Program-made: the position numbers and the translations under genes | The notes under the pieces: generated by a model | Told to the model about the DNA's origin: nothing | The model's database searches: none | What the model saw: the letters and a program-made list of their open reading frames with translations, nothing else | Source: Corynebacterium suranareeae | GTDB taxonomy: Bacteria > Actinomycetota > Actinomycetes > Mycobacteriales > Mycobacteriaceae | Assembly (NCBI RefSeq): GCF_002355155.1 | Contig: NZ_AP017369.1 | Location: 3,162,001 to 3,226,000, forward strand | Length of the DNA stretch: 64,000 nucleotides | Direction: 5' to 3' | Shown: positions 1 to 64,000 of the stretch, in pieces | Layout: the number at the start of each line of letters is the position of its first letter | Numbering within the stretch: position 1 is the first letter of the stretch

Positions 1-46
1 CCAAAATCGCTTCTAAGAGCCTTTTAAAGCGCTAGTGATACAAATG
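1..46. repeat. Intergenic repeat, ATCGCTTCTAAGAG type
   Basis: The segment TCGCTTCTAAGAG followed by CCTTTT and, about 20 nt on, ATACAAAT recurs at 37148-37190 and 51966-52009 with the same internal order. Shorter relatives sit at 42396-42410 and 62995-63011. All are intergenic and lie just beyond gene 3' ends, so this is probably a short dispersed non-coding repeat of the genome. Confidence 0.5.
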
Positions 47-63
47 TATGTTTGAGACTTCTT

Positions 64-465
64 CTAGAGAGCCCGGAAGATCACACCTTGAGCATGTAGA
101 TCATCAAGGAGGTTTTCTAAACCATGCTTTGGGGAATCAGGTGCGATATTGACCGTCAACATTTCTGTCATCGGGGCTTCAACATACAATCCCAGTGATT
201 CCAATTGGGCGCGCACATGGTCGGCGGCGATGGCGTCGACAAGCACTCGAAGTGTTTTGTTTCCGCCAGCGACCGCCACGTGTTGAAATTCCAAGACTTC
301 ATCAACATGGTGTGCCCGTACGACATCTCCTAGGGCACAATCCTGGGCGACGGCAGGAAGGGTGGCTACAAGGTAGTAGCCTTCAGCAAGCGGTTCTACG
401 CCTACCTCTTCAGATTCCACTCCCGGGACATCCAGTGGAATGCGCAGCTTTTCCTGCTTGCCCAC
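64..465 (-). CDS. DUF4265-like hypothetical protein
   Basis: A 133-residue soluble protein with no signal peptide or membrane segment. The N-terminus (LRIPLDVPGVESEEVGVEPL) followed by a YYLVATLPAV stretch, a GDVV motif near residue 45 and a GGNKTLRVLVDA segment near residue 66 resemble the DUF4265 family; this is a pattern match from memory, so moderate confidence. It starts 5 nt downstream of the clpB stop on the same strand and is probably co-transcribed with clpB, so heat-shock control by read-through is likely. No catalytic motif is visible and I assign no function. One copy of the recurrent 13-mer GGCGTCGACAAGC lies inside it at 232-244. Confidence 0.7.
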   Translation of the reverse strand: MGKQEKLRIPLDVPGVESEEVGVEPLAEGYYLVATLPAVAQDCALGDVVRAHHVDEVLEFQHVAVAGGNKTLRVLVDAIAADHVRAQLESLGLYVEAPMTEMLTVNIAPDSPKHGLENLLDDLHAQGVIFRAL

Positions 466-470
466 GTGTG

Positions 471-3029
471 TTAGACCGCCCTGGAGACGTCGAGCTTCTG
501 GCCGCCGTCGGCGACGTCGACAAGCACTGCATCGCCATCGCGGACGTTGCCTGCCAGCAATTCCTTAGCCAAGGTGTCACCGATGGCCTGCTGGATGAGC
601 CTGCGCAATGGACGAGCGCCATAGGCAGGATCATAACCACGCTCAGCCAACCAGGACTTCGCGCTATCACTCACACGAAGTGCAAGCCTGCGGTTTGCCA
701 AACGGTCAGTGAGCTGCTTGATCTGGATATCAACGATGCTGGTCAGCTGCTCTGGCGACAGTGGATCAAAGATCACGACATCATCGAGACGGTTGACAAA
801 TTCAGGCTTGAAGGCCATCTTCACAGCGTCCATCATCTGTTCGCGCGTACCGCCCGCACCCAGGTTGGAGGTGAGGATCAAGATGGTGTTGCGGAAGTCC
901 ACGGTGCGGCCTTGGCCGTCGGTGAGCCGTCCTTCGTCGAGAACCTGCAGGAGGATATCGAAGACATCGGGGTGGGCTTTTTCAACTTCGTCGAAAAGCA
1001 CCACGGTGTAGGGGCGGCGTCGAACTGCCTCAGTGAGCTGTCCACCTTGGTCGTAACCGACATATCCTGGAGGGGCACCGACCAAACGAGCAACCGAGTG
1101 CTTCTCACCATATTCAGACATATCGATGCGGATCATGGCGCGATCATCATCGAAGAGGAACTCTGCAACAGCCTTAGCAAGCTCTGTCTTACCAACACCT
1201 GTTGGGCCAAGGAAGAGGAAGGAACCGGTGGGTCGATTTGGATCGGCAACACCAGCACGTGAACGACGCACCGCATCAGACACTGCCGTTACTGCCTCCA
1301 GCTGACCGACCACACGGTTGCCCAAGACACGCTCCATGTTCAGAAGCTTTTCGGTCTCACCCTGCATCATCTTGCCTGCTGGGATGCCAGTCCATGCGGA
1401 GACAACATCAGCGATCGTATCCGGAGTGACTTCCTCGGTGAGCATGGCGTTTTCATTGACCCCCACCTTGGATTCGGCTTCTTCGATCTGCTTTTCCAGC
1501 TCAGGAATCCGGCCGTAGCGCAGCTCTGCGACACGTCCGTAGTTACCGTCACGTTCTGCAATATCGGACTCAGAGCGTAGAGATTCCAGTTCTTCCTTCA
1601 TCTCACGGACATCATCAATCGCAGACTTTTCATTTTGCCAACGAGCCTTCAACTCAGAGAGCTTCTCACGTTCATCGGCAAGTTCAGAGCGCAGCTTTTC
1701 CAGGCGTTCTTTAGAAGCGGCATCTGATTCCTTGGAAAGTGCCATCTCTTCAATCTCAAGGCGACGAACAATACGCTCGAGCTCGTCGATTTCTTGAGGT
1801 GAAGAGTCAATCTCCATGCGCAGACGTGACGCAGCTTCATCGACTAGGTCAATAGCCTTGTCTGGCAAGAAACGGCTGGTGATGTAGCGGTTAGAAAGCT
1901 CAGCTGCAGCAACCAATGCGGAGTCCTGAATGCGGACACCATGGTGAACCTCATAGCGCTCTTTCAGTCCACGAAGAATACCCACGGCATCTTCTACAGT
2001 TGGCTCACCAACATAGACCTGCTGGAACCTACGCTCTAAAGCGGCATCCTTTTCGATGTACTTGCGGTACTCATTTAGCGTGGTAGCACCAACCAAACGC
2101 AGCTCACCGCGGGCAAGCAATGGCTTGATCATGTTTCCGGCATCCATGGCGGATTCACCAGAAGCGCCAGCACCAACAATGGTGTGCAGCTCATCAATGA
2201 AGGTCACTACCTCACCGTTAGCTCCCTTGATCTCATCAAGAACAGCCTTCAAACGCTCCTCGAACTCACCACGGTACTTTGCACCAGCAACCATGGAACC
2301 CAAATCAAGACTGATGAGGGTCTTACCCTTGAGGGATTCTGGAACGTCTCCTGCAACAATGCGGCGAGCAAGGCCCTCAACGATGGCCGTCTTACCCACA
2401 CCGGGCTCACCAATAAGAACAGGGTTGTTCTTGGTACGACGGCTAAGGACCTGGACCACGCGGCGAATTTCCTGGTCACGGCCAATAACAGGGTCAATCT
2501 TGCCTTCACGAGCAAGCTTGGTCAGGTCAGTTGAGTACTTTTCCAAAGCCTGGAACTGGCCTTCAGGATCCTGAGTGGTCACACGCTGCGATCCGCGAAC
2601 AGAAGGAAAAGCTTCCTTGATGGCATCATAAGTTGCGCCCTTCTTAGTTAACAGATCAGCAGCATCTGACTTTCCGCGCGCAATACCTGCCAGCAGCACT
2701 TCCGTTGAAACGTACTCATCGCCTAATTCACCAGCAAGCTCCTGAGCTGCAGTAAACGCATTGAGTGCATCCCGGTTGAAGTTAGGGTTAGCCATATTGG
2801 CGCCCGATGCCTTGGGGTAGGAATCCACCAACTTCTTGGCCTCTGCAAGAACGTCCTTAGGCTCCACACCCGTAGCCGTGAGCACTGGGGCTGCCACACC
2901 ATCAGACTGCTCTAGGATGGCCACCAACAGGTGGGCTGGGCGGATATCGGGGTTACCAAGCGAGGATGCCTGCTGAAGTGCGGCCTGCATGGCTTCATTT
3001 GTTTTGGTAGTTGGATTGAATGAACTCAT
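471..3029 (-). CDS. clpB: ATP-dependent disaggregase ClpB
   Basis: ClpB is the Hsp100 hexameric disaggregase that pulls polypeptides out of aggregates together with DnaK-DnaJ-GrpE. The protein is 852 residues, normal for the family. It has a Clp N-domain (about 1-145), a first AAA+ module with Walker A GEPGVGKT at about 207-214, a long middle coiled-coil domain (about 400-520) that contacts DnaK and separates ClpB from ClpA/ClpC, and a second AAA+ module with [13 protein letters not shown] near residue 605. I use the ATG at 3029 ([15 protein letters not shown]), which begins the conserved N-domain, rather than the upstream in-frame extension; an AAAGGG site precedes it. Two HAIR elements lie upstream, so HspR repression is expected, the same control as the dnaK cluster at 15-20 kb. 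Confidence 0.98.
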
Positions 3030-3146
3030 CTTGTCATTGCCCTTTCTTTTTAACGGGCGCCAACCTACACACAATTTGTGTTGATCTCAGTTTCCTGCAG
3101 GTCAAGCGCCATTATTTAACTCTCTACTATCTATAACGCACAAAGA

Positions 3147-3167
3147 GTTGAGTATGTTCCACTCAAG
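3147..3167. promoter_or_regulatory. HAIR operator (HspR site) of clpB
   Basis: The sequence shows TTGAGT-N7-ACTCAAG, which matches the HspR-associated inverted repeat CTTGAGT-N7-ACTCAAG except for the outermost left base. It is about 120 bp upstream of the clpB start. HspR is encoded at 15333-15773 in the same window. Confidence 0.85.
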
Positions 3168-3188
3168 TTTAAAAAAGTTAAAAATAAA

Positions 3189-3208
3189 TTGAGCGAACTG
3201 CAGTCAAG
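3189..3208. promoter_or_regulatory. Second, degenerate HAIR-like operator
   Basis: TTGAGC-N7-AGTCAAG keeps the HAIR spacing and most bases of each half-site, 41 bp from the better HAIR copy. Two copies four helical turns apart would suit cooperative HspR binding; that is an inference. Confidence 0.5.
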
Positions 3209-3284
3209 TTTAAGTTCTAGCCGCCAAGTACGCATCAGGGTTAACCCGTAACTTTGATGGTACGTGGGGGAAGGCGTCGAAAAG

Positions 3285-3317
3285 CAAAAAGCGCCGGACA
3301 CTCAGGGCCCGACGCCA
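3285..3317 (-). terminator. Terminator after the GltS-type symporter
   Basis: Read on the minus strand after the stop at 3325, a GC-rich imperfect hairpin (GGCGTCGG ... CCGGCGC) is followed by a T-run, as in a rho-independent terminator. A copy of the 13-mer GGCGTCGAAAAGC (3273-3285) abuts it. Confidence 0.55.
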
Positions 3318-3324
3318 ACCACCT

Positions 3325-4674
3325 TTATTGCGGCTTACCTTCTCCGCGGACGTGTCCGCGCTCTGGCAGCCACTTCAGACCCCACGCGAGGCCTAAAATT
3401 ACGATCGCAATAATAAGCGAGGCCCAACCAAGCCCCATGGTAAAGCCAGTGAGCACCGCAATTGGCGCGATGATCGTCATGCCGATTTCAAACGGAGCGA
3501 AACCGATATACGCCACGCCATACTCATTGAGCGTTCCCGACTTCAATTTGGGATCAACAATCTTCAGCAAGGCGATACCAGTTGCCACCGCCGCGGTTGC
3601 CCAACCCCAACCAAAGATCGCGCGCTCCAACCACTTTTCACCAAAGAAACGCGGAGCAACCCAGAAAAAGAAGAAACAACAATAAATAGTACCCAACACA
3701 AACAGCACCACGAGAGGCACCCAATAATCAGCAATCGCGGCAGGCGCAATGGATGCAATACCAAACGCGATGAGATAATCCGTCGCTGCGCCGGATACTG
3801 AATTAACAGTCTCACGATCCAAATACTCAGGCTTCTTCAGCGCGCGCATAATGCCCATACCCACGATGCCAACCACAAACGACATGGCGAAAAGCGGAAT
3901 GGAAACGGTTGGGAAAATCTCACCGAGCCACTGGTTAATCGAATACGCAACCGCAACCGTGAGCAAAATGATGCCAGTGTGCAGCGCTAACGGCTCAATC
4001 GCCGAAGGATTAGTGCTTGCTTTACCGATCGATGGACGTTCACTGAGCTTATCGATATAACCCGAACGCAAATCCCACGGCAACTGCGCAGGCATCGCCG
4101 CAGTCTTACCCTTCTTAATGCCCCACGTTGTGAAAATGATTCCACCAACAATCGCAGCGAACGTACCAACTGTTGCCGAAGTAAAGCCCAAAGACATCGC
4201 AGCTTCTGCACCCGAAGACTCCAACGCAGTGCCCACCGCAGCAGCGGTACCAAAACCACCAACGAAACCAACCGGCAACATCATGCCGAACCACTCTTCG
4301 GTACCCCACACCGGCTGGAACAAAAACAGTCCCAACAAAATAAACAGGCCCCACTGCCCCACAAACATTGCCGTGGAATACGCCCACATCGTCTTCATGC
4401 CAGTACGCACACCACGATCAAACTTCATGGAATACGGCATCGCCGCAAACACAATCGCAATCAACACAGTGGTGTAAGTAGAAAGATGATCAGACCAACC
4501 AATCAGCCCCAACACCTTAGGGCCCAAAATCATGCCAATCAGACCAGCAGTAATAGAGGAAGGAATGAGCAAAGTCTGGAAAAATGGGATCTTCCGGCGC
4601 ATGATATTGCCGATAATCATCAATCCCGAAATCCACCCCACATCGAGAATCAGATCAAACGGTGTGTACTCCAT
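3325..4674 (-). CDS. GltS/ESS-family sodium:glutamate-type symporter
   Basis: A 449-residue polytopic membrane protein of the ESS (glutamate:Na+ symporter, GltS) family. Hydrophobic segments run through the chain, and a GGFGTAAAVG loop near residue 144 resembles the conserved glycine-rich GGHGTxAA loop of GltS. It would import an acidic amino acid or related anion with sodium; the real substrate cannot be read from sequence and is not necessarily glutamate. I chose the ATG at 4674, with GGAAGGAAG upstream, over the GTG at 4695 that would add seven residues. It is a single gene, separated from clpB by a terminator and from the next gene by about 700 bp. Confidence 0.85.
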   Translation of the reverse strand: MEYTPFDLILDVGWISGLMIIGNIMRRKIPFFQTLLIPSSITAGLIGMILGPKVLGLIGWSDHLSTYTTVLIAIVFAAMPYSMKFDRGVRTGMKTMWAYSTAMFVGQWGLFILLGLFLFQPVWGTEEWFGMMLPVGFVGGFGTAAAVGTALESSGAEAAMSLGFTSATVGTFAAIVGGIIFTTWGIKKGKTAAMPAQLPWDLRSGYIDKLSERPSIGKASTNPSAIEPLALHTGIILLTVAVAYSINQWLGEIFPTVSIPLFAMSFVVGIVGMGIMRALKKPEYLDRETVNSVSGAATDYLIAFGIASIAPAAIADYWVPLVVLFVLGTIYCCFFFFWVAPRFFGEKWLERAIFGWGWATAAVATGIALLKIVDPKLKSGTLNEYGVAYIGFAPFEIGMTIIAPIAVLTGFTMGLGWASLIIAIVILGLAWGLKWLPERGHVRGEGKPQ

Positions 4675-5373
4675 ACCTAAAGCACTTCCTTCCACTTTTT
4701 CATAGAAATCCTTCTTTTAAGGTTTAAATGTCTTCAGCCGGGTTCGGCTTTTTGTGTTTTGCCGCCTATGCTTTTCGACGCTTAGTTACTCTCTGATCAG
4801 TGCGTGATTGCAACTCTCAAAATTGTTGAACAAAACACAACTACCCTAGTCGAGTGGCTCGGATCTTCCACATTTCCTATACGAGGAAACGAAATTTGCG
4901 GGGATTAGCAGCACGATTGAATTCGTAGCGCGATTCGGGTTGTATTTCGGATTATGTTTCGGGTCTTTGTGGCCACGCATGCAACGGGACCACAAAGACC
5001 CCAAAACAGGAAACGCCTAATCGCCGATTTAAGAGGTTGAATTTTCGGAATGAGCACAAGTATGGATGCGGGCATTTGAGGCGCTTAGAAACGATTCTGT
5101 GAGGTCAATTTTTTCGGGGTCTTGATCTTAAATTTGGCGCACTCAAGACAAACCAGACACAGATGCCAAGGATTTGGATTTTTAAGAATTTTTGGCACGT
5201 ATGTTTGGTTTCGACCTCCCCAAACCGGACTGACATGACAAGAATTCCTCAAAAGTGAAAATCTTGGCACACCAGTTTGGTTTTGAAATTCCCCGGCCCT
5301 TAAACCACCGCACGCCACCACGAATCCCCCAAAAACCCATCAAGCGCACACGCCCACAACACAAACCCCATGC
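4675..5373. other. Gene-free region with repeat fragments
   Basis: About 700 bp without a credible gene. The half near 4675-4860 should hold the symporter promoter. The rest contains a hairpin at 4961-5001, a GGCGCTTAGA...CTGTGAGGTCA block (5079-5105) that recurs at 24867-24895, and two diverged direct repeats, each TTGGCAC-N4-GTTTGGTTT (near 5190 and 5264). These resemble the intergenic repeats at 24.5 and 37 kb. The short reading frames here follow the repeats and have no ribosome sites. Confidence 0.5.
4961..5001. repeat. 12-bp perfect inverted repeat
   Basis: GGGTCTTTGTGG (4961-4972) pairs with CCACAAAGACCC (4990-5001) across a 17-nt loop. No nearby gene ends here, so it is not an obvious terminator. 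The arms resemble the GGGTCTCTGTGTTTGGT arms of the hairpins at 24.6 and 37.0 kb. Confidence 0.6.
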
Positions 5374-5393
5374 TACAATTGTTGATATGTCAA
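5374..5393 (+). promoter_or_regulatory. Probable leaderless promoter with overlapping palindrome
   Basis: A TACAAT -10 box at 5374-5379 lies only 7 nt before the ATG at 5387 and no Shine-Dalgarno sequence is present, which suggests a leaderless transcript. The palindrome TTGATATGTCAA (5382-5393) covers the predicted start site and start codon. It resembles the MarR-type operators TTGACNNGTMAA at 36320-36376. Confidence 0.5.
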
Positions 5394-6574
5394 CTAATTA
5401 CGCGCCAACCAATTACGCAGCAATCATCATCGGAGCCGGTCAAGCAGGACTCGCGGCAGCACACGAACTTTCTCGCCGAGGACTAACACCCGGCAAAGAT
5501 TTCCTCGTTCTCGATTCCAACGACGGGCCCGGCGGTGCCTGGCGGCATAGATGGGATTCACTTACTTTAGGAAAAGCCCACGGCATCGCCGACCTTCCAG
5601 GACTGCCCATGAAGCGTCCCGACCCCAAAATTCCAGCTTCTAAATTAGTAACCGAATATTACGGAGCGTATGAAGAGGAGTTTTCCTTCGCAATCGTGCG
5701 CCCGGTGAAGGTCTCCCGCGTTGAGCCCACCTCTCCTGATCCCACGAGTCTCCTACGCGTGAGCAGCGAGGACGGCCGGGAATGGACCACCCGAATGGTT
5801 TTAAACGCAACCGGCACGTGGACCAATCCTTATGTTCCTTATATTCCAGGCATTGATAAATTCCAGGGCAAGCAGCTTCATACCGTTAATTACCGCAAGG
5901 CGGAGGACTTTAAGGATAAGAAAGTCCTGGTCGTGGGCGGTGGCTTGAGTGCAGTGCAGTTTTTACTGGAGTTAGAAGGCTTGGCGGAAACTACCTGGGC
6001 GACGCGTCGTCCGCCGAACTTCACCCAGCGCGAGTTCGACGCCGGCTGGGGTCTTGCGGTTGAGCGCGCCGTCCGTGAGCGCACATTTAACGGAATCGCG
6101 CCAGCAAGCGTTGTGCGCACCACAGGCATTCCACAATGGCCCGACTATCTTGACGGCGTCGATCGAGGCCTGATTGTCAGCCGCGGCATGTTCGATGAAA
6201 TTACGCCCACCGGAGTAATTTTCGGCGAGCCTCCCGCCACCTCTGCAGAAGGTTTGGGCCCGTCAGCAGGCGCAACGCTGGCAGTTCCGCAAAGCTGGCA
6301 ACCATTCCCTGCTGGCACGCAACTAGACGTCGACGTCATTTTCTGGAACACCGGCTTCCGCGCCGCGCTACGCCACCTCTCACCGATGAAACTGCGCGGG
6401 CAAGGGCGCGGCATCGAACTAATCGACGAGGTCAGCCCCGCCTCCGACGCCCGCATACTGCTCGTCGGCTACGGCTCCACCGCATCCACGGTCGGCGCCA
6501 CCCGCGCGGGCAGGATTGCTGGCAAGGTTGCGGCTAAAAGATTGCTTGTCGACGCCTCCCCTCACGTAAATTAA
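5387..6574 (+). CDS. Flavin-containing monooxygenase-like FAD/NAD(P) oxidoreductase
   Basis: A 395-residue enzyme with two Rossmann dinucleotide-binding sites. The N-terminal IIIGAGQAGLAAAHEL binds FAD, and VLVVGGGLSAVQF near residue 185 binds NAD(P)H. The chain matches flavoproteins of the flavin-containing monooxygenase/thioredoxin-reductase-like superfamily. It probably hydroxylates or oxidises a small organic molecule; the substrate is unknown. The ATG at 5387 is chosen because the conserved FAD motif begins 13 residues later and a -10 box fits a leaderless start. Only 10 nt separate it from the luciferase-like gene, so the pair is very likely one operon. A 13-mer copy (6544-6556, minus orientation) lies at the 3' end. 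Confidence 0.85.
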   Translation: MSTNYAPTNYAAIIIGAGQAGLAAAHELSRRGLTPGKDFLVLDSNDGPGGAWRHRWDSLTLGKAHGIADLPGLPMKRPDPKIPASKLVTEYYGAYEEEFSFAIVRPVKVSRVEPTSPDPTSLLRVSSEDGREWTTRMVLNATGTWTNPYVPYIPGIDKFQGKQLHTVNYRKAEDFKDKKVLVVGGGLSAVQFLLELEGLAETTWATRRPPNFTQREFDAGWGLAVERAVRERTFNGIAPASVVRTTGIPQWPDYLDGVDRGLIVSRGMFDEITPTGVIFGEPPATSAEGLGPSAGATLAVPQSWQPFPAGTQLDVDVIFWNTGFRAALRHLSPMKLRGQGRGIELIDEVSPASDARILLVGYGSTASTVGATRAGRIAGKVAAKRLLVDASPHVN

Positions 6575-6584
6575 GGTAAATAAA

Positions 6585-7628
6585 ATGAAAGCATTCGGGT
6601 TTTTAAGCTTCGGGCACTATCAAATAGGCCACGAACGTTCCATGTTGAAACAAGCATTGGAATTAGCAAAAGAAGCAGACGCCATTGGAGTAAATGGCGC
6701 CTACTTCCGGGTTCACCACTTCGCTCCTCAAGGAGCATCACCAATGCCCCTCCTTGGAGCCATCATCGGCGCCACCAAACACATTGAAGTAGGTACTGGC
6801 GTAGTGGACATGCGTTATGAAAATCCCCTACATCTTGCCGAGGAAGCAGCAGCATTGAACCTGCTTGCCGATGGCCGAGTAGCACTTGGAGTGTCCAGGG
6901 GATCACCAGAACCAGCCGACAAGGGTTGGGAAGCATTCGGCTACGACGGCGGCGATGATCCTAAAGCTGCTGGCATGGCACGCGAGAAATTCCTTCGTTT
7001 CTTAAACGCTATTGATGGTCACGGCATGGCTGTCGCATCCGAGAATCAATACCCACGCCTCTACCATCCAGGCACTCCTTTGCCGATCTTCCCCCATGAT
7101 CCTGACCTGCGGAAATCTATTTGGTGGGGCGCTGGATCTCACAACACAGCCGAACAGGCAGCACGTGATGGTGTCAACCTCATGAGTTCCACTTTGGTTG
7201 CTGAAGCTACAGGTCAGTCTTTTGGTGACCTGCAAGCAGATCAAATTGCGTTCTACCGGCAGGCATGGAAAGAAGCTGGACACGATTGGACTCCTCGTGT
7301 GTCTGTGTCCAGGTCAATCTTCCCCATCGTCACAGACCGCGACCGCGAGCTATTTGGACTTCAAGGACAAGGTGGCGATCAAATTGGCATCTTGGATGAC
7401 GCTCGATCCACCTTTGGCCGAAGCTACGCCGGAAGCCCTGATGAGCTTATTGATCAGCTCAAGGAAGACAAGGCTGTGATGGAAGCCGACACGTTGATGC
7501 TGACGGTTCCCAACCAAATGGGTGTCGAGGTCAACCTATCTATTCTGAAGAACTTCGCCGAACATGTAGCTCCGGCACTCGGATGGCAACCAAACACAGA
7601 AGGCCTGGTCACCGGTTACGAGTTCTAA
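6585..7628 (+). CDS. LLM-class luciferase-like flavin-dependent oxidoreductase
   Basis: A 347-residue TIM-barrel protein of the bacterial luciferase-like (LLM) superfamily, which uses reduced FMN or F420 for monooxygenation or redox chemistry. The N-terminal GFLSFGHYQIGHERS, the IEVGTGVVDMRYENPLHLAE segment near residue 68 and LGVSRGSPEP near residue 101 follow the typical family order. It sits 10 nt after the FAD monooxygenase gene, with AAGGTAAATAAA before the ATG, so the two probably act in the same pathway. The last four bases overlap the convergent pseudogene. Substrate not predictable. Confidence 0.85.
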   Translation: MKAFGFLSFGHYQIGHERSMLKQALELAKEADAIGVNGAYFRVHHFAPQGASPMPLLGAIIGATKHIEVGTGVVDMRYENPLHLAEEAAALNLLADGRVALGVSRGSPEPADKGWEAFGYDGGDDPKAAGMAREKFLRFLNAIDGHGMAVASENQYPRLYHPGTPLPIFPHDPDLRKSIWWGAGSHNTAEQAARDGVNLMSSTLVAEATGQSFGDLQADQIAFYRQAWKEAGHDWTPRVSVSRSIFPIVTDRDRELFGLQGQGGDQIGILDDARSTFGRSYAGSPDELIDQLKEDKAVMEADTLMLTVPNQMGVEVNLSILKNFAEHVAPALGWQPNTEGLVTGYEF

Positions 7629-8104
7629 CCCAGGACTTTGTCGATTGAGGCGTTGAGGTCTTCCCACAGATCTTCAACGTCTTCAATTCCTACCGAAACG
7701 CGGCAAAGGGTCATAGGTACTCCTGCCGCCACTTCAGCATCCCACCTGGTGCGTCGTTCAATTGCTGTTTCCACACCACCCAAACTGGTCGCGTGGGTTA
7801 ACAGTGACAGGCCTTCGAGAATCTCATCAGTTCGTTCAGGTGTTGCATCAAGCTCAAATGACAACATGTTTCCGCATCCAGAGGGTAGAACTCGCACAGC
7901 TTTTTCATGTTGGGGATCATCTAAAAGCCCTGGATAATCAACGCGGGTAACCGAAGGATGCGCATTTAGTCGACGCGCAAGCTCCGCTGCGTTGGATTCT
8001 GCTCGATCAAGACGCACAGCTAAAGAATGCAATCCCCGGAGAGCAAGAAACGCTTCAAGTCCTCCCGGTACCGACCCATGATCGTGACGGTGAGTGGACG
8101 CCAC
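7625..8104 (-). pseudogene. Truncated cystathionine gamma-synthase/lyase-type PLP enzyme
   Basis: The reading frame encodes only the C-terminal part (about 155 residues) of a Cys/Met-metabolism PLP enzyme. GSVPGGLEAFLALRGLHSL followed by the LSLLTHATSLGGVETAIERR segment is characteristic of the C-terminal domain of MetB/MetC-like proteins of about 380 residues. The N-terminal half, with the PLP-binding lysine and most of the active site, is missing. The frame opens at a GTG, and the region upstream to the regulator gene (8105-8163) is too short for the lost part, so this is a deletion remnant. A short ATG frame with AAGGAAG upstream (near 8138) reads in another phase. It probably belonged to an operon with the XRE-cupin regulator. 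Confidence 0.8.
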
Positions 8105-8163
8105 GCAGGGTTGATAGGTACAGATGGTGGGTAAAAATTCATCAAGCTTCCTTACTTGTTATA

Positions 8164-8733
8164 TCAAGTACGAGGTACACGCTTGTCCAAGGCAACTAAA
8201 TACCTCGTGGTTACGGTGGTGGGATTAGCAAAGACGGTGTCTCGCGGAGGCCCAAACCGTAGACAATCCCCCGTTGAAAGTTCGTGGACCTCTTCACCTT
8301 CAGTAATACGAACGGATCCTTCGAGCACCCAGACCAACTGATCCATGAAACGGTAAGCATCCGCTGGGTAGCCAACTTCTGATCCTGGAGGCAGCATTAC
8401 TTCCACTAGTTCTAGTGGCGATTCTGACGGCTGTGACACTGCACGCCGTGTGTAACCGGTAGCTGGATCTGTCCATACAGGCTGCTTTGACCGCCGAGTG
8501 AGCCGGTCATGACCGCCTTCAGCTTGTGCAATGAGCTCTGAAAGAGTCATACCCAACGCACCGGAAAGGCGTCCAAGTAATGCAGCGCTTGGTTGCGCCT
8601 CTGAGTTTTCTACGCGGGAAATCATTGCTCGTGACACACCGGAAGATTCAGCTAACGCCGAGATGGAGAGCCTGCGTTGGGTTCGTGCGTCGAAAAGCGC
8701 TTTGGCGAGAGCTTCACTTAGATCGTCTTCCAT
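8164..8733 (-). CDS. XRE-family regulator with C-terminal cupin
   Basis: A 189-residue transcription factor with an N-terminal Cro/C1-type helix-turn-helix (about residues 10-64; LSISALAESSGVSRAMISRV) and a C-terminal cupin sensor domain (about 105-182; PGSEVGYPADAYRFMDQLVWVLEGSVRI). Family members usually control a neighbouring amino-acid or sulfur metabolism gene in response to a small ligand. Here the next gene on the strand is the broken transsulfuration enzyme, so its original target may be lost. No Shine-Dalgarno site precedes the ATG. The divergent small frame at 8773 shares the promoter region, where AGAACATTTT and AGAACAATTTTGTC may be operator halves. Confidence 0.85.
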   Translation of the reverse strand: MEDDLSEALAKALFDARTQRRLSISALAESSGVSRAMISRVENSEAQPSAALLGRLSGALGMTLSELIAQAEGGHDRLTRRSKQPVWTDPATGYTRRAVSQPSESPLELVEVMLPPGSEVGYPADAYRFMDQLVWVLEGSVRITEGEEVHELSTGDCLRFGPPRDTVFANPTTVTTRYLVALDKRVPRT

Positions 8734-8772
8734 GCAGACAATAATGTCACTTTAAGAACAATTTTGTCTACT

Positions 8773-8892
8773 ATGAGAACATTTTTAGAGAAAGTAGGCT
8801 GGTCCGCGAGAGTAGCATTGGGTTACACAAAGTGGGTCGAGTCACGGGGCTCGGAAGACTACGATGATTTACTCACCTACCGAAAGCGCTAA
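8773..8892 (+). CDS. Small unidentified open reading frame (39 aa)
   Basis: An ATG at 8773 opens a 39-codon frame ending in TAA at 8890-8892, just 5 nt before the rifampin ADP-ribosyltransferase start. The peptide (starts MRTFLEKVGWSARVALGY, ends LLTYRKR) is basic and has no membrane segment. I do not recognise it. Its position suggests it is either a leader or translational-coupling peptide for the next gene, or a chance frame; no clear Shine-Dalgarno site is present. Confidence 0.35.
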   Translation: MRTFLEKVGWSARVALGYTKWVESRGSEDYDDLLTYRKR

Positions 8893-8897
8893 CCGCA

Positions 8898-9344
8898 ATG
8901 AATAATCAACTAGATCAGGGGCCCTTTTTCCACGGAACAATAGCGCAGCTTCAACCTGGCGACCTCCTTAAACCTGGCCATAAGTCTAATTACCGCCCTG
9001 AAATCATCATGAATCATGTTTATTTCACCGCTTTGGTTAATGGCGCTGGGCTTGCTGCCGAAATCGCTGCTGAATTAGACGCCGGCCTATCGGACGATGT
9101 CTCTATTCCCCGGAAAACTCCCCGGGTTTATGAAGTGAAACCTTTGGGAAGTTTTGACAACGATCCCAACGTGACCGACAAAAAGTTTCCAGGCAATCCA
9201 ACGAGGTCTTATCGCAGTGACGAACCGTTACAGGTCATTCAAGAAATCACCGACTGGACACGATTAACCCCTGAGGCACTATCGCAGTGGAGGGAAAGAT
9301 TACGCAAGATTACCTCCGATAAGGGCGGAGAAATCATTAACTAG
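8898..9344 (+). CDS. arr: Rifampin ADP-ribosyltransferase Arr
   Basis: Arr inactivates rifamycins by transferring ADP-ribose from NAD+ to the C23 hydroxyl. The 148-residue length fits the family. The N-terminal PFFHGTIAQLQPGDLLKPG, the internal NHVYFTA, the RVYEVKPLGSFDNDPNVTDK segment and KFPGNPTRSYRSDEPL follow Arr proteins almost block for block, including the HGT motif expected in the NAD+ pocket. It is probably intrinsic to this lineage, since actinobacterial chromosomes often carry arr and no mobile element flanks it. No Shine-Dalgarno site is visible, and it follows a 39-codon frame by 5 nt, so translation may be coupled. Confidence 0.9.
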   Translation: MNNQLDQGPFFHGTIAQLQPGDLLKPGHKSNYRPEIIMNHVYFTALVNGAGLAAEIAAELDAGLSDDVSIPRKTPRVYEVKPLGSFDNDPNVTDKKFPGNPTRSYRSDEPLQVIQEITDWTRLTPEALSQWRERLRKITSDKGGEIIN

Positions 9345-9351
9345 CTGCACC

Positions 9352-9385
9352 GTTCAACATTAGTGAACGTTCAATATTGATGAAC
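9352..9385. promoter_or_regulatory. Two abutting 17-bp operators, GTTCA-N7-TGAAC
   Basis: GTTCA-N7-TGAAC occurs at 9352-9368 and again, touching it, at 9369-9385. A TATAGT -10-like hexamer follows at 9393-9398. Two perfect half-site pairs in exact tandem point to a dimeric repressor binding as a pair, as TetR-type proteins do. No regulator gene is adjacent. The downstream stretch to 9574 holds no good gene, only a copy of the 13-mer (9494-9506). Confidence 0.6.
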
Positions 9386-9574
9386 GCAGCTCTATAGTCA
9401 TTTTGAGCTTCTGCCACTCGGCAAGGTTACGGCAATTTTGTCATTCTCGACGGTTTGAGGGCTTCTTGCGAGGAAGGAATGGGAGAGGAGGGAGGCGTCG
9501 AAAAGCAAAAAACGCCTGACACGCGTAGCCGTGGCTGCGCACCTTTTACCCTGATTAGGTGCACAATAGGGAGT

Positions 9575-10732
9575 GTGACACCTCGCCCTGTTTCTTCTGT
9601 TGCGCGACTCGTTGAGGATAACGCGCAAGATTTTCTTCGTGCCGTTCAGGCGAAACTTTTAACGCTCGCGCCGCAGGCTCGTGGGCATTTTCCCACTGCG
9701 GATGATGCGACTCATATCAGCATCGCTGAAATGGTGAGTGCGCTGTTGGAAGGCACTGGCGAGGAGGGGAAAGTCGATGACAAAACACTGGAGTTTTTTA
9801 AAGAAGCAGCCTTGGATGCGCGTCGATTTGGTCTAACCCCAGAAATACACAGCGCTTTGGGTGAGGCCGTGCGCAGCGAATTAGTGTCATTATGCGCGGA
9901 CCTTCCCTTTGAAAATGTGCTGTTTGCCGAGCGTGCAATTGCTGCAACTACGGCTGTCTCTATCGAGGCGGTTCGTGAGGCTGATGAGGCGCACATTCCC
10001 GCGTCATATCAGGCAGAAATTGTAGAAGTGGAAAAGCGCAGCCGTAGGTTCACCGTCGTGCGCATGCAAGCTGAAACACAACTTCCCTACCTGCCGGGAC
10101 AATATCTTGCAGCAACTGCGGATTTTCTCCCCAATACCTGGCGCTACCTGTGCCCTTCCATCCCGACCAACGAATGGGGGCAGGTGGAGTTTCACATCCA
10201 ATCAGACGCAGATGATATCGCTGGACTTTTAGCCACCACACGCCCTGGCGATAAATGGCAGCTTGGCCCCGGTCGTGGTGATTTCGGACAAAGTAAAATT
10301 AGTTCCGGCAATGACTTGTTATTTATTGCCCATGGAACCGGCCTGGCACCTCTTCGCGCCTACATGTTTGAGCTGATGAACCAAGCAGCACCTCCACGTT
10401 TGCACTTTTTCGTCGGTGCCGACTACCCCGGTGAGCTCTACGAACTCACCGGCATGTGGAATTTTGCAGCAGCCAGCCCATGGCTTTCTGTCGTACCAGT
10501 GTCAACGCATGACAAGGATGCGTGGTGGGTTCAGGCCACCGAAGCATCGCAGCCACCTCGGGGTTTGCATTTGCACCAAACGGGTTCGATGGCAAAAATC
10601 GTCACCGAAGCAGGTGCTTGGGCGGACCGCAACGTGTTAATTGCTGGCCCTGAATCGTGGGCTCGGGATGTGCGGCGCGCGATGATTAGGCGTGGAACTC
10701 CGGCCCAACAGATTGAGATTTTGGGGTTCTAG
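9575..10732 (+). CDS. Globin-domain FAD/NAD(P)-binding oxidoreductase (flavohemoprotein-like)
   Basis: About 385 residues: an N-terminal helical region of globin size (about 1-135) fused to a ferredoxin-NADP+ reductase-type module. In the reductase part LPYLPGQYLAATAD is the FAD-binding region, and LLFIAHGTGLAPLRAYMFELM plus the closing LIAGPESWARDVRRAM form the NAD(P)H site. Flavohemoproteins detoxify nitric oxide, but the globin part here is divergent and the haem histidine cannot be placed by eye, so NO dioxygenase activity is unproven. I prefer the GTG at 9575 (VTPRPVSSVARLVEDN) because upstream codons translate the 13-mer repeat; CACAAT sits about 7 nt before it, so the message may be leaderless. 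Confidence 0.75.
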   Translation: MTPRPVSSVARLVEDNAQDFLRAVQAKLLTLAPQARGHFPTADDATHISIAEMVSALLEGTGEEGKVDDKTLEFFKEAALDARRFGLTPEIHSALGEAVRSELVSLCADLPFENVLFAERAIAATTAVSIEAVREADEAHIPASYQAEIVEVEKRSRRFTVVRMQAETQLPYLPGQYLAATADFLPNTWRYLCPSIPTNEWGQVEFHIQSDADDIAGLLATTRPGDKWQLGPGRGDFGQSKISSGNDLLFIAHGTGLAPLRAYMFELMNQAAPPRLHFFVGADYPGELYELTGMWNFAAASPWLSVVPVSTHDKDAWWVQATEASQPPRGLHLHQTGSMAKIVTEAGAWADRNVLIAGPESWARDVRRAMIRRGTPAQQIEILGF

Positions 10733-10764
10733 GTTTCCTGGGGTGGTCTTTAGGTTTTCTGACC

Positions 10765-11046
10765 TTACCGTTCTCGCCGTTCTTGCTGTTCTTGCCCCTC
10801 TTGTCTAGCAGCAACGCCGTCTTCAATCATTCGACGAATTACAGATTCCGTCGACTCATTTCTTTCGGCTGCTCTGCTTCGAACCGATTCCAAGACGGAA
10901 ATAGATAGTCGGACAGTAAAAGAGTCCATAGGTTCACTCGCACCGGATGGCTCTACAAGTGCGGTGGAAGTTTCTGCCTCACGTGCTTCTTCGGAAAAAT
11001 CGCCGGAATCATAATATTCCGCTAGGTCCCTCAACTTGTCGCTCAT
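10765..11046 (-). CDS. Orphan ribbon-helix-helix antitoxin-like protein
   Basis: A 93-residue protein with a C-terminal CopG/BrnA-like ribbon-helix-helix domain (about 45-85; SFTVRLSISVLESVRSRAAE then STESVIRRMIEDGV) behind an acidic N-terminus that starts MSDKLRDLAEYYDSGDFSEE. That N-terminus resembles antitoxins of type II toxin-antitoxin pairs. The ATG at 11046 has GGAGG six bases upstream and is preferred over the earlier start. No toxin gene lies on either side: the 110 bp up to the amidohydrolase contain only stops, and the next gene is a globin reductase. It is therefore an orphan antitoxin or a stand-alone DNA-binding protein. Confidence 0.7.
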   Translation of the reverse strand: MSDKLRDLAEYYDSGDFSEEAREAETSTALVEPSGASEPMDSFTVRLSISVLESVRSRAAERNESTESVIRRMIEDGVAARQEGQEQQERRER

Positions 11047-11157
11047 CGCTTTCCTCCTTGCTACCAATCTTTAGCAGCTATAACGCCGTTGTGCCCGTCG
11101 AGTGACTCATTCTGGAGACTTTTTCAACAGACTGTTTCAGCAGCGCCGAAAATAGAC

Positions 11158-11958
11158 CTAAAGAACAGGCAACGCCTCCCGAATTTTAGCCAAACCGCTG
11201 ACATCAATATCCGCGATCAACATTTCTGGCTCATACCCCGCGCTAGCAATTACCTCACCGTGCGGGTTTGTCACCATGGAATGCCCGATCCCGGTTGGGC
11301 CTTTTCGTTCTTCACGTAATTCTTCTGGAAGTCGTGCTTGCCCACACGCTACGATCCAGGAGGTGGAATCCAGTGCACGCGCACGAGGTAGCACTTGCCA
11401 TTGTTCCAATTTTCCGGGGCCATCTTGCCACGACGTTGGAACCACAATTATCTGCGCACCTTTGCGGGCAAGGTCTTTGAATTGTTCGGGGAATCGAATG
11501 TCATAGCATGTAGCCACGCCAAAACTGATCCCATCAATCTCAAATACCACCAGCTCATCGCCTGGTTTCACGGTATCCGATTCCCTATAACCAAACGCGT
11601 CATAGGTGTGAATTTTGTGGTATCCCTGATGCAATCCAGCGCCACTAATAAGCACAGTGTTGTGTACTCGCGAAATGGTTTTGTCATCGCGCTGCACGGT
11701 ATCAGCCGGGGTAAACATGCCCGCAATAATGACAACGCCCAGCTCATCAGCTAATTTTCGTACCGCAGTGGAGAATTCTCCATCTAATTCCTCCGCCTGA
11801 GTATCAAGGCGCCCGGTGCCAAAACTTTGCGAAGTCGCCTCCGGAAACACCAGCACTCTGGCCCCTTGTTCCGCGGCTTTTACAGCGGCATCGCGCAGCA
11901 GGGCGAAATTGTCCATCTTATCGGAATTCGTTGAGATCTGAAGCAAAGCAATACGCAT
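11158..11958 (-). CDS. Nitrilase-superfamily carbon-nitrogen hydrolase
   Basis: A 266-residue amidohydrolase of the nitrilase superfamily with the Glu-Lys-Cys triad in place: Glu in VLVFPEATSQ (about 44), Lys in HQGYHKIHTYD (about 117) and Cys in SFGVATCYDIRFPE (about 152). The family hydrolyses C-N bonds in omega-amides, carbamoyl compounds or nitriles; the closest well-known types are omega-amidase or deaminated-glutathione amidase, which I cannot decide between. I chose the ATG at 11958 (MRIALLQIS), where the conserved first strand begins. It stands alone between an RHH gene and a divergent gene pair. Confidence 0.88.
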   Translation of the reverse strand: MRIALLQISTNSDKMDNFALLRDAAVKAAEQGARVLVFPEATSQSFGTGRLDTQAEELDGEFSTAVRKLADELGVVIIAGMFTPADTVQRDDKTISRVHNTVLISGAGLHQGYHKIHTYDAFGYRESDTVKPGDELVVFEIDGISFGVATCYDIRFPEQFKDLARKGAQIIVVPTSWQDGPGKLEQWQVLPRARALDSTSWIVACGQARLPEELREERKGPTGIGHSMVTNPHGEVIASAGYEPEMLIADIDVSGLAKIREALPVL

Positions 11959-12050
11959 AATCCACAGCCTAGGCGCTTTGCCCAAAGTTATACACAGGTT
12001 TGCGCAACCACTTCTTGCCCAAAATTGCCCAAACCATTTGAATCGGCATT

Positions 12051-12296
12051 ATGCACCTACGAACAGATCTTCCAGGCCACCTCGTCCACCACAACATCGA
12101 CTACCCCAGCCCAGTGATTAAATGCAGGCCCAGCCACACGGCCGCCGCGCTCAGCAGCGCGGATCAGCACTGGCGTTTATTGCTTTTCGACGCCAACCTC
12201 CACCTTCACCATCACCTTTCCGATATGCGCACAGTCAGCGAAAAGATGCTCGATATCGATCAAGAACTTAGCCGATCACTAGAACGGATATTGTGA
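12051..12296 (+). CDS. Hypothetical protein, partner of the DUF1023-like hydrolase
   Basis: An 81-residue frame whose stop overlaps the start of the next gene, which suggests a translationally coupled pair. The sequence is histidine-rich in the middle (LHLHHHLSDM) and ends in a helical stretch (MRTVSEKMLDIDQELSRSLE). No family is recognised. Small proteins in front of DUF1023 hydrolases in Actinobacteria are often WXG100- or antitoxin-like, but I see no WXG motif. A 13-mer copy (12182-12194) lies inside. The start is uncertain because no Shine-Dalgarno site is visible. Confidence 0.6.
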   Translation: MHLRTDLPGHLVHHNIDYPSPVIKCRPSHTAAALSSADQHWRLLLFDANLHLHHHLSDMRTVSEKMLDIDQELSRSLERIL

Positions 12297-13432
12297 TGCT
12301 TGCGCTTAAAAGCTCAGAATTAGAAAACATTGCCACATCCCTTGCCAGTGTGGCTGGTGTCCTCAAGGAGGCAAACACTGACCGGCTGGAGTCGTGGAGA
12401 AATTTAGAAACCATGACGTCGGCCAGTTCCTTACTGCAGGGCTTTACCCGGCTGGTTGACTACAACCGGCCAACTGTACACATTGTGGAACAAATGCAAA
12501 GAGCATCCTCCACACTTTTTGATACCGCAGATTTCCTGCGCACACTGGAAGCCTATGTAGATTTCCTAGAAAAACGAGCTGATAATTCCATAACGCTCAC
12601 CGTCATACTGCGCTATATTGCCAGTTTAAGCGGTCTTTTGGATTTCATGTGCGCACGCGAGATGAACGCTTTGTGCACCTCAAGCACGCTTTCACCGTTG
12701 AAGAAGTTGAGTGATTTTGGCACTCTCCCAGCATCCTCAATCCATGAATTTCACCTTGTCAACGCTCCACCTGAGATCCGCGAACTAGCAGAAACCAATC
12801 CCGATATGCAGATCCTAGAAGCTGGTGATGGCTTACTTGTTGCATCGTTCGGAGATATCGATAGTTCCAGTGCCGTCACCACATTTGTCGCAGGAGTAGG
12901 ATCCTCTAATCCAGATGGGTGGAACACGTATTTAAACCGTGCTCGAACCGTGGCAGCTTCAACTAATTCCGCATCAGTGTTGTGGCTGGGATACCAAGCA
13001 CCAGACTCGATTCCTGCAGCTGTTTCTGGAGCAGCCGCCCGCAATGCAGCTTCTGATCTCCAAGGATTTCAAGCTGCTTTACACGCTAGAAATCCCCATC
13101 AACGAAAAGTAGTAATGGGCTATAGTTACGGCTCCACTGTCGTGGGAAAGGCCGCATCTTCCGAAGATTTCCATGCTGATGCTGTGGTCTTAGTGGGCAG
13201 TCCCGGCGCGGGAGTTTCCCATTCATCACAACTTAGTGCCCCGGTATATGCAGTGACTGGAAATGCTGATCCGATTGGTTTTGCTGGCACACAATATGGT
13301 GGCATCCATGGTGCTGATCCCACCTCAGCCCTCTTTGGGGCAACTGTTTGGGCATCTTCCTCAACACATTCTGGGTATTGGGACGACGAAGAATTCTTAC
13401 AAAAAGTAGCGGAGGTGGTGCAGGAGAAATAA
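12293..13432 (+). CDS. DUF1023-like alpha/beta hydrolase
   Basis: A 379-residue protein with a helical N-terminal half (about 1-150) and a C-terminal alpha/beta-hydrolase domain. VVMGYSYGSTVVGKAA (about 280) carries the nucleophile elbow G-x-S-x-G, TGNADPIGF (about 323) probably supplies the acid, and a late histidine is seen in SSTHSGYWDDEEF. This layout fits actinobacterial DUF1023 hydrolases, which often have an N-terminal ESX/WXG-like helical region. The substrate is unknown. It starts at a GTG inside the end of the preceding small gene, with which it forms an operon, and ends before a strong terminator. Confidence 0.8.
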   Translation: MMLALKSSELENIATSLASVAGVLKEANTDRLESWRNLETMTSASSLLQGFTRLVDYNRPTVHIVEQMQRASSTLFDTADFLRTLEAYVDFLEKRADNSITLTVILRYIASLSGLLDFMCAREMNALCTSSTLSPLKKLSDFGTLPASSIHEFHLVNAPPEIRELAETNPDMQILEAGDGLLVASFGDIDSSSAVTTFVAGVGSSNPDGWNTYLNRARTVAASTNSASVLWLGYQAPDSIPAAVSGAAARNAASDLQGFQAALHARNPHQRKVVMGYSYGSTVVGKAASSEDFHADAVVLVGSPGAGVSHSSQLSAPVYAVTGNADPIGFAGTQYGGIHGADPTSALFGATVWASSSTHSGYWDDEEFLQKVAEVVQEK

Positions 13433-13433
13433 G

Positions 13434-13470
13434 GAAAGCCACCGAACACATGGTGTGCGCGGTGGCTTTC
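13434..13470. terminator. Bidirectional terminator between hydrolase and ald
   Basis: GAAAGCCACCG (13434-13444) pairs with CGGTGGCTTTC (13460-13470) across a 15-nt loop. It lies between two convergent genes and can serve both. Confidence 0.85.
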
Positions 13471-13490
13471 TAGGGGCTATGCCTGAATTA

Positions 13491-15011
13491 TCAGAATAGT
13501 CCGGTTGGGTTTGGATCGTAGGAAACCAGCAAGTTCTTGGTCTGCTGGTAGTGGTTGAGCATCATGAGGTGGTTCTCACGGCCGATTCCGGACTCCTTGT
13601 ATCCACCGAAAGCGGAGTGCGCTGGGTAGTTGTGATACTGGTTGACCCATACGCGACCAGCCTGGATTGCGCGTCCTGCACGGTAAATGGTGTTCTGGTC
13701 ACGGCTCCAGACACCGGCACCAAGTCCGTAGTTGGTGTCGTTTGCAATGCGGATTGCCTCGTCGAAATCGCTGAAGGTCGCAACAGAGAGGACCGGTCCG
13801 AAGATTTCCTCACGGAAGATCTTCATATCGTTGGTTCCACGGAACACGGTTGGCTCAATGTAGTAACCGTTATCCAGACCATCAATCTTGTTGACCTTGC
13901 CACCGGTGAGGGTTTCAGCGCCTTCCTCTGGGCCGATCTTCAGGTAGGAGGAAATCTTATCCATCTGCTCCTGGGAAGCCTGAGCACCCATCATGGTTTC
14001 GGTATCAAGTGGGTTACCCAGCTTGATGTTTTGGACACGCTTCACGCCCAACTCGAGGAATTCATCTGCGATGGACTCATGGACAAGTGCGCGGGAAGGA
14101 CAAGTACAAACCTCACCCTGGTTGAGTGCGAACATCGCGAAACCTTCAACCGCCTTTTCGGCAAACGCATCCTTTTGCGCCAGAACATCTGGGAAGAAGA
14201 TAGATGGAGACTTACCGCCAAGCTCCAGGGTGACTGGAATGATCTTGTCGGATGCAGCGCGGTTAATCAGCTTACCGACCTCAGTGGAACCGGTGAAGGC
14301 GATCTTGCCAATGCGGTTAGAACCTGACAGCGCTGCTCCTGCTTCGCTACCGAGGCCGTTAACAATATTGACCACACCCTCTGGGATTAGATCGCCAATG
14401 ATGTTGAACAGGTACAAAATTGACGCTGGGGTCTGCTCAGCTGGCTTCAGCACAATAGCGTTACCTGCAGCAAGTGCTGGCGCCAACTTCCAAGTAGCCA
14501 TAAGAATTGGGAAGTTCCACGGAATGATCTGTCCGACAACACCAATTGGCTCATTGTAGTGGTAGGCAACAGTGTTGTGATCAATCTGTGAAGAGCGGTC
14601 CTCTTGTGCACGAATAGCACCAGCAAAGTAACGGAAGTGATCGATTGCTAGTGGGATATCAGCAGCAAGGGTCTCTCGGACTGCCTTTCCGTTTTCCCAG
14701 GTCTCCGCAACTGCGATTTCTTCCAGATGCTCTTCCATGCGATCAGCAATACGGTGCAAAATCAGTGCACGTTCTGCGACAGAAGTTTTACCCCATGCAT
14801 CGGCGGCTGCATGTGCAGCATCCAGAGCAAGCTCCACGTCGGCTGCGGTACCACGGGCGACCTCACAGAAAACCTCACCAGTGACAGGTGAAATGTTTTC
14901 AAGGTACTGGCCCTCTACTGGTGGAACCCACTTACCACCGATGTAGTTTTCGTAGCGCTTTTCATAGTTAACGATCGAGCCTTCAGTTCCTGGATTTGCA
15001 TAAACAGTCAT
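13491..15011 (-). CDS. ald: Acetaldehyde/aldehyde dehydrogenase
   Basis: NAD(P)-dependent aldehyde dehydrogenase of 506 residues that oxidises acetaldehyde to acetate. The catalytic cysteine lies in [12 protein letters not shown] (about 302), the general-base glutamate in [11 protein letters not shown] (about 265), and the cofactor loop in FTGSTEVGK (about 245). The N-terminal [13 protein letters not shown] is typical of this ALDH group. I chose the ATG at 15011 with AAAGGAG upstream. In C. glutamicum ald works with adhA, which is also in this window (37441-38478), in ethanol catabolism under RamA, RamB and GlxR. The upstream region has a GlxR-like box at 15077-15092 and C-runs of RamA type. 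Confidence 0.95.
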
Positions 15012-15076
15012 TGGGTCTCCTTTGGGCCGCCAACATCTAGACACTTATGTGCGTTAGATGACACTAAATTAACGGA

Positions 15077-15092
15077 TGTGACAGCGGGCACA
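15077..15092. promoter_or_regulatory. GlxR-like box upstream of ald
   Basis: TGTGA-N6-GCACA differs from the GlxR consensus TGTGA-N6-TCACA at one base and lies 66 bp upstream of the ald ATG. ACCCCC tracts near 15158 and 15211 resemble RamA half-sites. These are pattern matches only. Confidence 0.55.
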
Positions 15093-15260
15093 TTTGCACG
15101 CTTAGCAGCCACCATATTCACGAAACTCAATCCGCGCTAGAACTCATTTAGTTTCTACCCCCATTTCCTTAAAATTTTTGCAGTTCAAGACACCTTAAGG
15201 AATTAATTTATTACCCCCTTTTGGGATGGTTATATCTAATTTGAAGCAATTCAACACAAA

Positions 15261-15297
15261 AGCAGACACCTCCTTCGCTTAAATGGAGGTGCCTGCT
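15261..15297 (-). terminator. Terminator of the dnaK-grpE-dnaJ2-hspR cluster
   Basis: AGCAGACACCTCC (15261-15273) pairs with GGAGGTGCCTGCT (15285-15297) with one mismatch. On the minus strand the hairpin is followed by TTTTGTGTT, 36 bp downstream of the hspR stop. Confidence 0.85.
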
Positions 15298-15332
15298 GAA
15301 TTTGTGAGAAAGTGGCGTCGAAAAGCGTGCTT

Positions 15333-15773
15333 TTATCTGGAACGCCCTTTGCGGCGTTCCCACATGACGACCGCCGTGGAGCGTGGCACATGGACCAGCT
15401 CACCGCGCGGACGACCGCTACGCAGCTGGTCTTTGAGCTGCTCATTTTCCGCTTTTGCCTTGCGCAGAGACTCTTTGAGGTTTCGGTTTTCTTCACCGAG
15501 CTCAATGATCGCCTTAATCCCGGCGAGGTTGACGCCTTCTTCCTGGCTGAGATGTTGGATTTTTCGCAATAATTCCACATCAGCGCGGGAGTAGCGGCGC
15601 CCGCCTCCGCGAGTTCGCATCGGAGTCACCAAACCCATGCGGTCATATGTCCGCAGGGTTTGGGCATGCATGCCAGCCAGCTCGGCTGCGACAGAGATAA
15701 CGAAAACTTCCCCGTGAAAATCGGCGCGATCAAATTGACCATCAGCAGCAGAATCTTTCGGTGTGGATGCCAT
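15333..15773 (-). CDS. hspR: Heat-shock repressor HspR (MerR family)
   Basis: A 146-residue MerR-type repressor that binds HAIR operators and shuts off dnaK and clpB in the absence of stress, with DnaK as co-repressor in well-studied actinomycetes. The helix-turn-helix ISVAAELAGMHAQTLRTYDR (about 26-45) and the wing GGGRRYSRADVELLRKIQ are plain. A coiled coil (about 92-115, EENRNLKESLRKAKAENEQL) follows, then a basic tail. A full AAGGAGGTGA Shine-Dalgarno precedes the ATG. It is the last gene of the cluster, 31 nt after dnaJ2, so it is auto-regulated through the dnaK HAIR sites. A 13-mer copy (15314-15326) lies just past the stop. Confidence 0.95.
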   Translation of the reverse strand: MASTPKDSAADGQFDRADFHGEVFVISVAAELAGMHAQTLRTYDRMGLVTPMRTRGGGRRYSRADVELLRKIQHLSQEEGVNLAGIKAIIELGEENRNLKESLRKAKAENEQLKDQLRSGRPRGELVHVPRSTAVVMWERRKGRSR

Positions 15774-15804
15774 ATTTCGTCACCTCCTTTCTCAAAGAGA
15801 ACGT

Positions 15805-16998
15805 CTAGCGGTTTTTACCTGCCCAGTTGGCGCGTGGATCAAAACCAGACTGAGTTTCTGCTTCAGCATAAGCCTGAAGCGCTTCCGTGGCCTTTTCATC
15901 CAGATTCTTTGGAACAGAAACCTGGACAGTGACCAACAAATCACCTGTAGAATCACGAGCTTCAATACCGCGACCGCGTACACGCAAAGTGCGACCATCA
16001 GGAGTTCCAGCAGGTAGCTTCAGCTTTACTGGCTTATTAAGGGTTGGCACAGAGATAGCTGCTCCGAGTGCTAGTTCGGAAAAACTTACTGGAATGGTGA
16101 TCAAAATGTTGTTGCCGTCGCGGGTAAACACATCGTCCTTTTTAACATGGACTTTCACAAAAAGATCGCCCGCTGGTTTTCCATTTGGCCCTGCTTCACC
16201 TTGCCCTGCGAGGCGAACCTTTTGACCATCTTCCACACCCGTTGGAATCCGCACGGTGATGGAACGAGACTTGCGCACAGTGCCTCGTCCATGACAGTTA
16301 TCGCAAGGATCAGTGATCACTTCACCAGTTCCGCCACAGGTGGAACAAGGAGCGGAGAATCCGAAAGCGCCTTTGTTTTCTGAAGTAAATCCAGTGCCGT
16401 CACAGGTGCCACACTTTGCAGGGTGGCCCGACTTGGACCCGGATCCGTGGCAGGTATTGCACGGTGCATCGCCGGTGAGCTCCACTGGGATGGTTGTGCC
16501 CTTTGCCGCTTCAACAAACGAAAGGGTGATTTCAGTTTCTACATCCGCCCCCCGCGTCGGCCTAGCTGACTGGCGAGGACCAGCGCCGCGGTTGAAAAGG
16601 CCACCGAAGATATCGCCCAAACCGCCGTCCGCAGAAAATCCTCCACCTTGTCCTCCGGATCCACCGAAGATGTCCGAGGCGTCGAATCCTCCCGTCGACG
16701 TGCGAAACCCGCCGGGGAAGCCCGCACCTCCGCTTCCGAATCCTCCTCGGATTCCACCGGATGCTAGCAGTGCTTTAAGCTCGTCGTATTCTTTTCGCTT
16801 CTTTTCATCACCAAGTACGTCATATGCCTCGGCCGCCTTTTTGAATCGATCTTCAGCGGCCTTATCACCTGGATTTTTGTCTGGGTGATTTTCCCTGGCT
16901 AGTTTACGGTAGGCCTTTTTGATCTCATCTTCTGTAGCGGACGAGGAGACCCCCAGGTCTGCGTAATAGTTCTTATTTGCCCATTCGCTATTGTTCAC
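15805..16998 (-). CDS. dnaJ2: Chaperone DnaJ (Hsp40), second-type DnaJ2
   Basis: A 397-residue J-protein that delivers substrates to DnaK and stimulates its ATPase. The J-domain (about 10-75) carries the HPD tripeptide in [13 protein letters not shown] Gly/Phe-rich linker follows (about 80-150), then four CxxCxGxG zinc repeats ([32 protein letters not shown], about 180-245) and the C-terminal substrate domains. The start is the GTG at 16998 with AGGAGGAG seven bases upstream; an ATG closer to that site is out of frame and stops after five codons. It follows grpE by 241 bp, an unusually long gap that contains two hairpins. Confidence 0.96.
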
Positions 16999-17097
16999 TG
17001 GGCATCTCCTCCTTCCATGAGTCTTATATGCGGTGAGTTGTATGTAATTTTAAGTTATCTTAAGTTCTAAAACTTGTTGTCCGAGTCACCGGCGTCT

Positions 17098-17152
17098 CCG
17101 GCGGATATCTCCAATTGTTTCTTAAAAGATATCGCTTAAAGATATCCGCCGG
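17098..17152. repeat. 13-bp perfect inverted repeat between grpE and dnaJ2
   Basis: CCGGCGGATATCT (17098-17110) and AGATATCCGCCGG (17140-17152) are exact reverse complements with a 29-nt loop that contains another AAGATATC. No T-run follows, so it is more likely an RNA processing or stabilising element, or an operator, than a terminator. Confidence 0.7.
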
Positions 17153-17202
17153 TGTTGCAAGGAGTGCTCATTGTGGGCCGTGGACAACGGCGGGGCCACT
17201 GA

Positions 17203-17226
17203 GAAAACAACTGACACGTTGTTTTC
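17203..17226 (-). terminator. Weak terminator-like hairpin after grpE
   Basis: GAAAACAAC-N6-GTTGTTTTC forms a 9-bp stem 14 nt past the grpE stop. It is AT-rich, so only partial termination is likely. It would lower dnaJ2-hspR expression relative to dnaK-grpE. Confidence 0.5.
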
Positions 17227-17239
17227 TTAAGCTCTCCTT

Positions 17240-17896
17240 TTAGTTCTCTTCGGGGTCTCCGATGAGAACCATTGCGGTGCGGATGACTCGGTCGCCGAGA
17301 CGGTATCCCTTGCGAAGTACCGTGCCCAAAACCTTGACATCGCCTTGGGAGAGATCCTGTACTGCTTCGTGGATCTCTGGATCAAACTCTTCGCCAACAG
17401 TTCCGAAGGACTCAACCTTCAAACCACCGAGGATGTTGATCAGCTTGTCAGACAGTGACTTCAATGGACCTTCTTTGAGGTCACCGTGCTGTTCAGCCAG
17501 GTCAAGATCATCAAGCAGGGGCAGAAGTTGGGTAACAACACCTGCGCGTGCGGTATCGATGATGCCCTGGCGTTCACGCTCGGTACGTCGACGGTAGTTG
17601 GCGTACTCAGCAGTGACTCGCTGGAGATCTTCAGTGCGTTCAGCAAGCTGTGTTTCTACAGCAGATACTTCACCATCGCCGTCCACGTCTGGATCAATAT
17701 CTGAGAGAAGATCGTTGATCTCTGCTTCGAGCTCTGGGGAAATTTCTTCCTCTGCGGCCTGTCCTGATGGAGATTCCTCCGCTTGGCGGGCAGCTGCTTC
17801 TTCAGCTGCCTGCTCAGCACGATCAGCAGAGGTTGCCTCTGGATCGGTGTTTTCAGGATCCCCAGGGTTGTCGGGCATTCCGTTAGGGGTGGTCAT
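17240..17896 (-). CDS. grpE: Nucleotide exchange factor GrpE
   Basis: GrpE releases ADP from DnaK. The 218-residue protein has a long acidic, Ala/Glu-rich N-terminus (about 1-70), a coiled-coil dimerisation segment (about 75-120; [20 protein letters not shown]) and the C-terminal beta-domain with the family signature around [20 protein letters not shown] and [18 protein letters not shown]. It begins directly after the dnaK stop with no gap, so translation is coupled. Confidence 0.96.
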
Positions 17897-19753
<1,857 letters not shown>

Positions 19754-19848
19754 AATGGTGCCTCCTGTTTTAGGTGATTTTTGCATTGTCCACGGCTTGA
19801 GCTTTGACCAGTTTCCTACCAGCATCCGCTGATAAGAATTACTCCTCA

Positions 19849-19868
19849 TTGAGCCTGCCTGACTCAAG
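19849..19868. promoter_or_regulatory. HAIR operator of dnaK
   Basis: TTGAGC-N7-ACTCAAG differs from the full HAIR at one inner position of the left half. It is about 95 bp upstream of the dnaK ATG. Confidence 0.8.
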
Positions 19869-19901
19869 CTTACATATATGACAACGGCGATTGCCACAAA
19901 G

Positions 19902-19920
19902 TTGTTCCAACTAGACTCAA
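19902..19920. promoter_or_regulatory. Second HAIR-like site of dnaK
   Basis: TTGTTC-N7-ACTCAA keeps the right half and spacing of HAIR with a degenerate left half, 53 bp from the stronger copy. The arrangement (one good, one weak HAIR) mirrors clpB. The rest of 19921-20093 shows no gene. Confidence 0.5.
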
Positions 19921-20093
19921 CTTTCTTTATTTCCGCAGGTAAAAAGCTTCCAACTAAGGGAAGAATCCGGGTTTACCCCTAGTTCCATAGCGCACAAAAA
20001 GGTGAAAATCTGACAACTTGCATGAACCAATAGCAACTTTCATCCACACCATTCCAAGAAAATCAAAGTAGACATACTTAATTACGACGCCCA

Positions 20094-21524
20094 ATGTCCC
20101 ACACCTATGGCATAGTGATTTTTGTGAGCACTAAACCTGGAAACCCATCCAATAGGGATGACACAAATAGCTCTATCCCTTCAAAAGATTTGCCCGAAAC
20201 CGTCCTAGACGCGATCGAGGACAACTTCGAGCCACCACTAAATGCCCAAAAGCCAACGGCAGACGCCTCTGATGAGCCATCCGTGACACCGGCAGCTGAT
20301 TCCGAGACCGTCACAGACCGTTCAGTGATTTTGGGACGCGACGGTCGTTGGCTATCCGGCTGGGCGTTGCGTTTCATCGTGCTTGTCATTGCTGGTGTCA
20401 TCGCGCTGCGCATGTTGGGCTTCATCTGGGTCGGCCTTCTCCCGGTAGTCCTCGCGCTTTTAGTCTGCACAGTGCTGTGGCCACCTGTTAAATGGCTGCG
20501 TGACCATAAAGTTCCAGCCGCTTTGGCTGTGGTGATTACCATCCTGGGATTTTTCGCCATCATTGGTGGCGTTTTCGCAGCAATCGCACCGAGCGTGTCA
20601 TCACAGACTAAGGAAGTGGTTGATCAAGCTACAGCGGGCGCCCAAGATCTCATGGATTGGGTCCAAGGACCACCATTTAATTTTGATGTTTCGCAATTTG
20701 AAGGTGCACTCAATGATTTAACATCCATGCTGCAATCACAGTCTTCGACTATTGCTTCTGGTGTTTTCTCCGGCCTATCCACTGCTTCATCAATCTTGGT
20801 CACTCTAGCCGTGATGCTGGTTTTGACTTTCTTCTTCCTCAAAGACGGGCCTCGCTTCCTTCCGTGGATGCGTGGTTTCACCGGCGAAAACGCTGGTTGG
20901 CACCTCACTGAGGTCATGACTCGCACATGGAATACCTTGGCTGGATTCATCCGCGCACAGGCATTGGTCTCCATGGTCGATGCAGTGTTCATCGGCATCG
21001 GTCTTTTAATCCTCGGCGTCCCAATGGCTCTTGCGCTTGCAGTGATCACGTTCTTCGCCGGCTTCATTCCTATCGTCGGTGCCGTGTCTGCAGGTGCTTT
21101 GGCAGTGATCATCGCACTTGTTACCAACGGAGTCACCAACGCGCTGTTAGTTCTCGTGTTGATCCTTGCTGTTCAGCAAATTGAGGGCAATGTTTTGTCC
21201 CCATTCCTGCAGTCCAAGGCCATGAACCTGCACGCAGCGGTTGTGTTGCTCTCCGTTACTGTTGGCTCCACTATGTTCGGCATCATCGGTGCATTCCTGG
21301 CCGTTCCGGTTGCCGCAACTTTGGCAGTGTGGATTCGCTACCACTCCGAAATGGTTGCGCTGCGCACGGGTGAAATCACCATCGATGATATCGAGATAGC
21401 CACAGCCAAAGGCTCCCCAACCAGTATCAGCAGCCAAGAAACACTCGCTGCTATCCGAAGTAGATTTGCCAAACTTGGTCGCAAAAAACCAGAGTCCGAT
21501 GCAGAGAAAACTCCAAGTAAATAA
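20094..21524 (+). CDS. AI-2E/PerM-family transporter-like membrane protein
   Basis: A 476-residue membrane protein of the AI-2E/PerM family. A charged soluble N-terminus (about 1-85) precedes paired membrane helices (about 90-175), a soluble segment, and a C-terminal cluster of helices (about 225-420) with the glycine-rich FFAGFIPIVGAVSAGALAVI motif of the family. The C-terminal 50 residues are soluble and charged. Family members export small molecules or act as sodium/proton antiporters; the role here is unknown. Start is uncertain: the ATG at 20094 or the GTG at 20127 (VSTKPGNPS). Neither has a Shine-Dalgarno. It is divergent from dnaK. Confidence 0.85.
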   Translation: MSHTYGIVIFVSTKPGNPSNRDDTNSSIPSKDLPETVLDAIEDNFEPPLNAQKPTADASDEPSVTPAADSETVTDRSVILGRDGRWLSGWALRFIVLVIAGVIALRMLGFIWVGLLPVVLALLVCTVLWPPVKWLRDHKVPAALAVVITILGFFAIIGGVFAAIAPSVSSQTKEVVDQATAGAQDLMDWVQGPPFNFDVSQFEGALNDLTSMLQSQSSTIASGVFSGLSTASSILVTLAVMLVLTFFFLKDGPRFLPWMRGFTGENAGWHLTEVMTRTWNTLAGFIRAQALVSMVDAVFIGIGLLILGVPMALALAVITFFAGFIPIVGAVSAGALAVIIALVTNGVTNALLVLVLILAVQQIEGNVLSPFLQSKAMNLHAAVVLLSVTVGSTMFGIIGAFLAVPVAATLAVWIRYHSEMVALRTGEITIDDIEIATAKGSPTSISSQETLAAIRSRFAKLGRKKPESDAEKTPSK

Positions 21525-21532
21525 CAACGCTC

Positions 21533-21559
21533 AACCCGATGCCACCACGGCATCGGGTT
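21533..21559. terminator. Bidirectional terminator
   Basis: AACCCGATGCC (21533-21543) pairs with GGCATCGGGTT (21549-21559) across a 5-nt loop and runs into T-rich DNA. It separates two convergent genes. Confidence 0.92.
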
Positions 21560-21562
21560 TTG

Positions 21563-22123
21563 TTATTTAAATACCTGCGCCGCTTCTGCTAATTGCCGAG
21601 CCCCAGCATCAACCGCATCAAACCACGAGCCCGCAGCTTCCTCATCCGCGCTGTCACTAACCTGCTTCAGCAGCGTAATCGGAACACCAAAATGCTTTGC
21701 GACGCCCACCAGCGCCGCCCCCTCCATATCGCACAGGGAGGCCCGGGCAGCCAGTCGGCTGCGCGTTTCAGAATCTGAAATAAAAGAGTTTCCAGTGGCC
21801 AAACTCGCTACCGGAAAATTCCCACTGGTGGCCAATGACGAGCCGTTAGGGCAAGGTTTTCCTGTAATTTCAGCAATCAATTCACTGCTGAAATCATGCT
21901 GCAAAACATGCTCGATCTCATAAACACCCGCTAGTCCATCAACCAATGCTCCCGCCGTACCAATGTTAATGATGCGAGTTGGCAACACTTCCCGAATAGC
22001 CAACTCCTTGGTCAAGATCATGGTCGCTGCATTGGTACCAATTCCGGTCACCAACACTTCACAATCTTCAGGAAGGTGCGTAGCTTCTTCAACAGTGGCA
22101 GATACATAAAGAATTGAAGTCAT
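21563..22123 (-). CDS. MTA/SAH nucleosidase-like phosphorylase-superfamily protein
   Basis: A 186-residue protein of the purine nucleoside phosphorylase superfamily, close to 5'-methylthioadenosine/S-adenosylhomocysteine nucleosidases. IINIGTAGALVDGLAGVYEI (about 51-70) and CDMEGAALVGVAKHFGVPI (about 131-149) carry the conserved Gly and Met-Glu ribose-contact motifs. The usual enzyme is about 230 residues, so this is a short form. It would split MTA or SAH to recycle adenine and sulfur, but the exact substrate is not certain. The start lies downstream of the AlbA-type gene on the same strand with a 46-nt gap. Confidence 0.8.
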   Translation of the reverse strand: MTSILYVSATVEEATHLPEDCEVLVTGIGTNAATMILTKELAIREVLPTRIINIGTAGALVDGLAGVYEIEHVLQHDFSSELIAEITGKPCPNGSSLATSGNFPVASLATGNSFISDSETRSRLAARASLCDMEGAALVGVAKHFGVPITLLKQVSDSADEEAAGSWFDAVDAGARQLAEAAQVFK

Positions 22124-22169
22124 GGTGAACCAGCTTAAACCTGACCACCCTGCAAGGTGCAGTTGTCAC

Positions 22170-23900
22170 TCACCAAGCAACCCATCTGGTTGTCGGCCCT
22201 CGCTGTGGGCCCTCAGGATCAATTCTTGCTTTTTCTAATTGCCGAAGCATCCTGAGCGTTTCAGTAACTTCCATCCTTGGCACTCCGAGTTCATCCGCGA
22301 CTTCTTTGGCCGTTATTTTCTTACCCGCTGACAATTTGTCTTCAATCCAACCTTGAATACCCTGAGGGACTTCCGCTGTTTTTTCTTCTTCACCAAAAGC
22401 CTGCAGAACCAGAGGGCCAGCGGTCCATTCCTTATTCGAATCTCCGACAGCAGCAACTAATCCAATCTCATCGAGCCAATCCATAAGCTCGCTTGCTCCT
22501 AGATCACTACTTTGAGTTTGAGTTCTCACTTCTTGGAGAGTTATTAATGGATGATCAAATAAATGACGTAACACCACAAGTGTCAGCACAGACTGAACTG
22601 CCTCAGGTGAATAATCTTGAGATAGCTGCAAAATCCCTTTAACAAAATTTGTATCCGGTCTGCCTGCGGAAATTATGACTTCCACCGATGTATCTGTTGT
22701 CCTTACAGCCGGTGGACGCCGTCCAGTTGACAACATTGATACCCACATGCGATCAAATCCTCTTGACGATTCTTCTGCAAGGCCCAAAATCCGCATCGCT
22801 GACATAAGTGTACGGTTTCGTGGCTGAGATACCGTCGTAAGCAGATTTTCTTGTGTTACTCCATGGGGCAATGGACCCGGTGACCAAACACTTAGTGTGC
22901 GCGGCGATTGATCAATAACCACTGGATCTGACATGTTCCAGTCGCGGTGTATAAGCGCATTAGCGATTACTTCATCAACAGCTTTGGCTGGAAACGCAGG
23001 GATTGGAATTTCTTGACCATTCTTAAGAAAAATTCGATCGATTTCTGCGGAAGAGGTCTCAGCGATTCGATTCAAAATCTCCTGAAAAGCCAAAACCAAT
23101 GGCGTTGATATTTCCCGCACTCTCGGATCTCCGCCTGGGACAGCCCGATGCAAATGGCGAATGCTTACGCGTCCTGTTGACAGAGGGGCAAAAAGAATCT
23201 CGGCTGCGACTGTTAATTGCCCTGATCGGGTAAGCAGTCCCAATTCTTCTAGAAGGCCTCGCGTGGTTGGAGGTACAGTATCCACCTGCCCTGACACGGT
23301 ACGACGGTCCACCAATAATGCCCGGGCTGCTGCAATTGCCACTGAATCTAGTTCATCAATCGACAATGCCGACTCCACCGCAGTGTGATCGGGGTTCGCG
23401 CGCTGTGCAATAAGCACCCGACGATCTTCAGTAGACATCGGGATGCAATCAGTGCCAATTCTCCTTGTAGCTTGCCCTTTTGTGCGTTCATAAAGGGTGT
23501 ATGCTTTTGGAATTCGAATCCAGATCAATCGTTGATCATTTACGAAAATCTCTTCCGCCTCTACCCGCAAGTTTGGTCGTGTGTTGGCAAAAATTCTCTG
23601 CTCAATCCAGCTCGTCGCTTTTAGCGTCCCTGTGAACGCAGCTGTCCCTGGGGTTTTATCAGCAATCCCAAGAATTAGGTGTGCATCTCCACCAGGCCCA
23701 TTAGCGAAACACACACTAGCGTCAGTTAATACTTCAACTAATTTGGCATCGTTACCTCGCCCTTTAAACGAAGGATCTTCTTTGAAGTCGAGCGTTTCGG
23801 ATTCTTGAGAATCAGCAATTTCACCAGCCTCGATACTCTCGATTGCTCGCAAAATTTCGGGCGGGAGCTTTCTGCCCTGTGGCTCGACAATTGTTGACAT
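22170..23900 (-). CDS. AlbA_2 (Schlafen-type) ATP-binding protein with winged helix
   Basis: A 576-residue multidomain protein. An N-terminal AlbA_2/Schlafen-type domain (about 30-170) has the ESETLDFKEDPSF start and GGDAHLILGIADKT core. A middle part contains an ATPase-like segment (about 305-400) with VDEVIANALIHRDWN, LSVWSPGPLPHGVT and RNRTLMSAMRILGLAEESSRG, as in HATPase_c_4 proteins. The C-terminus has winged-helix-like segments (about 420-575; ITAKEVADELGVPRMEVTET). Such proteins are annotated as regulators and some occur in defence islands; the function here is unknown. Its promoter DNA is packed with palindromic AGTTGTTT/AAACAACT repeats, so it may be autoregulated. It lies next to the Mks plasmid-defence operon. 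Confidence 0.8.
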   Translation of the reverse strand: MSTIVEPQGRKLPPEILRAIESIEAGEIADSQESETLDFKEDPSFKGRGNDAKLVEVLTDASVCFANGPGGDAHLILGIADKTPGTAAFTGTLKATSWIEQRIFANTRPNLRVEAEEIFVNDQRLIWIRIPKAYTLYERTKGQATRRIGTDCIPMSTEDRRVLIAQRANPDHTAVESALSIDELDSVAIAAARALLVDRRTVSGQVDTVPPTTRGLLEELGLLTRSGQLTVAAEILFAPLSTGRVSIRHLHRAVPGGDPRVREISTPLVLAFQEILNRIAETSSAEIDRIFLKNGQEIPIPAFPAKAVDEVIANALIHRDWNMSDPVVIDQSPRTLSVWSPGPLPHGVTQENLLTTVSQPRNRTLMSAMRILGLAEESSRGFDRMWVSMLSTGRRPPAVRTTDTSVEVIISAGRPDTNFVKGILQLSQDYSPEAVQSVLTLVVLRHLFDHPLITLQEVRTQTQSSDLGASELMDWLDEIGLVAAVGDSNKEWTAGPLVLQAFGEEEKTAEVPQGIQGWIEDKLSAGKKITAKEVADELGVPRMEVTETLRMLRQLEKARIDPEGPQRGPTTRWVAW

Positions 23901-23918
23901 AAAACACAGTATAGACAG

Positions 23919-23963
23919 AATAGTTGTTGCAAAGTTGTTTTAAACAACTTTGCAACAACTATT
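23919..23963. promoter_or_regulatory. Perfect 45-bp palindrome upstream of the AlbA_2 gene
   Basis: Positions 23919-23940 and 23942-23963 are exact 22-base reverse complements around one central base. Within each arm AGTTGTT occurs, so several overlapping AGTTGTTT/AAACAACT half-sites are present. The element ends about 20 bp from the gene start. Confidence 0.85.
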
Positions 23964-24090
23964 AAATTACTGCCCTCTAAAACCGCTAATAAAACCAACA
24001 AAGTACCAGATCAGAATAGTTTTTTAGAGCAATTAAAACAGCTCTCAGAACCTTGAATTACCTCCAAAATCCAAGAAATTTTCTGTCAAT

Positions 24091-24107
24091 AGTTGTTTAA
24101 AACAACT
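24091..24107. promoter_or_regulatory. Second AGTTGTTT-N-AAACAACT operator
   Basis: AGTTGTTT and AAACAACT around one base repeat the core of the 45-bp palindrome 130 bp further upstream. Single copies of ACAACT and AAACAACT follow at 24112-24129 and 24190-24210, giving a cluster across about 290 bp. Confidence 0.65.
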
Positions 24108-24199
24108 CTACAACAACTACCAAACAACTAATTCATAGCTACCCAACCGAATCCGCATAAAACACCAGGTCAAAGTGGTTATTAGTAGTAAAACAACTC

Positions 24200-24399
24200 C
24201 AAAACAACTAAAACTCCAGCGCGAATACCCACACCGTCAGAAACTGGAATGGAGGCCAATAGCTGATTCGGATTAGTGGCATGTTCACACTCTTGCGAGC
24301 TGTTTAAACAACCGAATTTTCCACCCAACTTGGGTGAATCTCACTAGAGGAAGATCATCTTGGCTCTCTGACTAGTGAAGATTTTTGACGTGGGCGACA
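24200..24399. other. Intergenic, no gene seen
   Basis: AT-rich DNA without a credible reading frame. GAGCTGTTTAAACAACCGAATTT (24297-24319) has a diverged relative at 24808-24831. Confidence 0.4.
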
Positions 24400-24720
24400 C
24401 TTTCGGCACTATTGTGGCCCAACTCTGCCAACCCACCCCACCCGTTAGCGTTTATCGCTTGTTTAACGCCTCGAGTTTTTCAGATGAGCTTATGTATGCA
24501 CTTCACCTTGAAAACCCCTTAAACGGGCTTCTGGGGAGGTATGACTTTTCAGGGTAAGGGCTTAAATTTGAGAGCGACCAAACCAGGAGACCCAGAATCT
24601 TCAAAAACTTAAATGTTGGGTCTCTGTGTTTGGTATTGAGCGCGATACACCAAACTAGGAGACCCACAAACGTCGAAAACGTGATTTCTGGGTCTCTGTG
24701 TTTGGTCTTATGCCGCCTAG
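24400..24720. repeat. Left copy of a roughly 320-bp inverted repeat
   Basis: The block matches, in inverse orientation, 36955-37290. It holds two tandem hairpins, 24577-24634 and 24649-24706, each with arms of the type ACCAAACNAGGAGACCCA and TGGGTCTCTGTGTTTGGT. Further out, the GTTTATCGCTTGTTTAA and CACTATTGTGGCC segments also have inverted counterparts near 37205 and 37240. Short frames inside both copies encode similar peptides, but only because the DNA repeats. The rest to 24953 is non-coding. Confidence 0.8.
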
Positions 24721-24953
24721 TTGCCGCCAAGCACGCGAACACCTAAATCCGCATGGGCAAACAGCTATTTCAGCACTAATTTGGCTCAAGTCGGGTCATA
24801 CCTTTGCGGGCTGTTTAACCAACCGAATTTCCCACATGCGCATTTGCACCACCTGGAACCTATAAGGCGCTTAGATAAGCGATACTGTGAGGTCACTTTT
24901 CTTTTGCCCCCTTTAGATTCGGTCAAATAGGATGGTTTTTGGAAACCCCACCA

Positions 24954-26063
24954 TCACAAACCGGATGAGGCACCGATGGCTAACTCGATTTCTTCAACAG
25001 CCAGATCAAGTCGGATGCGTTCTTGTTCAATCCGCAGCGCGCCACCGGTGATGAGTTGATCAAGGGCTTCGGATTCGATGTCGTTGAGGTTTTCAAAGCT
25101 TTCGGCGGTAAAGCTGCGGTCGGGAACTCCAAGGTAGCGCCATCTGGAGACGGTTTCGGGGTTCATCAGTACGGACTTGGTGGAGGGGACTCGGCTGCGG
25201 ACGGCGTCCAAAATTTTGAAACCGTCTAGGTCAAGATCTCCCCAGTACAGTAGCCGAACATTAGAAAAGTAGGGTGCTCGAACGATTTCCACTGCGCGAT
25301 AGCCCGCTCCCCAGGCAATGACAACACCTGGCCAGGTGGGTAATGAGAGGAAAGTGTCGAGGTTTTCCACCATCACAATTTTCTTTGCTGGCACAAGCTG
25401 AGAGAGGTTGGAAAGTGGTACTTCTATATCGGTAAGTCCAGCTGGTCCATCCATCACATCAAAGCGGAGTCGAACGCGGACTTCTGGCACACTCAAACCT
25501 AAACCGGGTTCACCACGTTTATCCGCCACCAGAGTTTCAATGAGTGCACGGTGGTTTTCTAACCATTTGGTGTGCACTCCCTCCACCGCGACGGCACGTT
25601 TCAGCAGGCCAGAGTTGGGGTGTTCTAAAAACCAGTCGACAACCAGGGACGCTTTGGCAAGGTCTTCAAAAGAAAGCGAACGCCACAATGAAACATTGCC
25701 TGCCACCACCGAGCCCGTGAAATCCGACAACTGGGCAAAGCGCGCTACCAGGTCGAACCATTCGTCTTCTACCTGAGCAAACGAAACTAACTGTTCAATC
25801 GTGACCAGGTTCAAACGAACTGGGACTTCTGTTTTGCCTAAGCCCACAGGTGACCAGTTCCGCACAGCGTATTCCACATCATCGCGGCCCTCCCACTGGC
25901 GGATAAATTCCTTCGTCGCGTCAATGTCGGCAACTGCTTTGGCTGCTGTTGGTGGGTGCAGGGGCAGGTGTAGGCCTGCAAATTCGCCGAGGAGTAGCTC
26001 GCTTAGGTGCGCGTGGAAGTAGCGCGCGCTGCGGTGGCGGGCGGCGTCGATAAGCAATGTCAT
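24954..26063 (-). CDS. mksG: MksG/JetD plasmid-cleaving nuclease subunit (Wadjet)
   Basis: The 369-residue nuclease subunit of the MksBEFG/Wadjet system. In known systems it is a TOPRIM-fold nuclease that cuts circular plasmid DNA trapped by the SMC-like complex. An N-terminal DUF3322-like region is followed by a C-terminal DUF2220/TOPRIM region. Glu233 in VMVENLDTFLSL and the DxD of LLYWGDLDLDGFKI (about 274-281) match the expected metal-binding residues. It is the last gene of a tight operon, 1 nt after mksB. A 13-mer copy (26044-26056) lies near its start. This part is intact, so the system may be active. Confidence 0.9.
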   Translation of the reverse strand: MTLLIDAARHRSARYFHAHLSELLLGEFAGLHLPLHPPTAAKAVADIDATKEFIRQWEGRDDVEYAVRNWSPVGLGKTEVPVRLNLVTIEQLVSFAQVEDEWFDLVARFAQLSDFTGSVVAGNVSLWRSLSFEDLAKASLVVDWFLEHPNSGLLKRAVAVEGVHTKWLENHRALIETLVADKRGEPGLGLSVPEVRVRLRFDVMDGPAGLTDIEVPLSNLSQLVPAKKIVMVENLDTFLSLPTWPGVVIAWGAGYRAVEIVRAPYFSNVRLLYWGDLDLDGFKILDAVRSRVPSTKSVLMNPETVSRWRYLGVPDRSFTAESFENLNDIESEALDQLITGGALRIEQERIRLDLAVEEIELAIGASSGL

Positions 26064-26064
26064 T

Positions 26065-29000
26065 TTATTTTTCTATCTTTGAAAAGCTGGAGTTTCCTTG
26101 GATCTGGCCTGTGGCGTTGGGTTTTTCGGCGTAGCTGACCACGATGGTGGAGCCGACGTATTCGCCGAGCGTTTGGATGAGTTTCAGCGGGGTGGCGAGC
26201 ACCATGTGGAAGCCGAAACTGTGGAAAACGTTCATGGTTTGGCGGGTAAAGGCAGGGTCGGCGCGGTCGAAGGCTTCATCTAAAATGACGGTCGCGTAGG
26301 TGGGATAGTGAGCGCCGGGCTCAGCCAGTTGATAGCGAAGCGCAGCGGCGAGGCAGAAGAACACCAGCTTTTGGGCTTGACCACCGGAAAGCGACGCGGA
26401 ATCAACGTAGGTGTTTACGGTTGCGCCAGATTGATCGCGTTCAATTCCGATGAAGCGGACGTGCCTGCGGGTATCTAACACGGTGTTGCGCCAGCGGGCA
26501 TCGGCAGATTCTTGGGAGGCGAGCCTGGAGATAATATCGGCGATCAAAGCGTACTTGGAAAACGCCTGTTTTTCATCGCTTGTTCCCAGGTCACCGCTGG
26601 TTACGGCATCGAGTTTCTGCTGGAATTCTTTGACCAAAGGACCACTTTGATCACGGATATCGATGTGCAGATAGCGGCCTTCGTTGAACTCGGATTGCGC
26701 TAATGAGGCATTGATGGGCTCGATGCGTTCTTCGATTTCCCGGCGCGCATCACGTAGACGTCGAGAAATTTGGCCGAGGTTTCGCGTGGACATCTCATTC
26801 ATGAGGCCTAGGAATTTGGTGGTAAATTCTGCGAGACGATCGCTGCGCAGTTCACCAAGCCGGTTGATTGCTTCACCAACAAAGTCAGGTTCTGCTTGCA
26901 AATCGGCACGGTTGGCAGGCCACGTTTCAATATAGCTGCGCAAAATTCCAACGATTTGGCTTTCGCAGCGCCGAAGTTCGGTCTCGTTGGCTTCGATTTG
27001 TTTGTCTAAATCTTCGCGCAACGCAATGGTTTGTTCATCCACATTGGCGGCGTGGACTCTGCGGGTGTTGGAAAGGAAAAGTTTTTCCACTTCGCGTTCA
27101 ATATCTTCTGGAACCTCCGCTACGGGCATGCTGTTGAGACGTTGTAATTCAGCAGTTGCTTGTTCCAGATTAACCACGATGCGAGTTTCTTCATGCTCTG
27201 CACTTTTCAGTAATCGTGTCATGTGCTCGAGCGTCTGCTTCGTGGCCTCGTGGCGGGCGGCAAGTTCTGTGGCTTCAGGAGTGTTGTTGAGTTCTTCTAA
27301 CAATCGATCAAGTTCCGCCACGGCCGCATCTGCAGACTCGGTATCAATCTGCGCCCACGACACCTTCAAAATTTCCAGCGAGACTTGGTAGTGTCGGTCA
27401 AGTTCCCGCAGCTCAGCACGGTTTGCCGCGATGCGGTTATCAGCTGCCTGCACTATTGCTCTAGACACTTTCACCGTTTCACGCAGCGTTTCCACTTTGG
27501 CATCGTTGGTGGATCCCAGACGGTAGGTGGACCGATCCCCCAGTTTGCGGCGGTCATCTTTTTCCCAACGCGTGGTCGGGTCACCGGTTTGTTGTGCAAA
27601 TTTCCGCACGCCCAAAATGGTGACGCCCTGCTCACGAGGCCCCAGTGCAGATAATTCCTCTGGGGTGTGCACGCAGCGAATATTAAAGCGTTTGCCTAAT
27701 TCTTGGTTCACCCAATCTTTAAACGGCGAATCCACAACATCAACTTTTCGGATCATGGAATCCGCTGGATACCGGGGCGTTTTGTACTCCCCCGTTGTCA
27801 CCACACCGTTGAATTTCAGCAGCGCATTCAAATGCTCGCCATTAACCCAATCGCGCACACGCGGCAACAACCCATGTGGAACCAACATTTCCGCAGCAAA
27901 ACCACCCAAAAGGCGCTGCACAACTGGTTCCCACTCTGCGTTATTTGGGTCAATAAGCTCACCGGCAAAAGGCACATCACGTGGGCTGATGCCTAAATCC
28001 TGACACATTCGTTCCCGCACCTGCAGCAAACGATATTCAATATTACTGCTGCCTTTACTCAAAGAAGACAGCTCTTGATCCGCTGCTTTGAACTCATCGT
28101 ATGCACGCGTGCGTTCTTCTACATTCTTTTGACCTGCAGCTTCAAGCTCCTCCCGCGCGCCCGGGTATTCATCAACACTCAGTCGCGCAGCATTGTTGAG
28201 CTCTAATAACTCCTCCGCCGATTCCGGCGCCACACCACCTAGCCCCTTAACCAATGCGTCCAGGCCAGCGCGAGCAGCGCTTATTGTTTTTCGCTTTTCG
28301 ACGGCCCCCTCCCTCTTCGCACTCAGCACACCATGCTGCGCTCCCACAATTTGTTTAACGTTGTCACGTGCGAGGGTTTCCATTTCGCGGGCTCGATCAG
28401 CTTCTATTTTTGCTGATTCCACCTTTGATTTCGCCTGCGCATGCTCCACAGTAAACTTACGGACGAGCGTTTCCTGTTCTTCTTTTTTAATGCGATTTCC
28501 CACCGCGGGAAGTGCTTTTTTCAATGCATTGGCATGGTCTTTGGACTGTGTGGCTTTGTCCCGCCGGTTTCTTAAATCCACCAGTGGGTCTAATGTTTGG
28601 ATCTGTTTCTTGGTGTCTTCTACCTGCTCATAGGCAACTTCCAAATCATGGAATTGAGCCACGGCGGTTTTGGCAATTTCGAAGGTATCGGGTTCAACCA
28701 GCATGTAATCCCTGAACAGGTCATCAAGGCTTTGGAGGTCTTTTGCTGATTGTGCACGGTGTAGCAACAGCAATGCTTCTTCACTGGAGATCCCCAACCG
28801 ACTTCTAAACCGGTTGGAAAATACGGAATGCTGATCACTAAACGTAGCGTTTTTAAACGTGGCTTTAATACGCCGCTTATCGATCCCATCTTTTAAAAAT
28901 TCCAGCAACTCAGTGATATTTTGATCAGCTGAAAACACCCCATACAGCGATGAAATATCTGACCGTAAATTGTGCCCAGATTTTAGATAGAAAATAGCCA

Positions 29001-29388
29001 CCAAGGTGTACTCTTGACCCTCACCATTTGAGTACGTCAACCCGATGATCGAATACGTTGCGCGTGGTCGAAGATAGGTGGACACAATTTGATCTTGCAG
29101 CGGATCTTCCGTTGCTCGCCACGCACCACGAATATAGGTAACTAAACTGCGGCCTTTGTTTCGGGGAGTATTAGCTTGGGCGGCGGAATTGAAACGTAGT
29201 TTTCCTTGTGGAAGAAGCACAGCGGTGATCGCGTCAATAATCGTGGATTTTCCAGATCCTGATCCACCTGTAACTAAAATTCCTTCCCTGGTGACAGGAA
29301 TATCTACAGTTCCATGAAAAGTTCCCCAGTTGATCAGCTGAATTCTAGACAGCCGAAATTGGCCTGGGTGAATGGGATCGGTGCTCAT
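26065..29388 (-). CDS. mksB: MksB/JetC SMC-like ATPase (Wadjet)
   Basis: The 1107-residue SMC-like motor of the MksBEFG complex. The N-terminal head has Walker A GGSGSGKSTIIDAITAVLLP (about 41-60). Long coiled-coil arms flank a hinge region around the middle. The C-terminal head has the ABC signature SASLSGGQAQKLVFFCLAAA (about 1000) and Walker B YATVILDEAFDRAD (about 1040). The head sequence resembles MukB/JetC more than canonical SMC. In known systems it extrudes DNA loops and detects small circular plasmids. It overlaps mksE by 4 nt. Confidence 0.93.
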   Translation of the reverse strand: MSTDPIHPGQFRLSRIQLINWGTFHGTVDIPVTREGILVTGGSGSGKSTIIDAITAVLLPQGKLRFNSAAQANTPRNKGRSLVTYIRGAWRATEDPLQDQIVSTYLRPRATYSIIGLTYSNGEGQEYTLVAIFYLKSGHNLRSDISSLYGVFSADQNITELLEFLKDGIDKRRIKATFKNATFSDQHSVFSNRFRSRLGISSEEALLLLHRAQSAKDLQSLDDLFRDYMLVEPDTFEIAKTAVAQFHDLEVAYEQVEDTKKQIQTLDPLVDLRNRRDKATQSKDHANALKKALPAVGNRIKKEEQETLVRKFTVEHAQAKSKVESAKIEADRAREMETLARDNVKQIVGAQHGVLSAKREGAVEKRKTISAARAGLDALVKGLGGVAPESAEELLELNNAARLSVDEYPGAREELEAAGQKNVEERTRAYDEFKAADQELSSLSKGSSNIEYRLLQVRERMCQDLGISPRDVPFAGELIDPNNAEWEPVVQRLLGGFAAEMLVPHGLLPRVRDWVNGEHLNALLKFNGVVTTGEYKTPRYPADSMIRKVDVVDSPFKDWVNQELGKRFNIRCVHTPEELSALGPREQGVTILGVRKFAQQTGDPTTRWEKDDRRKLGDRSTYRLGSTNDAKVETLRETVKVSRAIVQAADNRIAANRAELRELDRHYQVSLEILKVSWAQIDTESADAAVAELDRLLEELNNTPEATELAARHEATKQTLEHMTRLLKSAEHEETRIVVNLEQATAELQRLNSMPVAEVPEDIEREVEKLFLSNTRRVHAANVDEQTIALREDLDKQIEANETELRRCESQIVGILRSYIETWPANRADLQAEPDFVGEAINRLGELRSDRLAEFTTKFLGLMNEMSTRNLGQISRRLRDARREIEERIEPINASLAQSEFNEGRYLHIDIRDQSGPLVKEFQQKLDAVTSGDLGTSDEKQAFSKYALIADIISRLASQESADARWRNTVLDTRRHVRFIGIERDQSGATVNTYVDSASLSGGQAQKLVFFCLAAALRYQLAEPGAHYPTYATVILDEAFDRADPAFTRQTMNVFHSFGFHMVLATPLKLIQTLGEYVGSTIVVSYAEKPNATGQIQGNSSFSKIEK

Positions 29389-30026
29389 GATTGTTCCTCT
29401 GTACCTGCCGATAGATCTGCCGCTATATTAAATTTCTCGTATTCAGCCCTCACACCAGCTACGGTGTCTGCATCGAAAATCTGGCGCAATGCTGGGGAGA
29501 CTTCGAAGCGTTCTGGGGTTTCTGTCTTTTTGGCTAGGGAATACTGCTCGATGCGTTTGAAGGCTGCATCAAATCGTTTAGCTAGTTTCGCTTCATCGCG
29601 TTCATCTTCCACGCGGTACAGCAGAACTTGTTCGCGGATTTCTTCGCGGTCAACAATGACGCGTTCACCTGGTGGGGCCATGGTGAGTTCTTGGCGCAGA
29701 ATCAAAATGATCAACGTATCAAAGTGGGACAGTGTTTCTGTGCGCAGCACTTTGGGCATGGGTTCAGTTTTGTTATTTCCAACAGCTACGTCTTGCCCAC
29801 CATTTGCGGGACGAGTGAAGGCCACACCGGCGTCTTCATCTAACACCAGCTCTAGGAATAAGTTGTTGAGCACGGCATTCAAGGCTTCTTGGTCAGTCGT
29901 GATTGCTCGCCACACTTCAACGTGTTGCAGCGCATTGACCATTGGTCCTTTAAGTAATTGCACCAGCGCTTTTCTTGATCCAAAGGTCAAGGTGCCGGTA
30001 TCGCCTTCCCACAGTTGATCATCCAT
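29385..30026 (-). CDS. mksE: MksE/JetB accessory subunit (Wadjet)
   Basis: A 213-residue MukE-like (DUF4194-type) kite subunit that binds the kleisin and helps clamp DNA. The chain is largely helical, with EIREQVLLYRVEDERDEAKL near residue 125. The stop overlaps the mksB start by 4 nt and the start lies 3 nt after mksF, so the four products are made in fixed ratio. The name rests mainly on position, size and the unmistakable neighbours. Confidence 0.88.
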   Translation of the reverse strand: MDDQLWEGDTGTLTFGSRKALVQLLKGPMVNALQHVEVWRAITTDQEALNAVLNNLFLELVLDEDAGVAFTRPANGGQDVAVGNNKTEPMPKVLRTETLSHFDTLIILILRQELTMAPPGERVIVDREEIREQVLLYRVEDERDEAKLAKRFDAAFKRIEQYSLAKKTETPERFEVSPALRQIFDADTVAGVRAEYEKFNIAADLSAGTEEQS

Positions 30027-30029
30027 TTC

Positions 30030-31529
30030 TTAGTCCTCGCCTTCTGCAATACCGTCAAAGCCACCAGAGCCACCCAGCCCTCGTATAAACTGCCAACCAC
30101 TAATCCGGCGCCGGTGTGTTGTTCCTTCATGTTCCCACTCCACATTTTGTGGTTGACCAGTAGGGACACCTTCCCGCATCGCCATGTATAACAGCCCAAC
30201 AATGCTGGCTAGGCCTTGCGTTGCTGGTGACTGCACCAATACTTCTGCAATTGTGGCGTGTGATTGTTTTTCTAAAATCACTGCTACGGCATCTTCTAAT
30301 TCTTCGAAATCAATTTCGCTGGCCCGAATCTGCGCCATCAGCGTTTCGGTGTCTATTTCTTGTGATTCCACTGGTTCTGGAAGTTCTTCTACCCGCTCCT
30401 CACCTGGGTTTTTCAGTTTCAGACCCGCGATTGACCTCACATCCATACCGATGCGCACAAGTGGTGTGTCCATATGATTTAGGGAAGTTATTTCACCAGC
30501 TTCGGCAGCTTTGGCCGCAGCATTTCGAGTATCGCGCAGCAGTTGAATCATGCGGCGACTTTCTGCGAATTCTTCCGTGGTGACATAGTGACGCAAACTT
30601 CTGGCAAGTCCTGTCATTTCGCCGTTGACTTCAAAGCTGGCATCTTCCATATCCCTGAAAATCCGATACAACCTGGTGCGTAAAGCAGGATCTAGATCAA
30701 TTGCTTCATCTCTGCCCAATACATCTCTAATCCAGCGATCAATAAGGCTTGAGCGTTCTCGATCTAGCAGGACATCAAAAAAGCTATTGAAGCTGCGCCC
30801 GGCATCTGAATCTCCAATCAGATCAACTCCTTTGAAGATTTCTTCTAATACGTCCCCGCGTGCATCTTCAGGATCTAAAAGTTGTCTACGCAGCTTTCGG
30901 TTCAGATCGCTTAATTCATGCCTTACCCTGGCAAAATCCGCAGGAATCGACGCAGCCAAATCCAAAATATCTGCCACGCGTTCACTAATTTGAGTGGTGG
31001 TAATCACCTCAAATTCGCCCGCGTTCACAGCCTCAATTTGGCGTTCAATGCGTTCGCGTTCTCGTTCTAACTCCGCTAAACGCTTTGCCATGCTTGGGTC
31101 TGATTCCAACGCCAATGTCTGCAACGCCTGGGTTAATGATTCAATCCGTGATGCCGAAATACTCCTATGTGGGTTATCCCAGCGCTGCACGGAATCTAAA
31201 ACCGCCAACAATTCCTCGCTAGGTTCTACGGTTTCACCGGTTTGCGAGCTACCCGGCCGACGCACAAACCACCGCGATTTCACCCAATCATTAATGTAAT
31301 CCGGTGGGCTTTTAGGCAGCTCAAACCCCTCATCACGCAGCACCCGGAAATCCTCACTGAGCAGCTGATATAAATCCGATGCCGGCTTAGCGATAGCCCC
31401 CTGCGGGAAATGCTGCGCCACCACAGCCAACACCACGGGAAAATTATCGCTGCGCAACAACGACAGCTCTAAGGACTCTTGTCTAAATCTTTTAAACCCC
31501 AGTGCGTGCGATATGACGGTCATAGCCAT
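30030..31529 (-). CDS. mksF: MksF/JetA kleisin subunit (Wadjet)
   Basis: A 499-residue MukF-like (DUF3375-type) kleisin, the first gene of the operon. It bridges MksB heads and holds MksE. The N-terminus (about 10-110) is winged-helix-like (DLYQLLSEDFRVLRDEGFEL and SPPDYINDWVKSRWFVRRP). A coiled-coil stretch (about 140-240; KRLAELERERERIERQIEAV) and a C-terminal winged-helix region with the SQTGETVEPSEELLAVL loop earlier complete the family layout. Size and domain plan point to a type I-like Wadjet system; that subtype assignment is an inference. The start is at M1 (31529) or M3. Confidence 0.88.
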   Translation of the reverse strand: MAMTVISHALGFKRFRQESLELSLLRSDNFPVVLAVVAQHFPQGAIAKPASDLYQLLSEDFRVLRDEGFELPKSPPDYINDWVKSRWFVRRPGSSQTGETVEPSEELLAVLDSVQRWDNPHRSISASRIESLTQALQTLALESDPSMAKRLAELERERERIERQIEAVNAGEFEVITTTQISERVADILDLAASIPADFARVRHELSDLNRKLRRQLLDPEDARGDVLEEIFKGVDLIGDSDAGRSFNSFFDVLLDRERSSLIDRWIRDVLGRDEAIDLDPALRTRLYRIFRDMEDASFEVNGEMTGLARSLRHYVTTEEFAESRRMIQLLRDTRNAAAKAAEAGEITSLNHMDTPLVRIGMDVRSIAGLKLKNPGEERVEELPEPVESQEIDTETLMAQIRASEIDFEELEDAVAVILEKQSHATIAEVLVQSPATQGLASIVGLLYMAMREGVPTGQPQNVEWEHEGTTHRRRISGWQFIRGLGGSGGFDGIAEGED

Positions 31530-31647
31530 TGACTATTCCAGACAGGGTGGACACGTGCGTTAAAAGTTGTTCGAATAACAATGAAATTGCTTCTCGACGC
31601 CCTCCCCCACCAGCCCCGACGCTGCCCAGGGGAGGTTCAGGAGAGGC
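31530..31647. other. Short region between mksF and the esterase
   Basis: 118 bp that must hold the Mks promoter and the esterase 3' region. It contains GTTGTTCGAATAAC (31566-31579), an imperfect palindrome, a copy of the 13-mer (31589-31601, minus orientation), and CTCCCC/GGGGAG arms that could end the esterase transcript. Confidence 0.4.
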
Positions 31648-32832
31648 TTAGGCTGGCGAGCGATTAGCCGCTATCCACGCCAACCCATCAATGATTCCTG
31701 CACGCCAACACACATAATCATGCCCGCCACAGTATTCCCTGCTTAAATGCGTGATCTGTCGTTCTTGCAGAATCTGGGCGAATTCTCGGTTTTCGTGAAG
31801 GAGGTACGGTTCTAAAGATCCCACCTCATGAAAAATTGTGATTCCCAAATCAAAGTCTTGCGTTTCCCGATACTTCGCCAGAGTTTCAAACTCTCGATCC
31901 GGCCACCACAACGCAGCTGATTGCACAATGGCATTTTTCACCAGATCCGGTGCATCCAGAACGATATTAGCAGCGGCAAATCCTCCCAAAGAGGCACCAA
32001 CGATGGTGGTGCTTTCCGCCGTGTGTGCAATCGATCGATCCCTCAAGATCTCCAAAACTTCAGTTCTTAGAAAACCGGCCAACTTGTCAGGATCACCAAG
32101 AACTCTTGAGCGATCTTTCGCTGCTGCTGGTGCAAAAAACACACACGTTGTTGGAGGTATCGTTCCATCTGTTTGGGCACTTTCAAGTGCAGGCAACAAT
32201 GAAACATCGTTTAAACAAATCTGCCCATCGCTAATAAAAGCAATGTCTTCAGCCGGGCGCGGTGGGGTATATACCGCGACTTTCATGGGGATATCAAACG
32301 TGGTTGAGGTAAAAGATATCTCTTCTACGCTGCCCTGCAAAAGGTAGGTGGGATCAACCTCATCGGTGTGCGGGGATGGTGTTGCCCCTGGTAGAGCAAG
32401 CACACTCAACCCAAAGGAGGTTTCTTTGAGTGGTTGGAGAGGAATGGACTCACTCATTTTCTTCTTCCACGTGGCACGGTCTTGCCCAATGCTTGGATCC
32501 CACCCTTGCATGGGCAAAAACCCTGCTCCGCACCGTAGTTCACGGGGAAGCAGAAAACTTCCCACATGCCACGCTTCACCCCTCCAGGTGATTTTTTCTA
32601 ATAAGAAAGGCTCAAGGTCTAGCCGAGAAACATGCGTGAGCGTATCTAGATTGAAAATCAAGCGCTCATCAGTGGTGCGGGCTTTTCTAGCCACAGTCAA
32701 TGCGACAGTCTCAGCACCTGCATCATCACTAATCAGAGGCGACTTTTCAATCTCTGCTAAATCTAAAGCATCCCAGTCCGAGCGGATAAGACGTTTCACA
32801 TGCTCAGTGGCTTGTTTCGGCAGGGTAGACAT
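31648..32832 (-). CDS. Fes-like siderophore esterase
   Basis: A 394-residue alpha/beta hydrolase of the enterochelin esterase (Fes) group. The C-terminal half has the nucleophile elbow IVGASLGGFAAANIVLDA (about 275) and a late histidine in REYCGGHDYVCWRAGI (about 375), with the YTPPRP strand near 190 marking the start of the fold. It is expected to open an iron-loaded siderophore in the cytosol to release iron. It lies 21 nt downstream of a siderophore-binding lipoprotein, in an apparent operon under a DtxR-like box. No permease or ATPase gene is nearby. The start is at the ATG (32832), with no strong Shine-Dalgarno visible. Confidence 0.85.
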   Translation of the reverse strand: MSTLPKQATEHVKRLIRSDWDALDLAEIEKSPLISDDAGAETVALTVARKARTTDERLIFNLDTLTHVSRLDLEPFLLEKITWRGEAWHVGSFLLPRELRCGAGFLPMQGWDPSIGQDRATWKKKMSESIPLQPLKETSFGLSVLALPGATPSPHTDEVDPTYLLQGSVEEISFTSTTFDIPMKVAVYTPPRPAEDIAFISDGQICLNDVSLLPALESAQTDGTIPPTTCVFFAPAAAKDRSRVLGDPDKLAGFLRTEVLEILRDRSIAHTAESTTIVGASLGGFAAANIVLDAPDLVKNAIVQSAALWWPDREFETLAKYRETQDFDLGITIFHEVGSLEPYLLHENREFAQILQERQITHLSREYCGGHDYVCWRAGIIDGLAWIAANRSPA

Positions 32833-32853
32833 GGAACCTTCCTTAACAAATAT

Positions 32854-33888
32854 TTAGGCGAAGGATTCTTCGATGGAATCAAGCATCATCATCGCGGAGT
32901 AGTAATCCAGTCGGAAGGTTTCACCTGGCATAAAGTGCACGTTTCCATCCTTGTTTTGCTGCGATTCCGACAAGATTGGGGTGTTTTCAAATGTTTCAAC
33001 GTTGTCTGGGGTAGCGCCAACAATGATCCAAATATCGCCGGGCAGGCCTCGGGTGGCATTTTCAAAAGCAAGGCTGACAATGTCTGGACGGTTTGCTCCC
33101 ATGGAAGTATCACCCTTGAGGTCTTCTGGAATGTCAGTGACATCAAATCCGATTTGTTCCAGGATCCTGGTGTGTGGTGCTTCATGGGTTAGCGCAGCGA
33201 CACCACTTCCACCACCAAAGATAATGAATGGGGAAACTGTTTTATCAGCTGGAATGGTGATGGCTTCTTTGACTTCTTCGAGCCTGTTATCAAACTCTTG
33301 GATAACTTCTTCCGCTTCAGCTTCTTTACCGGTAGCTTCACCTAGTGTTTTGGTGATGTCTTGCCAATCCGCACCGGAGTAGTCCAGTACCAAAACTGGG
33401 GCGATGGTTTTTAGCTGGTCAACCATCTCAAAGCGTGAATCGCCACCGTTTTTGGATACGACGATCAGGTCAGGTTCCAGGGCTGCAGCGCGCTCAATTT
33501 GTGGTTCTGCATTTGACCACAGTGGTTCCACATCAGCTTCTTCCGCAGCTTGCGTCCATTGGCTGAAGTAACCGTACTGGTCAGTCAGTCCTGGATTGTT
33601 TGCTCCGGTGTAGGCGCTGGCAATTACTGGGGCGTCGATAGCCAACAAAGAACCAGTCAGTGTTGTAGACGTGGAAACAATACGCTGAGGCTGCGCATCG
33701 AGCGTGAGCTCACCATCATCGGTGTCAATGGTGCGCGGCCATTCTGTGGAGTCAGAACTACTTGCAGCAGTTTCCGCCTCAGACTCATTTTCGGCGGCAT
33801 TCCCGCTGCACGCTGCCAAACCAAAAACGAGGATGCCGGCAGAAAAGAGGGAGAAGACTTTATTAAAACGCGACCTGACAATGGCCAT
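32854..33888 (-). CDS. Iron-siderophore ABC transporter substrate-binding lipoprotein
   Basis: A 344-residue secreted lipoprotein of the FepB/FecB family (periplasmic-binding-like fold). The signal peptide ends in a lipobox LVFGLAAC (cysteine about 28), so the mature protein is lipid-anchored. The linker is acidic and Ser-rich. TPQRIVSTSTTLTGSLLAI and DLIVVSKNGGDSRFEMVDQL are typical of siderophore binding proteins. It captures a ferric siderophore and hands it to an inner-membrane permease that must be encoded elsewhere. Transcription is likely iron-repressed by DtxR through 33941-33959. Confidence 0.9.
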   Translation of the reverse strand: MAIVRSRFNKVFSLFSAGILVFGLAACSGNAAENESEAETAASSSDSTEWPRTIDTDDGELTLDAQPQRIVSTSTTLTGSLLAIDAPVIASAYTGANNPGLTDQYGYFSQWTQAAEEADVEPLWSNAEPQIERAAALEPDLIVVSKNGGDSRFEMVDQLKTIAPVLVLDYSGADWQDITKTLGEATGKEAEAEEVIQEFDNRLEEVKEAITIPADKTVSPFIIFGGGSGVAALTHEAPHTRILEQIGFDVTDIPEDLKGDTSMGANRPDIVSLAFENATRGLPGDIWIIVGATPDNVETFENTPILSESQQNKDGNVHFMPGETFRLDYYSAMMMLDSIEESFA

Positions 33889-33940
33889 TGGGGAATTAGC
33901 TCCTTCACGTATGACAATAGGCCCCTAATCCACACACGGA

Positions 33941-33959
33941 TTAGGATAGCCTAAATAAA
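33941..33959. promoter_or_regulatory. DtxR-like iron box
   Basis: TTAGGATAGCCTAAATAAA fits the 19-bp DtxR consensus TTAGGTWAGSCTWACCTWA at about 15 of 19 positions. It is about 55 bp upstream of the lipoprotein start, the right place for iron repression. The next stretch to 34217 has no gene; it carries a near copy of the 13-mer at 34161. Confidence 0.7.
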
Positions 33960-34217
33960 CATGAAGAGATGTTAGTTAACCATATGTCATCGGACAATGA
34001 CCCGCCTCACGTAGACGGCACTTCCTCAACAAAACACTGACAGGTTCTGCACACTGTCCCCCACCTGCGCACAATTAGTCATGCCAAAACAATCCTCACT
34101 CACCAGGCCATCCGTTTCGCTATCCATTTTCTGACAACTTTTCATCCGCCCTTAAAAGCTGCTTATCGACGCGCCACCCCAGCCAAACCAGGGCAGCGCA
34201 GTCGGGCGGGCTTCAGG

Positions 34218-35330
34218 TTATTTAAAAGGAGGGAGAACCTTGTTTTCAACCAGGCGATCAAAAAGCTGAAGCAGACGGGTCTCAGTATCTAGGACATCGG
34301 CAAATCCAGCTTGTCGAACTTTAACCGTAGAGGTGATGTTGTCTGCCTCGTGGTGGAAGAGGAAATCACCCACACCCCATCCAACGAGTTTTTCAAATGG
34401 GGTATCAACCAATCCGTGACGCTTAACCAAACGTTCCCACACGTGAGCAAGCTGCGGCATTGTCTCAGCAAGGCTCATTTGTTGTGATGGTGCGTATTCC
34501 ATTCCAAAGTGTGCAGCGAACCGAGGCCACAATTGCGACCAGCGGAACTGGTCACCATTGTTGACGTTGAAAATTTCATTTCGTGCCGATTCCGCCGAAC
34601 CAGCCCACATGGTTGCCCGAGCTAGTAGCTCTGCATCGGTGGTTTGGTACAACACTTCATAAGCTGCGCGTGTGCCAGGAAAACGCATCGGTAGACCAAG
34701 CTCTTTAGAGATCGCTGCATAAACACCAATGACCAACAAAAGGTTCATGGGATTTCCCGTGGCATAGCCAGTGACACCTTCTGGCCGTAGCGCAGTAAAG
34801 CTAAAGCCATCTTGCTGCGCACGTTCACGAAGAATATCTTCCTGAGTGGCGTAAAAGTGCGGCCCGATCAAACGAGGATCGCTTTCTTTAGCTGGGGTGT
34901 TAAAGAAACCTAAGTGATGCCCGTATGCCTTTCCACCTTGGTAGATGGTGACATGCTTCAATGGTGTACCGGCATCGCGCATACCGTTGAGCACGCTGAT
35001 CAAAAGGGCATCGTTTGCCTCGATTAATTCAACATCCGTAGCCTTTTCCACATAGGCTGCAAACACCAAATGGGTGGTGCCTTTAAGACCTTCGGTTGAA
35101 GAAATTAGCTTGGTCAATGCCTGAGTATCAAGCAGGTCAGCGCTATGGTGAGTCCATTCAACGTCAGGAAGCGTGCGTCGACTAATTCCGTGAACTGGCC
35201 ACCCAGCTTGGGCATATTGACGGGCTGCATAGCTACCGATCAAGCCGCCATCACCTACAACAAGTACTTGACCTGCTGGCTGAGGAAGTTCAGTTAGTCC
35301 TAGTCCAGGGGTATTTTCACTGATGTTCAT
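34218..35330 (-). CDS. SDR-family (PRISE-like) NAD(P)-dependent oxidoreductase
   Basis: A 370-residue extended short-chain dehydrogenase with VLVVGDGGLIGSYAARQY (about 23-41) as dinucleotide site. The later pattern VTIYQGGKAYGHHLGFF and SFTALRPEGVTGYATGNPMN resembles progesterone-5-beta-reductase/iridoid-synthase-like enzymes (PRISE), which reduce enone double bonds. Catalytic Tyr/Lys assignment is not certain by eye. It follows the aldo/keto reductase gene by 25 nt, on the same strand, so they likely act together under the MarR regulator at 36387. Confidence 0.8.
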   Translation of the reverse strand: MNISENTPGLGLTELPQPAGQVLVVGDGGLIGSYAARQYAQAGWPVHGISRRTLPDVEWTHHSADLLDTQALTKLISSTEGLKGTTHLVFAAYVEKATDVELIEANDALLISVLNGMRDAGTPLKHVTIYQGGKAYGHHLGFFNTPAKESDPRLIGPHFYATQEDILRERAQQDGFSFTALRPEGVTGYATGNPMNLLLVIGVYAAISKELGLPMRFPGTRAAYEVLYQTTDAELLARATMWAGSAESARNEIFNVNNGDQFRWSQLWPRFAAHFGMEYAPSQQMSLAETMPQLAHVWERLVKRHGLVDTPFEKLVGWGVGDFLFHHEADNITSTVKVRQAGFADVLDTETRLLQLFDRLVENKVLPPFK

Positions 35331-35355
35331 TTTTCTTTTTCTCCGCCTAGTTGGT

Positions 35356-36285
35356 TTAAGCGAAAGACTTTGAAGCTTCGTCGAGCGCTGCTACCTCGGC
35401 GTCGCTAAGCTTCACGTCAGCGATAGCAAGCAGTGCTGGAAGCTGCGCAGGCGTAGATACGGAAGCGATCGGTGCGGTAACACCCTTGGCTAGCTGCCAT
35501 GCCAGTGCGACGGTTGATGGTTCAACATTTCGTTTTTCTGCAAGCTCAACCAGAGCATCAACAACGGCAAAACCTTCTGGGGTTGCATAGCCTTCGACAA
35601 ATCCCTGGCGGTTTCGACCTTCCAGATCCGCAGGAGTGCGGTAGGTACCACTGAGGAAACCGGATGCTAGTGCAAAGTATGGGAAGGTTGCAGCGCCATA
35701 TTCGCGAGCAAGTGGCAGGTAGGATTTCTCAAAATCACTGCGGTGCACAAGGTTGTACTGTGGCTGGATTGCGGCTGGCAGAGTCAAGTTGTTGGCAGTA
35801 GCGTATTCAAACCATTCGCGGATGCGCTCTGGAGAGTAATTGGAAAGTGCAATGTGGCGCACCTTTCCGGACTCCACTAGCGAGTGGTAGGTCTTTGCCT
35901 GATCTGCGATGGCAACATTTTCATCATCGTAGTGGCTGTAGTAAATGTCGATGTAGTCAGTCTGCAGACGCTTGAGGGATTCTTCTAGCGCAGCAACAAC
36001 GGTGTCATGCTGCTGGTTGTTGTAAGGAGCTAGGCCACCCATCTTGGTAGCAAGCACAACTTTGTCACGGTTTCCGCGAGCCTTAAACCACTCACCTAAA
36101 ACCTTTTCTGAATCACCACCAGTTCCATCGCCCGCCCATGATGCGTAAAGGTCAGCAGTATCAATGTAAGTACCACCCGCTGCAACGAATGCATCGAGTA
36201 CTGCAAAAGAGGTTTCTTGGTCGGAAGTCCAACCAAAGGTGTTGCCACCGAGAACGAGAGGAACGGAAAGTGCTGGAAGAGACAT
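35356..36285 (-). CDS. Aldo/keto reductase
   Basis: A 309-residue TIM-barrel NADPH-dependent oxidoreductase. GGTYIDTADLYASWAGDG (about 38-55) contains the catalytic Asp-Tyr, KVVLATKMGG the Lys, and DIYYSHYDD the position usually held by His. The C-terminal strand VTAPIASVSTPAQL binds the cofactor. The ATG at 36285 has AAGGAG upstream and is preferred over the earlier frame start. It is divergent from a MarR regulator, with three operator-like sites between them, so it is probably induced by a toxic or redox-active compound. Confidence 0.92.
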   Translation of the reverse strand: MSLPALSVPLVLGGNTFGWTSDQETSFAVLDAFVAAGGTYIDTADLYASWAGDGTGGDSEKVLGEWFKARGNRDKVVLATKMGGLAPYNNQQHDTVVAALEESLKRLQTDYIDIYYSHYDDENVAIADQAKTYHSLVESGKVRHIALSNYSPERIREWFEYATANNLTLPAAIQPQYNLVHRSDFEKSYLPLAREYGAATFPYFALASGFLSGTYRTPADLEGRNRQGFVEGYATPEGFAVVDALVELAEKRNVEPSTVALAWQLAKGVTAPIASVSTPAQLPALLAIADVKLSDAEVAALDEASKSFA

Positions 36286-36319
36286 CGAAAACTCCTTAGG
36301 TTGATTAGAACACGTTGAC

Positions 36320-36376
36320 TTGACGTGTAAAGTCAGGATAGGCCAACTTAGTTGACGCGTCAAGTTGACATGTAAA
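36320..36376. promoter_or_regulatory. Three MarR-type operators in the divergent promoter
   Basis: TTGACGTGTAAA (36320-36331), TTGACGCGTCAA (36352-36363, perfect palindrome) and TTGACATGTAAA (36365-36376) share the pattern TTGACNNGTMAA. They fill the 101 bp between the aldo/keto reductase and the MarR gene, so MarR probably represses both. Confidence 0.75.
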
Positions 36377-36386
36377 GTTTCACGAT

Positions 36387-36878
36387 ATGCTCAATGGCAT
36401 GAATTCAAATGAATCCCCACAGTGGCTCAACCCAACCGAAATGGATGCATGGCTTTCCCTCTGGTCCATCCTCGAATGGCTCCCCGACCGCCTGGATAAT
36501 CAAATACGAAAAGATTCAGGACTGTCACTGGCTGAATACAGCGCACTTTCGCAAATTTCCGCAACCCCCGACGCCACCATGCGTCTTAGCGAATTAGCCA
36601 AAGTTGCCAACATGAAACTCCCCCATTTATCCCGAGTTATGACCCGCATGGAAGACGCTGGTTGGGTGCGCAGGTTCCCCGACCCCAGCAATGGTCGGTT
36701 CACATTAGCGCAGCTCACCGATACCGGCATCGAGAAAGTCAAAGAGGCTGCCCCCGGACACGTTGCAGCCGTTCGACACTATGTTTTTGACAATCTCACC
36801 CCAGATCAAACAATTGCATTAGGTGAAGTAGCTCAACTAATTTCCACGGCAGTCAATGCCCCACACCTTCACCATTAA
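36387..36878 (+). CDS. MarR-family transcriptional regulator
   Basis: A 163-residue winged-helix repressor. SLAEYSALSQISATPDATMR and LSELAKVANMKLPHLSRVMT (about 50-90) form the helix-turn-helix, with DAGWVRRFPDPSNGRF as the wing and a helical dimerisation C-terminus. MarR proteins usually repress a neighbouring detoxification gene and release DNA when they bind a ligand or are oxidised. The reductase pair next door fits. The start is M1 (36387) or M5 (36399). Confidence 0.9.
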   Translation: MLNGMNSNESPQWLNPTEMDAWLSLWSILEWLPDRLDNQIRKDSGLSLAEYSALSQISATPDATMRLSELAKVANMKLPHLSRVMTRMEDAGWVRRFPDPSNGRFTLAQLTDTGIEKVKEAAPGHVAAVRHYVFDNLTPDQTIALGEVAQLISTAVNAPHLHH

Positions 36879-36954
36879 CGCTCTACGCCAACCGCTCACG
36901 ATATAAAACCCGACTTGGGCCAACTTAGAGCCGAAATAACTGCTTGCCTCGCGC

Positions 36955-37290
36955 ACCCCATTGCGGCATAAGACCAAACCAGGAGACCCAGAAATCACGT
37001 TTTCTATGTTTGTGGGTCTCCTGGTTTGGTGGATCGCTCTCAATACCAAACACAGAGACCCAACATTTAAGTTTTCGAAGATTCTGGGTCTCCTGGTTTG
37101 GTCGCTCTCAAATCTAAGCCCTTACCCTAAAAAGTCATACCTCCCCAGAAGCGCTTCTAAGAGGTTTTCAGGGCTTTGCCCATACAAATACCCATTCGAA
37201 AAACCCAAGGCCTTAAACAAGCGATAAACGCTCACGCGTTAGTCGGGCTTGCCGAGTTCGGCCACATTAGTGCCGAAATTACCACCCAAG
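36955..37290. repeat. Right copy of the roughly 320-bp inverted repeat
   Basis: The inverse counterpart of 24400-24720, with the hairpins at 36973-37030 and 37045-37102, then TCGCTTCTAAGAG-type DNA at 37148-37190 and TTAAACAAGCGATAAACGC at 37205-37223. Between the copies lie the Mks operon and five more genes. The remaining 36879-36954 and 37291-37440 hold no gene; the latter has GAGTTCCACGAAAG and inverted arms (37357-37388) that may end adhA. Confidence 0.78.
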
Positions 37291-37440
37291 AATTACCACC
37301 CAAGCTCCCTCTAGGGAGAATGCCCAAAGTCGGGTCCACCCGCGACATAAAAAATCTCGAGTTCCACGAAAGTGAAACCCGAGATTTTTCAGGTGTTAAC
37401 CAGACTTAAAGCTGAAACTAGCCACTCACCTCAACCACAG

Positions 37441-38478
37441 CTAGTAGCGAATCGCCACACGGCCATCAATCTTGCCGTTTCGCATGCGATCCAAAACATC
37501 GTTGACATCATCAAGTGAACATTCACTCACGGTTGGCTTCACCAGTCCACGAGCAAAGAAATCGAGCGCTTCCGCCATATCCTGACGAGTACCCACGAGG
37601 GAGCCACGGATGGTCAGCCCCTTGAACACAATGTTGAACACGGATGCTGGGAATTCTCCTGGTGGCAGACCGTTGAACACGATGGTTCCTGCTCGACGGG
37701 CCATATCCAACGCCTGGCCGAATGCAGCCTCGTGCACTGCAGTCACCAGCACACCATGAGCGCCACCATCAGTGAACTTCTGTACAGCTTCACCTGGATC
37801 TTCATTGCGCGCATTCACGGTAAATTCCGCTCCGTGCTTGCGCGCAAGCTCCAGTTTGTCATCGGCAATATCTACCGCAATGACACGCATGCCCATCGCC
37901 ACCGCGTATTGGACGGCGATGTGGCCAAGTCCACCCACACCGGAAATCACCATGAATTGGCCGGGGCGAGTATCTGAGACTTTGAGTGCCTTATACACAG
38001 TGACACCTGCACACAGAATTGGCGCTGCTTCGAGGTAGTCCACGCCGTCTGGGATGCGAGCGGCGTACCTTGTATCCACCAGCATGTACTGGCCGAAGGA
38101 TCCATTTTGGGTGTAGCCACCATACTCAGCTTCATTACACTGAGTTTCCCTGCCGGTGATGCAGTATTCACAGGTGCCACATGCTGACCAGAGCCATGCA
38201 TTGCCGACAATATCGCCGACCTTCACATCATGTTCACCTGGTCCGAGCTCAACTACTTCACCCACACCTTCATGTCCTGGGACGAATGGTGGTTCTGGCT
38301 TGACTGGCCAATCTCCCTCCAGCGCATGGAGGTCGGTGTGGCAGATGCCAGAGGTGAGCACCTTCACCAATGCCTGGTTTGGTCCTGGCTTTGGCAGGTC
38401 AATATCCTTCACGGTCACTTCATGACCAAACTTTTCAACAACAGCAGCGGTAAATTCTTGGGGTGCAGCAGTGGTCAT
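37441..38478 (-). CDS. adhA: Zinc-dependent alcohol dehydrogenase AdhA
   Basis: A 345-residue medium-chain alcohol dehydrogenase that oxidises ethanol to acetaldehyde with NAD+. Catalytic zinc ligands are the Cys in TSGICHTDLHALEG (about 40), the His-Glu of VPGHEGVGEV (about 63) and a later Cys. The structural zinc site is C-x2-C-x2-C-x7-C in ACGTCEYCITGRETQC (about 93-107). VISGVGGLGHIAVQYA (about 167) is the NAD site. The ATG at 38478 is used; the open frame upstream is leader. In C. glutamicum adhA and ald act together under RamA, RamB and GlxR. Confidence 0.95.
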   Translation of the reverse strand: MTTAAPQEFTAAVVEKFGHEVTVKDIDLPKPGPNQALVKVLTSGICHTDLHALEGDWPVKPEPPFVPGHEGVGEVVELGPGEHDVKVGDIVGNAWLWSACGTCEYCITGRETQCNEAEYGGYTQNGSFGQYMLVDTRYAARIPDGVDYLEAAPILCAGVTVYKALKVSDTRPGQFMVISGVGGLGHIAVQYAVAMGMRVIAVDIADDKLELARKHGAEFTVNARNEDPGEAVQKFTDGGAHGVLVTAVHEAAFGQALDMARRAGTIVFNGLPPGEFPASVFNIVFKGLTIRGSLVGTRQDMAEALDFFARGLVKPTVSECSLDDVNDVLDRMRNGKIDGRVAIRY

Positions 38479-38853
38479 AAAACTCACTCCTATCTCGCTT
38501 GGATTACTTGGCAAACTGCGCTTTCGGCGACTGCAATTCCACACAGCTTCAACTGTGCTTGACGTTACAATCATTGCAATAATGTGATTTACAACATTTA
38601 ATTGCTGCCATTGCCTACCCTAGTGAAATCCCAATTCCGTGAAAACAAAAATTTGAATTTTTACCCCCGACCACTCAAGAACCTCTCACTTTGCAGGAGT
38701 TATCAGAAAAGCAAACTACCCCCACACGAAAATTTCCCAGTATTTAGATTCACAAAAACGCATCGAATTACCCCCTAATGGGAATCTTTTTCATTTAAAA
38801 TTTCGCAACGTCGAACGGCAATTTAGACTTCACACAATTCCCTTAAAAAGCAT
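38479..38853. other. Regulatory region upstream of adhA
   Basis: 375 bp without a gene. It holds TACCCCC tracts near 38661, 38716 and 38771 that resemble RamA half-sites, an ACTTTGCA segment near 38688 that resembles a RamB core, and TGTGATTTACAACA (38583-38596), a weak GlxR-like site. These are pattern matches only; the set is what a RamA/RamB/GlxR-controlled alcohol gene would show. Confidence 0.45.
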
Positions 38854-38911
38854 TAAACCGCTTATCGACGTCGCCCCGTGACTGCAGGGCGGCGTCGATA
38901 AGCGGTATTAA
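38854..38911. terminator. Long hairpin terminator after the secreted protein
   Basis: CCGCTTATCGACG (38858-38870) and CGTCGATAAGCGG (38893-38905) pair, and the stem is continued by TTAA...TTAA outside and CGCCC/GGGCG inside. The 13-mer variant GGCGTCGATAAGC (38891-38903) forms the right arm. It is 12 bp past the end of the secreted-protein gene. Confidence 0.85.
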
Positions 38912-38922
38912 GGTGCTAAGAA

Positions 38923-41766
38923 CTAGCTGGAGCTAGAGCTCGAGTTGTCCATTCCGCAAAGAACTGGAGTGGAGATCAGAGCAAGAGCTGCAGTTGCGAA
39001 CAGCGCCTGGGAGACCATCTGGTGATCAACTGCGTTAGCAGCATCGTTCAGACCGCGGTTGATGTTGCGAACCCATTCAGGCTGGTTCGCTCCACCGGTA
39101 GCGTTGATCAGGCTGCGCAGCTGACGGTCAAGCTCTGCACCGATGGACTTCATCAGTGGCTCAAGAGCAGGACCAGCAATTGCACCAACAGTTCCCAGTG
39201 CGATCAGCAGACCAGCCACACCAGCAGCTGGGGAGTTGAGGCACTGCTGCAGGAAGTCAGAGGATCCGTTGGAGGTGCCATCGGAACTTCCAGTGGAACC
39301 ATTGTCGCCACCGTCGCCGTTGTCATCGTCATCATCGCCAGCCTTGACCACGAAGATGAAGGTTTCAGTGGTGGTTCCACCATTATTGGTAGCGGTTACG
39401 GTAACGGTGTAGCTGCCCTCGGTGCCCTTTTCTGGGGTACCAGTGATTTCGCCGGTGGATGGATCGTAATCAACGCCATCTGGGAGGCCTTCGACATCAA
39501 CATCAGCGTCGTCAGGAGTGACAACAACCTCGATTGGATCGATTGGCTCCTCTTCAGTTCCTTCAGCATCATCGATTGGATCGATGGTTGGTGCTGGGAT
39601 TGGGTTGCTGGTATCACGAACTTCAATGGTGAAGCTTGTGTTGGCAGTTAGTCCATCGTTGGTGGCAGTAACGGTTACGTTGTAATTTCCAGCGGTGGTT
39701 GGTGTACCAGAAATAACACCGCCAACAATGGTTACACCGTTGGGGAGTCCCTCTGCAGTTACTACAGCAGTATCTGGAGTGACTTCAGTGTTAACAGTTG
39801 TAATTGGGTTACCAAGCTCGATGGACTGATCATCGATGTCTTCGATAGTTGGTGCAACTACAGGAGTGGAATTGTCAGTGACCGTGATAGTGAATTCGGT
39901 GGTAGCGGTACGACCAGTGTTGGTTGCAGTCACCGTAATTGGGAAGATTCCTGCTTCTTCTGGAGTGCCAGAAATAACACCGTTTTCAAACGTAACGCCC
40001 TTAGGAAGAGCGCTCGTTGAGATCACAGCAGAGTCCGGGGTTGCTTGTGGAGTGACATCTGCAATCGGGTTACCAAGATCAATGTTTTGATCAGCGATAG
40101 GAGCGATCGTTGGATCAACAATTCCAGTCCAGGATGCATCAGCATTCACGGTTGCTCGCGCTAGTGGCAGATCAACTAGACCATCAAGGACGTTGATGCG
40201 CAGTGCAGATACGGTGAACTGCTCATCTGGGTTGGTGATCGGGCCAGTCGCCTGGTTTGGACGTGCAGCATTGTCACGCACGAGGGATCCAGCAACCTGT
40301 GGGTTTGGCTGATCATTAAGCGTAATGCGCAGGATATCAGCGTCGGATAGCAGATCACCGAGTCCGCCAACTAGTGGAGCTACAGTTCCGCTAACTACAT
40401 TGTCCAGAATGTTATTGAGGACTGGGTCAACAACGCCATCGATAGCACCCTCGAGAGTAGTGCCAACAGTTCCTAGGACACTATTCAATGCGTCGGTCAG
40501 CGAACCCAGGTTGATGGAGCCCAACAGGGTCACATCAATTTCTGCAGTTCCATCGAGGAATTCACCTAGTGTGCCTTCCAGCGTTACATCTGCCAATGGG
40601 AGAACAAGTGCAACAACGCTGAGATCAACCTTGACTGAAGTAGCCAGGATGCCTTCTTCAACAGCTGTGCGAACATTGTCGAGAAGCTGGTTCAGAAGAG
40701 TCTGGATCTCATTCTCAATCTGCTCAACAGCAGCTGCATTGAGAAGGTTGGTGTTCGGTTCAACTGCCGAGGTACCACCAAGTGCTTCAAGGTTGACGCG
40801 GATCTCGCCGGATGCCAAGTCAATGGAAACTGCGTTGGACTCCAAAGTTCCAGCAAGCAAAGGCCTCAGTGCACCCTGAATATTGGTGCTGAGCTCAACA
40901 TCCACGCCGTTTGCGCTTCCTAGAAGCCCAAGAACCCCGTTTAGAAGGCCGGTAACGTCTGACAAGACACTGGCGTTGCCTGCAAGTTCATCCACCAGCG
41001 TATCGATCCGGATACCAAGGCCTGGGTTAGCAGCGTCCTCACCAACAAGAGTCTCCACTAGTTCCCCAACAAGTGGGCTATCTAGAGTCAGATCCACGTT
41101 GGAAAGCGCGTACTCAGAGGTAACCTCATCACCATTGCGCTCAGCGGAAGCACTGACTGCACCGATGCGGAGTGAAAGCTCATCAATAATGCCGTTGGTG
41201 ATCGCGTCAACATCCCCGTTACCAAGAATGTCGGTGAGGTCTAGAACAGTGTCTACACCAGAGTTGCTGCCGTGTTGGCCTAGGTCAATGGAGCCATCGT
41301 CGTTAAGCACACCGGCAGATGCAGAAGCCTTATTTCCAGCAGGAGTTGCAGCGTTTGCACCCAGAGCGCCGAGGTTTCCTTCAACGTTAAGCAGGGTAAG
41401 TAGCGGAATGTTTAGGCCGCCGATTTGAAGATCAATGCCTTCCAGCAGGGTGAGATCAATATCAGCGGAGTCAGTGGGCTCATCTGGGAATTCCGCGTTT
41501 GCGCGAATAGCTTCCAAGGCGGAGAGGAACTGTGCCTTATCGGCTGGATCTACGCGATCTTCCAAAAGCGCAAGGTCAAGAACCTGACCACTTGCGGTAG
41601 CAATCGGAGCAGATGTTTCTTGAGCATTAGCGATTGCGGTAATTGGTAAAAGTGGGTGGGCAGGAACTGCCACGAGTACGCCACCAAGTAATGCGGTGCT
41701 GGTAATTGTTGCAATACCAATGCGCATGCTGCGACTTAGCGCAGATGTTGTCTTCTTGAGTTTCAC
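38923..41766 (-). CDS. Large secreted surface protein with three Ig-like repeats
   Basis: A 947-residue exported protein. A long signal peptide (about 1-47; hydrophobic IGIATITSTALLGGVLVAVP, then ANAQE) is followed by a large Leu/Asp-rich domain (about 50-560) with repeated DLTLLEG, LNSVLGTVG and NILDN motifs, as in choice-of-anchor G-type surface proteins. Three tandem Ig-like (He_PIG) domains of about 75 residues follow (about 560-800), each with a VTPD, LPxGV, SGTPxxAG, VTVTATN pattern. A Gly/Asp/Ser linker, a hydrophobic segment (about 855-880) and a Ser-rich end finish it. It probably sits in the cell envelope, perhaps in adhesion; no enzyme motif is visible. The ATG is at 41766. Confidence 0.85.
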   Translation of the reverse strand: MKLKKTTSALSRSMRIGIATITSTALLGGVLVAVPAHPLLPITAIANAQETSAPIATASGQVLDLALLEDRVDPADKAQFLSALEAIRANAEFPDEPTDSADIDLTLLEGIDLQIGGLNIPLLTLLNVEGNLGALGANAATPAGNKASASAGVLNDDGSIDLGQHGSNSGVDTVLDLTDILGNGDVDAITNGIIDELSLRIGAVSASAERNGDEVTSEYALSNVDLTLDSPLVGELVETLVGEDAANPGLGIRIDTLVDELAGNASVLSDVTGLLNGVLGLLGSANGVDVELSTNIQGALRPLLAGTLESNAVSIDLASGEIRVNLEALGGTSAVEPNTNLLNAAAVEQIENEIQTLLNQLLDNVRTAVEEGILATSVKVDLSVVALVLPLADVTLEGTLGEFLDGTAEIDVTLLGSINLGSLTDALNSVLGTVGTTLEGAIDGVVDPVLNNILDNVVSGTVAPLVGGLGDLLSDADILRITLNDQPNPQVAGSLVRDNAARPNQATGPITNPDEQFTVSALRINVLDGLVDLPLARATVNADASWTGIVDPTIAPIADQNIDLGNPIADVTPQATPDSAVISTSALPKGVTFENGVISGTPEEAGIFPITVTATNTGRTATTEFTITVTDNSTPVVAPTIEDIDDQSIELGNPITTVNTEVTPDTAVVTAEGLPNGVTIVGGVISGTPTTAGNYNVTVTATNDGLTANTSFTIEVRDTSNPIPAPTIDPIDDAEGTEEEPIDPIEVVVTPDDADVDVEGLPDGVDYDPSTGEITGTPEKGTEGSYTVTVTATNNGGTTTETFIFVVKAGDDDDDNGDGGDNGSTGSSDGTSNGSSDFLQQCLNSPAAGVAGLLIALGTVGAIAGPALEPLMKSIGAELDRQLRSLINATGGANQPEWVRNINRGLNDAANAVDHQMVSQALFATAALALISTPVLCGMDNSSSSSS

Positions 41767-42361
41767 TGGTCCTCCGTCGGGATTTTATTTAACCTGCTCC
41801 ATCACCCCAGGGCGCGTCCACCGCAAGGATCTGGTGCACAAAACTGATGCATGCAATCCAAGGAATAGGCTAGTCAACTCCACGGAGATATCCATAGTAA
41901 ACATGTTCGAATTATCGTGTTTTCTACATATAAAATTTGGATTGTTTTATTGATCCGTTACAAAAACGCCTGCTCAGAATATGGATTTCCCTTTATTTAG
42001 ATTGTGTTGAAACTGTCAAAAGTATTAAAAAATCAGAGCATAAAATTAGCAATTCTACCCCCAAAACTTTACCCCCAAAATAAAATCTCGAAAGTTAAGG
42101 TCGGAATTACTGACTTAACGCACGGATAAACGTGGTGTACGCATCTAGTTTGCCAGCTCCTTACCGCAAAGAATCTTGTTGAACAATCCATTGTCGCCTT
42201 AATCACGTATAGACGAAGCTGTGCTCCCACAACTTTCCGCACAGCTTTTTCCTATATTGTGATTAGCCCCCAAAATCACCCGATGCTTTAGCGTTACCTT
42301 AACATCTGTCAAAACACAGCAAGTTTGTTCGATTTATTCTGCCTGCCCCAAATACCCAAAA
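41767..42361. other. Promoter region and gene-free DNA
   Basis: About 600 bp without a gene. ACCCCC occurs twice (42057-42062 and 42071-42076) in a direct repeat with AAAA after each, resembling RamA half-sites, and the region is AT-rich. It must contain the promoter of the secreted protein. TTGTTGAACAA (42177-42187) is a small palindrome. Confidence 0.45.
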
Positions 42362-42391
42362 ACGCCCACCCGTATTGGTGCGGGTGGGCGT
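42362..42391 (-). terminator. Terminator of the cys operon
   Basis: ACGCCCACCCG (42362-42372) pairs with CGGGTGGGCGT (42381-42391) across 8 nt; on the minus strand a TTTTTGGG run follows. It ends the operon 13 bp past cysZ. Confidence 0.92.
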
Positions 42392-42399
42392 CGAAAAGC
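42387..42399. repeat. 13-mer GGCGTCGANAAGC, representative copy
   Basis: GGCGTCGAAAAGC overlaps the cys operon terminator. Other full matches to GGCGTCGANAAGC are at 232-244, 3273-3285, 6544-6556, 9494-9506, 12182-12194, 15314-15326, 26044-26056, 31589-31601, 38891-38903, 45017-45029 and 57979-57991, on either strand. Several one-base variants exist as well. Its role is unknown. Confidence 0.75.
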
Positions 42400-42403
42400 G
42401 CTT

Positions 42404-43333
42404 TTAAGAGCTTTTAATCTTTTGCCCTTCGGGTTCAGAGACGATATCGCTGGAAACTGATTCTTTGAGAAGGTTTTTGCGGTATCGACGGTAGCCGAGG
42501 TAGGTCAGTGGCAGACCAATGAGCAGGACTGTGACTTGGACCAGGCCAGTCGGGATGAAATCAAGGCCGACCACGCTCAAGACCTTGGGCAGGTTCAGCG
42601 TAACAATCAACGTGCCCACGAAACCGCCGAGGACTGTCGCGTTAATGCGGGAAATCATCCATGCACCAATTGGTGCTGCAATCGCACCACCAATAAGCAG
42701 CGCTACAACCGAGGCCAAGTTGGCTACGAGGTCTTCCCACAGCCCCACGACGAACCCTAAAGTTGCCGCCAGCGATACTAGAAACTCTGCGGTGTTAACA
42801 GTACCGACTACTTTGCGTGGCTCAGTGCGCCCCAAGGAAAGCAGCGTGGAGGTAGTCACTGGACCCCATCCGCCACCACCGGAAGCATCAACGAAACCAC
42901 CAACAATTCCTAAGCCTCCGAGGAAGCTTCTGCTGTGCGGGCGATCGGAATAGTCACGGCGGATTCGGCCTTTGCTAAATCGCCACACCAAGTTCATACC
43001 GATCAGCGCAAGGATCAACGATGTGATCGGTGCTGCTGCTTCGGTGGAAATATTGGATAGGAATGTGGCACCAGCAAATGCACCGATGGCGCCGGGGATA
43101 CCGAGACGGACAACTACTTTCCAGTCCACGTTGCCAAATTTCCAGTGGCTTAAACCAGAAACTAAGGTGGTTCCAACCTCTGCGGTGTGCACAACTGCGG
43201 ATGCCTGCGCAGGGCCTAAACCTGCGAGCATGATGAGGATGGTGGTTGATGTGACGCCGAACCCCATGCCGAGGCCGCCATCAACAAGCTGCGCTGCAAT
43301 GCCAGCAATGGCGATAAAGATCAATGTCTGCAT
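42404..43333 (-). CDS. cysZ: Sulfate/sulfite TauE/SafE-family permease CysZ
   Basis: A 309-residue membrane protein of the TauE/SafE family with about eight hydrophobic segments. The N-terminal IAGIAAQLVDGGLGMGFGVT and the later GGFVDASGGGGWGPVTTSTL are the two family repeats. In C. glutamicum this last gene of the cys operon is reported to supply sulfate uptake, which fits the reductive genes upstream; I take the role from that knowledge and the context. It is 20 nt after cysY. Confidence 0.9.
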   Translation of the reverse strand: MQTLIFIAIAGIAAQLVDGGLGMGFGVTSTTILIMLAGLGPAQASAVVHTAEVGTTLVSGLSHWKFGNVDWKVVVRLGIPGAIGAFAGATFLSNISTEAAAPITSLILALIGMNLVWRFSKGRIRRDYSDRPHSRSFLGGLGIVGGFVDASGGGGWGPVTTSTLLSLGRTEPRKVVGTVNTAEFLVSLAATLGFVVGLWEDLVANLASVVALLIGGAIAAPIGAWMISRINATVLGGFVGTLIVTLNLPKVLSVVGLDFIPTGLVQVTVLLIGLPLTYLGYRRYRKNLLKESVSSDIVSEPEGQKIKSS

Positions 43334-43353
43334 AGCTGATTTCCTTAGCGGTT

Positions 43354-44079
43354 TTAGATTTGTGCCAGCAGTGCGCTCAATGCAGCGTGGTAACGGGCTG
43401 CAACAAGTGGTGCGAGGTCAGTGGTTAGGGGTTCGGAATAGGTGAAGTTTGTGCCGGTGGCAGCTGCAATGTTGGCGGATTGATCAATAACCCGATCGAG
43501 CAGCAAGCCTTCAGTGACAAACAGCGGCAGGATGTGGACGGCCTTATGTTTGGAGGCCACCTCTATTACTCCCGCGCCGCCTGCCCCTGGCCCGCCGGTA
43601 GCGGGCACCACCTCAATCGAGTAGCCGGTGAGGAGGGAAATGGTGTGGGCGAGATCGATAACCGATTCGTTGGCGGATACGTGTGAACTGCCAACCGAAT
43701 ACAAAATCACGTGGGCACCTGCGGGAGCGTCCGCACGCAACCGCGCGGCCAGCACGCCAGCCACATCAGAACCAGTACCCAAATGCGGACCAACCAGAAG
43801 CTCCACACCGTACTTTTCTGAAGCATCTTTTACTGCCTCAGGAACGTCAATCTTTGCGTGATACGCATTGCTGAACAGCAAAGGAACCAACGCTGCCCTG
43901 GTTACGCCTTCCGCGCTGAGCTTCGCTACAACCTGATCAAGGGAAGGTTCGGCGAGCTCTAGATGCGCTTCCACGGCTGGTGTATCCAGCATTCGTCCGG
44001 CTTCAAGTGTCAGCGCAGTGATACCTGCGGCTGCGGACTTTTTGCGGGAGCCGTGGGAAAGCGTAATCAGGGGAATCAT
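43354..44079 (-). CDS. cysY: Sirohydrochlorin ferrochelatase-like CysY
   Basis: A 241-residue protein of the CbiX/SirB chelatase group. PLITLSHGSRKK opens the first half and VPLLFSNAYHAKIDVPEAV gives the histidine-rich metal site, with a second half-motif at ILPLFVTEGLLLDRVI. Siroheme is the cofactor of CysI sulfite reductase, encoded in the same operon, so iron insertion into sirohydrochlorin is the expected job. It is 22 nt after cysN. Confidence 0.87.
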   Translation of the reverse strand: MIPLITLSHGSRKKSAAAGITALTLEAGRMLDTPAVEAHLELAEPSLDQVVAKLSAEGVTRAALVPLLFSNAYHAKIDVPEAVKDASEKYGVELLVGPHLGTGSDVAGVLAARLRADAPAGAHVILYSVGSSHVSANESVIDLAHTISLLTGYSIEVVPATGGPGAGGAGVIEVASKHKAVHILPLFVTEGLLLDRVIDQSANIAAATGTNFTYSEPLTTDLAPLVAARYHAALSALLAQI

Positions 44080-44101
44080 TAAGGTGTCCTAAAATTAGGG
44101 T

Positions 44102-45403
44102 CTAGATTGACCAGTTGTTGCGCAGGCGGTGGCCAACCAAACCGGCAGCGAGGGTGTCGCCGGAGGATTGATCGATAAGAAGGAAGGAGCCAATTGCGCC
44201 GCGAGCAGCGTAATCTTCTACTTCCAATTCACCTGCAACATCGATGCGCACGTGCGCGATGTCGTTGAGGCCATAGGTTTCTGGTGCTTCGTTGTCGTTG
44301 ACGCCGTCGATGTCCAAGACACGCTCAATGGCTGCAACGCGTCCGCGGACCAGCTGGGTGCCGTAGCGAACCTTGACTGCTGCACCTGGTTTGATGGTGC
44401 GATCTGCAAGACCAACAACGGTGGCGTTGAAGGAGCGAACGGATTCTGGGCGATCTTCGCCTGCAATCAGTTCACCGCGGATCAGATCGATTTCATGAGC
44501 TAGACGCAGTACGACAGCGTCTCCGACAGCTGCGGTTTGCAAAGGACCATCAGCAGAATCAATGTGGGTGACCTCGGTGGTGCGTCCTTCTGGAAGGTAC
44601 ACGGTGTCACCGACAGACACAGATCCAGCGTTGATGGTTCCAGCGTAACCACGGTAGTCAGAGGCGTGCTCGCGGATCACGTATTGGATTGGGAAACGGA
44701 AGCCAAGATCATGTGCACGGCCATGGGAAACCTCAACGTTTTCTAGGATTTCCAGCACTGTTGGGCCGGTGTACCAATCCATGTTGGTGGAGGTTTCTGC
44801 AACGTTGTCGCCTTTAAGTGCAGAGATTGGGACAACGTGGGTGTCGTTGACATCTAAAGCGGTTGCCAGGCCGACGAATTCCTTCTCGATGCCGCGGAAG
44901 ACTTCTTCGCTGTAATCAACAAGGTCAATCTTGTTGACTGCCAAGATCACGGTGCGCACACCAAGAAGTGCCGCAACAGACAGGTGGCGGCGGGTTTGCT
45001 CGACAACGCCGTGGCGGGCGTCGACAAGCAAAACTACAACCTGCGAGGTGGACACACCGGTGACGGTGTTGCGGGTGTACTGCACGTGACCTGGGGTATC
45101 AGCCAGGATGAAGGTGCGCTTATCGGTGGCGAAGTAGCGGTAGGCAACGTCGATGGTGATGCCCTGTTCGCGCTCGGCGCGCAGGCCATCGACAAGTAAG
45201 GAAAGGTCTAGGCCTTCGAAGCCACGGTCAGCGGAGGTGCGCTCGACCGAAGCTAGCTGATCAGCAAGAACTGACTTGGTGTCGTGCAGCAAACGGCCAA
45301 CGAAGGTGGACTTTCCGTCATCGACAGAGCCTGCGGTGCACAGACGTAGGGTTTCGCGTGCTGCGATCTTTTCAGATGCTTTGTTTAAAGTTGGAGCAGT
45401 CAT
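44102..45403 (-). CDS. cysN: Sulfate adenylyltransferase large subunit (GTPase) CysN
   Basis: A 433-residue GTPase that couples GTP hydrolysis to CysD ATP sulfurylase, making adenosine phosphosulfate from sulfate. It shows TAGSVDDGKSTFVGRLL (P-loop, about 24-40), the switch FILADTPGHVQYTRN (about 100) and LAVNKIDLVD for guanine binding (about 155), then EF-Tu-like beta-barrels. The C-terminal APS kinase domain found fused in some CysNC proteins is absent. Its start codon shares one base with the cysD stop. A 13-mer copy lies inside (45017-45029). Confidence 0.95.
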   Translation of the reverse strand: MTAPTLNKASEKIAARETLRLCTAGSVDDGKSTFVGRLLHDTKSVLADQLASVERTSADRGFEGLDLSLLVDGLRAEREQGITIDVAYRYFATDKRTFILADTPGHVQYTRNTVTGVSTSQVVVLLVDARHGVVEQTRRHLSVAALLGVRTVILAVNKIDLVDYSEEVFRGIEKEFVGLATALDVNDTHVVPISALKGDNVAETSTNMDWYTGPTVLEILENVEVSHGRAHDLGFRFPIQYVIREHASDYRGYAGTINAGSVSVGDTVYLPEGRTTEVTHIDSADGPLQTAAVGDAVVLRLAHEIDLIRGELIAGEDRPESVRSFNATVVGLADRTIKPGAAVKVRYGTQLVRGRVAAIERVLDIDGVNDNEAPETYGLNDIAHVRIDVAGELEVEDYAARGAIGSFLLIDQSSGDTLAAGLVGHRLRNNWSI

Positions 45404-46317
45404 CAGAAGTAGCCTTCCTTCTTGCGGTCTTCCATGGCGGATTCGCTGAGGCGGTCATCGGCGCGGGTTGCGCCACGTTCGGTCAGGGTGGAGGTAGCGA
45501 TCTCTTCGATCACATCGTCAATGGTGCGGGCTTCTGAAAGCACAGCTCCGGTGCAGGACATATCGCCGACGGTGCGGTAGCGGACAGTCTTGGTGACGAT
45601 CTCTTCGCCCTTGCGTGGTCCACCCCATTCACCTGCGGTCAGCCACATGCCGTCGCGCTCGAAAACTTCACGCTCGTGGGAGAAGTAAATCGGTGGAAGC
45701 TCAATGCCGCGGGCACCGATGTACTCCCAAATATCTGCTTCAGTCCAGTTGGAGATTGGGAAAACGCGGATGTTTTCACCAGGCAGGTGTCCACCGTTGT
45801 ACAAAGTCCACAGCTCAGGGCGCTGACGGCGAGGATCCCAGCCGCCGAAAGAGTCACGCACAGAGAACACGCGCTCCTTGGCACGAGCACGCTCTTCATC
45901 GCGGCGAGCGCCACCAAGCACAGCGTCATAGCCCTGCTCAGCGATGGTTTCTACCAAAGGCACGGTCTGCAGTGGGTTACGGGTGCCGTCTGGGCGTTCC
46001 TGCAGGTCACCGCGATCAATCCAGTCCTGGACTTTAGCAACGCGCAGGCGAGCACCGGTGCGCTCGACCAAGTTGTCGCGGAATTCCAACACCTCTGGGA
46101 AGTTGTGGCCGGTATCCACGTGCAGCAATTCAAATGGCACGGTGGCTGGTGCGAACGCGCGACGAGCCAGCTCGTAAACAACGACGGAGTCCTTACCGCC
46201 GGAAAATAGCAGGCCGACCTTATCAAACTGGCCTGCTACCTCACGGAGGATGTGGATAGATTCATTTTCAAGATCTTTAAGGTGTGGGGAGAGTTCTGAT
46301 GTAACTGTGGTGGTCAT
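45403..46317 (-). CDS. cysD: Sulfate adenylyltransferase small subunit CysD
   Basis: A 304-residue PP-loop ATP sulfurylase subunit. VGLLFSGGKDSVVVYELARR (about 34-53) is the ATP-binding signature and VLGGARRDEERARAKERVFS (about 128-147) the family-specific loop. It adenylylates sulfate with CysN. The ATG at 46317 overlaps the cysH stop by 4 nt; the longer frame start is inside cysH and is rejected. Confidence 0.95.
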   Translation of the reverse strand: MTTTVTSELSPHLKDLENESIHILREVAGQFDKVGLLFSGGKDSVVVYELARRAFAPATVPFELLHVDTGHNFPEVLEFRDNLVERTGARLRVAKVQDWIDRGDLQERPDGTRNPLQTVPLVETIAEQGYDAVLGGARRDEERARAKERVFSVRDSFGGWDPRRQRPELWTLYNGGHLPGENIRVFPISNWTEADIWEYIGARGIELPPIYFSHEREVFERDGMWLTAGEWGGPRKGEEIVTKTVRYRTVGDMSCTGAVLSEARTIDDVIEEIATSTLTERGATRADDRLSESAMEDRKKEGYF

Positions 46318-47099
46318 GAGTGAAGTCCGCATTCTGTCTTGGCGTTTCCAGCCCAACGGCCGGCCCTAGGGTCTTGTCCTTCAGCAACAGGAAGGGTGCA
46401 AGTTTCGCATCCAATGGATGGATATCCCTGGTGGGTAAGGGGGTGGTCAATGAGGTTGTTGTCCGCAATGAACTCGTTGGTTTCCTCCAAAGACCAGGTG
46501 ATAATTGGAGAAATCTTGAGCCTGCCGGTGGCATCCAAACTCAGCGCAGGCGCTTGGGCGCGGGTTGGGCCGTCAGCGCGGCGCAAGCCCGTAATCCAAC
46601 CTGCATAGGGGCTTAACGACGCCGCCAGCGGCTCAACTTTGCGCATTCGGCAGCACGCCGTTGGGTTGCTGCGGTACAAGTTGAGACCATAGATGGAATC
46701 TTGCTCGGCGCGGGAGAGGATTGGGAGTGCGGTGACAAGCTTTTGGGAGTAGCGCGCATCTACCTGGCGGGCCACCTCTAAGGTTTCCTTGAAGTGGTAA
46801 CCGGTATCCAAAAACAGAAAATCTGCTTCCGGAAGGTGCCGCGCAGCAAGCTCCGCCAACACGGTGTTTTCCATGCTCAAGGTCACCGCGATGGCACCCG
46901 GCGCGTGCTCGGCTGTCCATTCCAGGATCTCTTGCGCGGTGGCGTCATACAACGCCGCAGCATGCTTTTCGACGAGTTCCTCGTTACGTTGCGCAACCTC
47001 AGGTGACAACGGCTCCGTGGTGCGCGGGCCTTCTGGTGAGACCTCAGGATCTTTTACCGAACCAGTATTTTTCAGGGCGTTAACTAGTTGAAAGCTCAT
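46314..47099 (-). CDS. cysH: APS reductase CysH
   Basis: A 261-residue phosphosulfate reductase that reduces activated sulfate to sulfite. AIAVTLSMENTVLAEL (PP-loop region), FLFLDTGYHFKETL and the C-terminal KTECGLH motif with the catalytic Cys are present. Two cysteine pairs (ACCRMRK and GCETC, about 148 and 230) can bind a [4Fe-4S] cluster, which marks the APS-type rather than the PAPS-type enzyme. This fits an operon without an APS kinase. It overlaps cysX by 4 nt and cysD by 4 nt. Confidence 0.94.
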   Translation of the reverse strand: MSFQLVNALKNTGSVKDPEVSPEGPRTTEPLSPEVAQRNEELVEKHAAALYDATAQEILEWTAEHAPGAIAVTLSMENTVLAELAARHLPEADFLFLDTGYHFKETLEVARQVDARYSQKLVTALPILSRAEQDSIYGLNLYRSNPTACCRMRKVEPLAASLSPYAGWITGLRRADGPTRAQAPALSLDATGRLKISPIITWSLEETNEFIADNNLIDHPLTHQGYPSIGCETCTLPVAEGQDPRAGRWAGNAKTECGLHS

Positions 47100-47377
47100 T
47101 GTTGTGACTCACCTCTTTTGTGTTTCTCTAGTGATTCTTTAAGTGCTTGCGAAGTGGATTTCGCCGGTGCTGGCCTGTGCACCGGATCGTCTTGGCCGTG
47201 GTATTTCACTTCAAAAACTCGGGTGCAATCCGCACACAACCATGCAAATTCTGTCTGCTCATCGGGGAAAAGAACTTCTCCCGCACAGTATGGGCAGTAC
47301 AAAGGGTGGTTGCGGTTAGGATTGGGGGCTCTTCTCAGACTCAAACCAAGTCTTCCTCTGCTGCCCTTTGCACCCAT
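47096..47377 (-). CDS. cysX: Small zinc-ribbon/ferredoxin-like protein CysX
   Basis: A protein of up to 93 residues with two CxxC pairs (LYCPYCAGE at about 27 and WLCADCTRV at about 47), which can hold an Fe-S cluster or zinc. In the C. glutamicum operon CysX is proposed as an electron carrier for CysI. The start at 47377 lies inside the cysI 3' end (37-bp overlap); a shorter start downstream cannot be excluded, because the first 20 residues are basic and poorly conserved in type. Confidence 0.85.
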   Translation of the reverse strand: MGAKGSRGRLGLSLRRAPNPNRNHPLYCPYCAGEVLFPDEQTEFAWLCADCTRVFEVKYHGQDDPVHRPAPAKSTSQALKESLEKHKRGESQQ

Positions 47378-49026
47378 TCGCGGAACTGTTCACCTTCATG
47401 GCGCTGCTCCTTGAAGTGGGTAACCACGCGAGTGACGTACTCTCCTACTTCATCAGCGATCACCTTGTGGCCTTTAAGCTTGCGACCAAAGTTAGGGTCC
47501 AAGTTCATGGAGCCGCCCAGGTGTACCTGGAAACCTTCCACGCGGTTGCCATCAGCATCGGTCACGGTTTGGCCCTTGAATCCGATATCGGACACCTGGG
47601 TGCGTGCGCAGGAGTTTGGGCAACCGTTCAAAGCAATCTTGATGGGGACATCCAAGTCGCCGATTCGCTCTTCCAGTTCGTCGACAAGCTCAATTGCCCG
47701 TGACTTGGTGGTGGCGTGGGCGAGCTTGCAAAATTCCAGGCCGGTGCAAGAAATGATGCCGCGGCGGAATTCAGAAGGTGAAGAATACAGTCCGATTTCA
47801 TCCAGGTCACGTGCAACGGTGGTGAGGTTTTCCCGCTCAATATCCAGGAAAAGCAGTTCCTTTTCCGCAGTGGTACGAATCCGGGTGATGCCGTGCTTTT
47901 CAGCGACATCAGCGATCTGGATCAGCTGTTCACCAGTGGTGTGTCCAACGGTTGGCTTAACACCCAGGTAGAACTTGCCGTCCTTTTGAGGGTGAATACC
48001 AATGTGATCACGGTAGCCAGGGTTGGTGGTGATCTCTGGACCATCGATGAGCTTGCGCTCAAGGTACTCGGTTTCAAGCACCTCTCGGAACTTCTCAATG
48101 CCCCACTGTGCAACAAGGAACTTCAAACGAGCACGGTTGCGCAGACGACGGAAACCGTAATCACGGAAGATACCGGCAACACCGGCCCATACTTCTGGAA
48201 CCTCATCAAGAGGAATCCACGCACCAAGAGGCTGCGCAAGCATTGGGTTGGTTGAAAGTCCACCGCCCACAAAGCACTCAAAACCTACACCGTGTTCTGG
48301 GTGTACGGAAGGGACGAAAGAAATGTCCTGGATTTCGTGCGTGACATCCTGGCGCTGGTTACCAGTAATGGCGGTTTTAAACTTACGAGGCAGGTTATGG
48401 AACTCTTCCTTGTCCAGGTAGCGCTCACGAATCGCATCAATAGCCGGGGTGGCATCAATGAGCTCTTCAGCGGCAACACCAGCAACTGGGGAGCCCAAAA
48501 TAACACGAGGAACGTCACCGCAACCAAGCATGGTGCTAAGTCCCACTGACTCTAATTTCTCCCAGATCGCAGGAACATCTTCGATGCGAATCCAGTGCAG
48601 CTGAATATTCTGACGATCCGTAAAGTCCGCAGTAGAACGAGCATAATCACGAGAAATCTCGCCCACAGCACGCAGGCGTTCCGGTGAAGCTAATCCTCCA
48701 TCGAAGCGCACGCGCATCATGAAGTACTCATCCTGCAGCTCACTATCAGGAACCTGACCGGTTAATTCACCACCCAGGTCCTGCTTGCGCTGGGTATAAA
48801 TACCCAACCACTTAAAGCGTGGGGCAATATCGTCCGGAGCGATAGAAGAAAAACCCTGCTTGGAGTAAATATCAATAACCCGCTGCTTTACAGCAAATGC
48901 GGGTTCATCTTGCTTAACTTCCTCTGCATGGTTCAGCGGCGCAGTGCCGTCGATTTTCCATTGGCCTTCGGGCTTAGGCTTTCTGGCTGGACGCGCTGGC
49001 CGAGCACTTCCGGTTGTTGTTGTCAT
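47341..49026 (-). CDS. cysI: Ferredoxin-type sulfite reductase CysI
   Basis: A 561-residue siroheme and [4Fe-4S] enzyme that reduces sulfite to sulfide with six electrons. The cluster/siroheme ligands appear as C-x5-C in IISCTGLEFCKLAHATTK (about 420) and C-x3-C in ALNGCPNSCARTQ (about 465). The ferrodoxin-like repeats with RFKWLGIYTQRKQ and DFTDRQNIQLHWIRI are typical. It is the first gene of cysIXHDNYZ. A McbR box upstream (49211-49226) predicts repression when sulfur is plentiful; CysR activation is known for this operon. Confidence 0.96.
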   Translation of the reverse strand: MTTTTGSARPARPARKPKPEGQWKIDGTAPLNHAEEVKQDEPAFAVKQRVIDIYSKQGFSSIAPDDIAPRFKWLGIYTQRKQDLGGELTGQVPDSELQDEYFMMRVRFDGGLASPERLRAVGEISRDYARSTADFTDRQNIQLHWIRIEDVPAIWEKLESVGLSTMLGCGDVPRVILGSPVAGVAAEELIDATPAIDAIRERYLDKEEFHNLPRKFKTAITGNQRQDVTHEIQDISFVPSVHPEHGVGFECFVGGGLSTNPMLAQPLGAWIPLDEVPEVWAGVAGIFRDYGFRRLRNRARLKFLVAQWGIEKFREVLETEYLERKLIDGPEITTNPGYRDHIGIHPQKDGKFYLGVKPTVGHTTGEQLIQIADVAEKHGITRIRTTAEKELLFLDIERENLTTVARDLDEIGLYSSPSEFRRGIISCTGLEFCKLAHATTKSRAIELVDELEERIGDLDVPIKIALNGCPNSCARTQVSDIGFKGQTVTDADGNRVEGFQVHLGGSMNLDPNFGRKLKGHKVIADEVGEYVTRVVTHFKEQRHEGEQFREWVQRAAEEDLV

Positions 49027-49210
49027 GGGGAGTTAGTCCTTAAAAAGCTTGTGAGGTACATGTCACTCGATTTGATCTATCCGCAAACTTAGACGTACCG
49101 ATCTGTCTAGACCAACCATTAGATTCATACCCCAATTTGGAATAGTGAAGTTTTGACTGGGATAAATGGCTTGAACTGGGGTTATTAGGATTGGTTCACC
49201 ATGAATATAA

Positions 49211-49226
49211 TAGACCGACCTGTCTA
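49211..49226. promoter_or_regulatory. McbR operator between cysI and fpr2
   Basis: TAGAC-N6-GTCTA matches the McbR consensus perfectly. It lies 185 bp upstream of cysI and 183 bp upstream of fpr2, so it can act on both. A longer-spaced TAGAC-N10-GTCTA pair occurs at 49090-49109. Confidence 0.85.
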
Positions 49227-49295
49227 GAATTTTGTGGTGATTTGAATTTAATTACAGAAAAATCTTCGCAATGTCGTATTTCGCTGCTAGGTTTA

Positions 49296-49311
49296 CAGAC
49301 CAAGCGGTCTA
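49296..49311. promoter_or_regulatory. McbR-like operator near fpr2
   Basis: CAGAC-N6-GTCTA has one mismatch to the McbR box and lies 98 bp upstream of fpr2. A leader hairpin GCCTC...GAGGC (about 49358-49380) follows it. Confidence 0.65.
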
Positions 49312-49408
49312 GGAAAGTGAAACAGCCTGGACTTTAAGAACAGTAAAAAGACCCTTGCCTCCTTTTAATAAAGAGGCTTGAGGCTTACCGAAAGGCAACT
49401 TCCAAACA

Positions 49409-50782
49409 ATGACAACTCCCCTGCGCGTAGCCGTCATCGGAGCTGGCCCAGCTGGCATTTACGCATCCGACCTTCTCATCCGCAATGAAGAGCGCGAAGT
49501 GTTCGTTGACCTTTTCGAGCAAATGCCCGCACCTTTCGGACTCATCCGCTACGGTGTTGCACCAGACCACCCACGCATCAAGGGAATCGTTAAATCCCTC
49601 CACAACGTTCTAGACAAGCCACGCCTGCGCCTTCTAGGCAACATCACCATCGGCCGCGACATCACCGTTGAAGAACTCCGCGACTACTACGACGCCATCG
49701 TCTTCTCCACCGGCGCCGTTGCAGACCGCGACCTTAATATCCCAGGCATCGACGCAGAAGGCTCCTTCGGTGCCGGCGAATTCGTTGGCTTCTACGACGG
49801 CAACCCACGCTTCGAGCGCTCCTGGGACCTATCTGCAAAGTCCGTAGCCGTCATCGGTGTCGGAAACGTTGGCCTCGACGTAGCCCGCATCCTGGCCAAG
49901 ACCGGCGACGAACTCAAAGTCACCGAAATCTCCGACAACGTCTACGAGTCCCTCAAAGAAAACAAAGCCACCGAAGTGCACGTTTTCGGACGCCGTGGCC
50001 CAGCACAAGTTAAGTTCACCCCACAAGAACTCAAAGAACTCGACCACTCCCCAACCATCAACGTGGTTGTTGACCCAGAAGACATCGACTACGACGCGGC
50101 CTCCGAAGAAGCCCGCCGCGCATCCAAGTCCCAAGACCTGGTCTGCCAGATCCTGGAACAGTACGCCATCCGCGAGCCAAAGGATGCTCCACACACCCTG
50201 CAGATCCACCTCTTTGAAAACCCAGTCGAGGTTCTTCAAAAAGACGGCAAGGTTGTTGGACTTCGCACCGAACGCACCGCACTCGACGGCAACGGTGGCG
50301 TAAACGGAACCGGCGAATTCAAGGATTGGCCAGTTCAGGCTGTCTACCGCGCAGTCGGCTACAAGTCTGACCCAATCGACGGCGTGCCTTTCGACGACCA
50401 AAACCACGTTATCCCGAACGATGGCGGACACGTTCTTACCGCTCCAGGTGCAGAACCAGTCCCAGGACTCTACGCCACCGGCTGGATCAAGCGCGGACCA
50501 ATCGGCCTGATCGGCAACACCAAGTCCGATGCCAAGGAAACCACCGACATCTTGATCAAGGATGCCATCGCCGGCGCACTGGAAGCTCCAAAACACCAAG
50601 GTGAAGAAGCCATCATCGAACTTCTTGATTCCCGCAACATCCCATTCACCACCTGGGAAGGCTGGTACAAGCTTGATGCCGCAGAGCGCGCACTCGGTGA
50701 AGCCGAAGGCCGCGAGCGCAAGAAGATTGTTGATTGGGAAGAAATGGTCCGCCAGGCCCGCGAAGCTCCAGCAATTGTCTAA
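49409..50782 (+). CDS. fpr2: Ferredoxin/adrenodoxin NADP+ reductase Fpr2
   Basis: A 457-residue flavoprotein of the adrenodoxin-reductase (FprA) family. VAVIGAGPAGIYASDLLI (about 6-23) binds FAD and VAVIGVGNVGLDVARIL (about 147) binds NADPH; the C-terminal GLYATGWIKRGPIGLIGNTK is characteristic. It is expected to supply electrons via ferredoxin to CysI, which is divergently transcribed, and the two share McbR boxes. The ATG at 49409 follows AAAGGCAAC. The gene ends at a strong hairpin. Confidence 0.94.
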   Translation: MTTPLRVAVIGAGPAGIYASDLLIRNEEREVFVDLFEQMPAPFGLIRYGVAPDHPRIKGIVKSLHNVLDKPRLRLLGNITIGRDITVEELRDYYDAIVFSTGAVADRDLNIPGIDAEGSFGAGEFVGFYDGNPRFERSWDLSAKSVAVIGVGNVGLDVARILAKTGDELKVTEISDNVYESLKENKATEVHVFGRRGPAQVKFTPQELKELDHSPTINVVVDPEDIDYDAASEEARRASKSQDLVCQILEQYAIREPKDAPHTLQIHLFENPVEVLQKDGKVVGLRTERTALDGNGGVNGTGEFKDWPVQAVYRAVGYKSDPIDGVPFDDQNHVIPNDGGHVLTAPGAEPVPGLYATGWIKRGPIGLIGNTKSDAKETTDILIKDAIAGALEAPKHQGEEAIIELLDSRNIPFTTWEGWYKLDAAERALGEAEGRERKKIVDWEEMVRQAREAPAIV

Positions 50783-50804
50783 AGCATTCTAGCTTTTGGA
50801 TGAG

Positions 50805-50833
50805 TCCCCGCCTCGACTTAATCGAGGCGGGGA
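50805..50833. terminator. Terminator of fpr2
   Basis: TCCCCGCCTCGA (50805-50816) pairs with TCGAGGCGGGGA (50822-50833) over a 5-nt loop with a T-rich tail. It overlaps the 3' end of the next convergent gene. Confidence 0.9.
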
Positions 50834-51039
50834 TTTCTGCTTTCTGTGCTGCGGGTTTCTATCCTACGTGGCCGATTTACTACATACACCAACGCAGCAA
50901 GCGCAAGACCAGCAAAAATAAACCCAATTGCTGATAGGGCACTGGAGTGCATGATGCCGATATACATTCCGGTGAGAACTCCCATTAAGAAGACAATGAG
51001 AGCTTTAACAAAGGCCTTTCTTTGAATCTCTTCTTTCAT
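50818..51039 (-). CDS. Small two-helix membrane protein
   Basis: A 73-residue protein with two hydrophobic segments (about 13-33 and 36-56; ALIVFLMGVLTGMYIGI and ALSAIGFIFAGLALAALVYV) and a basic, Arg-rich C-terminus. No family is recognised. I prefer the ATG at 51039 with AGGGTGG upstream over the GTG three codons earlier. Its last codons form one arm of the fpr2 terminator, so the gene end is constrained by that hairpin. Confidence 0.7.
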   Translation of the reverse strand: MKEEIQRKAFVKALIVFLMGVLTGMYIGIMHSSALSAIGFIFAGLALAALVYVVNRPRRIETRSTESRNPRLD

Positions 51040-51129
51040 GGCAACCACCCTGTTCGTTATATCTCTATCTCCAAAGTTACCGTCGCCTCACCCAAATTCA
51101 AGCAATTAACTTAAGTTTTCACATTTTAA

Positions 51130-51154
51130 GCCAGACACCTTGTGGTGCCCGGCT
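51130..51154 (-). terminator. Terminator of the PhnB-like gene
   Basis: AGCCAGACACC and GGTGCCCGGCT form a stem with one or two mismatches over a 4-nt loop, just past the stop at 51160 on the minus strand. Confidence 0.55.
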
Positions 51155-51159
51155 TGAGG

Positions 51160-51576
51160 TCAGCCACCAATATTGAACATCCAGTGGGTACCAAAACGAT
51201 CTTCCAACGCACCGTAGATTGCACCCCACGGAACAGCTTCCAAAGGCATGGTCACTTTTCCGCCCTCAGACAGCTTGTCCCAGTAGCCACGAATTTCTTC
51301 CTCTAGCTCAACGCCACCAGTCAGCGACAACGGCGTATCCTCGCCTTTCATCCGCTGCATCATGTGTGGGATATCGCTTGCGAACAGGAGCTTCTTTCCA
51401 TCCACGAGCAATTCAGCGTGCATGATCTTATCGGCATCATCACCGATTTCTCCCTCAGAATGCATGGCAGAAAACGGCATCATCTGAAGCTCACCACCAA
51501 AAACTGTTTGGTAGAACTCCATTGCTTCTTTGGCATTTCCATTGAACTGTCGGTATGGGGTGAGATCGGCTTTCAT
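51160..51576 (-). CDS. PhnB-like glyoxalase-fold (VOC) protein
   Basis: A 138-residue protein of the vicinal-oxygen-chelate fold, PhnB-like group. LTPYRQFNGNAKEAMEFYQTV (about 5-25) opens the first unit, and the closing AIYGALEDRFGTHWMFNIGG is the family end. The HAELLVDG motif carries a metal-site-type residue. Members are structural cousins of glyoxalase and bleomycin-resistance proteins; the reaction is unknown. The ATG at 51576 with GGAAGG upstream is preferred over the longer frame. Confidence 0.85.
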   Translation of the reverse strand: MKADLTPYRQFNGNAKEAMEFYQTVFGGELQMMPFSAMHSEGEIGDDADKIMHAELLVDGKKLLFASDIPHMMQRMKGEDTPLSLTGGVELEEEIRGYWDKLSEGGKVTMPLEAVPWGAIYGALEDRFGTHWMFNIGG

Positions 51577-51689
51577 CGGATTCCTACCTTCCAAACGGGA
51601 GCAATATTTGTGACCCACACTACTCCAGGATGCCTGTGGCAAGTGGAAATACTGAAAAGAGTTGGTTCAAGTTTTAATTCATAACGTGA

Positions 51690-52015
51690 TTAGAGATGCT
51701 TGGTCGCCAGGTGAAATAGGCCCTAACCGTCGACTTAATCATTAGATCGTCGGCTGGGTTTTAGCGATCTGTTTGGTGCAGTTTCCAAAACCGTCATATC
51801 CGACCAAACCCATAGGCGGTCTAAAGATCCTTGGTCGCTAGATCAAATTTGCAGGCATATATCCCGGCGTACGCGACCAAAACCTGCTTCGGGGTAAGCG
51901 TTTTTGGTCGCTAGGTGAAGTGAGCCCCAGTATGAGGAAAAAGGTCCAGAAAAGTGCCGCCACTTGAATCGCTTCTAACACCCTTTTAGACCTTCCAGGG
52001 ATACAAATAATAAGT
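51690..52015. repeat. Intergenic cluster of TTGGTCGC repeats
   Basis: TTGGTCGCYAGRTSAA-type units occur at 51700-51716, 51831-51847 and 51904-51919, and inverted GCGACCAA at 51873-51880 makes hairpins with two of them. A TCGCTTCTAA/ATACAAATA block at 51966-52009 matches the repeat at the window start and at 37.15 kb. No gene is visible from 51643 to 52020. Confidence 0.55.
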
Positions 52016-52023
52016 GCACAAAA

Positions 52024-52058
52024 CAGACAACCCGTAGCTTTGGGCTACGGGTTGTCTG
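52024..52058. terminator. Terminator of tctCBA
   Basis: CAGACAACCCGTAGC (52024-52038) pairs with GCTACGGGTTGTCTG (52044-52058) around a 5-nt loop: a 15-bp perfect stem, 16 bp past the tctA stop. Confidence 0.92.
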
Positions 52059-52074
52059 CTATATATACGAACTT

Positions 52075-53607
52075 TTAAGCGTCGATGGTTTCTAGTTGAG
52101 AAGTCAGGTGCTTACGACGACCACGGATAGCGGTCACGATGCTGATCGCGATGAAGATGGCAAGTACTCCGTACAAAGACCAGGTGATTGGGCTGGAGAT
52201 AAGGATGGAGAAATCACCAACCGAGGACAGCAGTGCGTCGCGGAGGGACGTCTCGGCCAAAGGTCCAAGAACCATACCGATCATTAATGGTGCCAGTGGG
52301 TAACCATAACGGCGCATGATCAACGCCACGACACCAATACCGAGCAGCATGAGAAGGTCAAACACCGCACCAGAGGTGGCGTAGATGCCCAATCCACAGA
52401 ACAAAGCAATACCGGAGTAGAGGTAATGGTTTGGGATGAGCAGGAGCTTTGCCCACAGCTGGGCGAAAGGAAGGTTGATAAACAGCAGCACGATCATTGC
52501 GATGAAGAAGCTGGCAAGCAGTGCCCAAACAAGTTCAGGGTTGCGATCGAAAAGCAGTGGTCCTGGCTGGATTCCGTACTGACGGAATGCCGCCAACATG
52601 ATGGCTGCGGTTGCTGATACTGGCAACCCTAAGGCAAGAAGCGCACCCATCGCCATACCCGTTGTTGCGTTACCTGCAGCTTCTGGAGCTGCTAGTCCGC
52701 GGATCGCGCCCTTGTCACCGAACTGTGGATTTTTGCGCCTTTTATCCAACGCACGTTCTGTGGAGAACGCTAGGAAGGTGGGAACTTCAGAGCCACCAAC
52801 AGGGATCACGCCAAAAGGCAGGCCAATGATAGTTCCGCGTGCCCACGCTGGTGCTGCTTCTTTAAACTCAGTGCCACTTAGCCATGGGCGACCTGCGGAA
52901 CGAGTTTCCAGATTTGTCTTGTCACGACGGGAACGGGCTGCCACGTAGAAGACTTCTCCCAGTGCCAAAATCGCGACGGTGACAGTAACGAGGGAGATGC
53001 CGTCGAAAAGCTGTGGTGCCCCGAGCGTGAAACGCTCGATGCCGGTAACCGAATCGATGCCGATGGTTGCAATGCCGAGGCCGAAGATAAGGGACGCAAG
53101 TCCCTTAAACACCGAGTCGGAGACCACCGATGAGGTGGCGACGAACGCGAAAAGTGCCAGCGCAAAGTACTCGGCGGGGCCGAATACGGTGGACAGTTCC
53201 GCCAGGGTTGGTGCGAGGAAAACAACAATGAATGAGGAGACGATACCGCCGATGAACGCGCCGATAGCAGCGGTGGCGAGCGCTTGCGGTGCACGTCCAT
53301 TAAGCGCCATGCGGTGGCCTTCGAACGTCGAGGCGATCGCCGATGCCTGGCCCGGAGTGTTCATCAAAATGGCCATGGTGGAGTCGCCAAAAAGACCACC
53401 GAAATACACGCCGGAGAACATGATAAACGCCGCGGTTGGATCAAGTGCGAACGTCATAGGCAGCAGCAATGCCACCGCCATTGAAGAACCCAGACCAGGC
53501 ATAACGCCCACTGCGGTTCCGAGCAAACAGCCAACAATAACCCAGAGAAGGTTCATTGGCGATAATGCGCCGGCGAAACCTTCCATTAATAGGGACAAAA
53601 CATCCAT
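52075..53607 (-). CDS. tctA: Tripartite tricarboxylate transporter, large membrane subunit TctA
   Basis: A 510-residue membrane protein with about twelve hydrophobic segments, the transport core of the TctCBA citrate system. The N-terminal GTAVGVMPGLGSSMAVALLLPMTF motif, GGLFGDSTMAILMNTPGQASA and the later PVGGSEVPTFLAFSTER are hallmarks of the family. In C. glutamicum TctCBA takes up citrate (and related tricarboxylates). It shares one base with tctB. Confidence 0.95.
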   Translation of the reverse strand: MDVLSLLMEGFAGALSPMNLLWVIVGCLLGTAVGVMPGLGSSMAVALLLPMTFALDPTAAFIMFSGVYFGGLFGDSTMAILMNTPGQASAIASTFEGHRMALNGRAPQALATAAIGAFIGGIVSSFIVVFLAPTLAELSTVFGPAEYFALALFAFVATSSVVSDSVFKGLASLIFGLGIATIGIDSVTGIERFTLGAPQLFDGISLVTVTVAILALGEVFYVAARSRRDKTNLETRSAGRPWLSGTEFKEAAPAWARGTIIGLPFGVIPVGGSEVPTFLAFSTERALDKRRKNPQFGDKGAIRGLAAPEAAGNATTGMAMGALLALGLPVSATAAIMLAAFRQYGIQPGPLLFDRNPELVWALLASFFIAMIVLLFINLPFAQLWAKLLLIPNHYLYSGIALFCGLGIYATSGAVFDLLMLLGIGVVALIMRRYGYPLAPLMIGMVLGPLAETSLRDALLSSVGDFSILISSPITWSLYGVLAIFIAISIVTAIRGRRKHLTSQLETIDA

Positions 53608-54173
53608 TAGAAGCCACCACCCAAAAGTCCGGAAGGAAGATTAAGTCCAAGTCCAACGTCGAATCCGAGGTAGACGATCGAACTCATCATGAAAGCAACC
53701 AGCACATCAAAAGCTGGGCGCTTGGAACCAAAAGCCCTCGTCATTGTCCAAAACAGCAATGTTCCAGCCAAAATCCAGCCAAGATATGGAAGCAGCACCG
53801 CGAACGCTAGGAAGCCACCGATGGCCCATGCGAGTGAGACGTAATCGGAATGGAATTTCCAACTGCGCCCCGAATGATTTTCAGGGTGCATGGGATATTT
53901 GATGGTCTGGATGGTCAAAGCCACCGCGACCAAGAGTCCCGCGATGCCAAGAATTGTTGGGAAGAATCGAGGTCCTGGGAACGATGCACTACCGACATCC
54001 ATCTTGAGGACACCGATTAGTAGGTACAGGCTAAAAGCTGTGAGGATCACCGGCATGATGAGACCAGATCGGCCCTCCCACCTGGTGCCTTCACCTACTG
54101 GGCGTGGGCCAGGTAGTTGATGAGATTCCGGGATATCAATGTAAGATTCGCCGGATTGTTCCGTGACGTTCAC
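53607..54173 (-). CDS. tctB: Tripartite tricarboxylate transporter, small membrane subunit TctB
   Basis: A 188-residue protein with four hydrophobic segments, the small membrane subunit. GLIMPVILTAFSLYLLIGVL and SFPGPRFFPTILGIAGLLVA are the conserved first half. TctB anchors the assembly next to TctA. The gene shares one base with both neighbours, so translation is fully coupled. Confidence 0.92.
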   Translation of the reverse strand: MNVTEQSGESYIDIPESHQLPGPRPVGEGTRWEGRSGLIMPVILTAFSLYLLIGVLKMDVGSASFPGPRFFPTILGIAGLLVAVALTIQTIKYPMHPENHSGRSWKFHSDYVSLAWAIGGFLAFAVLLPYLGWILAGTLLFWTMTRAFGSKRPAFDVLVAFMMSSIVYLGFDVGLGLNLPSGLLGGGF

Positions 54174-55177
54174 TAGCCCATCTCCTTAAATAGCTGGTCA
54201 ATGCGGTCAATTTCTTCTTCCACGAACTGATCTAGTTCTTCACCTTCAAGTGGCGCGCTCATCCAGTAGTTGCGCTCAACTGCGGATTTCCACTCAGCTG
54301 TCTCGACAGATTCAGCAACGATTGCTCGAAGTTCCGCGATCTGCTCATCGCTTAAACCAGGAGGGGCAAACATGGCTCGCCAGTTGGTCAAAGTCACGTC
54401 ATAGCCTTGTTCCACCAGCGTTGGAATATCAGAGCCGGGGAGACGTTCTTGTGCAGCAATGCCCAAAACCTTGAGTCGACCGGCTTCTACCTGCGGATAC
54501 ATATCAGCAAAGCCACCGGTTGAGGCTTTTGCCGTTCCGTTGAGCAACGCCTGGATTGCCTCGCCACCACCATCAGAAGGAATAAATGTGGTCTGTTTTG
54601 GATCGATGCCTGCAGAAAGAGCAATCTCTGTCATGACCAACTGGTCAAAGGATCCACCACCGGTCCAAGACACTCCCGCTGGATCTGCTTTCCAACCTTC
54701 AATGAGCTCTTCAAGAGTGTTGTACGGAGAATTCGCTGGCACTGTGATGATGTCAAACTCTTCCACCACACGAGCAATCGGAGTGACATCCTGGATTTGC
54801 GCAGGAGTGCCGAACTGAATTTGGGCTGCAATATGTCCGGTTCCACCCACCATCAACGTGTTTGGCGCGGTCATGGTGGACAGTTTGCCCAAAGCGATGG
54901 TTCCACCAGCTCCAGGGATGTTGACCACCTGAATATTGTTCACGATCTTATTCACGCGCATGGCCTGCTGCTGCTCACGCTGGAAGGTATCCCAGCCACC
55001 ACCTGCCGCTGCAGGAGCAACCAACGTCATGTTGGATCGAATGTCTTCACCACCCGATGCGGACTGGATGGAGAAAAACGCAGCGATTGCAGTAATAACA
55101 ACTGCTGCGATGCCTACAACAATTTGTTTAACTCTAGATTGCGCAGAGCTTCCGGGCTCTGCTCCTACTTCGGCCAT
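54173..55177 (-). CDS. tctC: Tricarboxylate-binding protein TctC
   Basis: A 334-residue extracytoplasmic solute receptor (Bug/TctC family). A signal-anchor segment (about 19-36; IVVGIAAVVITAIAAFFS) is followed by the binding protein fold with VVNIPGAGGTIALGKLS (about 92) and PTLVEQGYDVTLTNWRAMFA (about 265). It catches citrate outside the membrane for TctAB. I chose the ATG at 55177; upstream residues of the longer frame have no family similarity. A GlxR-like site lies at 55270-55285. Confidence 0.9.
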   Translation of the reverse strand: MAEVGAEPGSSAQSRVKQIVVGIAAVVITAIAAFFSIQSASGGEDIRSNMTLVAPAAAGGGWDTFQREQQQAMRVNKIVNNIQVVNIPGAGGTIALGKLSTMTAPNTLMVGGTGHIAAQIQFGTPAQIQDVTPIARVVEEFDIITVPANSPYNTLEELIEGWKADPAGVSWTGGGSFDQLVMTEIALSAGIDPKQTTFIPSDGGGEAIQALLNGTAKASTGGFADMYPQVEAGRLKVLGIAAQERLPGSDIPTLVEQGYDVTLTNWRAMFAPPGLSDEQIAELRAIVAESVETAEWKSAVERNYWMSAPLEGEELDQFVEEEIDRIDQLFKEMG

Positions 55178-55269
55178 GTTGGGGGAATCCCTCTCGGTCG
55201 GAATACTGTTCGGATTATTGAAGTTCGGACTTTTGATCCGGCTTTTGGACAACAAACTTGTGACACTTA

Positions 55270-55285
55270 GGTGACTCACATCACC
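55270..55285. promoter_or_regulatory. GlxR-like box upstream of tctC
   Basis: GGTGA-N6-TCACC is a symmetric variant of TGTGA-N6-TCACA. It lies 93 bp upstream of the tctC start. Weak match; the rest to 55481 shows no gene. Confidence 0.4.
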
Positions 55286-55481
55286 AGATCACTGTGGTGT
55301 GGAATACACTAAATGGCTTGCTGTGAATCCGAAAAGTGATTGCCAGGACTTTTTGAAATTCACCCCCGATCAGAGTGTTTAAACTCATTGACCTCGATAT
55401 ATGATTATTTACCTCACTTTAAATCATTTAGATCATGCCGGATTGTGCGGGATTGTGACCTACTCTAGCTAGGGGTGTGAG

Positions 55482-56204
55482 CTAGGACTCCCTCGTTACA
55501 TCAACCATGTACTCAGCAATTCCTTCGGGATCTTCAAAAAAGTCACGTAACGCCCGAAAACCAGTTGTCGCTTCAAGCTCAAATCCTCGGTGCAGTTCGC
55601 CGGAGGTGTTGAACTCCCAAATTTCCGCCCCCGGAATGGCCATCAATACCGGTGAATGCGTCACGATGATAATCTGCGAACCGTTCTGAGCCAACAAACT
55701 CAACTCTGCCAAAATGGCCATCTGTCGGATAAACGACAGCCCCGCCTCCGGCTCATCCATCAAATACAATCCCTTACCCACAAAGGCATGTTGCACAATG
55801 TGCATCACGGATTCCCCATGTGACATGTGGTGTAGATTCACCCAACCTGGCGCTTCATTGCCCTGCCTACCGGCAACGTTGTAATAAGTTTCTGCACGCA
55901 AGAAGTAACCCTTCATGGGTTCTTTACCTGTGTGAGCTTTCGCCACAGTTTGCAGTGGGTTTTCATAAGGATTGAATTTTCCGGTATACGCCCCACCTGT
56001 TGCTTGGAAACCCGCATTCACAGCAATTGCTTCCAACAACGTTGATTTACCCACACCGTTTTCCCCGGTTATCACAGTAATCGGAGCCCGGAAATCCAGT
56101 ACCCGTTTCTCCCTCAACACCTGGAATGCAGGAACATCCTGCGTCCATGAAGCAGCAACTCCCCCGTACTCAAGCGCTGCAATATCAGTGATAAACGGCA
56201 ACAT
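55482..56204 (-). CDS. AAA-family ATPase, first of a tandem pair
   Basis: A 240-residue ABC/RecF-like AAA ATPase without membrane domain. ITGENGVGKSTLLEAIA (about 42-58) is Walker A, HHMSHGESVMHIVQ (about 130) replaces the ABC signature, and GLYLMDEPEAGLSFIRQM (about 150) is Walker B; IIIVTHSPVLM holds the switch histidine. It is clearly paralogous to the next gene, 3 nt upstream, with the same motifs in the same order. Substrate and partner are unknown; family relatives are annotated as ATP-binding subunits or DNA-repair-like ATPases. Confidence 0.85.
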   Translation of the reverse strand: MLPFITDIAALEYGGVAASWTQDVPAFQVLREKRVLDFRAPITVITGENGVGKSTLLEAIAVNAGFQATGGAYTGKFNPYENPLQTVAKAHTGKEPMKGYFLRAETYYNVAGRQGNEAPGWVNLHHMSHGESVMHIVQHAFVGKGLYLMDEPEAGLSFIRQMAILAELSLLAQNGSQIIIVTHSPVLMAIPGAEIWEFNTSGELHRGFELEATTGFRALRDFFEDPEGIAEYMVDVTRES

Positions 56205-56207
56205 TGT

Positions 56208-56921
56208 CTAATCCTCCACATCAATTAAAAACGCTGCCGTTCCATGCGGGTCTGCAACAAATTCCCGAGCCGCACGCACAGCTTCTGCCTCATCAAAATC
56301 CACCCGAGCAATACCAAAAGATGTAATTTCTACAATGTCTGCACCAGGTATTGCCAACAAGACCGGCGAGTGCGTAGCCATAATTATCTGCGCGCCTTTT
56401 TCAGCCAAATTGGCTAGCTTTCCTAACAGTTCCAATTGCCGAAGCATGGAAAGCCCCGCTTCAGGCTCATCCAAAATGAATAAACCTTGATTATGAAACC
56501 GCCGCTCAATCACTGCAAAAACAGATTCACCGTGGCTCATCTTGTGAAGATCACCCATCTCGGGATCATTAATTTCTTCATAATAGGACGCAACGTTGTA
56601 CATCGTTTCACCCCGAAAAAAGAACGCATCTCGAGGATTTTTTCTCCGCACCAATGCCAAAGATTGATGTAACGAGGACACAATGTCGCCTCCCCGATCA
56701 AAGAAAGCATTACGAGAACCACCAGCCGCATTAAGACGCATCCCCACCGCCAGCGCTTCAACCAACGTGGATTTCCCCACCCCGTTTTCCCCAGTTATTA
56801 ACGTGACCGGAACCCGAAATTCCAAAGGCTGTTGAGCCAAATATTCCACGATGGCCAAGCCTGACAGGTACCCCGGCAAGACTTCCGGAGGGTCAATCAG
56901 CGATGCCTTAGTCAAGAACAT
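56208..56921 (-). CDS. AAA-family ATPase, second of a tandem pair
   Basis: A paralogue of the gene at 55482, about 237 residues. LITGENGVGKSTLVEALAVG (about 40) is Walker A, LHKMSHGESVFAVIE (about 125) the signature position and GLFILDEPEAGLSMLRQLEL (about 145) Walker B, with IIMATHSPVLLAIPGADIVE after it. The two genes arose by duplication. The start is uncertain: ATG at 56921 or, four codons earlier, at 56933. It is divergent from an MFS gene with only about 38 bp between them. Confidence 0.82.
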   Translation of the reverse strand: MFLTKASLIDPPEVLPGYLSGLAIVEYLAQQPLEFRVPVTLITGENGVGKSTLVEALAVGMRLNAAGGSRNAFFDRGGDIVSSLHQSLALVRRKNPRDAFFFRGETMYNVASYYEEINDPEMGDLHKMSHGESVFAVIERRFHNQGLFILDEPEAGLSMLRQLELLGKLANLAEKGAQIIMATHSPVLLAIPGADIVEITSFGIARVDFDEAEAVRAAREFVADPHGTAAFLIDVED

Positions 56922-56959
56922 AGTGCCCACCATAGACAAAATCACCTAACCTAAAGTCC

Positions 56960-58192
56960 ATGCACGCCTCGTCGCCGAGTCCCCAGCAGGATCCCGAGCA
57001 GGATCCCCAACCTCACCCCCAGCGCACCCGTGTTCTCAGTGGCCTAATTTTCGCTCAAATCATGGTCGGTGCATCCAATGGCGTGACGCTGTCGATGGGA
57101 AGTTTGCTGGCAGCTCACCTAGCGGGTGCTTCGTGGGGCGGGTCCGCTGCCACATTGACCACGATCGGCGCAGCTATCTTCTCAATTCCCCTTGCCCGCA
57201 TGGTCTCCAGATACGATCGCCGAACGTCACTCAGCACAGGCATGTTACTCGGTTGCGTGGGCGCATTTTTAGCCATCATCGGCGCACAATTCGGCCTGTT
57301 TCCAGTGGTACTTTTGGCATTTTTGTTCCTCGGATCCATGTCTGCGGTCAACCTTCAAGCACGTTTCGCCGCAACCGACGTGGCTAGCGAAGAAACCCGC
57401 GGCCGCGACCTCTCGATCGTTGTGTGGTCCACCACCATCGGTGCAATCGCCGGACCAAATTTATTTGAACCCAGCGCCCGATTCAGCGAAACCCTGGGCC
57501 TCGAACAACATGCCGGCGCATACCTGCTGTGTCTATTTGGCCAGCTCATCGCCATCACAGTCTGGCGATTCACCCTCCCCAAAGGCCTCAAACCCGAAGC
57601 CACCCCAAATGCACCAACAGAAAAGAAGCGCCTCACCCCGAAAGCCCTCCAAGCCATCACATCGGTTGCAACCGCGCACTTTTCCATGGTCGGGCTCATG
57701 TCCATGGCCGCCATCCACATGCAAGGCCACGGCGCCAGCCTCACCATCATCGGCTTCACCATCAGCTTGCACGTCGCAGGAATGTACGCCCTCTCACCCG
57801 TTTTCGGCCTGCTCACTGACAAACTCGGCCGCAATTTCACCATCTTTTCCGGCTTCACCATGCTCGCCGCCTCCGCCGCATTGCTTCTTATCTGGCCCGA
57901 ACCGCAGTGGGCCATGATCACATCCATGATCCTGCTTGGACTGGGCTGGAACTCCGCCCTCGTCGGTTCTTCGACATTGCTTGTCGACGCCACCCCCATC
58001 CACCACCGCACCTACGCCCAGGGGCGCAGCGACCTAACGATGAACCTTGCTGGAGCTTCAGGCGGGTTGATCGCCGGACCTTTGATTGCCATGGGCGGAA
58101 TGCCCCTGTTGGCAGGTGTCGTAGTTGCAGTTGTGGTACTTCAAACAGTGCTTAGTTTGCGATCTGTGCAACCCGCAAACAACATCAATTAA
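56960..58192 (+). CDS. Major facilitator superfamily transporter
   Basis: A 410-residue permease with about twelve membrane segments. After a Gln/Pro-rich N-terminus (about 1-24), MVSRYDRRTSLSTG (about 83) is the MFS loop 2-3 motif, and FGLLTDKLGRNFTIFSGF its counterpart in the second half. It is likely an exporter of small molecules or drugs; the substrate is unknown. A 13-mer copy (57979-57991) lies inside the gene. It ends 15 bp before the serine hydrolase gene and may be co-transcribed with it. Confidence 0.88.
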   Translation: MHASSPSPQQDPEQDPQPHPQRTRVLSGLIFAQIMVGASNGVTLSMGSLLAAHLAGASWGGSAATLTTIGAAIFSIPLARMVSRYDRRTSLSTGMLLGCVGAFLAIIGAQFGLFPVVLLAFLFLGSMSAVNLQARFAATDVASEETRGRDLSIVVWSTTIGAIAGPNLFEPSARFSETLGLEQHAGAYLLCLFGQLIAITVWRFTLPKGLKPEATPNAPTEKKRLTPKALQAITSVATAHFSMVGLMSMAAIHMQGHGASLTIIGFTISLHVAGMYALSPVFGLLTDKLGRNFTIFSGFTMLAASAALLLIWPEPQWAMITSMILLGLGWNSALVGSSTLLVDATPIHHRTYAQGRSDLTMNLAGASGGLIAGPLIAMGGMPLLAGVVVAVVVLQTVLSLRSVQPANNIN

Positions 58193-58207
58193 GTACGCTG
58201 GCCAGGC

Positions 58208-59215
58208 ATGAGACGTCACCCTCTGACAATCACTACACCAACAGCAGGAGATAGTGAACTTGCACAGTTATTGCTGGAAAATCTTCCACTCAACCGCAAA
58301 GTGTATGCCGCCTGTCTTGCAGTAAGTGGTCCGGGTGGTACCCGTATCGCTACCGTTGGGTGCAACCTTCACGACACGTTTCATATCGGTTCAGTAAGCA
58401 AAGCTCTCAATGGCTTGATCTATACCGACTTGGTCCAGGAGGGACTGATCTCACCGGACGATCGACTTGAAGATTTCCTCCCGTTGAGTGGCACAGCTGC
58501 AGGTTCGGTAACACTGGAATCATGCCTGACACATACCTCAGGGCTGCCTCCAACAGGTGGAGGATTCCGCTCTACATTACGAGCACTTTCCTCCGTGTTC
58601 ACCGGCGGAGATCCACAGCCCGAGGATATCGATGATCTAATAGGTCAACTACGCCGTTCAGAACTAGAAAATACAGGTCACTTTAGTTATTCCAACCTCG
58701 CTGCCTCCGCATTAGGCCACGTGTTGGCTATAGCTGACGGCACTAACTATCCCGACTTGGTCCACAATCGACTAGCTCAACCGTTGAGTTGTTCACGACT
58801 ACGGGCGCAAAAGCCGAAGGAACAAAATCTCCCACATGACCTCGACGCACTCACGGTCTGGAACACCCGACAAAAACCTTGGACTGGGCAAGGTTACGCA
58901 CCCGCTGGCGTTATCAGGGGAAGCGCACAAGACTTCGCGACGATCCTCACAACACTTCTTAATGAGAACAATATCTACGACGACGCGTTTCGGATTCGCT
59001 ACACCGATGAAACCAATTCCGTCGCCGCTGGCTGGATCATTGACCACGACAATGGTCGACCCATAGCTTGGCACAATGGTTTCGCATCCGGATTCGGTGC
59101 ACACATGGTATTGGATCGGCAACGTCGCCACGGAGCGTTCATCTCTGTAATGACCCCGTGGCCTGACCCCGACATCGAAACAATCGCAATGAAGATATTG
59201 GATGTTGCACCATAA
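58208..59215 (+). CDS. Beta-lactamase-fold serine hydrolase
   Basis: A 335-residue cytoplasmic-looking protein of the serine beta-lactamase/class C esterase group. FHIGSVSKALNGL (about 58-70) is the S-x-x-K motif, FSYSNLA (about 158) the Y-x-N motif, and IAWHNGFASGFG (about 279) the third, H-x-G box. No signal peptide is visible, so it is more likely an esterase or peptidase than a secreted beta-lactamase. It is 15 nt after the MFS gene and convergent with the M20 peptidase. Confidence 0.85.
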   Translation: MRRHPLTITTPTAGDSELAQLLLENLPLNRKVYAACLAVSGPGGTRIATVGCNLHDTFHIGSVSKALNGLIYTDLVQEGLISPDDRLEDFLPLSGTAAGSVTLESCLTHTSGLPPTGGGFRSTLRALSSVFTGGDPQPEDIDDLIGQLRRSELENTGHFSYSNLAASALGHVLAIADGTNYPDLVHNRLAQPLSCSRLRAQKPKEQNLPHDLDALTVWNTRQKPWTGQGYAPAGVIRGSAQDFATILTTLLNENNIYDDAFRIRYTDETNSVAAGWIIDHDNGRPIAWHNGFASGFGAHMVLDRQRRHGAFISVMTPWPDPDIETIAMKILDVAP

Positions 59216-59225
59216 GATTATTCGC

Positions 59226-60551
59226 TTAGCTTAAGAATTCACGCACTACAGCGTCGTAGCCCCGGACAGTCAGTTCAAGATCTTCCAGGTAGAGAGCTTC
59301 ATCGTGGGAGTGGAGTTGCCCCATTGCTTCCGCCAAGGTTCGTTCACGTGCATGAACTGCAAAACCATAACCAACACCGCCTAGTCGACGGCCAAAGCGC
59401 AGGTCAGAACCACCAGAGGAAATAATTGGGACCACAGGTGCATCGGGGAAGAAATCACCGAGAACTTTTTCCAAGGTCTTATACAACGTGGAGTCAGTTG
59501 GGCTCACCGTTGCTTCCTCAGAGATGAGGTGTTCAATTTCTACTTCATCGGCGAGATCGCCCAAAGCAGCACGCAAAGTGTCATCTACATAGTCGTTGGT
59601 TTGGCCTGGAAGAGTGCGGATATCTAATTCCAGGTATGCGTGCGATGGCAATACATTGATGGCTTGACCTGCACGAACCACCGTTTGGGCGATCGTGAGG
59701 TGCGATACCGCGTGGGCGAACCTAGCTAAGTCGCCGAACTCGGCGTAGGCCTCGGGGGAGGTGCCGTCGAAAAGCGCTTTCTCGGTTTCTGGGTCGAAGC
59801 GGTGAGCTTGGACGAAGCCTTGCCAGATATCGTCTTTGGCCACCTTTAAATCAGCAGCCGCAATGCGGCGGGCGACTTCACCGATTTTGACAATGGCGCT
59901 ATCGCGGTCAAAGGGAATGGAACCATGGCCAGCATCGCCATTGACGTGGATACGGCGCTGAGCTGCACCTTTTTCACCAACATTGATCACTACGGCGTCG
60001 CTGCCATCACGGACTGGAAGGTGCGATCCGCCGGATTCGGAGAGGCAGTTTTTCCAGCTGAAGAGGTTTTGGTGTTCTTCGGAAAGCCACTTCGCACCAA
60101 GCCCGCCGCGCGCCTCCTCATCGGCCACGCCAACAAATGTCAGCGTGCCACGCAGGCCACCTTCGCGGGCTACTTGGCGGGTGACGGCCGCTTGGGTTGC
60201 GGTAATAAAGAGCATATCGACGGACCCTCTACCCCAAATCTGTCCATCTGAAATCTCCGCACCAAATGGATCTTTAGTCCATTTAGGCAGATCAACAGGC
60301 ACAACATCGGTATGTCCAAGCAGTGTTAAAGGTTCTGCATCTGGATCACTTCCTGGAACTGTCACGATAATTGAGGTCCGGCCTGGACGCGGTTCCAGCT
60401 TGGTGATTTTAACGTTGGGGGTTCCTTCAAAGAAACGTTCCAGGCTTTCCGCGTTTCTAATTTCCTGACCTGAATCTGGGGTCAGATCATTCACGCAGGC
60501 GTTGCGGATAAGTTCCTGAAGGAGGGTGAGGGTTTCGTCGTAAAGCGTCAT
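59226..60551 (-). CDS. M20-family metallopeptidase
   Basis: A 441-residue dizinc hydrolase of the M20 (ArgE/DapE/CPG2) family. LTLLGHTDVVPVD (about 72) gives the first His-Asp, WGRGSVDMLF the bridging Asp, and GVADEEARGG (about 135) the catalytic Glu. A dimerisation insert (about 190-310) is present. It cleaves an N-acyl amino acid or dipeptide; DapE-like activity is not certain. I chose the ATG at 60551 with AGAAAGAAAAA upstream, rather than the earlier GTG. Its promoter faces the McbR box at 60663. Confidence 0.88.
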   Translation of the reverse strand: MTLYDETLTLLQELIRNACVNDLTPDSGQEIRNAESLERFFEGTPNVKITKLEPRPGRTSIIVTVPGSDPDAEPLTLLGHTDVVPVDLPKWTKDPFGAEISDGQIWGRGSVDMLFITATQAAVTRQVAREGGLRGTLTFVGVADEEARGGLGAKWLSEEHQNLFSWKNCLSESGGSHLPVRDGSDAVVINVGEKGAAQRRIHVNGDAGHGSIPFDRDSAIVKIGEVARRIAAADLKVAKDDIWQGFVQAHRFDPETEKALFDGTSPEAYAEFGDLARFAHAVSHLTIAQTVVRAGQAINVLPSHAYLELDIRTLPGQTNDYVDDTLRAALGDLADEVEIEHLISEEATVSPTDSTLYKTLEKVLGDFFPDAPVVPIISSGGSDLRFGRRLGGVGYGFAVHARERTLAEAMGQLHSHDEALYLEDLELTVRGYDAVVREFLS

Positions 60552-60662
60552 CTTTTTTCTTTCTAGTTTCGCGTTCATCGCCACTGTATCGAAGTTCCGG
60601 CTAACCGACGCCGGGTTCTGTCCGTTTTCCCTGGAGTTTTAGACCGTATCGTTCAATGCGTA

Positions 60663-60678
60663 TAGACTATGCAGTCTA
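60663..60678. promoter_or_regulatory. McbR operator near the M20 peptidase and membrane-protein genes
   Basis: TAGAC-N6-GTCTA matches the McbR box perfectly. It lies 41 bp before the 60719 start and 112 bp before the divergent peptidase, so one or both may belong to the sulfur regulon. Confidence 0.8.
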
Positions 60679-60718
60679 GTAATGTTTCTTCGAACACGCT
60701 AACCATGCACCAGCCCAC

Positions 60719-62680
60719 ATGACCTTCCAGCGTTCCCGATTCGAAGGCACCGCCCACCCAACACAACGTCACAGTATGAAACAAACCAGCTCACGATATG
60801 GAATTTCACCAAATGCGAACTACCCTAAATACCAAAGACAGACAGTGACAGCCCCTTCGAGAATGCAGCAAGAGACGACACCTCCCATGGACGGCACTTC
60901 GCCACAAAACAAAAATTCCACCACTCCCCCAGCGCCAGGAAACGCCATTCCTGCACCTGGAGGCGCTATTCCTGCACCCAAACCAACTGAGCAGGAGGCT
61001 GTGATTCCTCCAGTGACGGCAAATCCCCCAGCGCCGGGTAACGCCATTCCTGCACCCGGTGGGTCGGTCCCTGCGCCGGGTAGTTCTGTTCCCGCGCCGG
61101 GAGGTTCCGTTCCTGTGCCGGGAGCTTCAACACCGTCGATTCCTACAGCTCCGGGTGGTGCCGTTCCGGTTCCTGGTGGAGTAGTTCCTGCAGCTTCTGC
61201 CGTTTCAGCACCAGGTGCGCCTGGTTCAGCTGTTCCTACTCCTGGTGCTCCCGGTAGTGCAATTCCTACGCCAGGCAGCGCAGTCCCAGCTCCTGGCACT
61301 AGTGCTCCAGGTGCAAGTGTCCCTAGTGTCAGCGCACCAGGTGCGAGCATTCCAAGTATTCCTGTTCCCGGTTCAGCAACCCCACCCGCTCCAGGCATTT
61401 CTGCACCGGGAAGTACTCTTCCAACTCCCGGATCAACGCCACCTGCACCCGGAATTCCAGCACCTGGTATTCCTGCTCCAGGGATCCCCACTCCAGGTTC
61501 TGCACTTCCTGTGCCGGGAGCACCGGGAGCACCCGGAGCGCCATCAGCCCCAGGCGCGCCTGGCATCCCAGCACCAGGACTACCGACACCAGGAGTTCCA
61601 TCAGCCCCAGGCGCGCCTGGCATCCCAGCACCAGGACTACCGACACCAGGAGTTCCATCAGCCCCAGGTGCACCAACCCAAACCGCTGCGCCCGCAAAGC
61701 CGGTTTTCCAAGATGCAGAAAAACGTCCTCGCACTGATGAGGCTGGAAATGCGAAGAAGGAACTACCGCTGCGAGTGAGGTTGGCCCAGCCGATTACTCG
61801 CAAGCAGTGGGCAATGACCCTTGGTGTGGTGGCATTAGGTGTGATTGTTGTTGCGGCGATCGCAGTGGCATTAACCAAGTGGGCGTTTACTACTGAATGG
61901 CTGCAAGAGTTTGTTCAGAAGTATCCAGGCAAGTATGACCTCCCCGAGGGGGCACCGGTTGGTATTCCCGCATGGTTGAGTTGGCAGCATTTCTTCAACA
62001 TGTTCTTTATGGTGTTGATCATTAAGACGGGCATCGAGATCAACAGAACCCGCAGGCCAAAGGGTTATTGGACACCTAAGAAGGGTGGCAAGAAGATCTC
62101 GTTGACGTTGTGGATTCACCTTGTTTTGGATTTGTTGTGGATCATCAACGGTGCGATCTTCATTATTTTGCTGTTTGCTACGGGGCAGTGGATGCGCATT
62201 GTTCCAACCAGTTGGGATGTTTTCCCGAACGCCCTTAGCGCTGGGTTGCAGTATGTTTCTTTGGATTGGCCCACTGAGAACGGTTGGGCAAATTACAACA
62301 GCTTGCAGGAGCTGACGTATTTCTTCACTGTGTTTATTGCAGCACCGTTGTCGATTGTGTCTGGTTTCCGGATGTCCAGCTACTGGCCCAAGAACAACGC
62401 AGCGATGAACAAGTTGATCCCCATTGGTTTTGCGCGCGCGTTGCATATGCCAGTGATGGTGTACTACATCGTGTTTATCTGCATTCACGTGTTCTTGGTT
62501 TTCGCGACTGGCGCTCTACGCAATTTCAACCACATGTATGCAGGTCAGGATACTGTCAACTGGGTTGGCTTTGGTTGGTTTGCGGCTTCACTGTTGGTCA
62601 TCATCGCCGGACTCGTGGCGTTGCGCCCAACGATCATTGCTCCGGTGGCAAAGATTTTCGGCCAGGTCACGGCCCGTTAA
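60719..62680 (+). CDS. Pro/Ala/Gly-rich protein with cytochrome b561-like domain
   Basis: A 653-residue fusion. Residues about 60-330 are low-complexity, dominated by APG, PTPG and SAPGAPG motifs with two exact 19-residue copies of PSAPGAPGIPAPGLPTPGV. The C-terminal part (about 355-640) has about five or six hydrophobic segments with spaced His (WQHFFNMFF, LTLWIHLVLD, RALHMPVMVY, CIHVFLVF) as in cytochrome b561/b6-type proteins, so it may hold two haems and pass electrons across the membrane. It is likely a membrane electron carrier with a surface-exposed disordered region. The start is uncertain: the ATG at 60719, 60776 or 60863; no strong ribosome site is seen. McbR box upstream. Confidence 0.8.
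   Translation: MTFQRSRFEGTAHPTQRHSMKQTSSRYGISPNANYPKYQRQTVTAPSRMQQETTPPMDGTSPQNKNSTTPPAPGNAIPAPGGAIPAPKPTEQEAVIPPVTANPPAPGNAIPAPGGSVPAPGSSVPAPGGSVPVPGASTPSIPTAPGGAVPVPGGVVPAASAVSAPGAPGSAVPTPGAPGSAIPTPGSAVPAPGTSAPGASVPSVSAPGASIPSIPVPGSATPPAPGISAPGSTLPTPGSTPPAPGIPAPGIPAPGIPTPGSALPVPGAPGAPGAPSAPGAPGIPAPGLPTPGVPSAPGAPGIPAPGLPTPGVPSAPGAPTQTAAPAKPVFQDAEKRPRTDEAGNAKKELPLRVRLAQPITRKQWAMTLGVVALGVIVVAAIAVALTKWAFTTEWLQEFVQKYPGKYDLPEGAPVGIPAWLSWQHFFNMFFMVLIIKTGIEINRTRRPKGYWTPKKGGKKISLTLWIHLVLDLLWIINGAIFIILLFATGQWMRIVPTSWDVFPNALSAGLQYVSLDWPTENGWANYNSLQELTYFFTVFIAAPLSIVSGFRMSSYWPKNNAAMNKLIPIGFARALHMPVMVYYIVFICIHVFLVFATGALRNFNHMYAGQDTVNWVGFGWFAASLLVIIAGLVALRPTIIAPVAKIFGQVTAR
61541..61674 (+). repeat. 57-bp tandem repeat in the Pro/Gly-rich coding region
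   Basis: A 57-bp unit (19 codons) at 61541-61597 is repeated exactly at 61598-61654 and begins again at 61655-61674 before diverging. It is in frame, so copy number can change without frameshift. Confidence 0.85.
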
Positions 62681-62692
62681 ACGAGATCCCCT

Positions 62693-62727
62693 AAGGCTCT
62701 TCAGATGTAATTCTGAAGGGCCTTTTT
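62693..62727 (+). terminator. Terminator after the cytochrome b561-like gene
   Basis: AAGGCTCTTCAG pairs with CTGAAGGGCCTT (one mismatch) across a short loop, followed by TTTTTAG. Confidence 0.85.
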
Positions 62728-63060
62728 AGCCAGGATTGAATGCACGAACTCCACACTTCGAGCTAGAGAACTCGCCGCCATCACATGCACCAAGCAAGTG
62801 AAAGAATATGCAAAAATTCGTTCGATTCCTGCGGTATGACCACATGTTTGTGGTGGATTTTTGCGTCAAAGTGAGGGAATGGTGCAAAAATTCGTTCGAT
62901 TTAGGGCTTCACTCATGCTAGGTGGTCTGATCCTTGATCAGCTAACTTCCAGGTTTCACATCTGTCCCACTAGCCTCAAAATGAACACCCTCTAGAAGCG
63001 CTTTTAAGAGCCTAAACAGCCCTCGCCCACACTCTGGTCCATCTGGGAAATCTCGACGCC
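62728..63060. other. Gene-free region with 19-bp direct repeats
   Basis: 333 bp with no gene. TGCAAAAATTCGTTCGATT occurs at 62809-62827 and 62883-62901, and related flanks (AAGTGA..GAA) precede both copies, so the repeat is about 33 bp with drift. A GAAGCGCTTTTAAGAG block (62995-63011) and a partial 13-mer (63049) lie nearer the ABC gene. No T-run or promoter is obvious. Confidence 0.55.
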
Positions 63061-64000
63061 TTAAATCCCCAATTCTCGAACCTTTGAATATTCAGCTACT
63101 TCTGTCACGAAGGTTTCGTCATGGCAGGTCAGGATCAGCGCTCCCCCATTACCTAAGAAATCAGCAAAGCGCTGGTGGATGGCGTTTCGGCCACCGATAT
63201 CAAGGCCAACGTCGGGTTCATCGGCAAGCAACACCTCCGGGTTACTCCCCAGAGCTGCATCGCATTGGGCAAGGCGGAGTTCACGTTGCGATAAATCCAG
63301 CGGGTGTTCTTCACTTTCACTTCCCGGTACCCACTGCGCCACGGTTGCATCAATCACCTGGTCGGCCGCATTTTGCAACATCAATTCGGTGCCGGGTTCA
63401 TTGGCTAGGCTTCGCAGAAGTGTGGATTTTCCAGAGCCGTTGGGGCCTTTCAGCCACAGCACTTGACCTGTACAGACAGTGATATCCAAGGGACCGATTT
63501 GAAATTGTGGTTGGGGTTCGTTGAATTGCCACCAGCGTCGGCGCTGTTGTCCGCGGGTTCCTGTGATTGCTGAAAACGTTCGCGAAGTGCCGGAAAATTC
63601 CACGCGCCCCGGCAAGGATAGCTCCTCCAAATCCCCTAAATACACAGTCGGCGCATCCAGCCATGGTTTGTGCGCAGCAACAATGACATCGCCCTCATAT
63701 GATTCCAACATTGTGATGAGTTGGGCTCGCGAGGAGGTATCAAGACCGGAGAAGGGGTCGTCGAGAAGCATCGTTGGAGCCTCTAAAATGGCGACGGTGC
63801 CGATCGCCAGCCGCCGTGTTTGCCCGCCGGATAGTTGCGTGGGCGCGCGGTCGAGCAGGCGTTCCAGGCCGAGCCCGATTTTTCGGACCCGTTCCCACAT
63901 CTGCGCAGGTGCGATGCCGCGTTGTTCCAGCCCGAAAGCCAGTTCTTCGGCGACGGTCGCGCGAAGGTAGGTGATGTGCGCGCGTGGATCGGCAGTCAGC
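63061..64000 (-). CDS. Twin-domain ABC transporter ATPase (cut by window end)
   Basis: The frame runs open to the end of the window, so the N-terminus is missing. The first nucleotide-binding domain is seen from its C-terminal half: TQLSGGQTRRLAIG (signature) and MLLDDPFSGLD (Walker B). The second domain has WLKGPNGSGKSTLLRSLAN (Walker A), a degenerate signature DLSQRELRLAQ, and VLLADEPDVGLD (Walker B). Such twin ATPases drive ECF-type vitamin or metal transporters. The partner membrane genes must lie outside. It is the last gene on its strand, with its stop at 63061. Confidence 0.88.
   Translation of the reverse strand, partial: LTADPRAHITYLRATVAEELAFGLEQRGIAPAQMWERVRKIGLGLERLLDRAPTQLSGGQTRRLAIGTVAILEAPTMLLDDPFSGLDTSSRAQLITMLESYEGDVIVAAHKPWLDAPTVYLGDLEELSLPGRVEFSGTSRTFSAITGTRGQQRRRWWQFNEPQPQFQIGPLDITVCTGQVLWLKGPNGSGKSTLLRSLANEPGTELMLQNAADQVIDATVAQWVPGSESEEHPLDLSQRELRLAQCDAALGSNPEVLLADEPDVGLDIGGRNAIHQRFADFLGNGGALILTCHDETFVTEVAEYSKVRELGI

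Follow-up and report, generated by a model that had tools for sequence, protein, structure and literature searches.

The window, the whole stretch of DNA analyzed here, comprises 64,000 nucleotides of Corynebacterium suranareeae (positions 3,162,001-3,226,000 of a single-contig genome of 3,537,507 bp), and positions below are those of the window. On its minus strand, at 31529-24954, lies a four-gene mks operon in which the genes follow one another in the order F-E-B-G in the direction of transcription:

30030 to 31529, minus strand: mksF/jetA, a kleisin of 499 amino acids with a DUF3375 domain (PF11855, E = 7.6e-135; JetA1, E = 1.4e-177)
29385 to 30026, minus strand: mksE/jetB, a kite subunit of 213 amino acids with a DUF4194 domain (PF13835, E = 7.2e-41; MksE PF21980, E = 4.5e-09; JetB1, E = 5.3e-81)
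26065 to 29388, minus strand: mksB/jetC, an SMC-like ATPase of 1107 amino acids (JetC1, E = 0, 1254.5 bits; solved JetC chains 8as8 and 8dk2), with Walker A at residues 41-48, LSGGQ at 1000-1004 and Walker B at 1034-1038
24954 to 26063, minus strand: mksG/jetD, a TOPRIM nuclease of 369 amino acids with DUF3322 and JetD_C domains (JetD1, E = 2.2e-88; MksG chain 8b7f, E = 1.6e-188), its residues compared below with those named in PMC10123090

The genes are tightly packed, as a first-pass annotation of this DNA had described them, with a gap of 3 nt between F and E, a 4-nt overlap between E and B and a gap of 1 nt between B and G, and all four reading frames are uninterrupted. The annotation's naming of the products as a kleisin, a kite subunit, an SMC-like ATPase and a TOPRIM nuclease agrees with the Pfam matches, all of which exceed their cut-offs: DUF3375 (450.9 bits against 28.6), DUF4194 (140.1 against 32.7), AAA_29 and SbcC_Walker_B in MksB (86.9 and 85.8, each against 27), and DUF3322 and JetD_C in MksG (121.4 and 153.8, each against 22). 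NCBIfam provides no model above cut-off for any of the four Mks proteins. The best PADLOC matches are all to Wadjet type I, with 589.2 bits for JetA1, 269.3 bits for JetB1, and JetC1 and JetD1 scoring as listed above; with all four JetA-JetD families matched and no frameshift seen, the complete MksBEFG operon proposed from the sequence is borne out. A genome search finds a single mksB match in this genome.

The catalytic motifs that the same annotation had read as intact can all be located. In MksB, GGSGSGKS begins at residue 41, LSGGQ at 1000 and VILDE at 1034, and in MksG the motif VENLDT places a Glu at 233 while GDLDLDG gives D276-x-D278. These three MksG residues align with 8b7f and with the solved JetD 8q72, which bears E248A at the position aligned with E233. 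The putative metal ligands are E233 and D276 (D278), with Y255 and E346/E348 likewise listed. According to Weiss et al. 2023 (PMC10123090), C. glutamicum MksG is impaired by E236A, D279A and Y258A, and residues E349, E351, R156 and K166 are also named; alignment indicates that all seven are kept in the window protein, as E233, D276, Y255, E346, E348, R156 and K166. The operon has the sequence features of Wadjet type I (JetABCD), namely a JetA with DUF3375, a JetB with DUF4194, a JetC with Walker A, signature and Walker B, and a JetD with DUF3322, JetD_C and the Glu and Asp residues, encoded adjacently in the order A-B-C-D on one strand. Among the Wadjet type I systems with solved parts, sequence matches are found for JetA (8as8, 8dk1), JetC (8as8, 8dk2) and JetD (7til, 8q72), these solved JetABCD parts being distant in sequence, and a sequence search with the window MksE/JetB at E <= 0.001 returns no solved chain.

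The nearest of the compared genomes, G065, is almost certainly C. glutamicum; a full-length match (828 bits) links its MksG to the solved C. glutamicum protein 8b7f. Identities between the window and G065 proteins are 88.8% for MksF, 91.9% for MksE, 88.3% for MksB and 80.0% for MksG. The corresponding dN/dS ratios are 0.045, 0.034, 0.075 and 0.135, compared with 0.042-0.088 for eight flanking genes, and these are rough values as several dS estimates lie near or above 1. MksG is the least conserved subunit, and the ratios point to purifying selection on all four genes. In a tree of 23 MksB sequences, made up of the window and the 22 loci, out of 44 tried, that passed a motif filter, the window and G065 form one clade with a support of 100/100. 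The tree leaves four forks open and brings some long branches together, and this pairing is all that we rely on. Sister position in the tree, together with a chromosomal site in common, identifies the G065 genes as orthologs. As described in PMC7083940 and PMC10123090, and as represented by 8b7f, the C. glutamicum MksBEFG operon (cg3106-cg3103) shares the gene set, order and site with the window at 80-92% identity, with the seven MksG residues kept. The window MksG differs in lacking three residues after position 187 and in its C-terminus, and the window site additionally carries an AlbA_2 gene and a siderophore-type cluster.

The locus thus very probably holds a chromosomal MksBEFG operon of Wadjet type I (JetABCD), complete and conserved, orthologous to C. 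glutamicum cg3106-cg3103 and at the same site, and nothing found in the sequence speaks against this assignment. Both the family and the close C. glutamicum counterpart, an experimentally studied operon, are already known, and the first-pass annotation was right not to call the family new; the locus is an ordinary find. With it, a studied plasmid-defense system has a further, well-supported sister copy; alone it changes no view of the family.

The operon occupies a variable site between two conserved genes, the features of which are as follows:

21563 to 22123, minus strand: nucleosidase of the PRK05634 type, bordering the variable site on the left and adjoining mksG in G065 and adhA in G034 (NCBIfam NF004168, 272 bits; cut-off 129)
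22170 to 23900, minus strand: gene with AlbA_2 and HATPase_c_4 domains (Pfam; 576 amino acids) between mksG and the nucleosidase gene, with a weak GntR match below cut-off
24391 to 24716, plus strand: copy of a repeat of about 350 bp, with an inverted copy at 36963-37288
31567 to 31581, plus strand: TTGTTCGAATAACAA, a loose TTGTT..AACAA palindrome 38 bp upstream of the mksF start
31648 to 36878, insert between mksF and adhA: siderophore-type cluster with an enterochelin-esterase-like gene (31648-32832), a FepB-like gene (32854-33888) and then three ORFs
37441 to 38574, minus strand: adhA, a zinc-type alcohol dehydrogenase (ADH_N and ADH_zinc_N) with an uncertain start codon, the right flank, 96-98% identical in G065, G034 and G038

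The three further ORFs of the insert, up to 36878, presumably encode an epimerase, an aldo/keto reductase and a MarR regulator, which they resemble. The order of the flanking genes for Hsp70, GrpE, DnaJ and aldehyde dehydrogenase is common to the window, G065, G034 and G038, and an adhA gene adjoining the C. glutamicum mks operon is also recorded in PMC10123090. The spacing between the nucleosidase gene and adhA is 15.3 kb in the window genome, 112 bp in G034 and 887 bp in G038, and in G065 the mks operon alone is found between them. The four Mks proteins have no match at E <= 1 in the G034 site region; in that of G038 only MksG matches, in two short stretches outside the gap (E 0.044 and 0.53), and a search of the gap itself gave one 34-residue MksB match (E 0.29) that we take as chance. 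Genome searches of G034 and G038 find no MksB, JetD_C or DUF3375 matches, and the siderophore-type insert is likewise unmatched at this site in G065, G034 and G038. Because the window inserts are absent from these three genomes and mks is missing from G034 and G038, the nucleosidase-adhA site is variable. Either mks was acquired by a common ancestor of the window and G065, or the others have lost it. The mks-free sites of the two relatives make gain and loss comparable at one locus.

The two inverted copies of the repeat of about 350 bp bracket the block containing the mks operon and the siderophore-type cluster. The repeat has two conserved hairpin-like palindromes (ACCAAACCAGGAGACCCA...TGGGTCTC..GTTTGGT) and was scored at 40 places in the window genome at 79-100% identity, the query included, these being 40 of 85 first-look candidates; matches to the same query in the relatives are few: four, short and weak, in G065 and a single one in G038, with G034 yielding none. 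The window has no Rfam or tRNA matches, and promoter- and terminator-like sites in 21000-39000 are not commoner than in shuffled sequence. The SOS box TCGAACANNTGTTCGA, with up to three mismatches allowed, has six matches in the window against 3.05 expected, none of them in the operon or its promoter.

A search of 72,556 plasmid records for a plasmid-borne Wadjet system returned one long match, to the 42-kb NZ_CP090424.1 titled as a Stenotrophomonas maltophilia plasmid, and one other of 207 bp. The long record consists of C. glutamicum-like chromosomal DNA, with relatives of dnaK, grpE, dnaJ, the aldehyde dehydrogenase gene, adhA and further chromosomal genes in window order, many of them split over frames, and for these reasons it most likely represents contamination rather than a mobile Wadjet system.

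Within the genus MksB is patchily distributed, occurring in 88 of 242 Corynebacterium genomes, and JetD_C in 74; both are present in 71 genomes, MksB only in 17 and JetD_C only in three. The next MksB relatives after G065 (57-62%) are those of G031, G077, G093, G076, G199 and G122, in which mksB lies far from the nucleosidase gene or on another contig. This separation fits the spread of mks by transfer that is proposed in PMC10123090. We compared the presence of MksB with that of extra contigs, a crude stand-in for plasmids, in the 123 of 242 genomes with at most five contigs, counts being copied by hand and kinship ignored, and with G236 dropped (one contig, 77% complete, MksB in two pieces). 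Genomes of more than one contig number 10 among the 39 with MksB and 25 among the 84 lacking it (Fisher p 0.67); for MksB together with JetD_C the figures are eight of 33 against 27 of 90 others (p 0.65). This result goes against a simple reading in which hosts are kept plasmid-free, though a contig need not be a plasmid and Wadjet systems probably spare large circles, and a strong anti-plasmid effect is invisible at this coarse level.

By analogy with C. glutamicum, MksB would build, with the kleisin MksF and the kite MksE, a motor driven by ATP and loaded onto circular DNA; where DNA is not handled like chromosomal DNA, the complex would bring to it the MksG TOPRIM dimer held by MksF, and MksG would make a metal-dependent break, such that susceptible plasmids would be lost or kept at lower copy number. 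The nuclease and ATPase activities, the contact between MksF and MksG, DivIVA-directed polar placement and the plasmid effect are all presumed here from the work on C. glutamicum, in which, according to PMC10123090, loss of mksB, mksF or mksG raises pBHK18 and not pJC1 and the complex is placed at the poles via DivIVA. The first-pass statement that such systems cleave small circular plasmids is therefore too general for this lineage: an effect on some plasmids stands, and others are spared, among them vectors built on native C. glutamicum plasmids (PMC7083940) and pJC1 (PMC10123090). One further reading is that MksBEFG of the C. glutamicum lineage is a replicon-selective governor of copy number at a fixed chromosomal site and not a general plasmid barrier; it fits the published sparing of native-plasmid vectors and the lack of a genus-wide link between MksB and extra contigs, and we put it forward as a doubtful possibility. 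The operon may bear on the ease of plasmid maintenance in C. suranareeae.

An SMC-like ATPase at the core of the operon also invites the reading that these four genes are chiefly a chromosome-organizing condensin like MukBEF or MksBEF, with the nuclease as an accessory. The MukB match of MksB is below cut-off (19.9 bits against 23), and other corynebacteria encode MksF-E-B where the genome has no JetD_C match, so that the motor may act nuclease-free there. Kleisin, kite and SMC subunits are indeed common to the window and to the nuclease-free MksBEF condensins as characterized in PMC7083940, but those lack MksG, whereas MksG is present here, conserved, under selection and with all seven compared residues kept. 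In addition, deletion of mksB in C. glutamicum leaves the chromosome contact map wild-type-like while some plasmids rise in number (PMC7083940), and we consider a mainly chromosomal role highly improbable. Likewise, the faster drift of MksG than of the other subunits might be taken to indicate an operon that is decayed or silent, its ORFs intact with no working system behind them, yet dN/dS is well below 1 in all four genes, the ORFs are uninterrupted and the motifs are kept, and decay is scarcely credible. Purifying selection instead supports the functionality of the MksBEFG operon, and we infer from its sequence that this copy is probably expressed and active.

The AlbA_2 gene could in principle be a regulator or helper of the system, which would be compatible with the MksBEFG assignment. 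It is on the strand of mksG and adjoins it in the window, but about 1.05 kb including a repeat copy separates the two genes, and G065, which has a working four-gene system, has no AlbA_2 homologue; at E <= 1e-20 the gene has no match in G065, G034 or G038, nor is there one at the site. Homologues are present in 83 of 242 genomes at this threshold. In seven genomes compared by hand they lie about 10 (G146), 20 (G033), 25 (G092), 31 (G112), 41 (G093), 46 (G080) and 64 kb (G077) from mksB; the four shortest distances speak for an association, and the remoteness of the best homologues in G077 and G093 (about 64 and 41 kb) speaks against it. The AlbA_2 gene is preceded by strict GTTGTTT..AAACAAC palindromes at 23933 and 24091, and the gap between mksG and the nucleosidase gene in G065 has a similar palindrome that could be a relic of an AlbA_2 upstream region; upstream of mksF there is the looser palindrome listed above, but no strict match is found near that gene. 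Loose TTGTT..AACAA matches number six in the window against 1.23 expected, a count reached in one of 100 shuffles, and this palindrome occurs about 35-57 bp upstream of seven of ten AlbA_2 homologues examined (L132, L134 and L135 are without it); since the TTGTTT-N-AAACAA form was chosen after viewing the window, these upstream matches are a lead and not a test. The palindrome matches are consistent with a possible regulatory tie between the AlbA_2 gene and mksF, and a role for its product as the system's regulator or helper is very unlikely.

We note that the TTGTTT-N-AAACAA palindrome at 23921-24119, upstream of the AlbA_2 gene, is perhaps an operator.

Of 20 related loci examined, 16 have the same F-E-B-G arrangement, and in the other four tblastn finds no MksG. 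The 17 MksB-bearing genomes, of 88, without a JetD_C match could make it testable how frequent corynebacterial MksBEF motors without nuclease are, and why, a missing PF09983 match leaving room for an unrelated nuclease. Among ten loci from such genomes whose surroundings were viewed (including L098 and L177-L181, which likewise show MksF-E-B with no recognizable MksG), two need care: in G055 (L098:12454-13964) the kleisin MksF is divided between two ORFs, and in G025 a same-strand ORF of 209 amino acids with no Pfam match follows MksB. Clear F-E-B sets without a recognizable G are found in G109 (L086:8284-15352), G190 (L087:8480-14570), G041 (L095) and G209 (L182). G109 is one contig and 100% complete, and G190 is 53% complete; in both the MksB motifs are intact and a JetD_C match is absent. 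The MksE proteins of these two genomes have a long N-terminal extension, which places the beginning of DUF4194 at residue 532 (of 717) and 218 (of 403), respectively, and the extension is acidic, with 23-25% Asp plus Glu against 5-6% Lys plus Arg.
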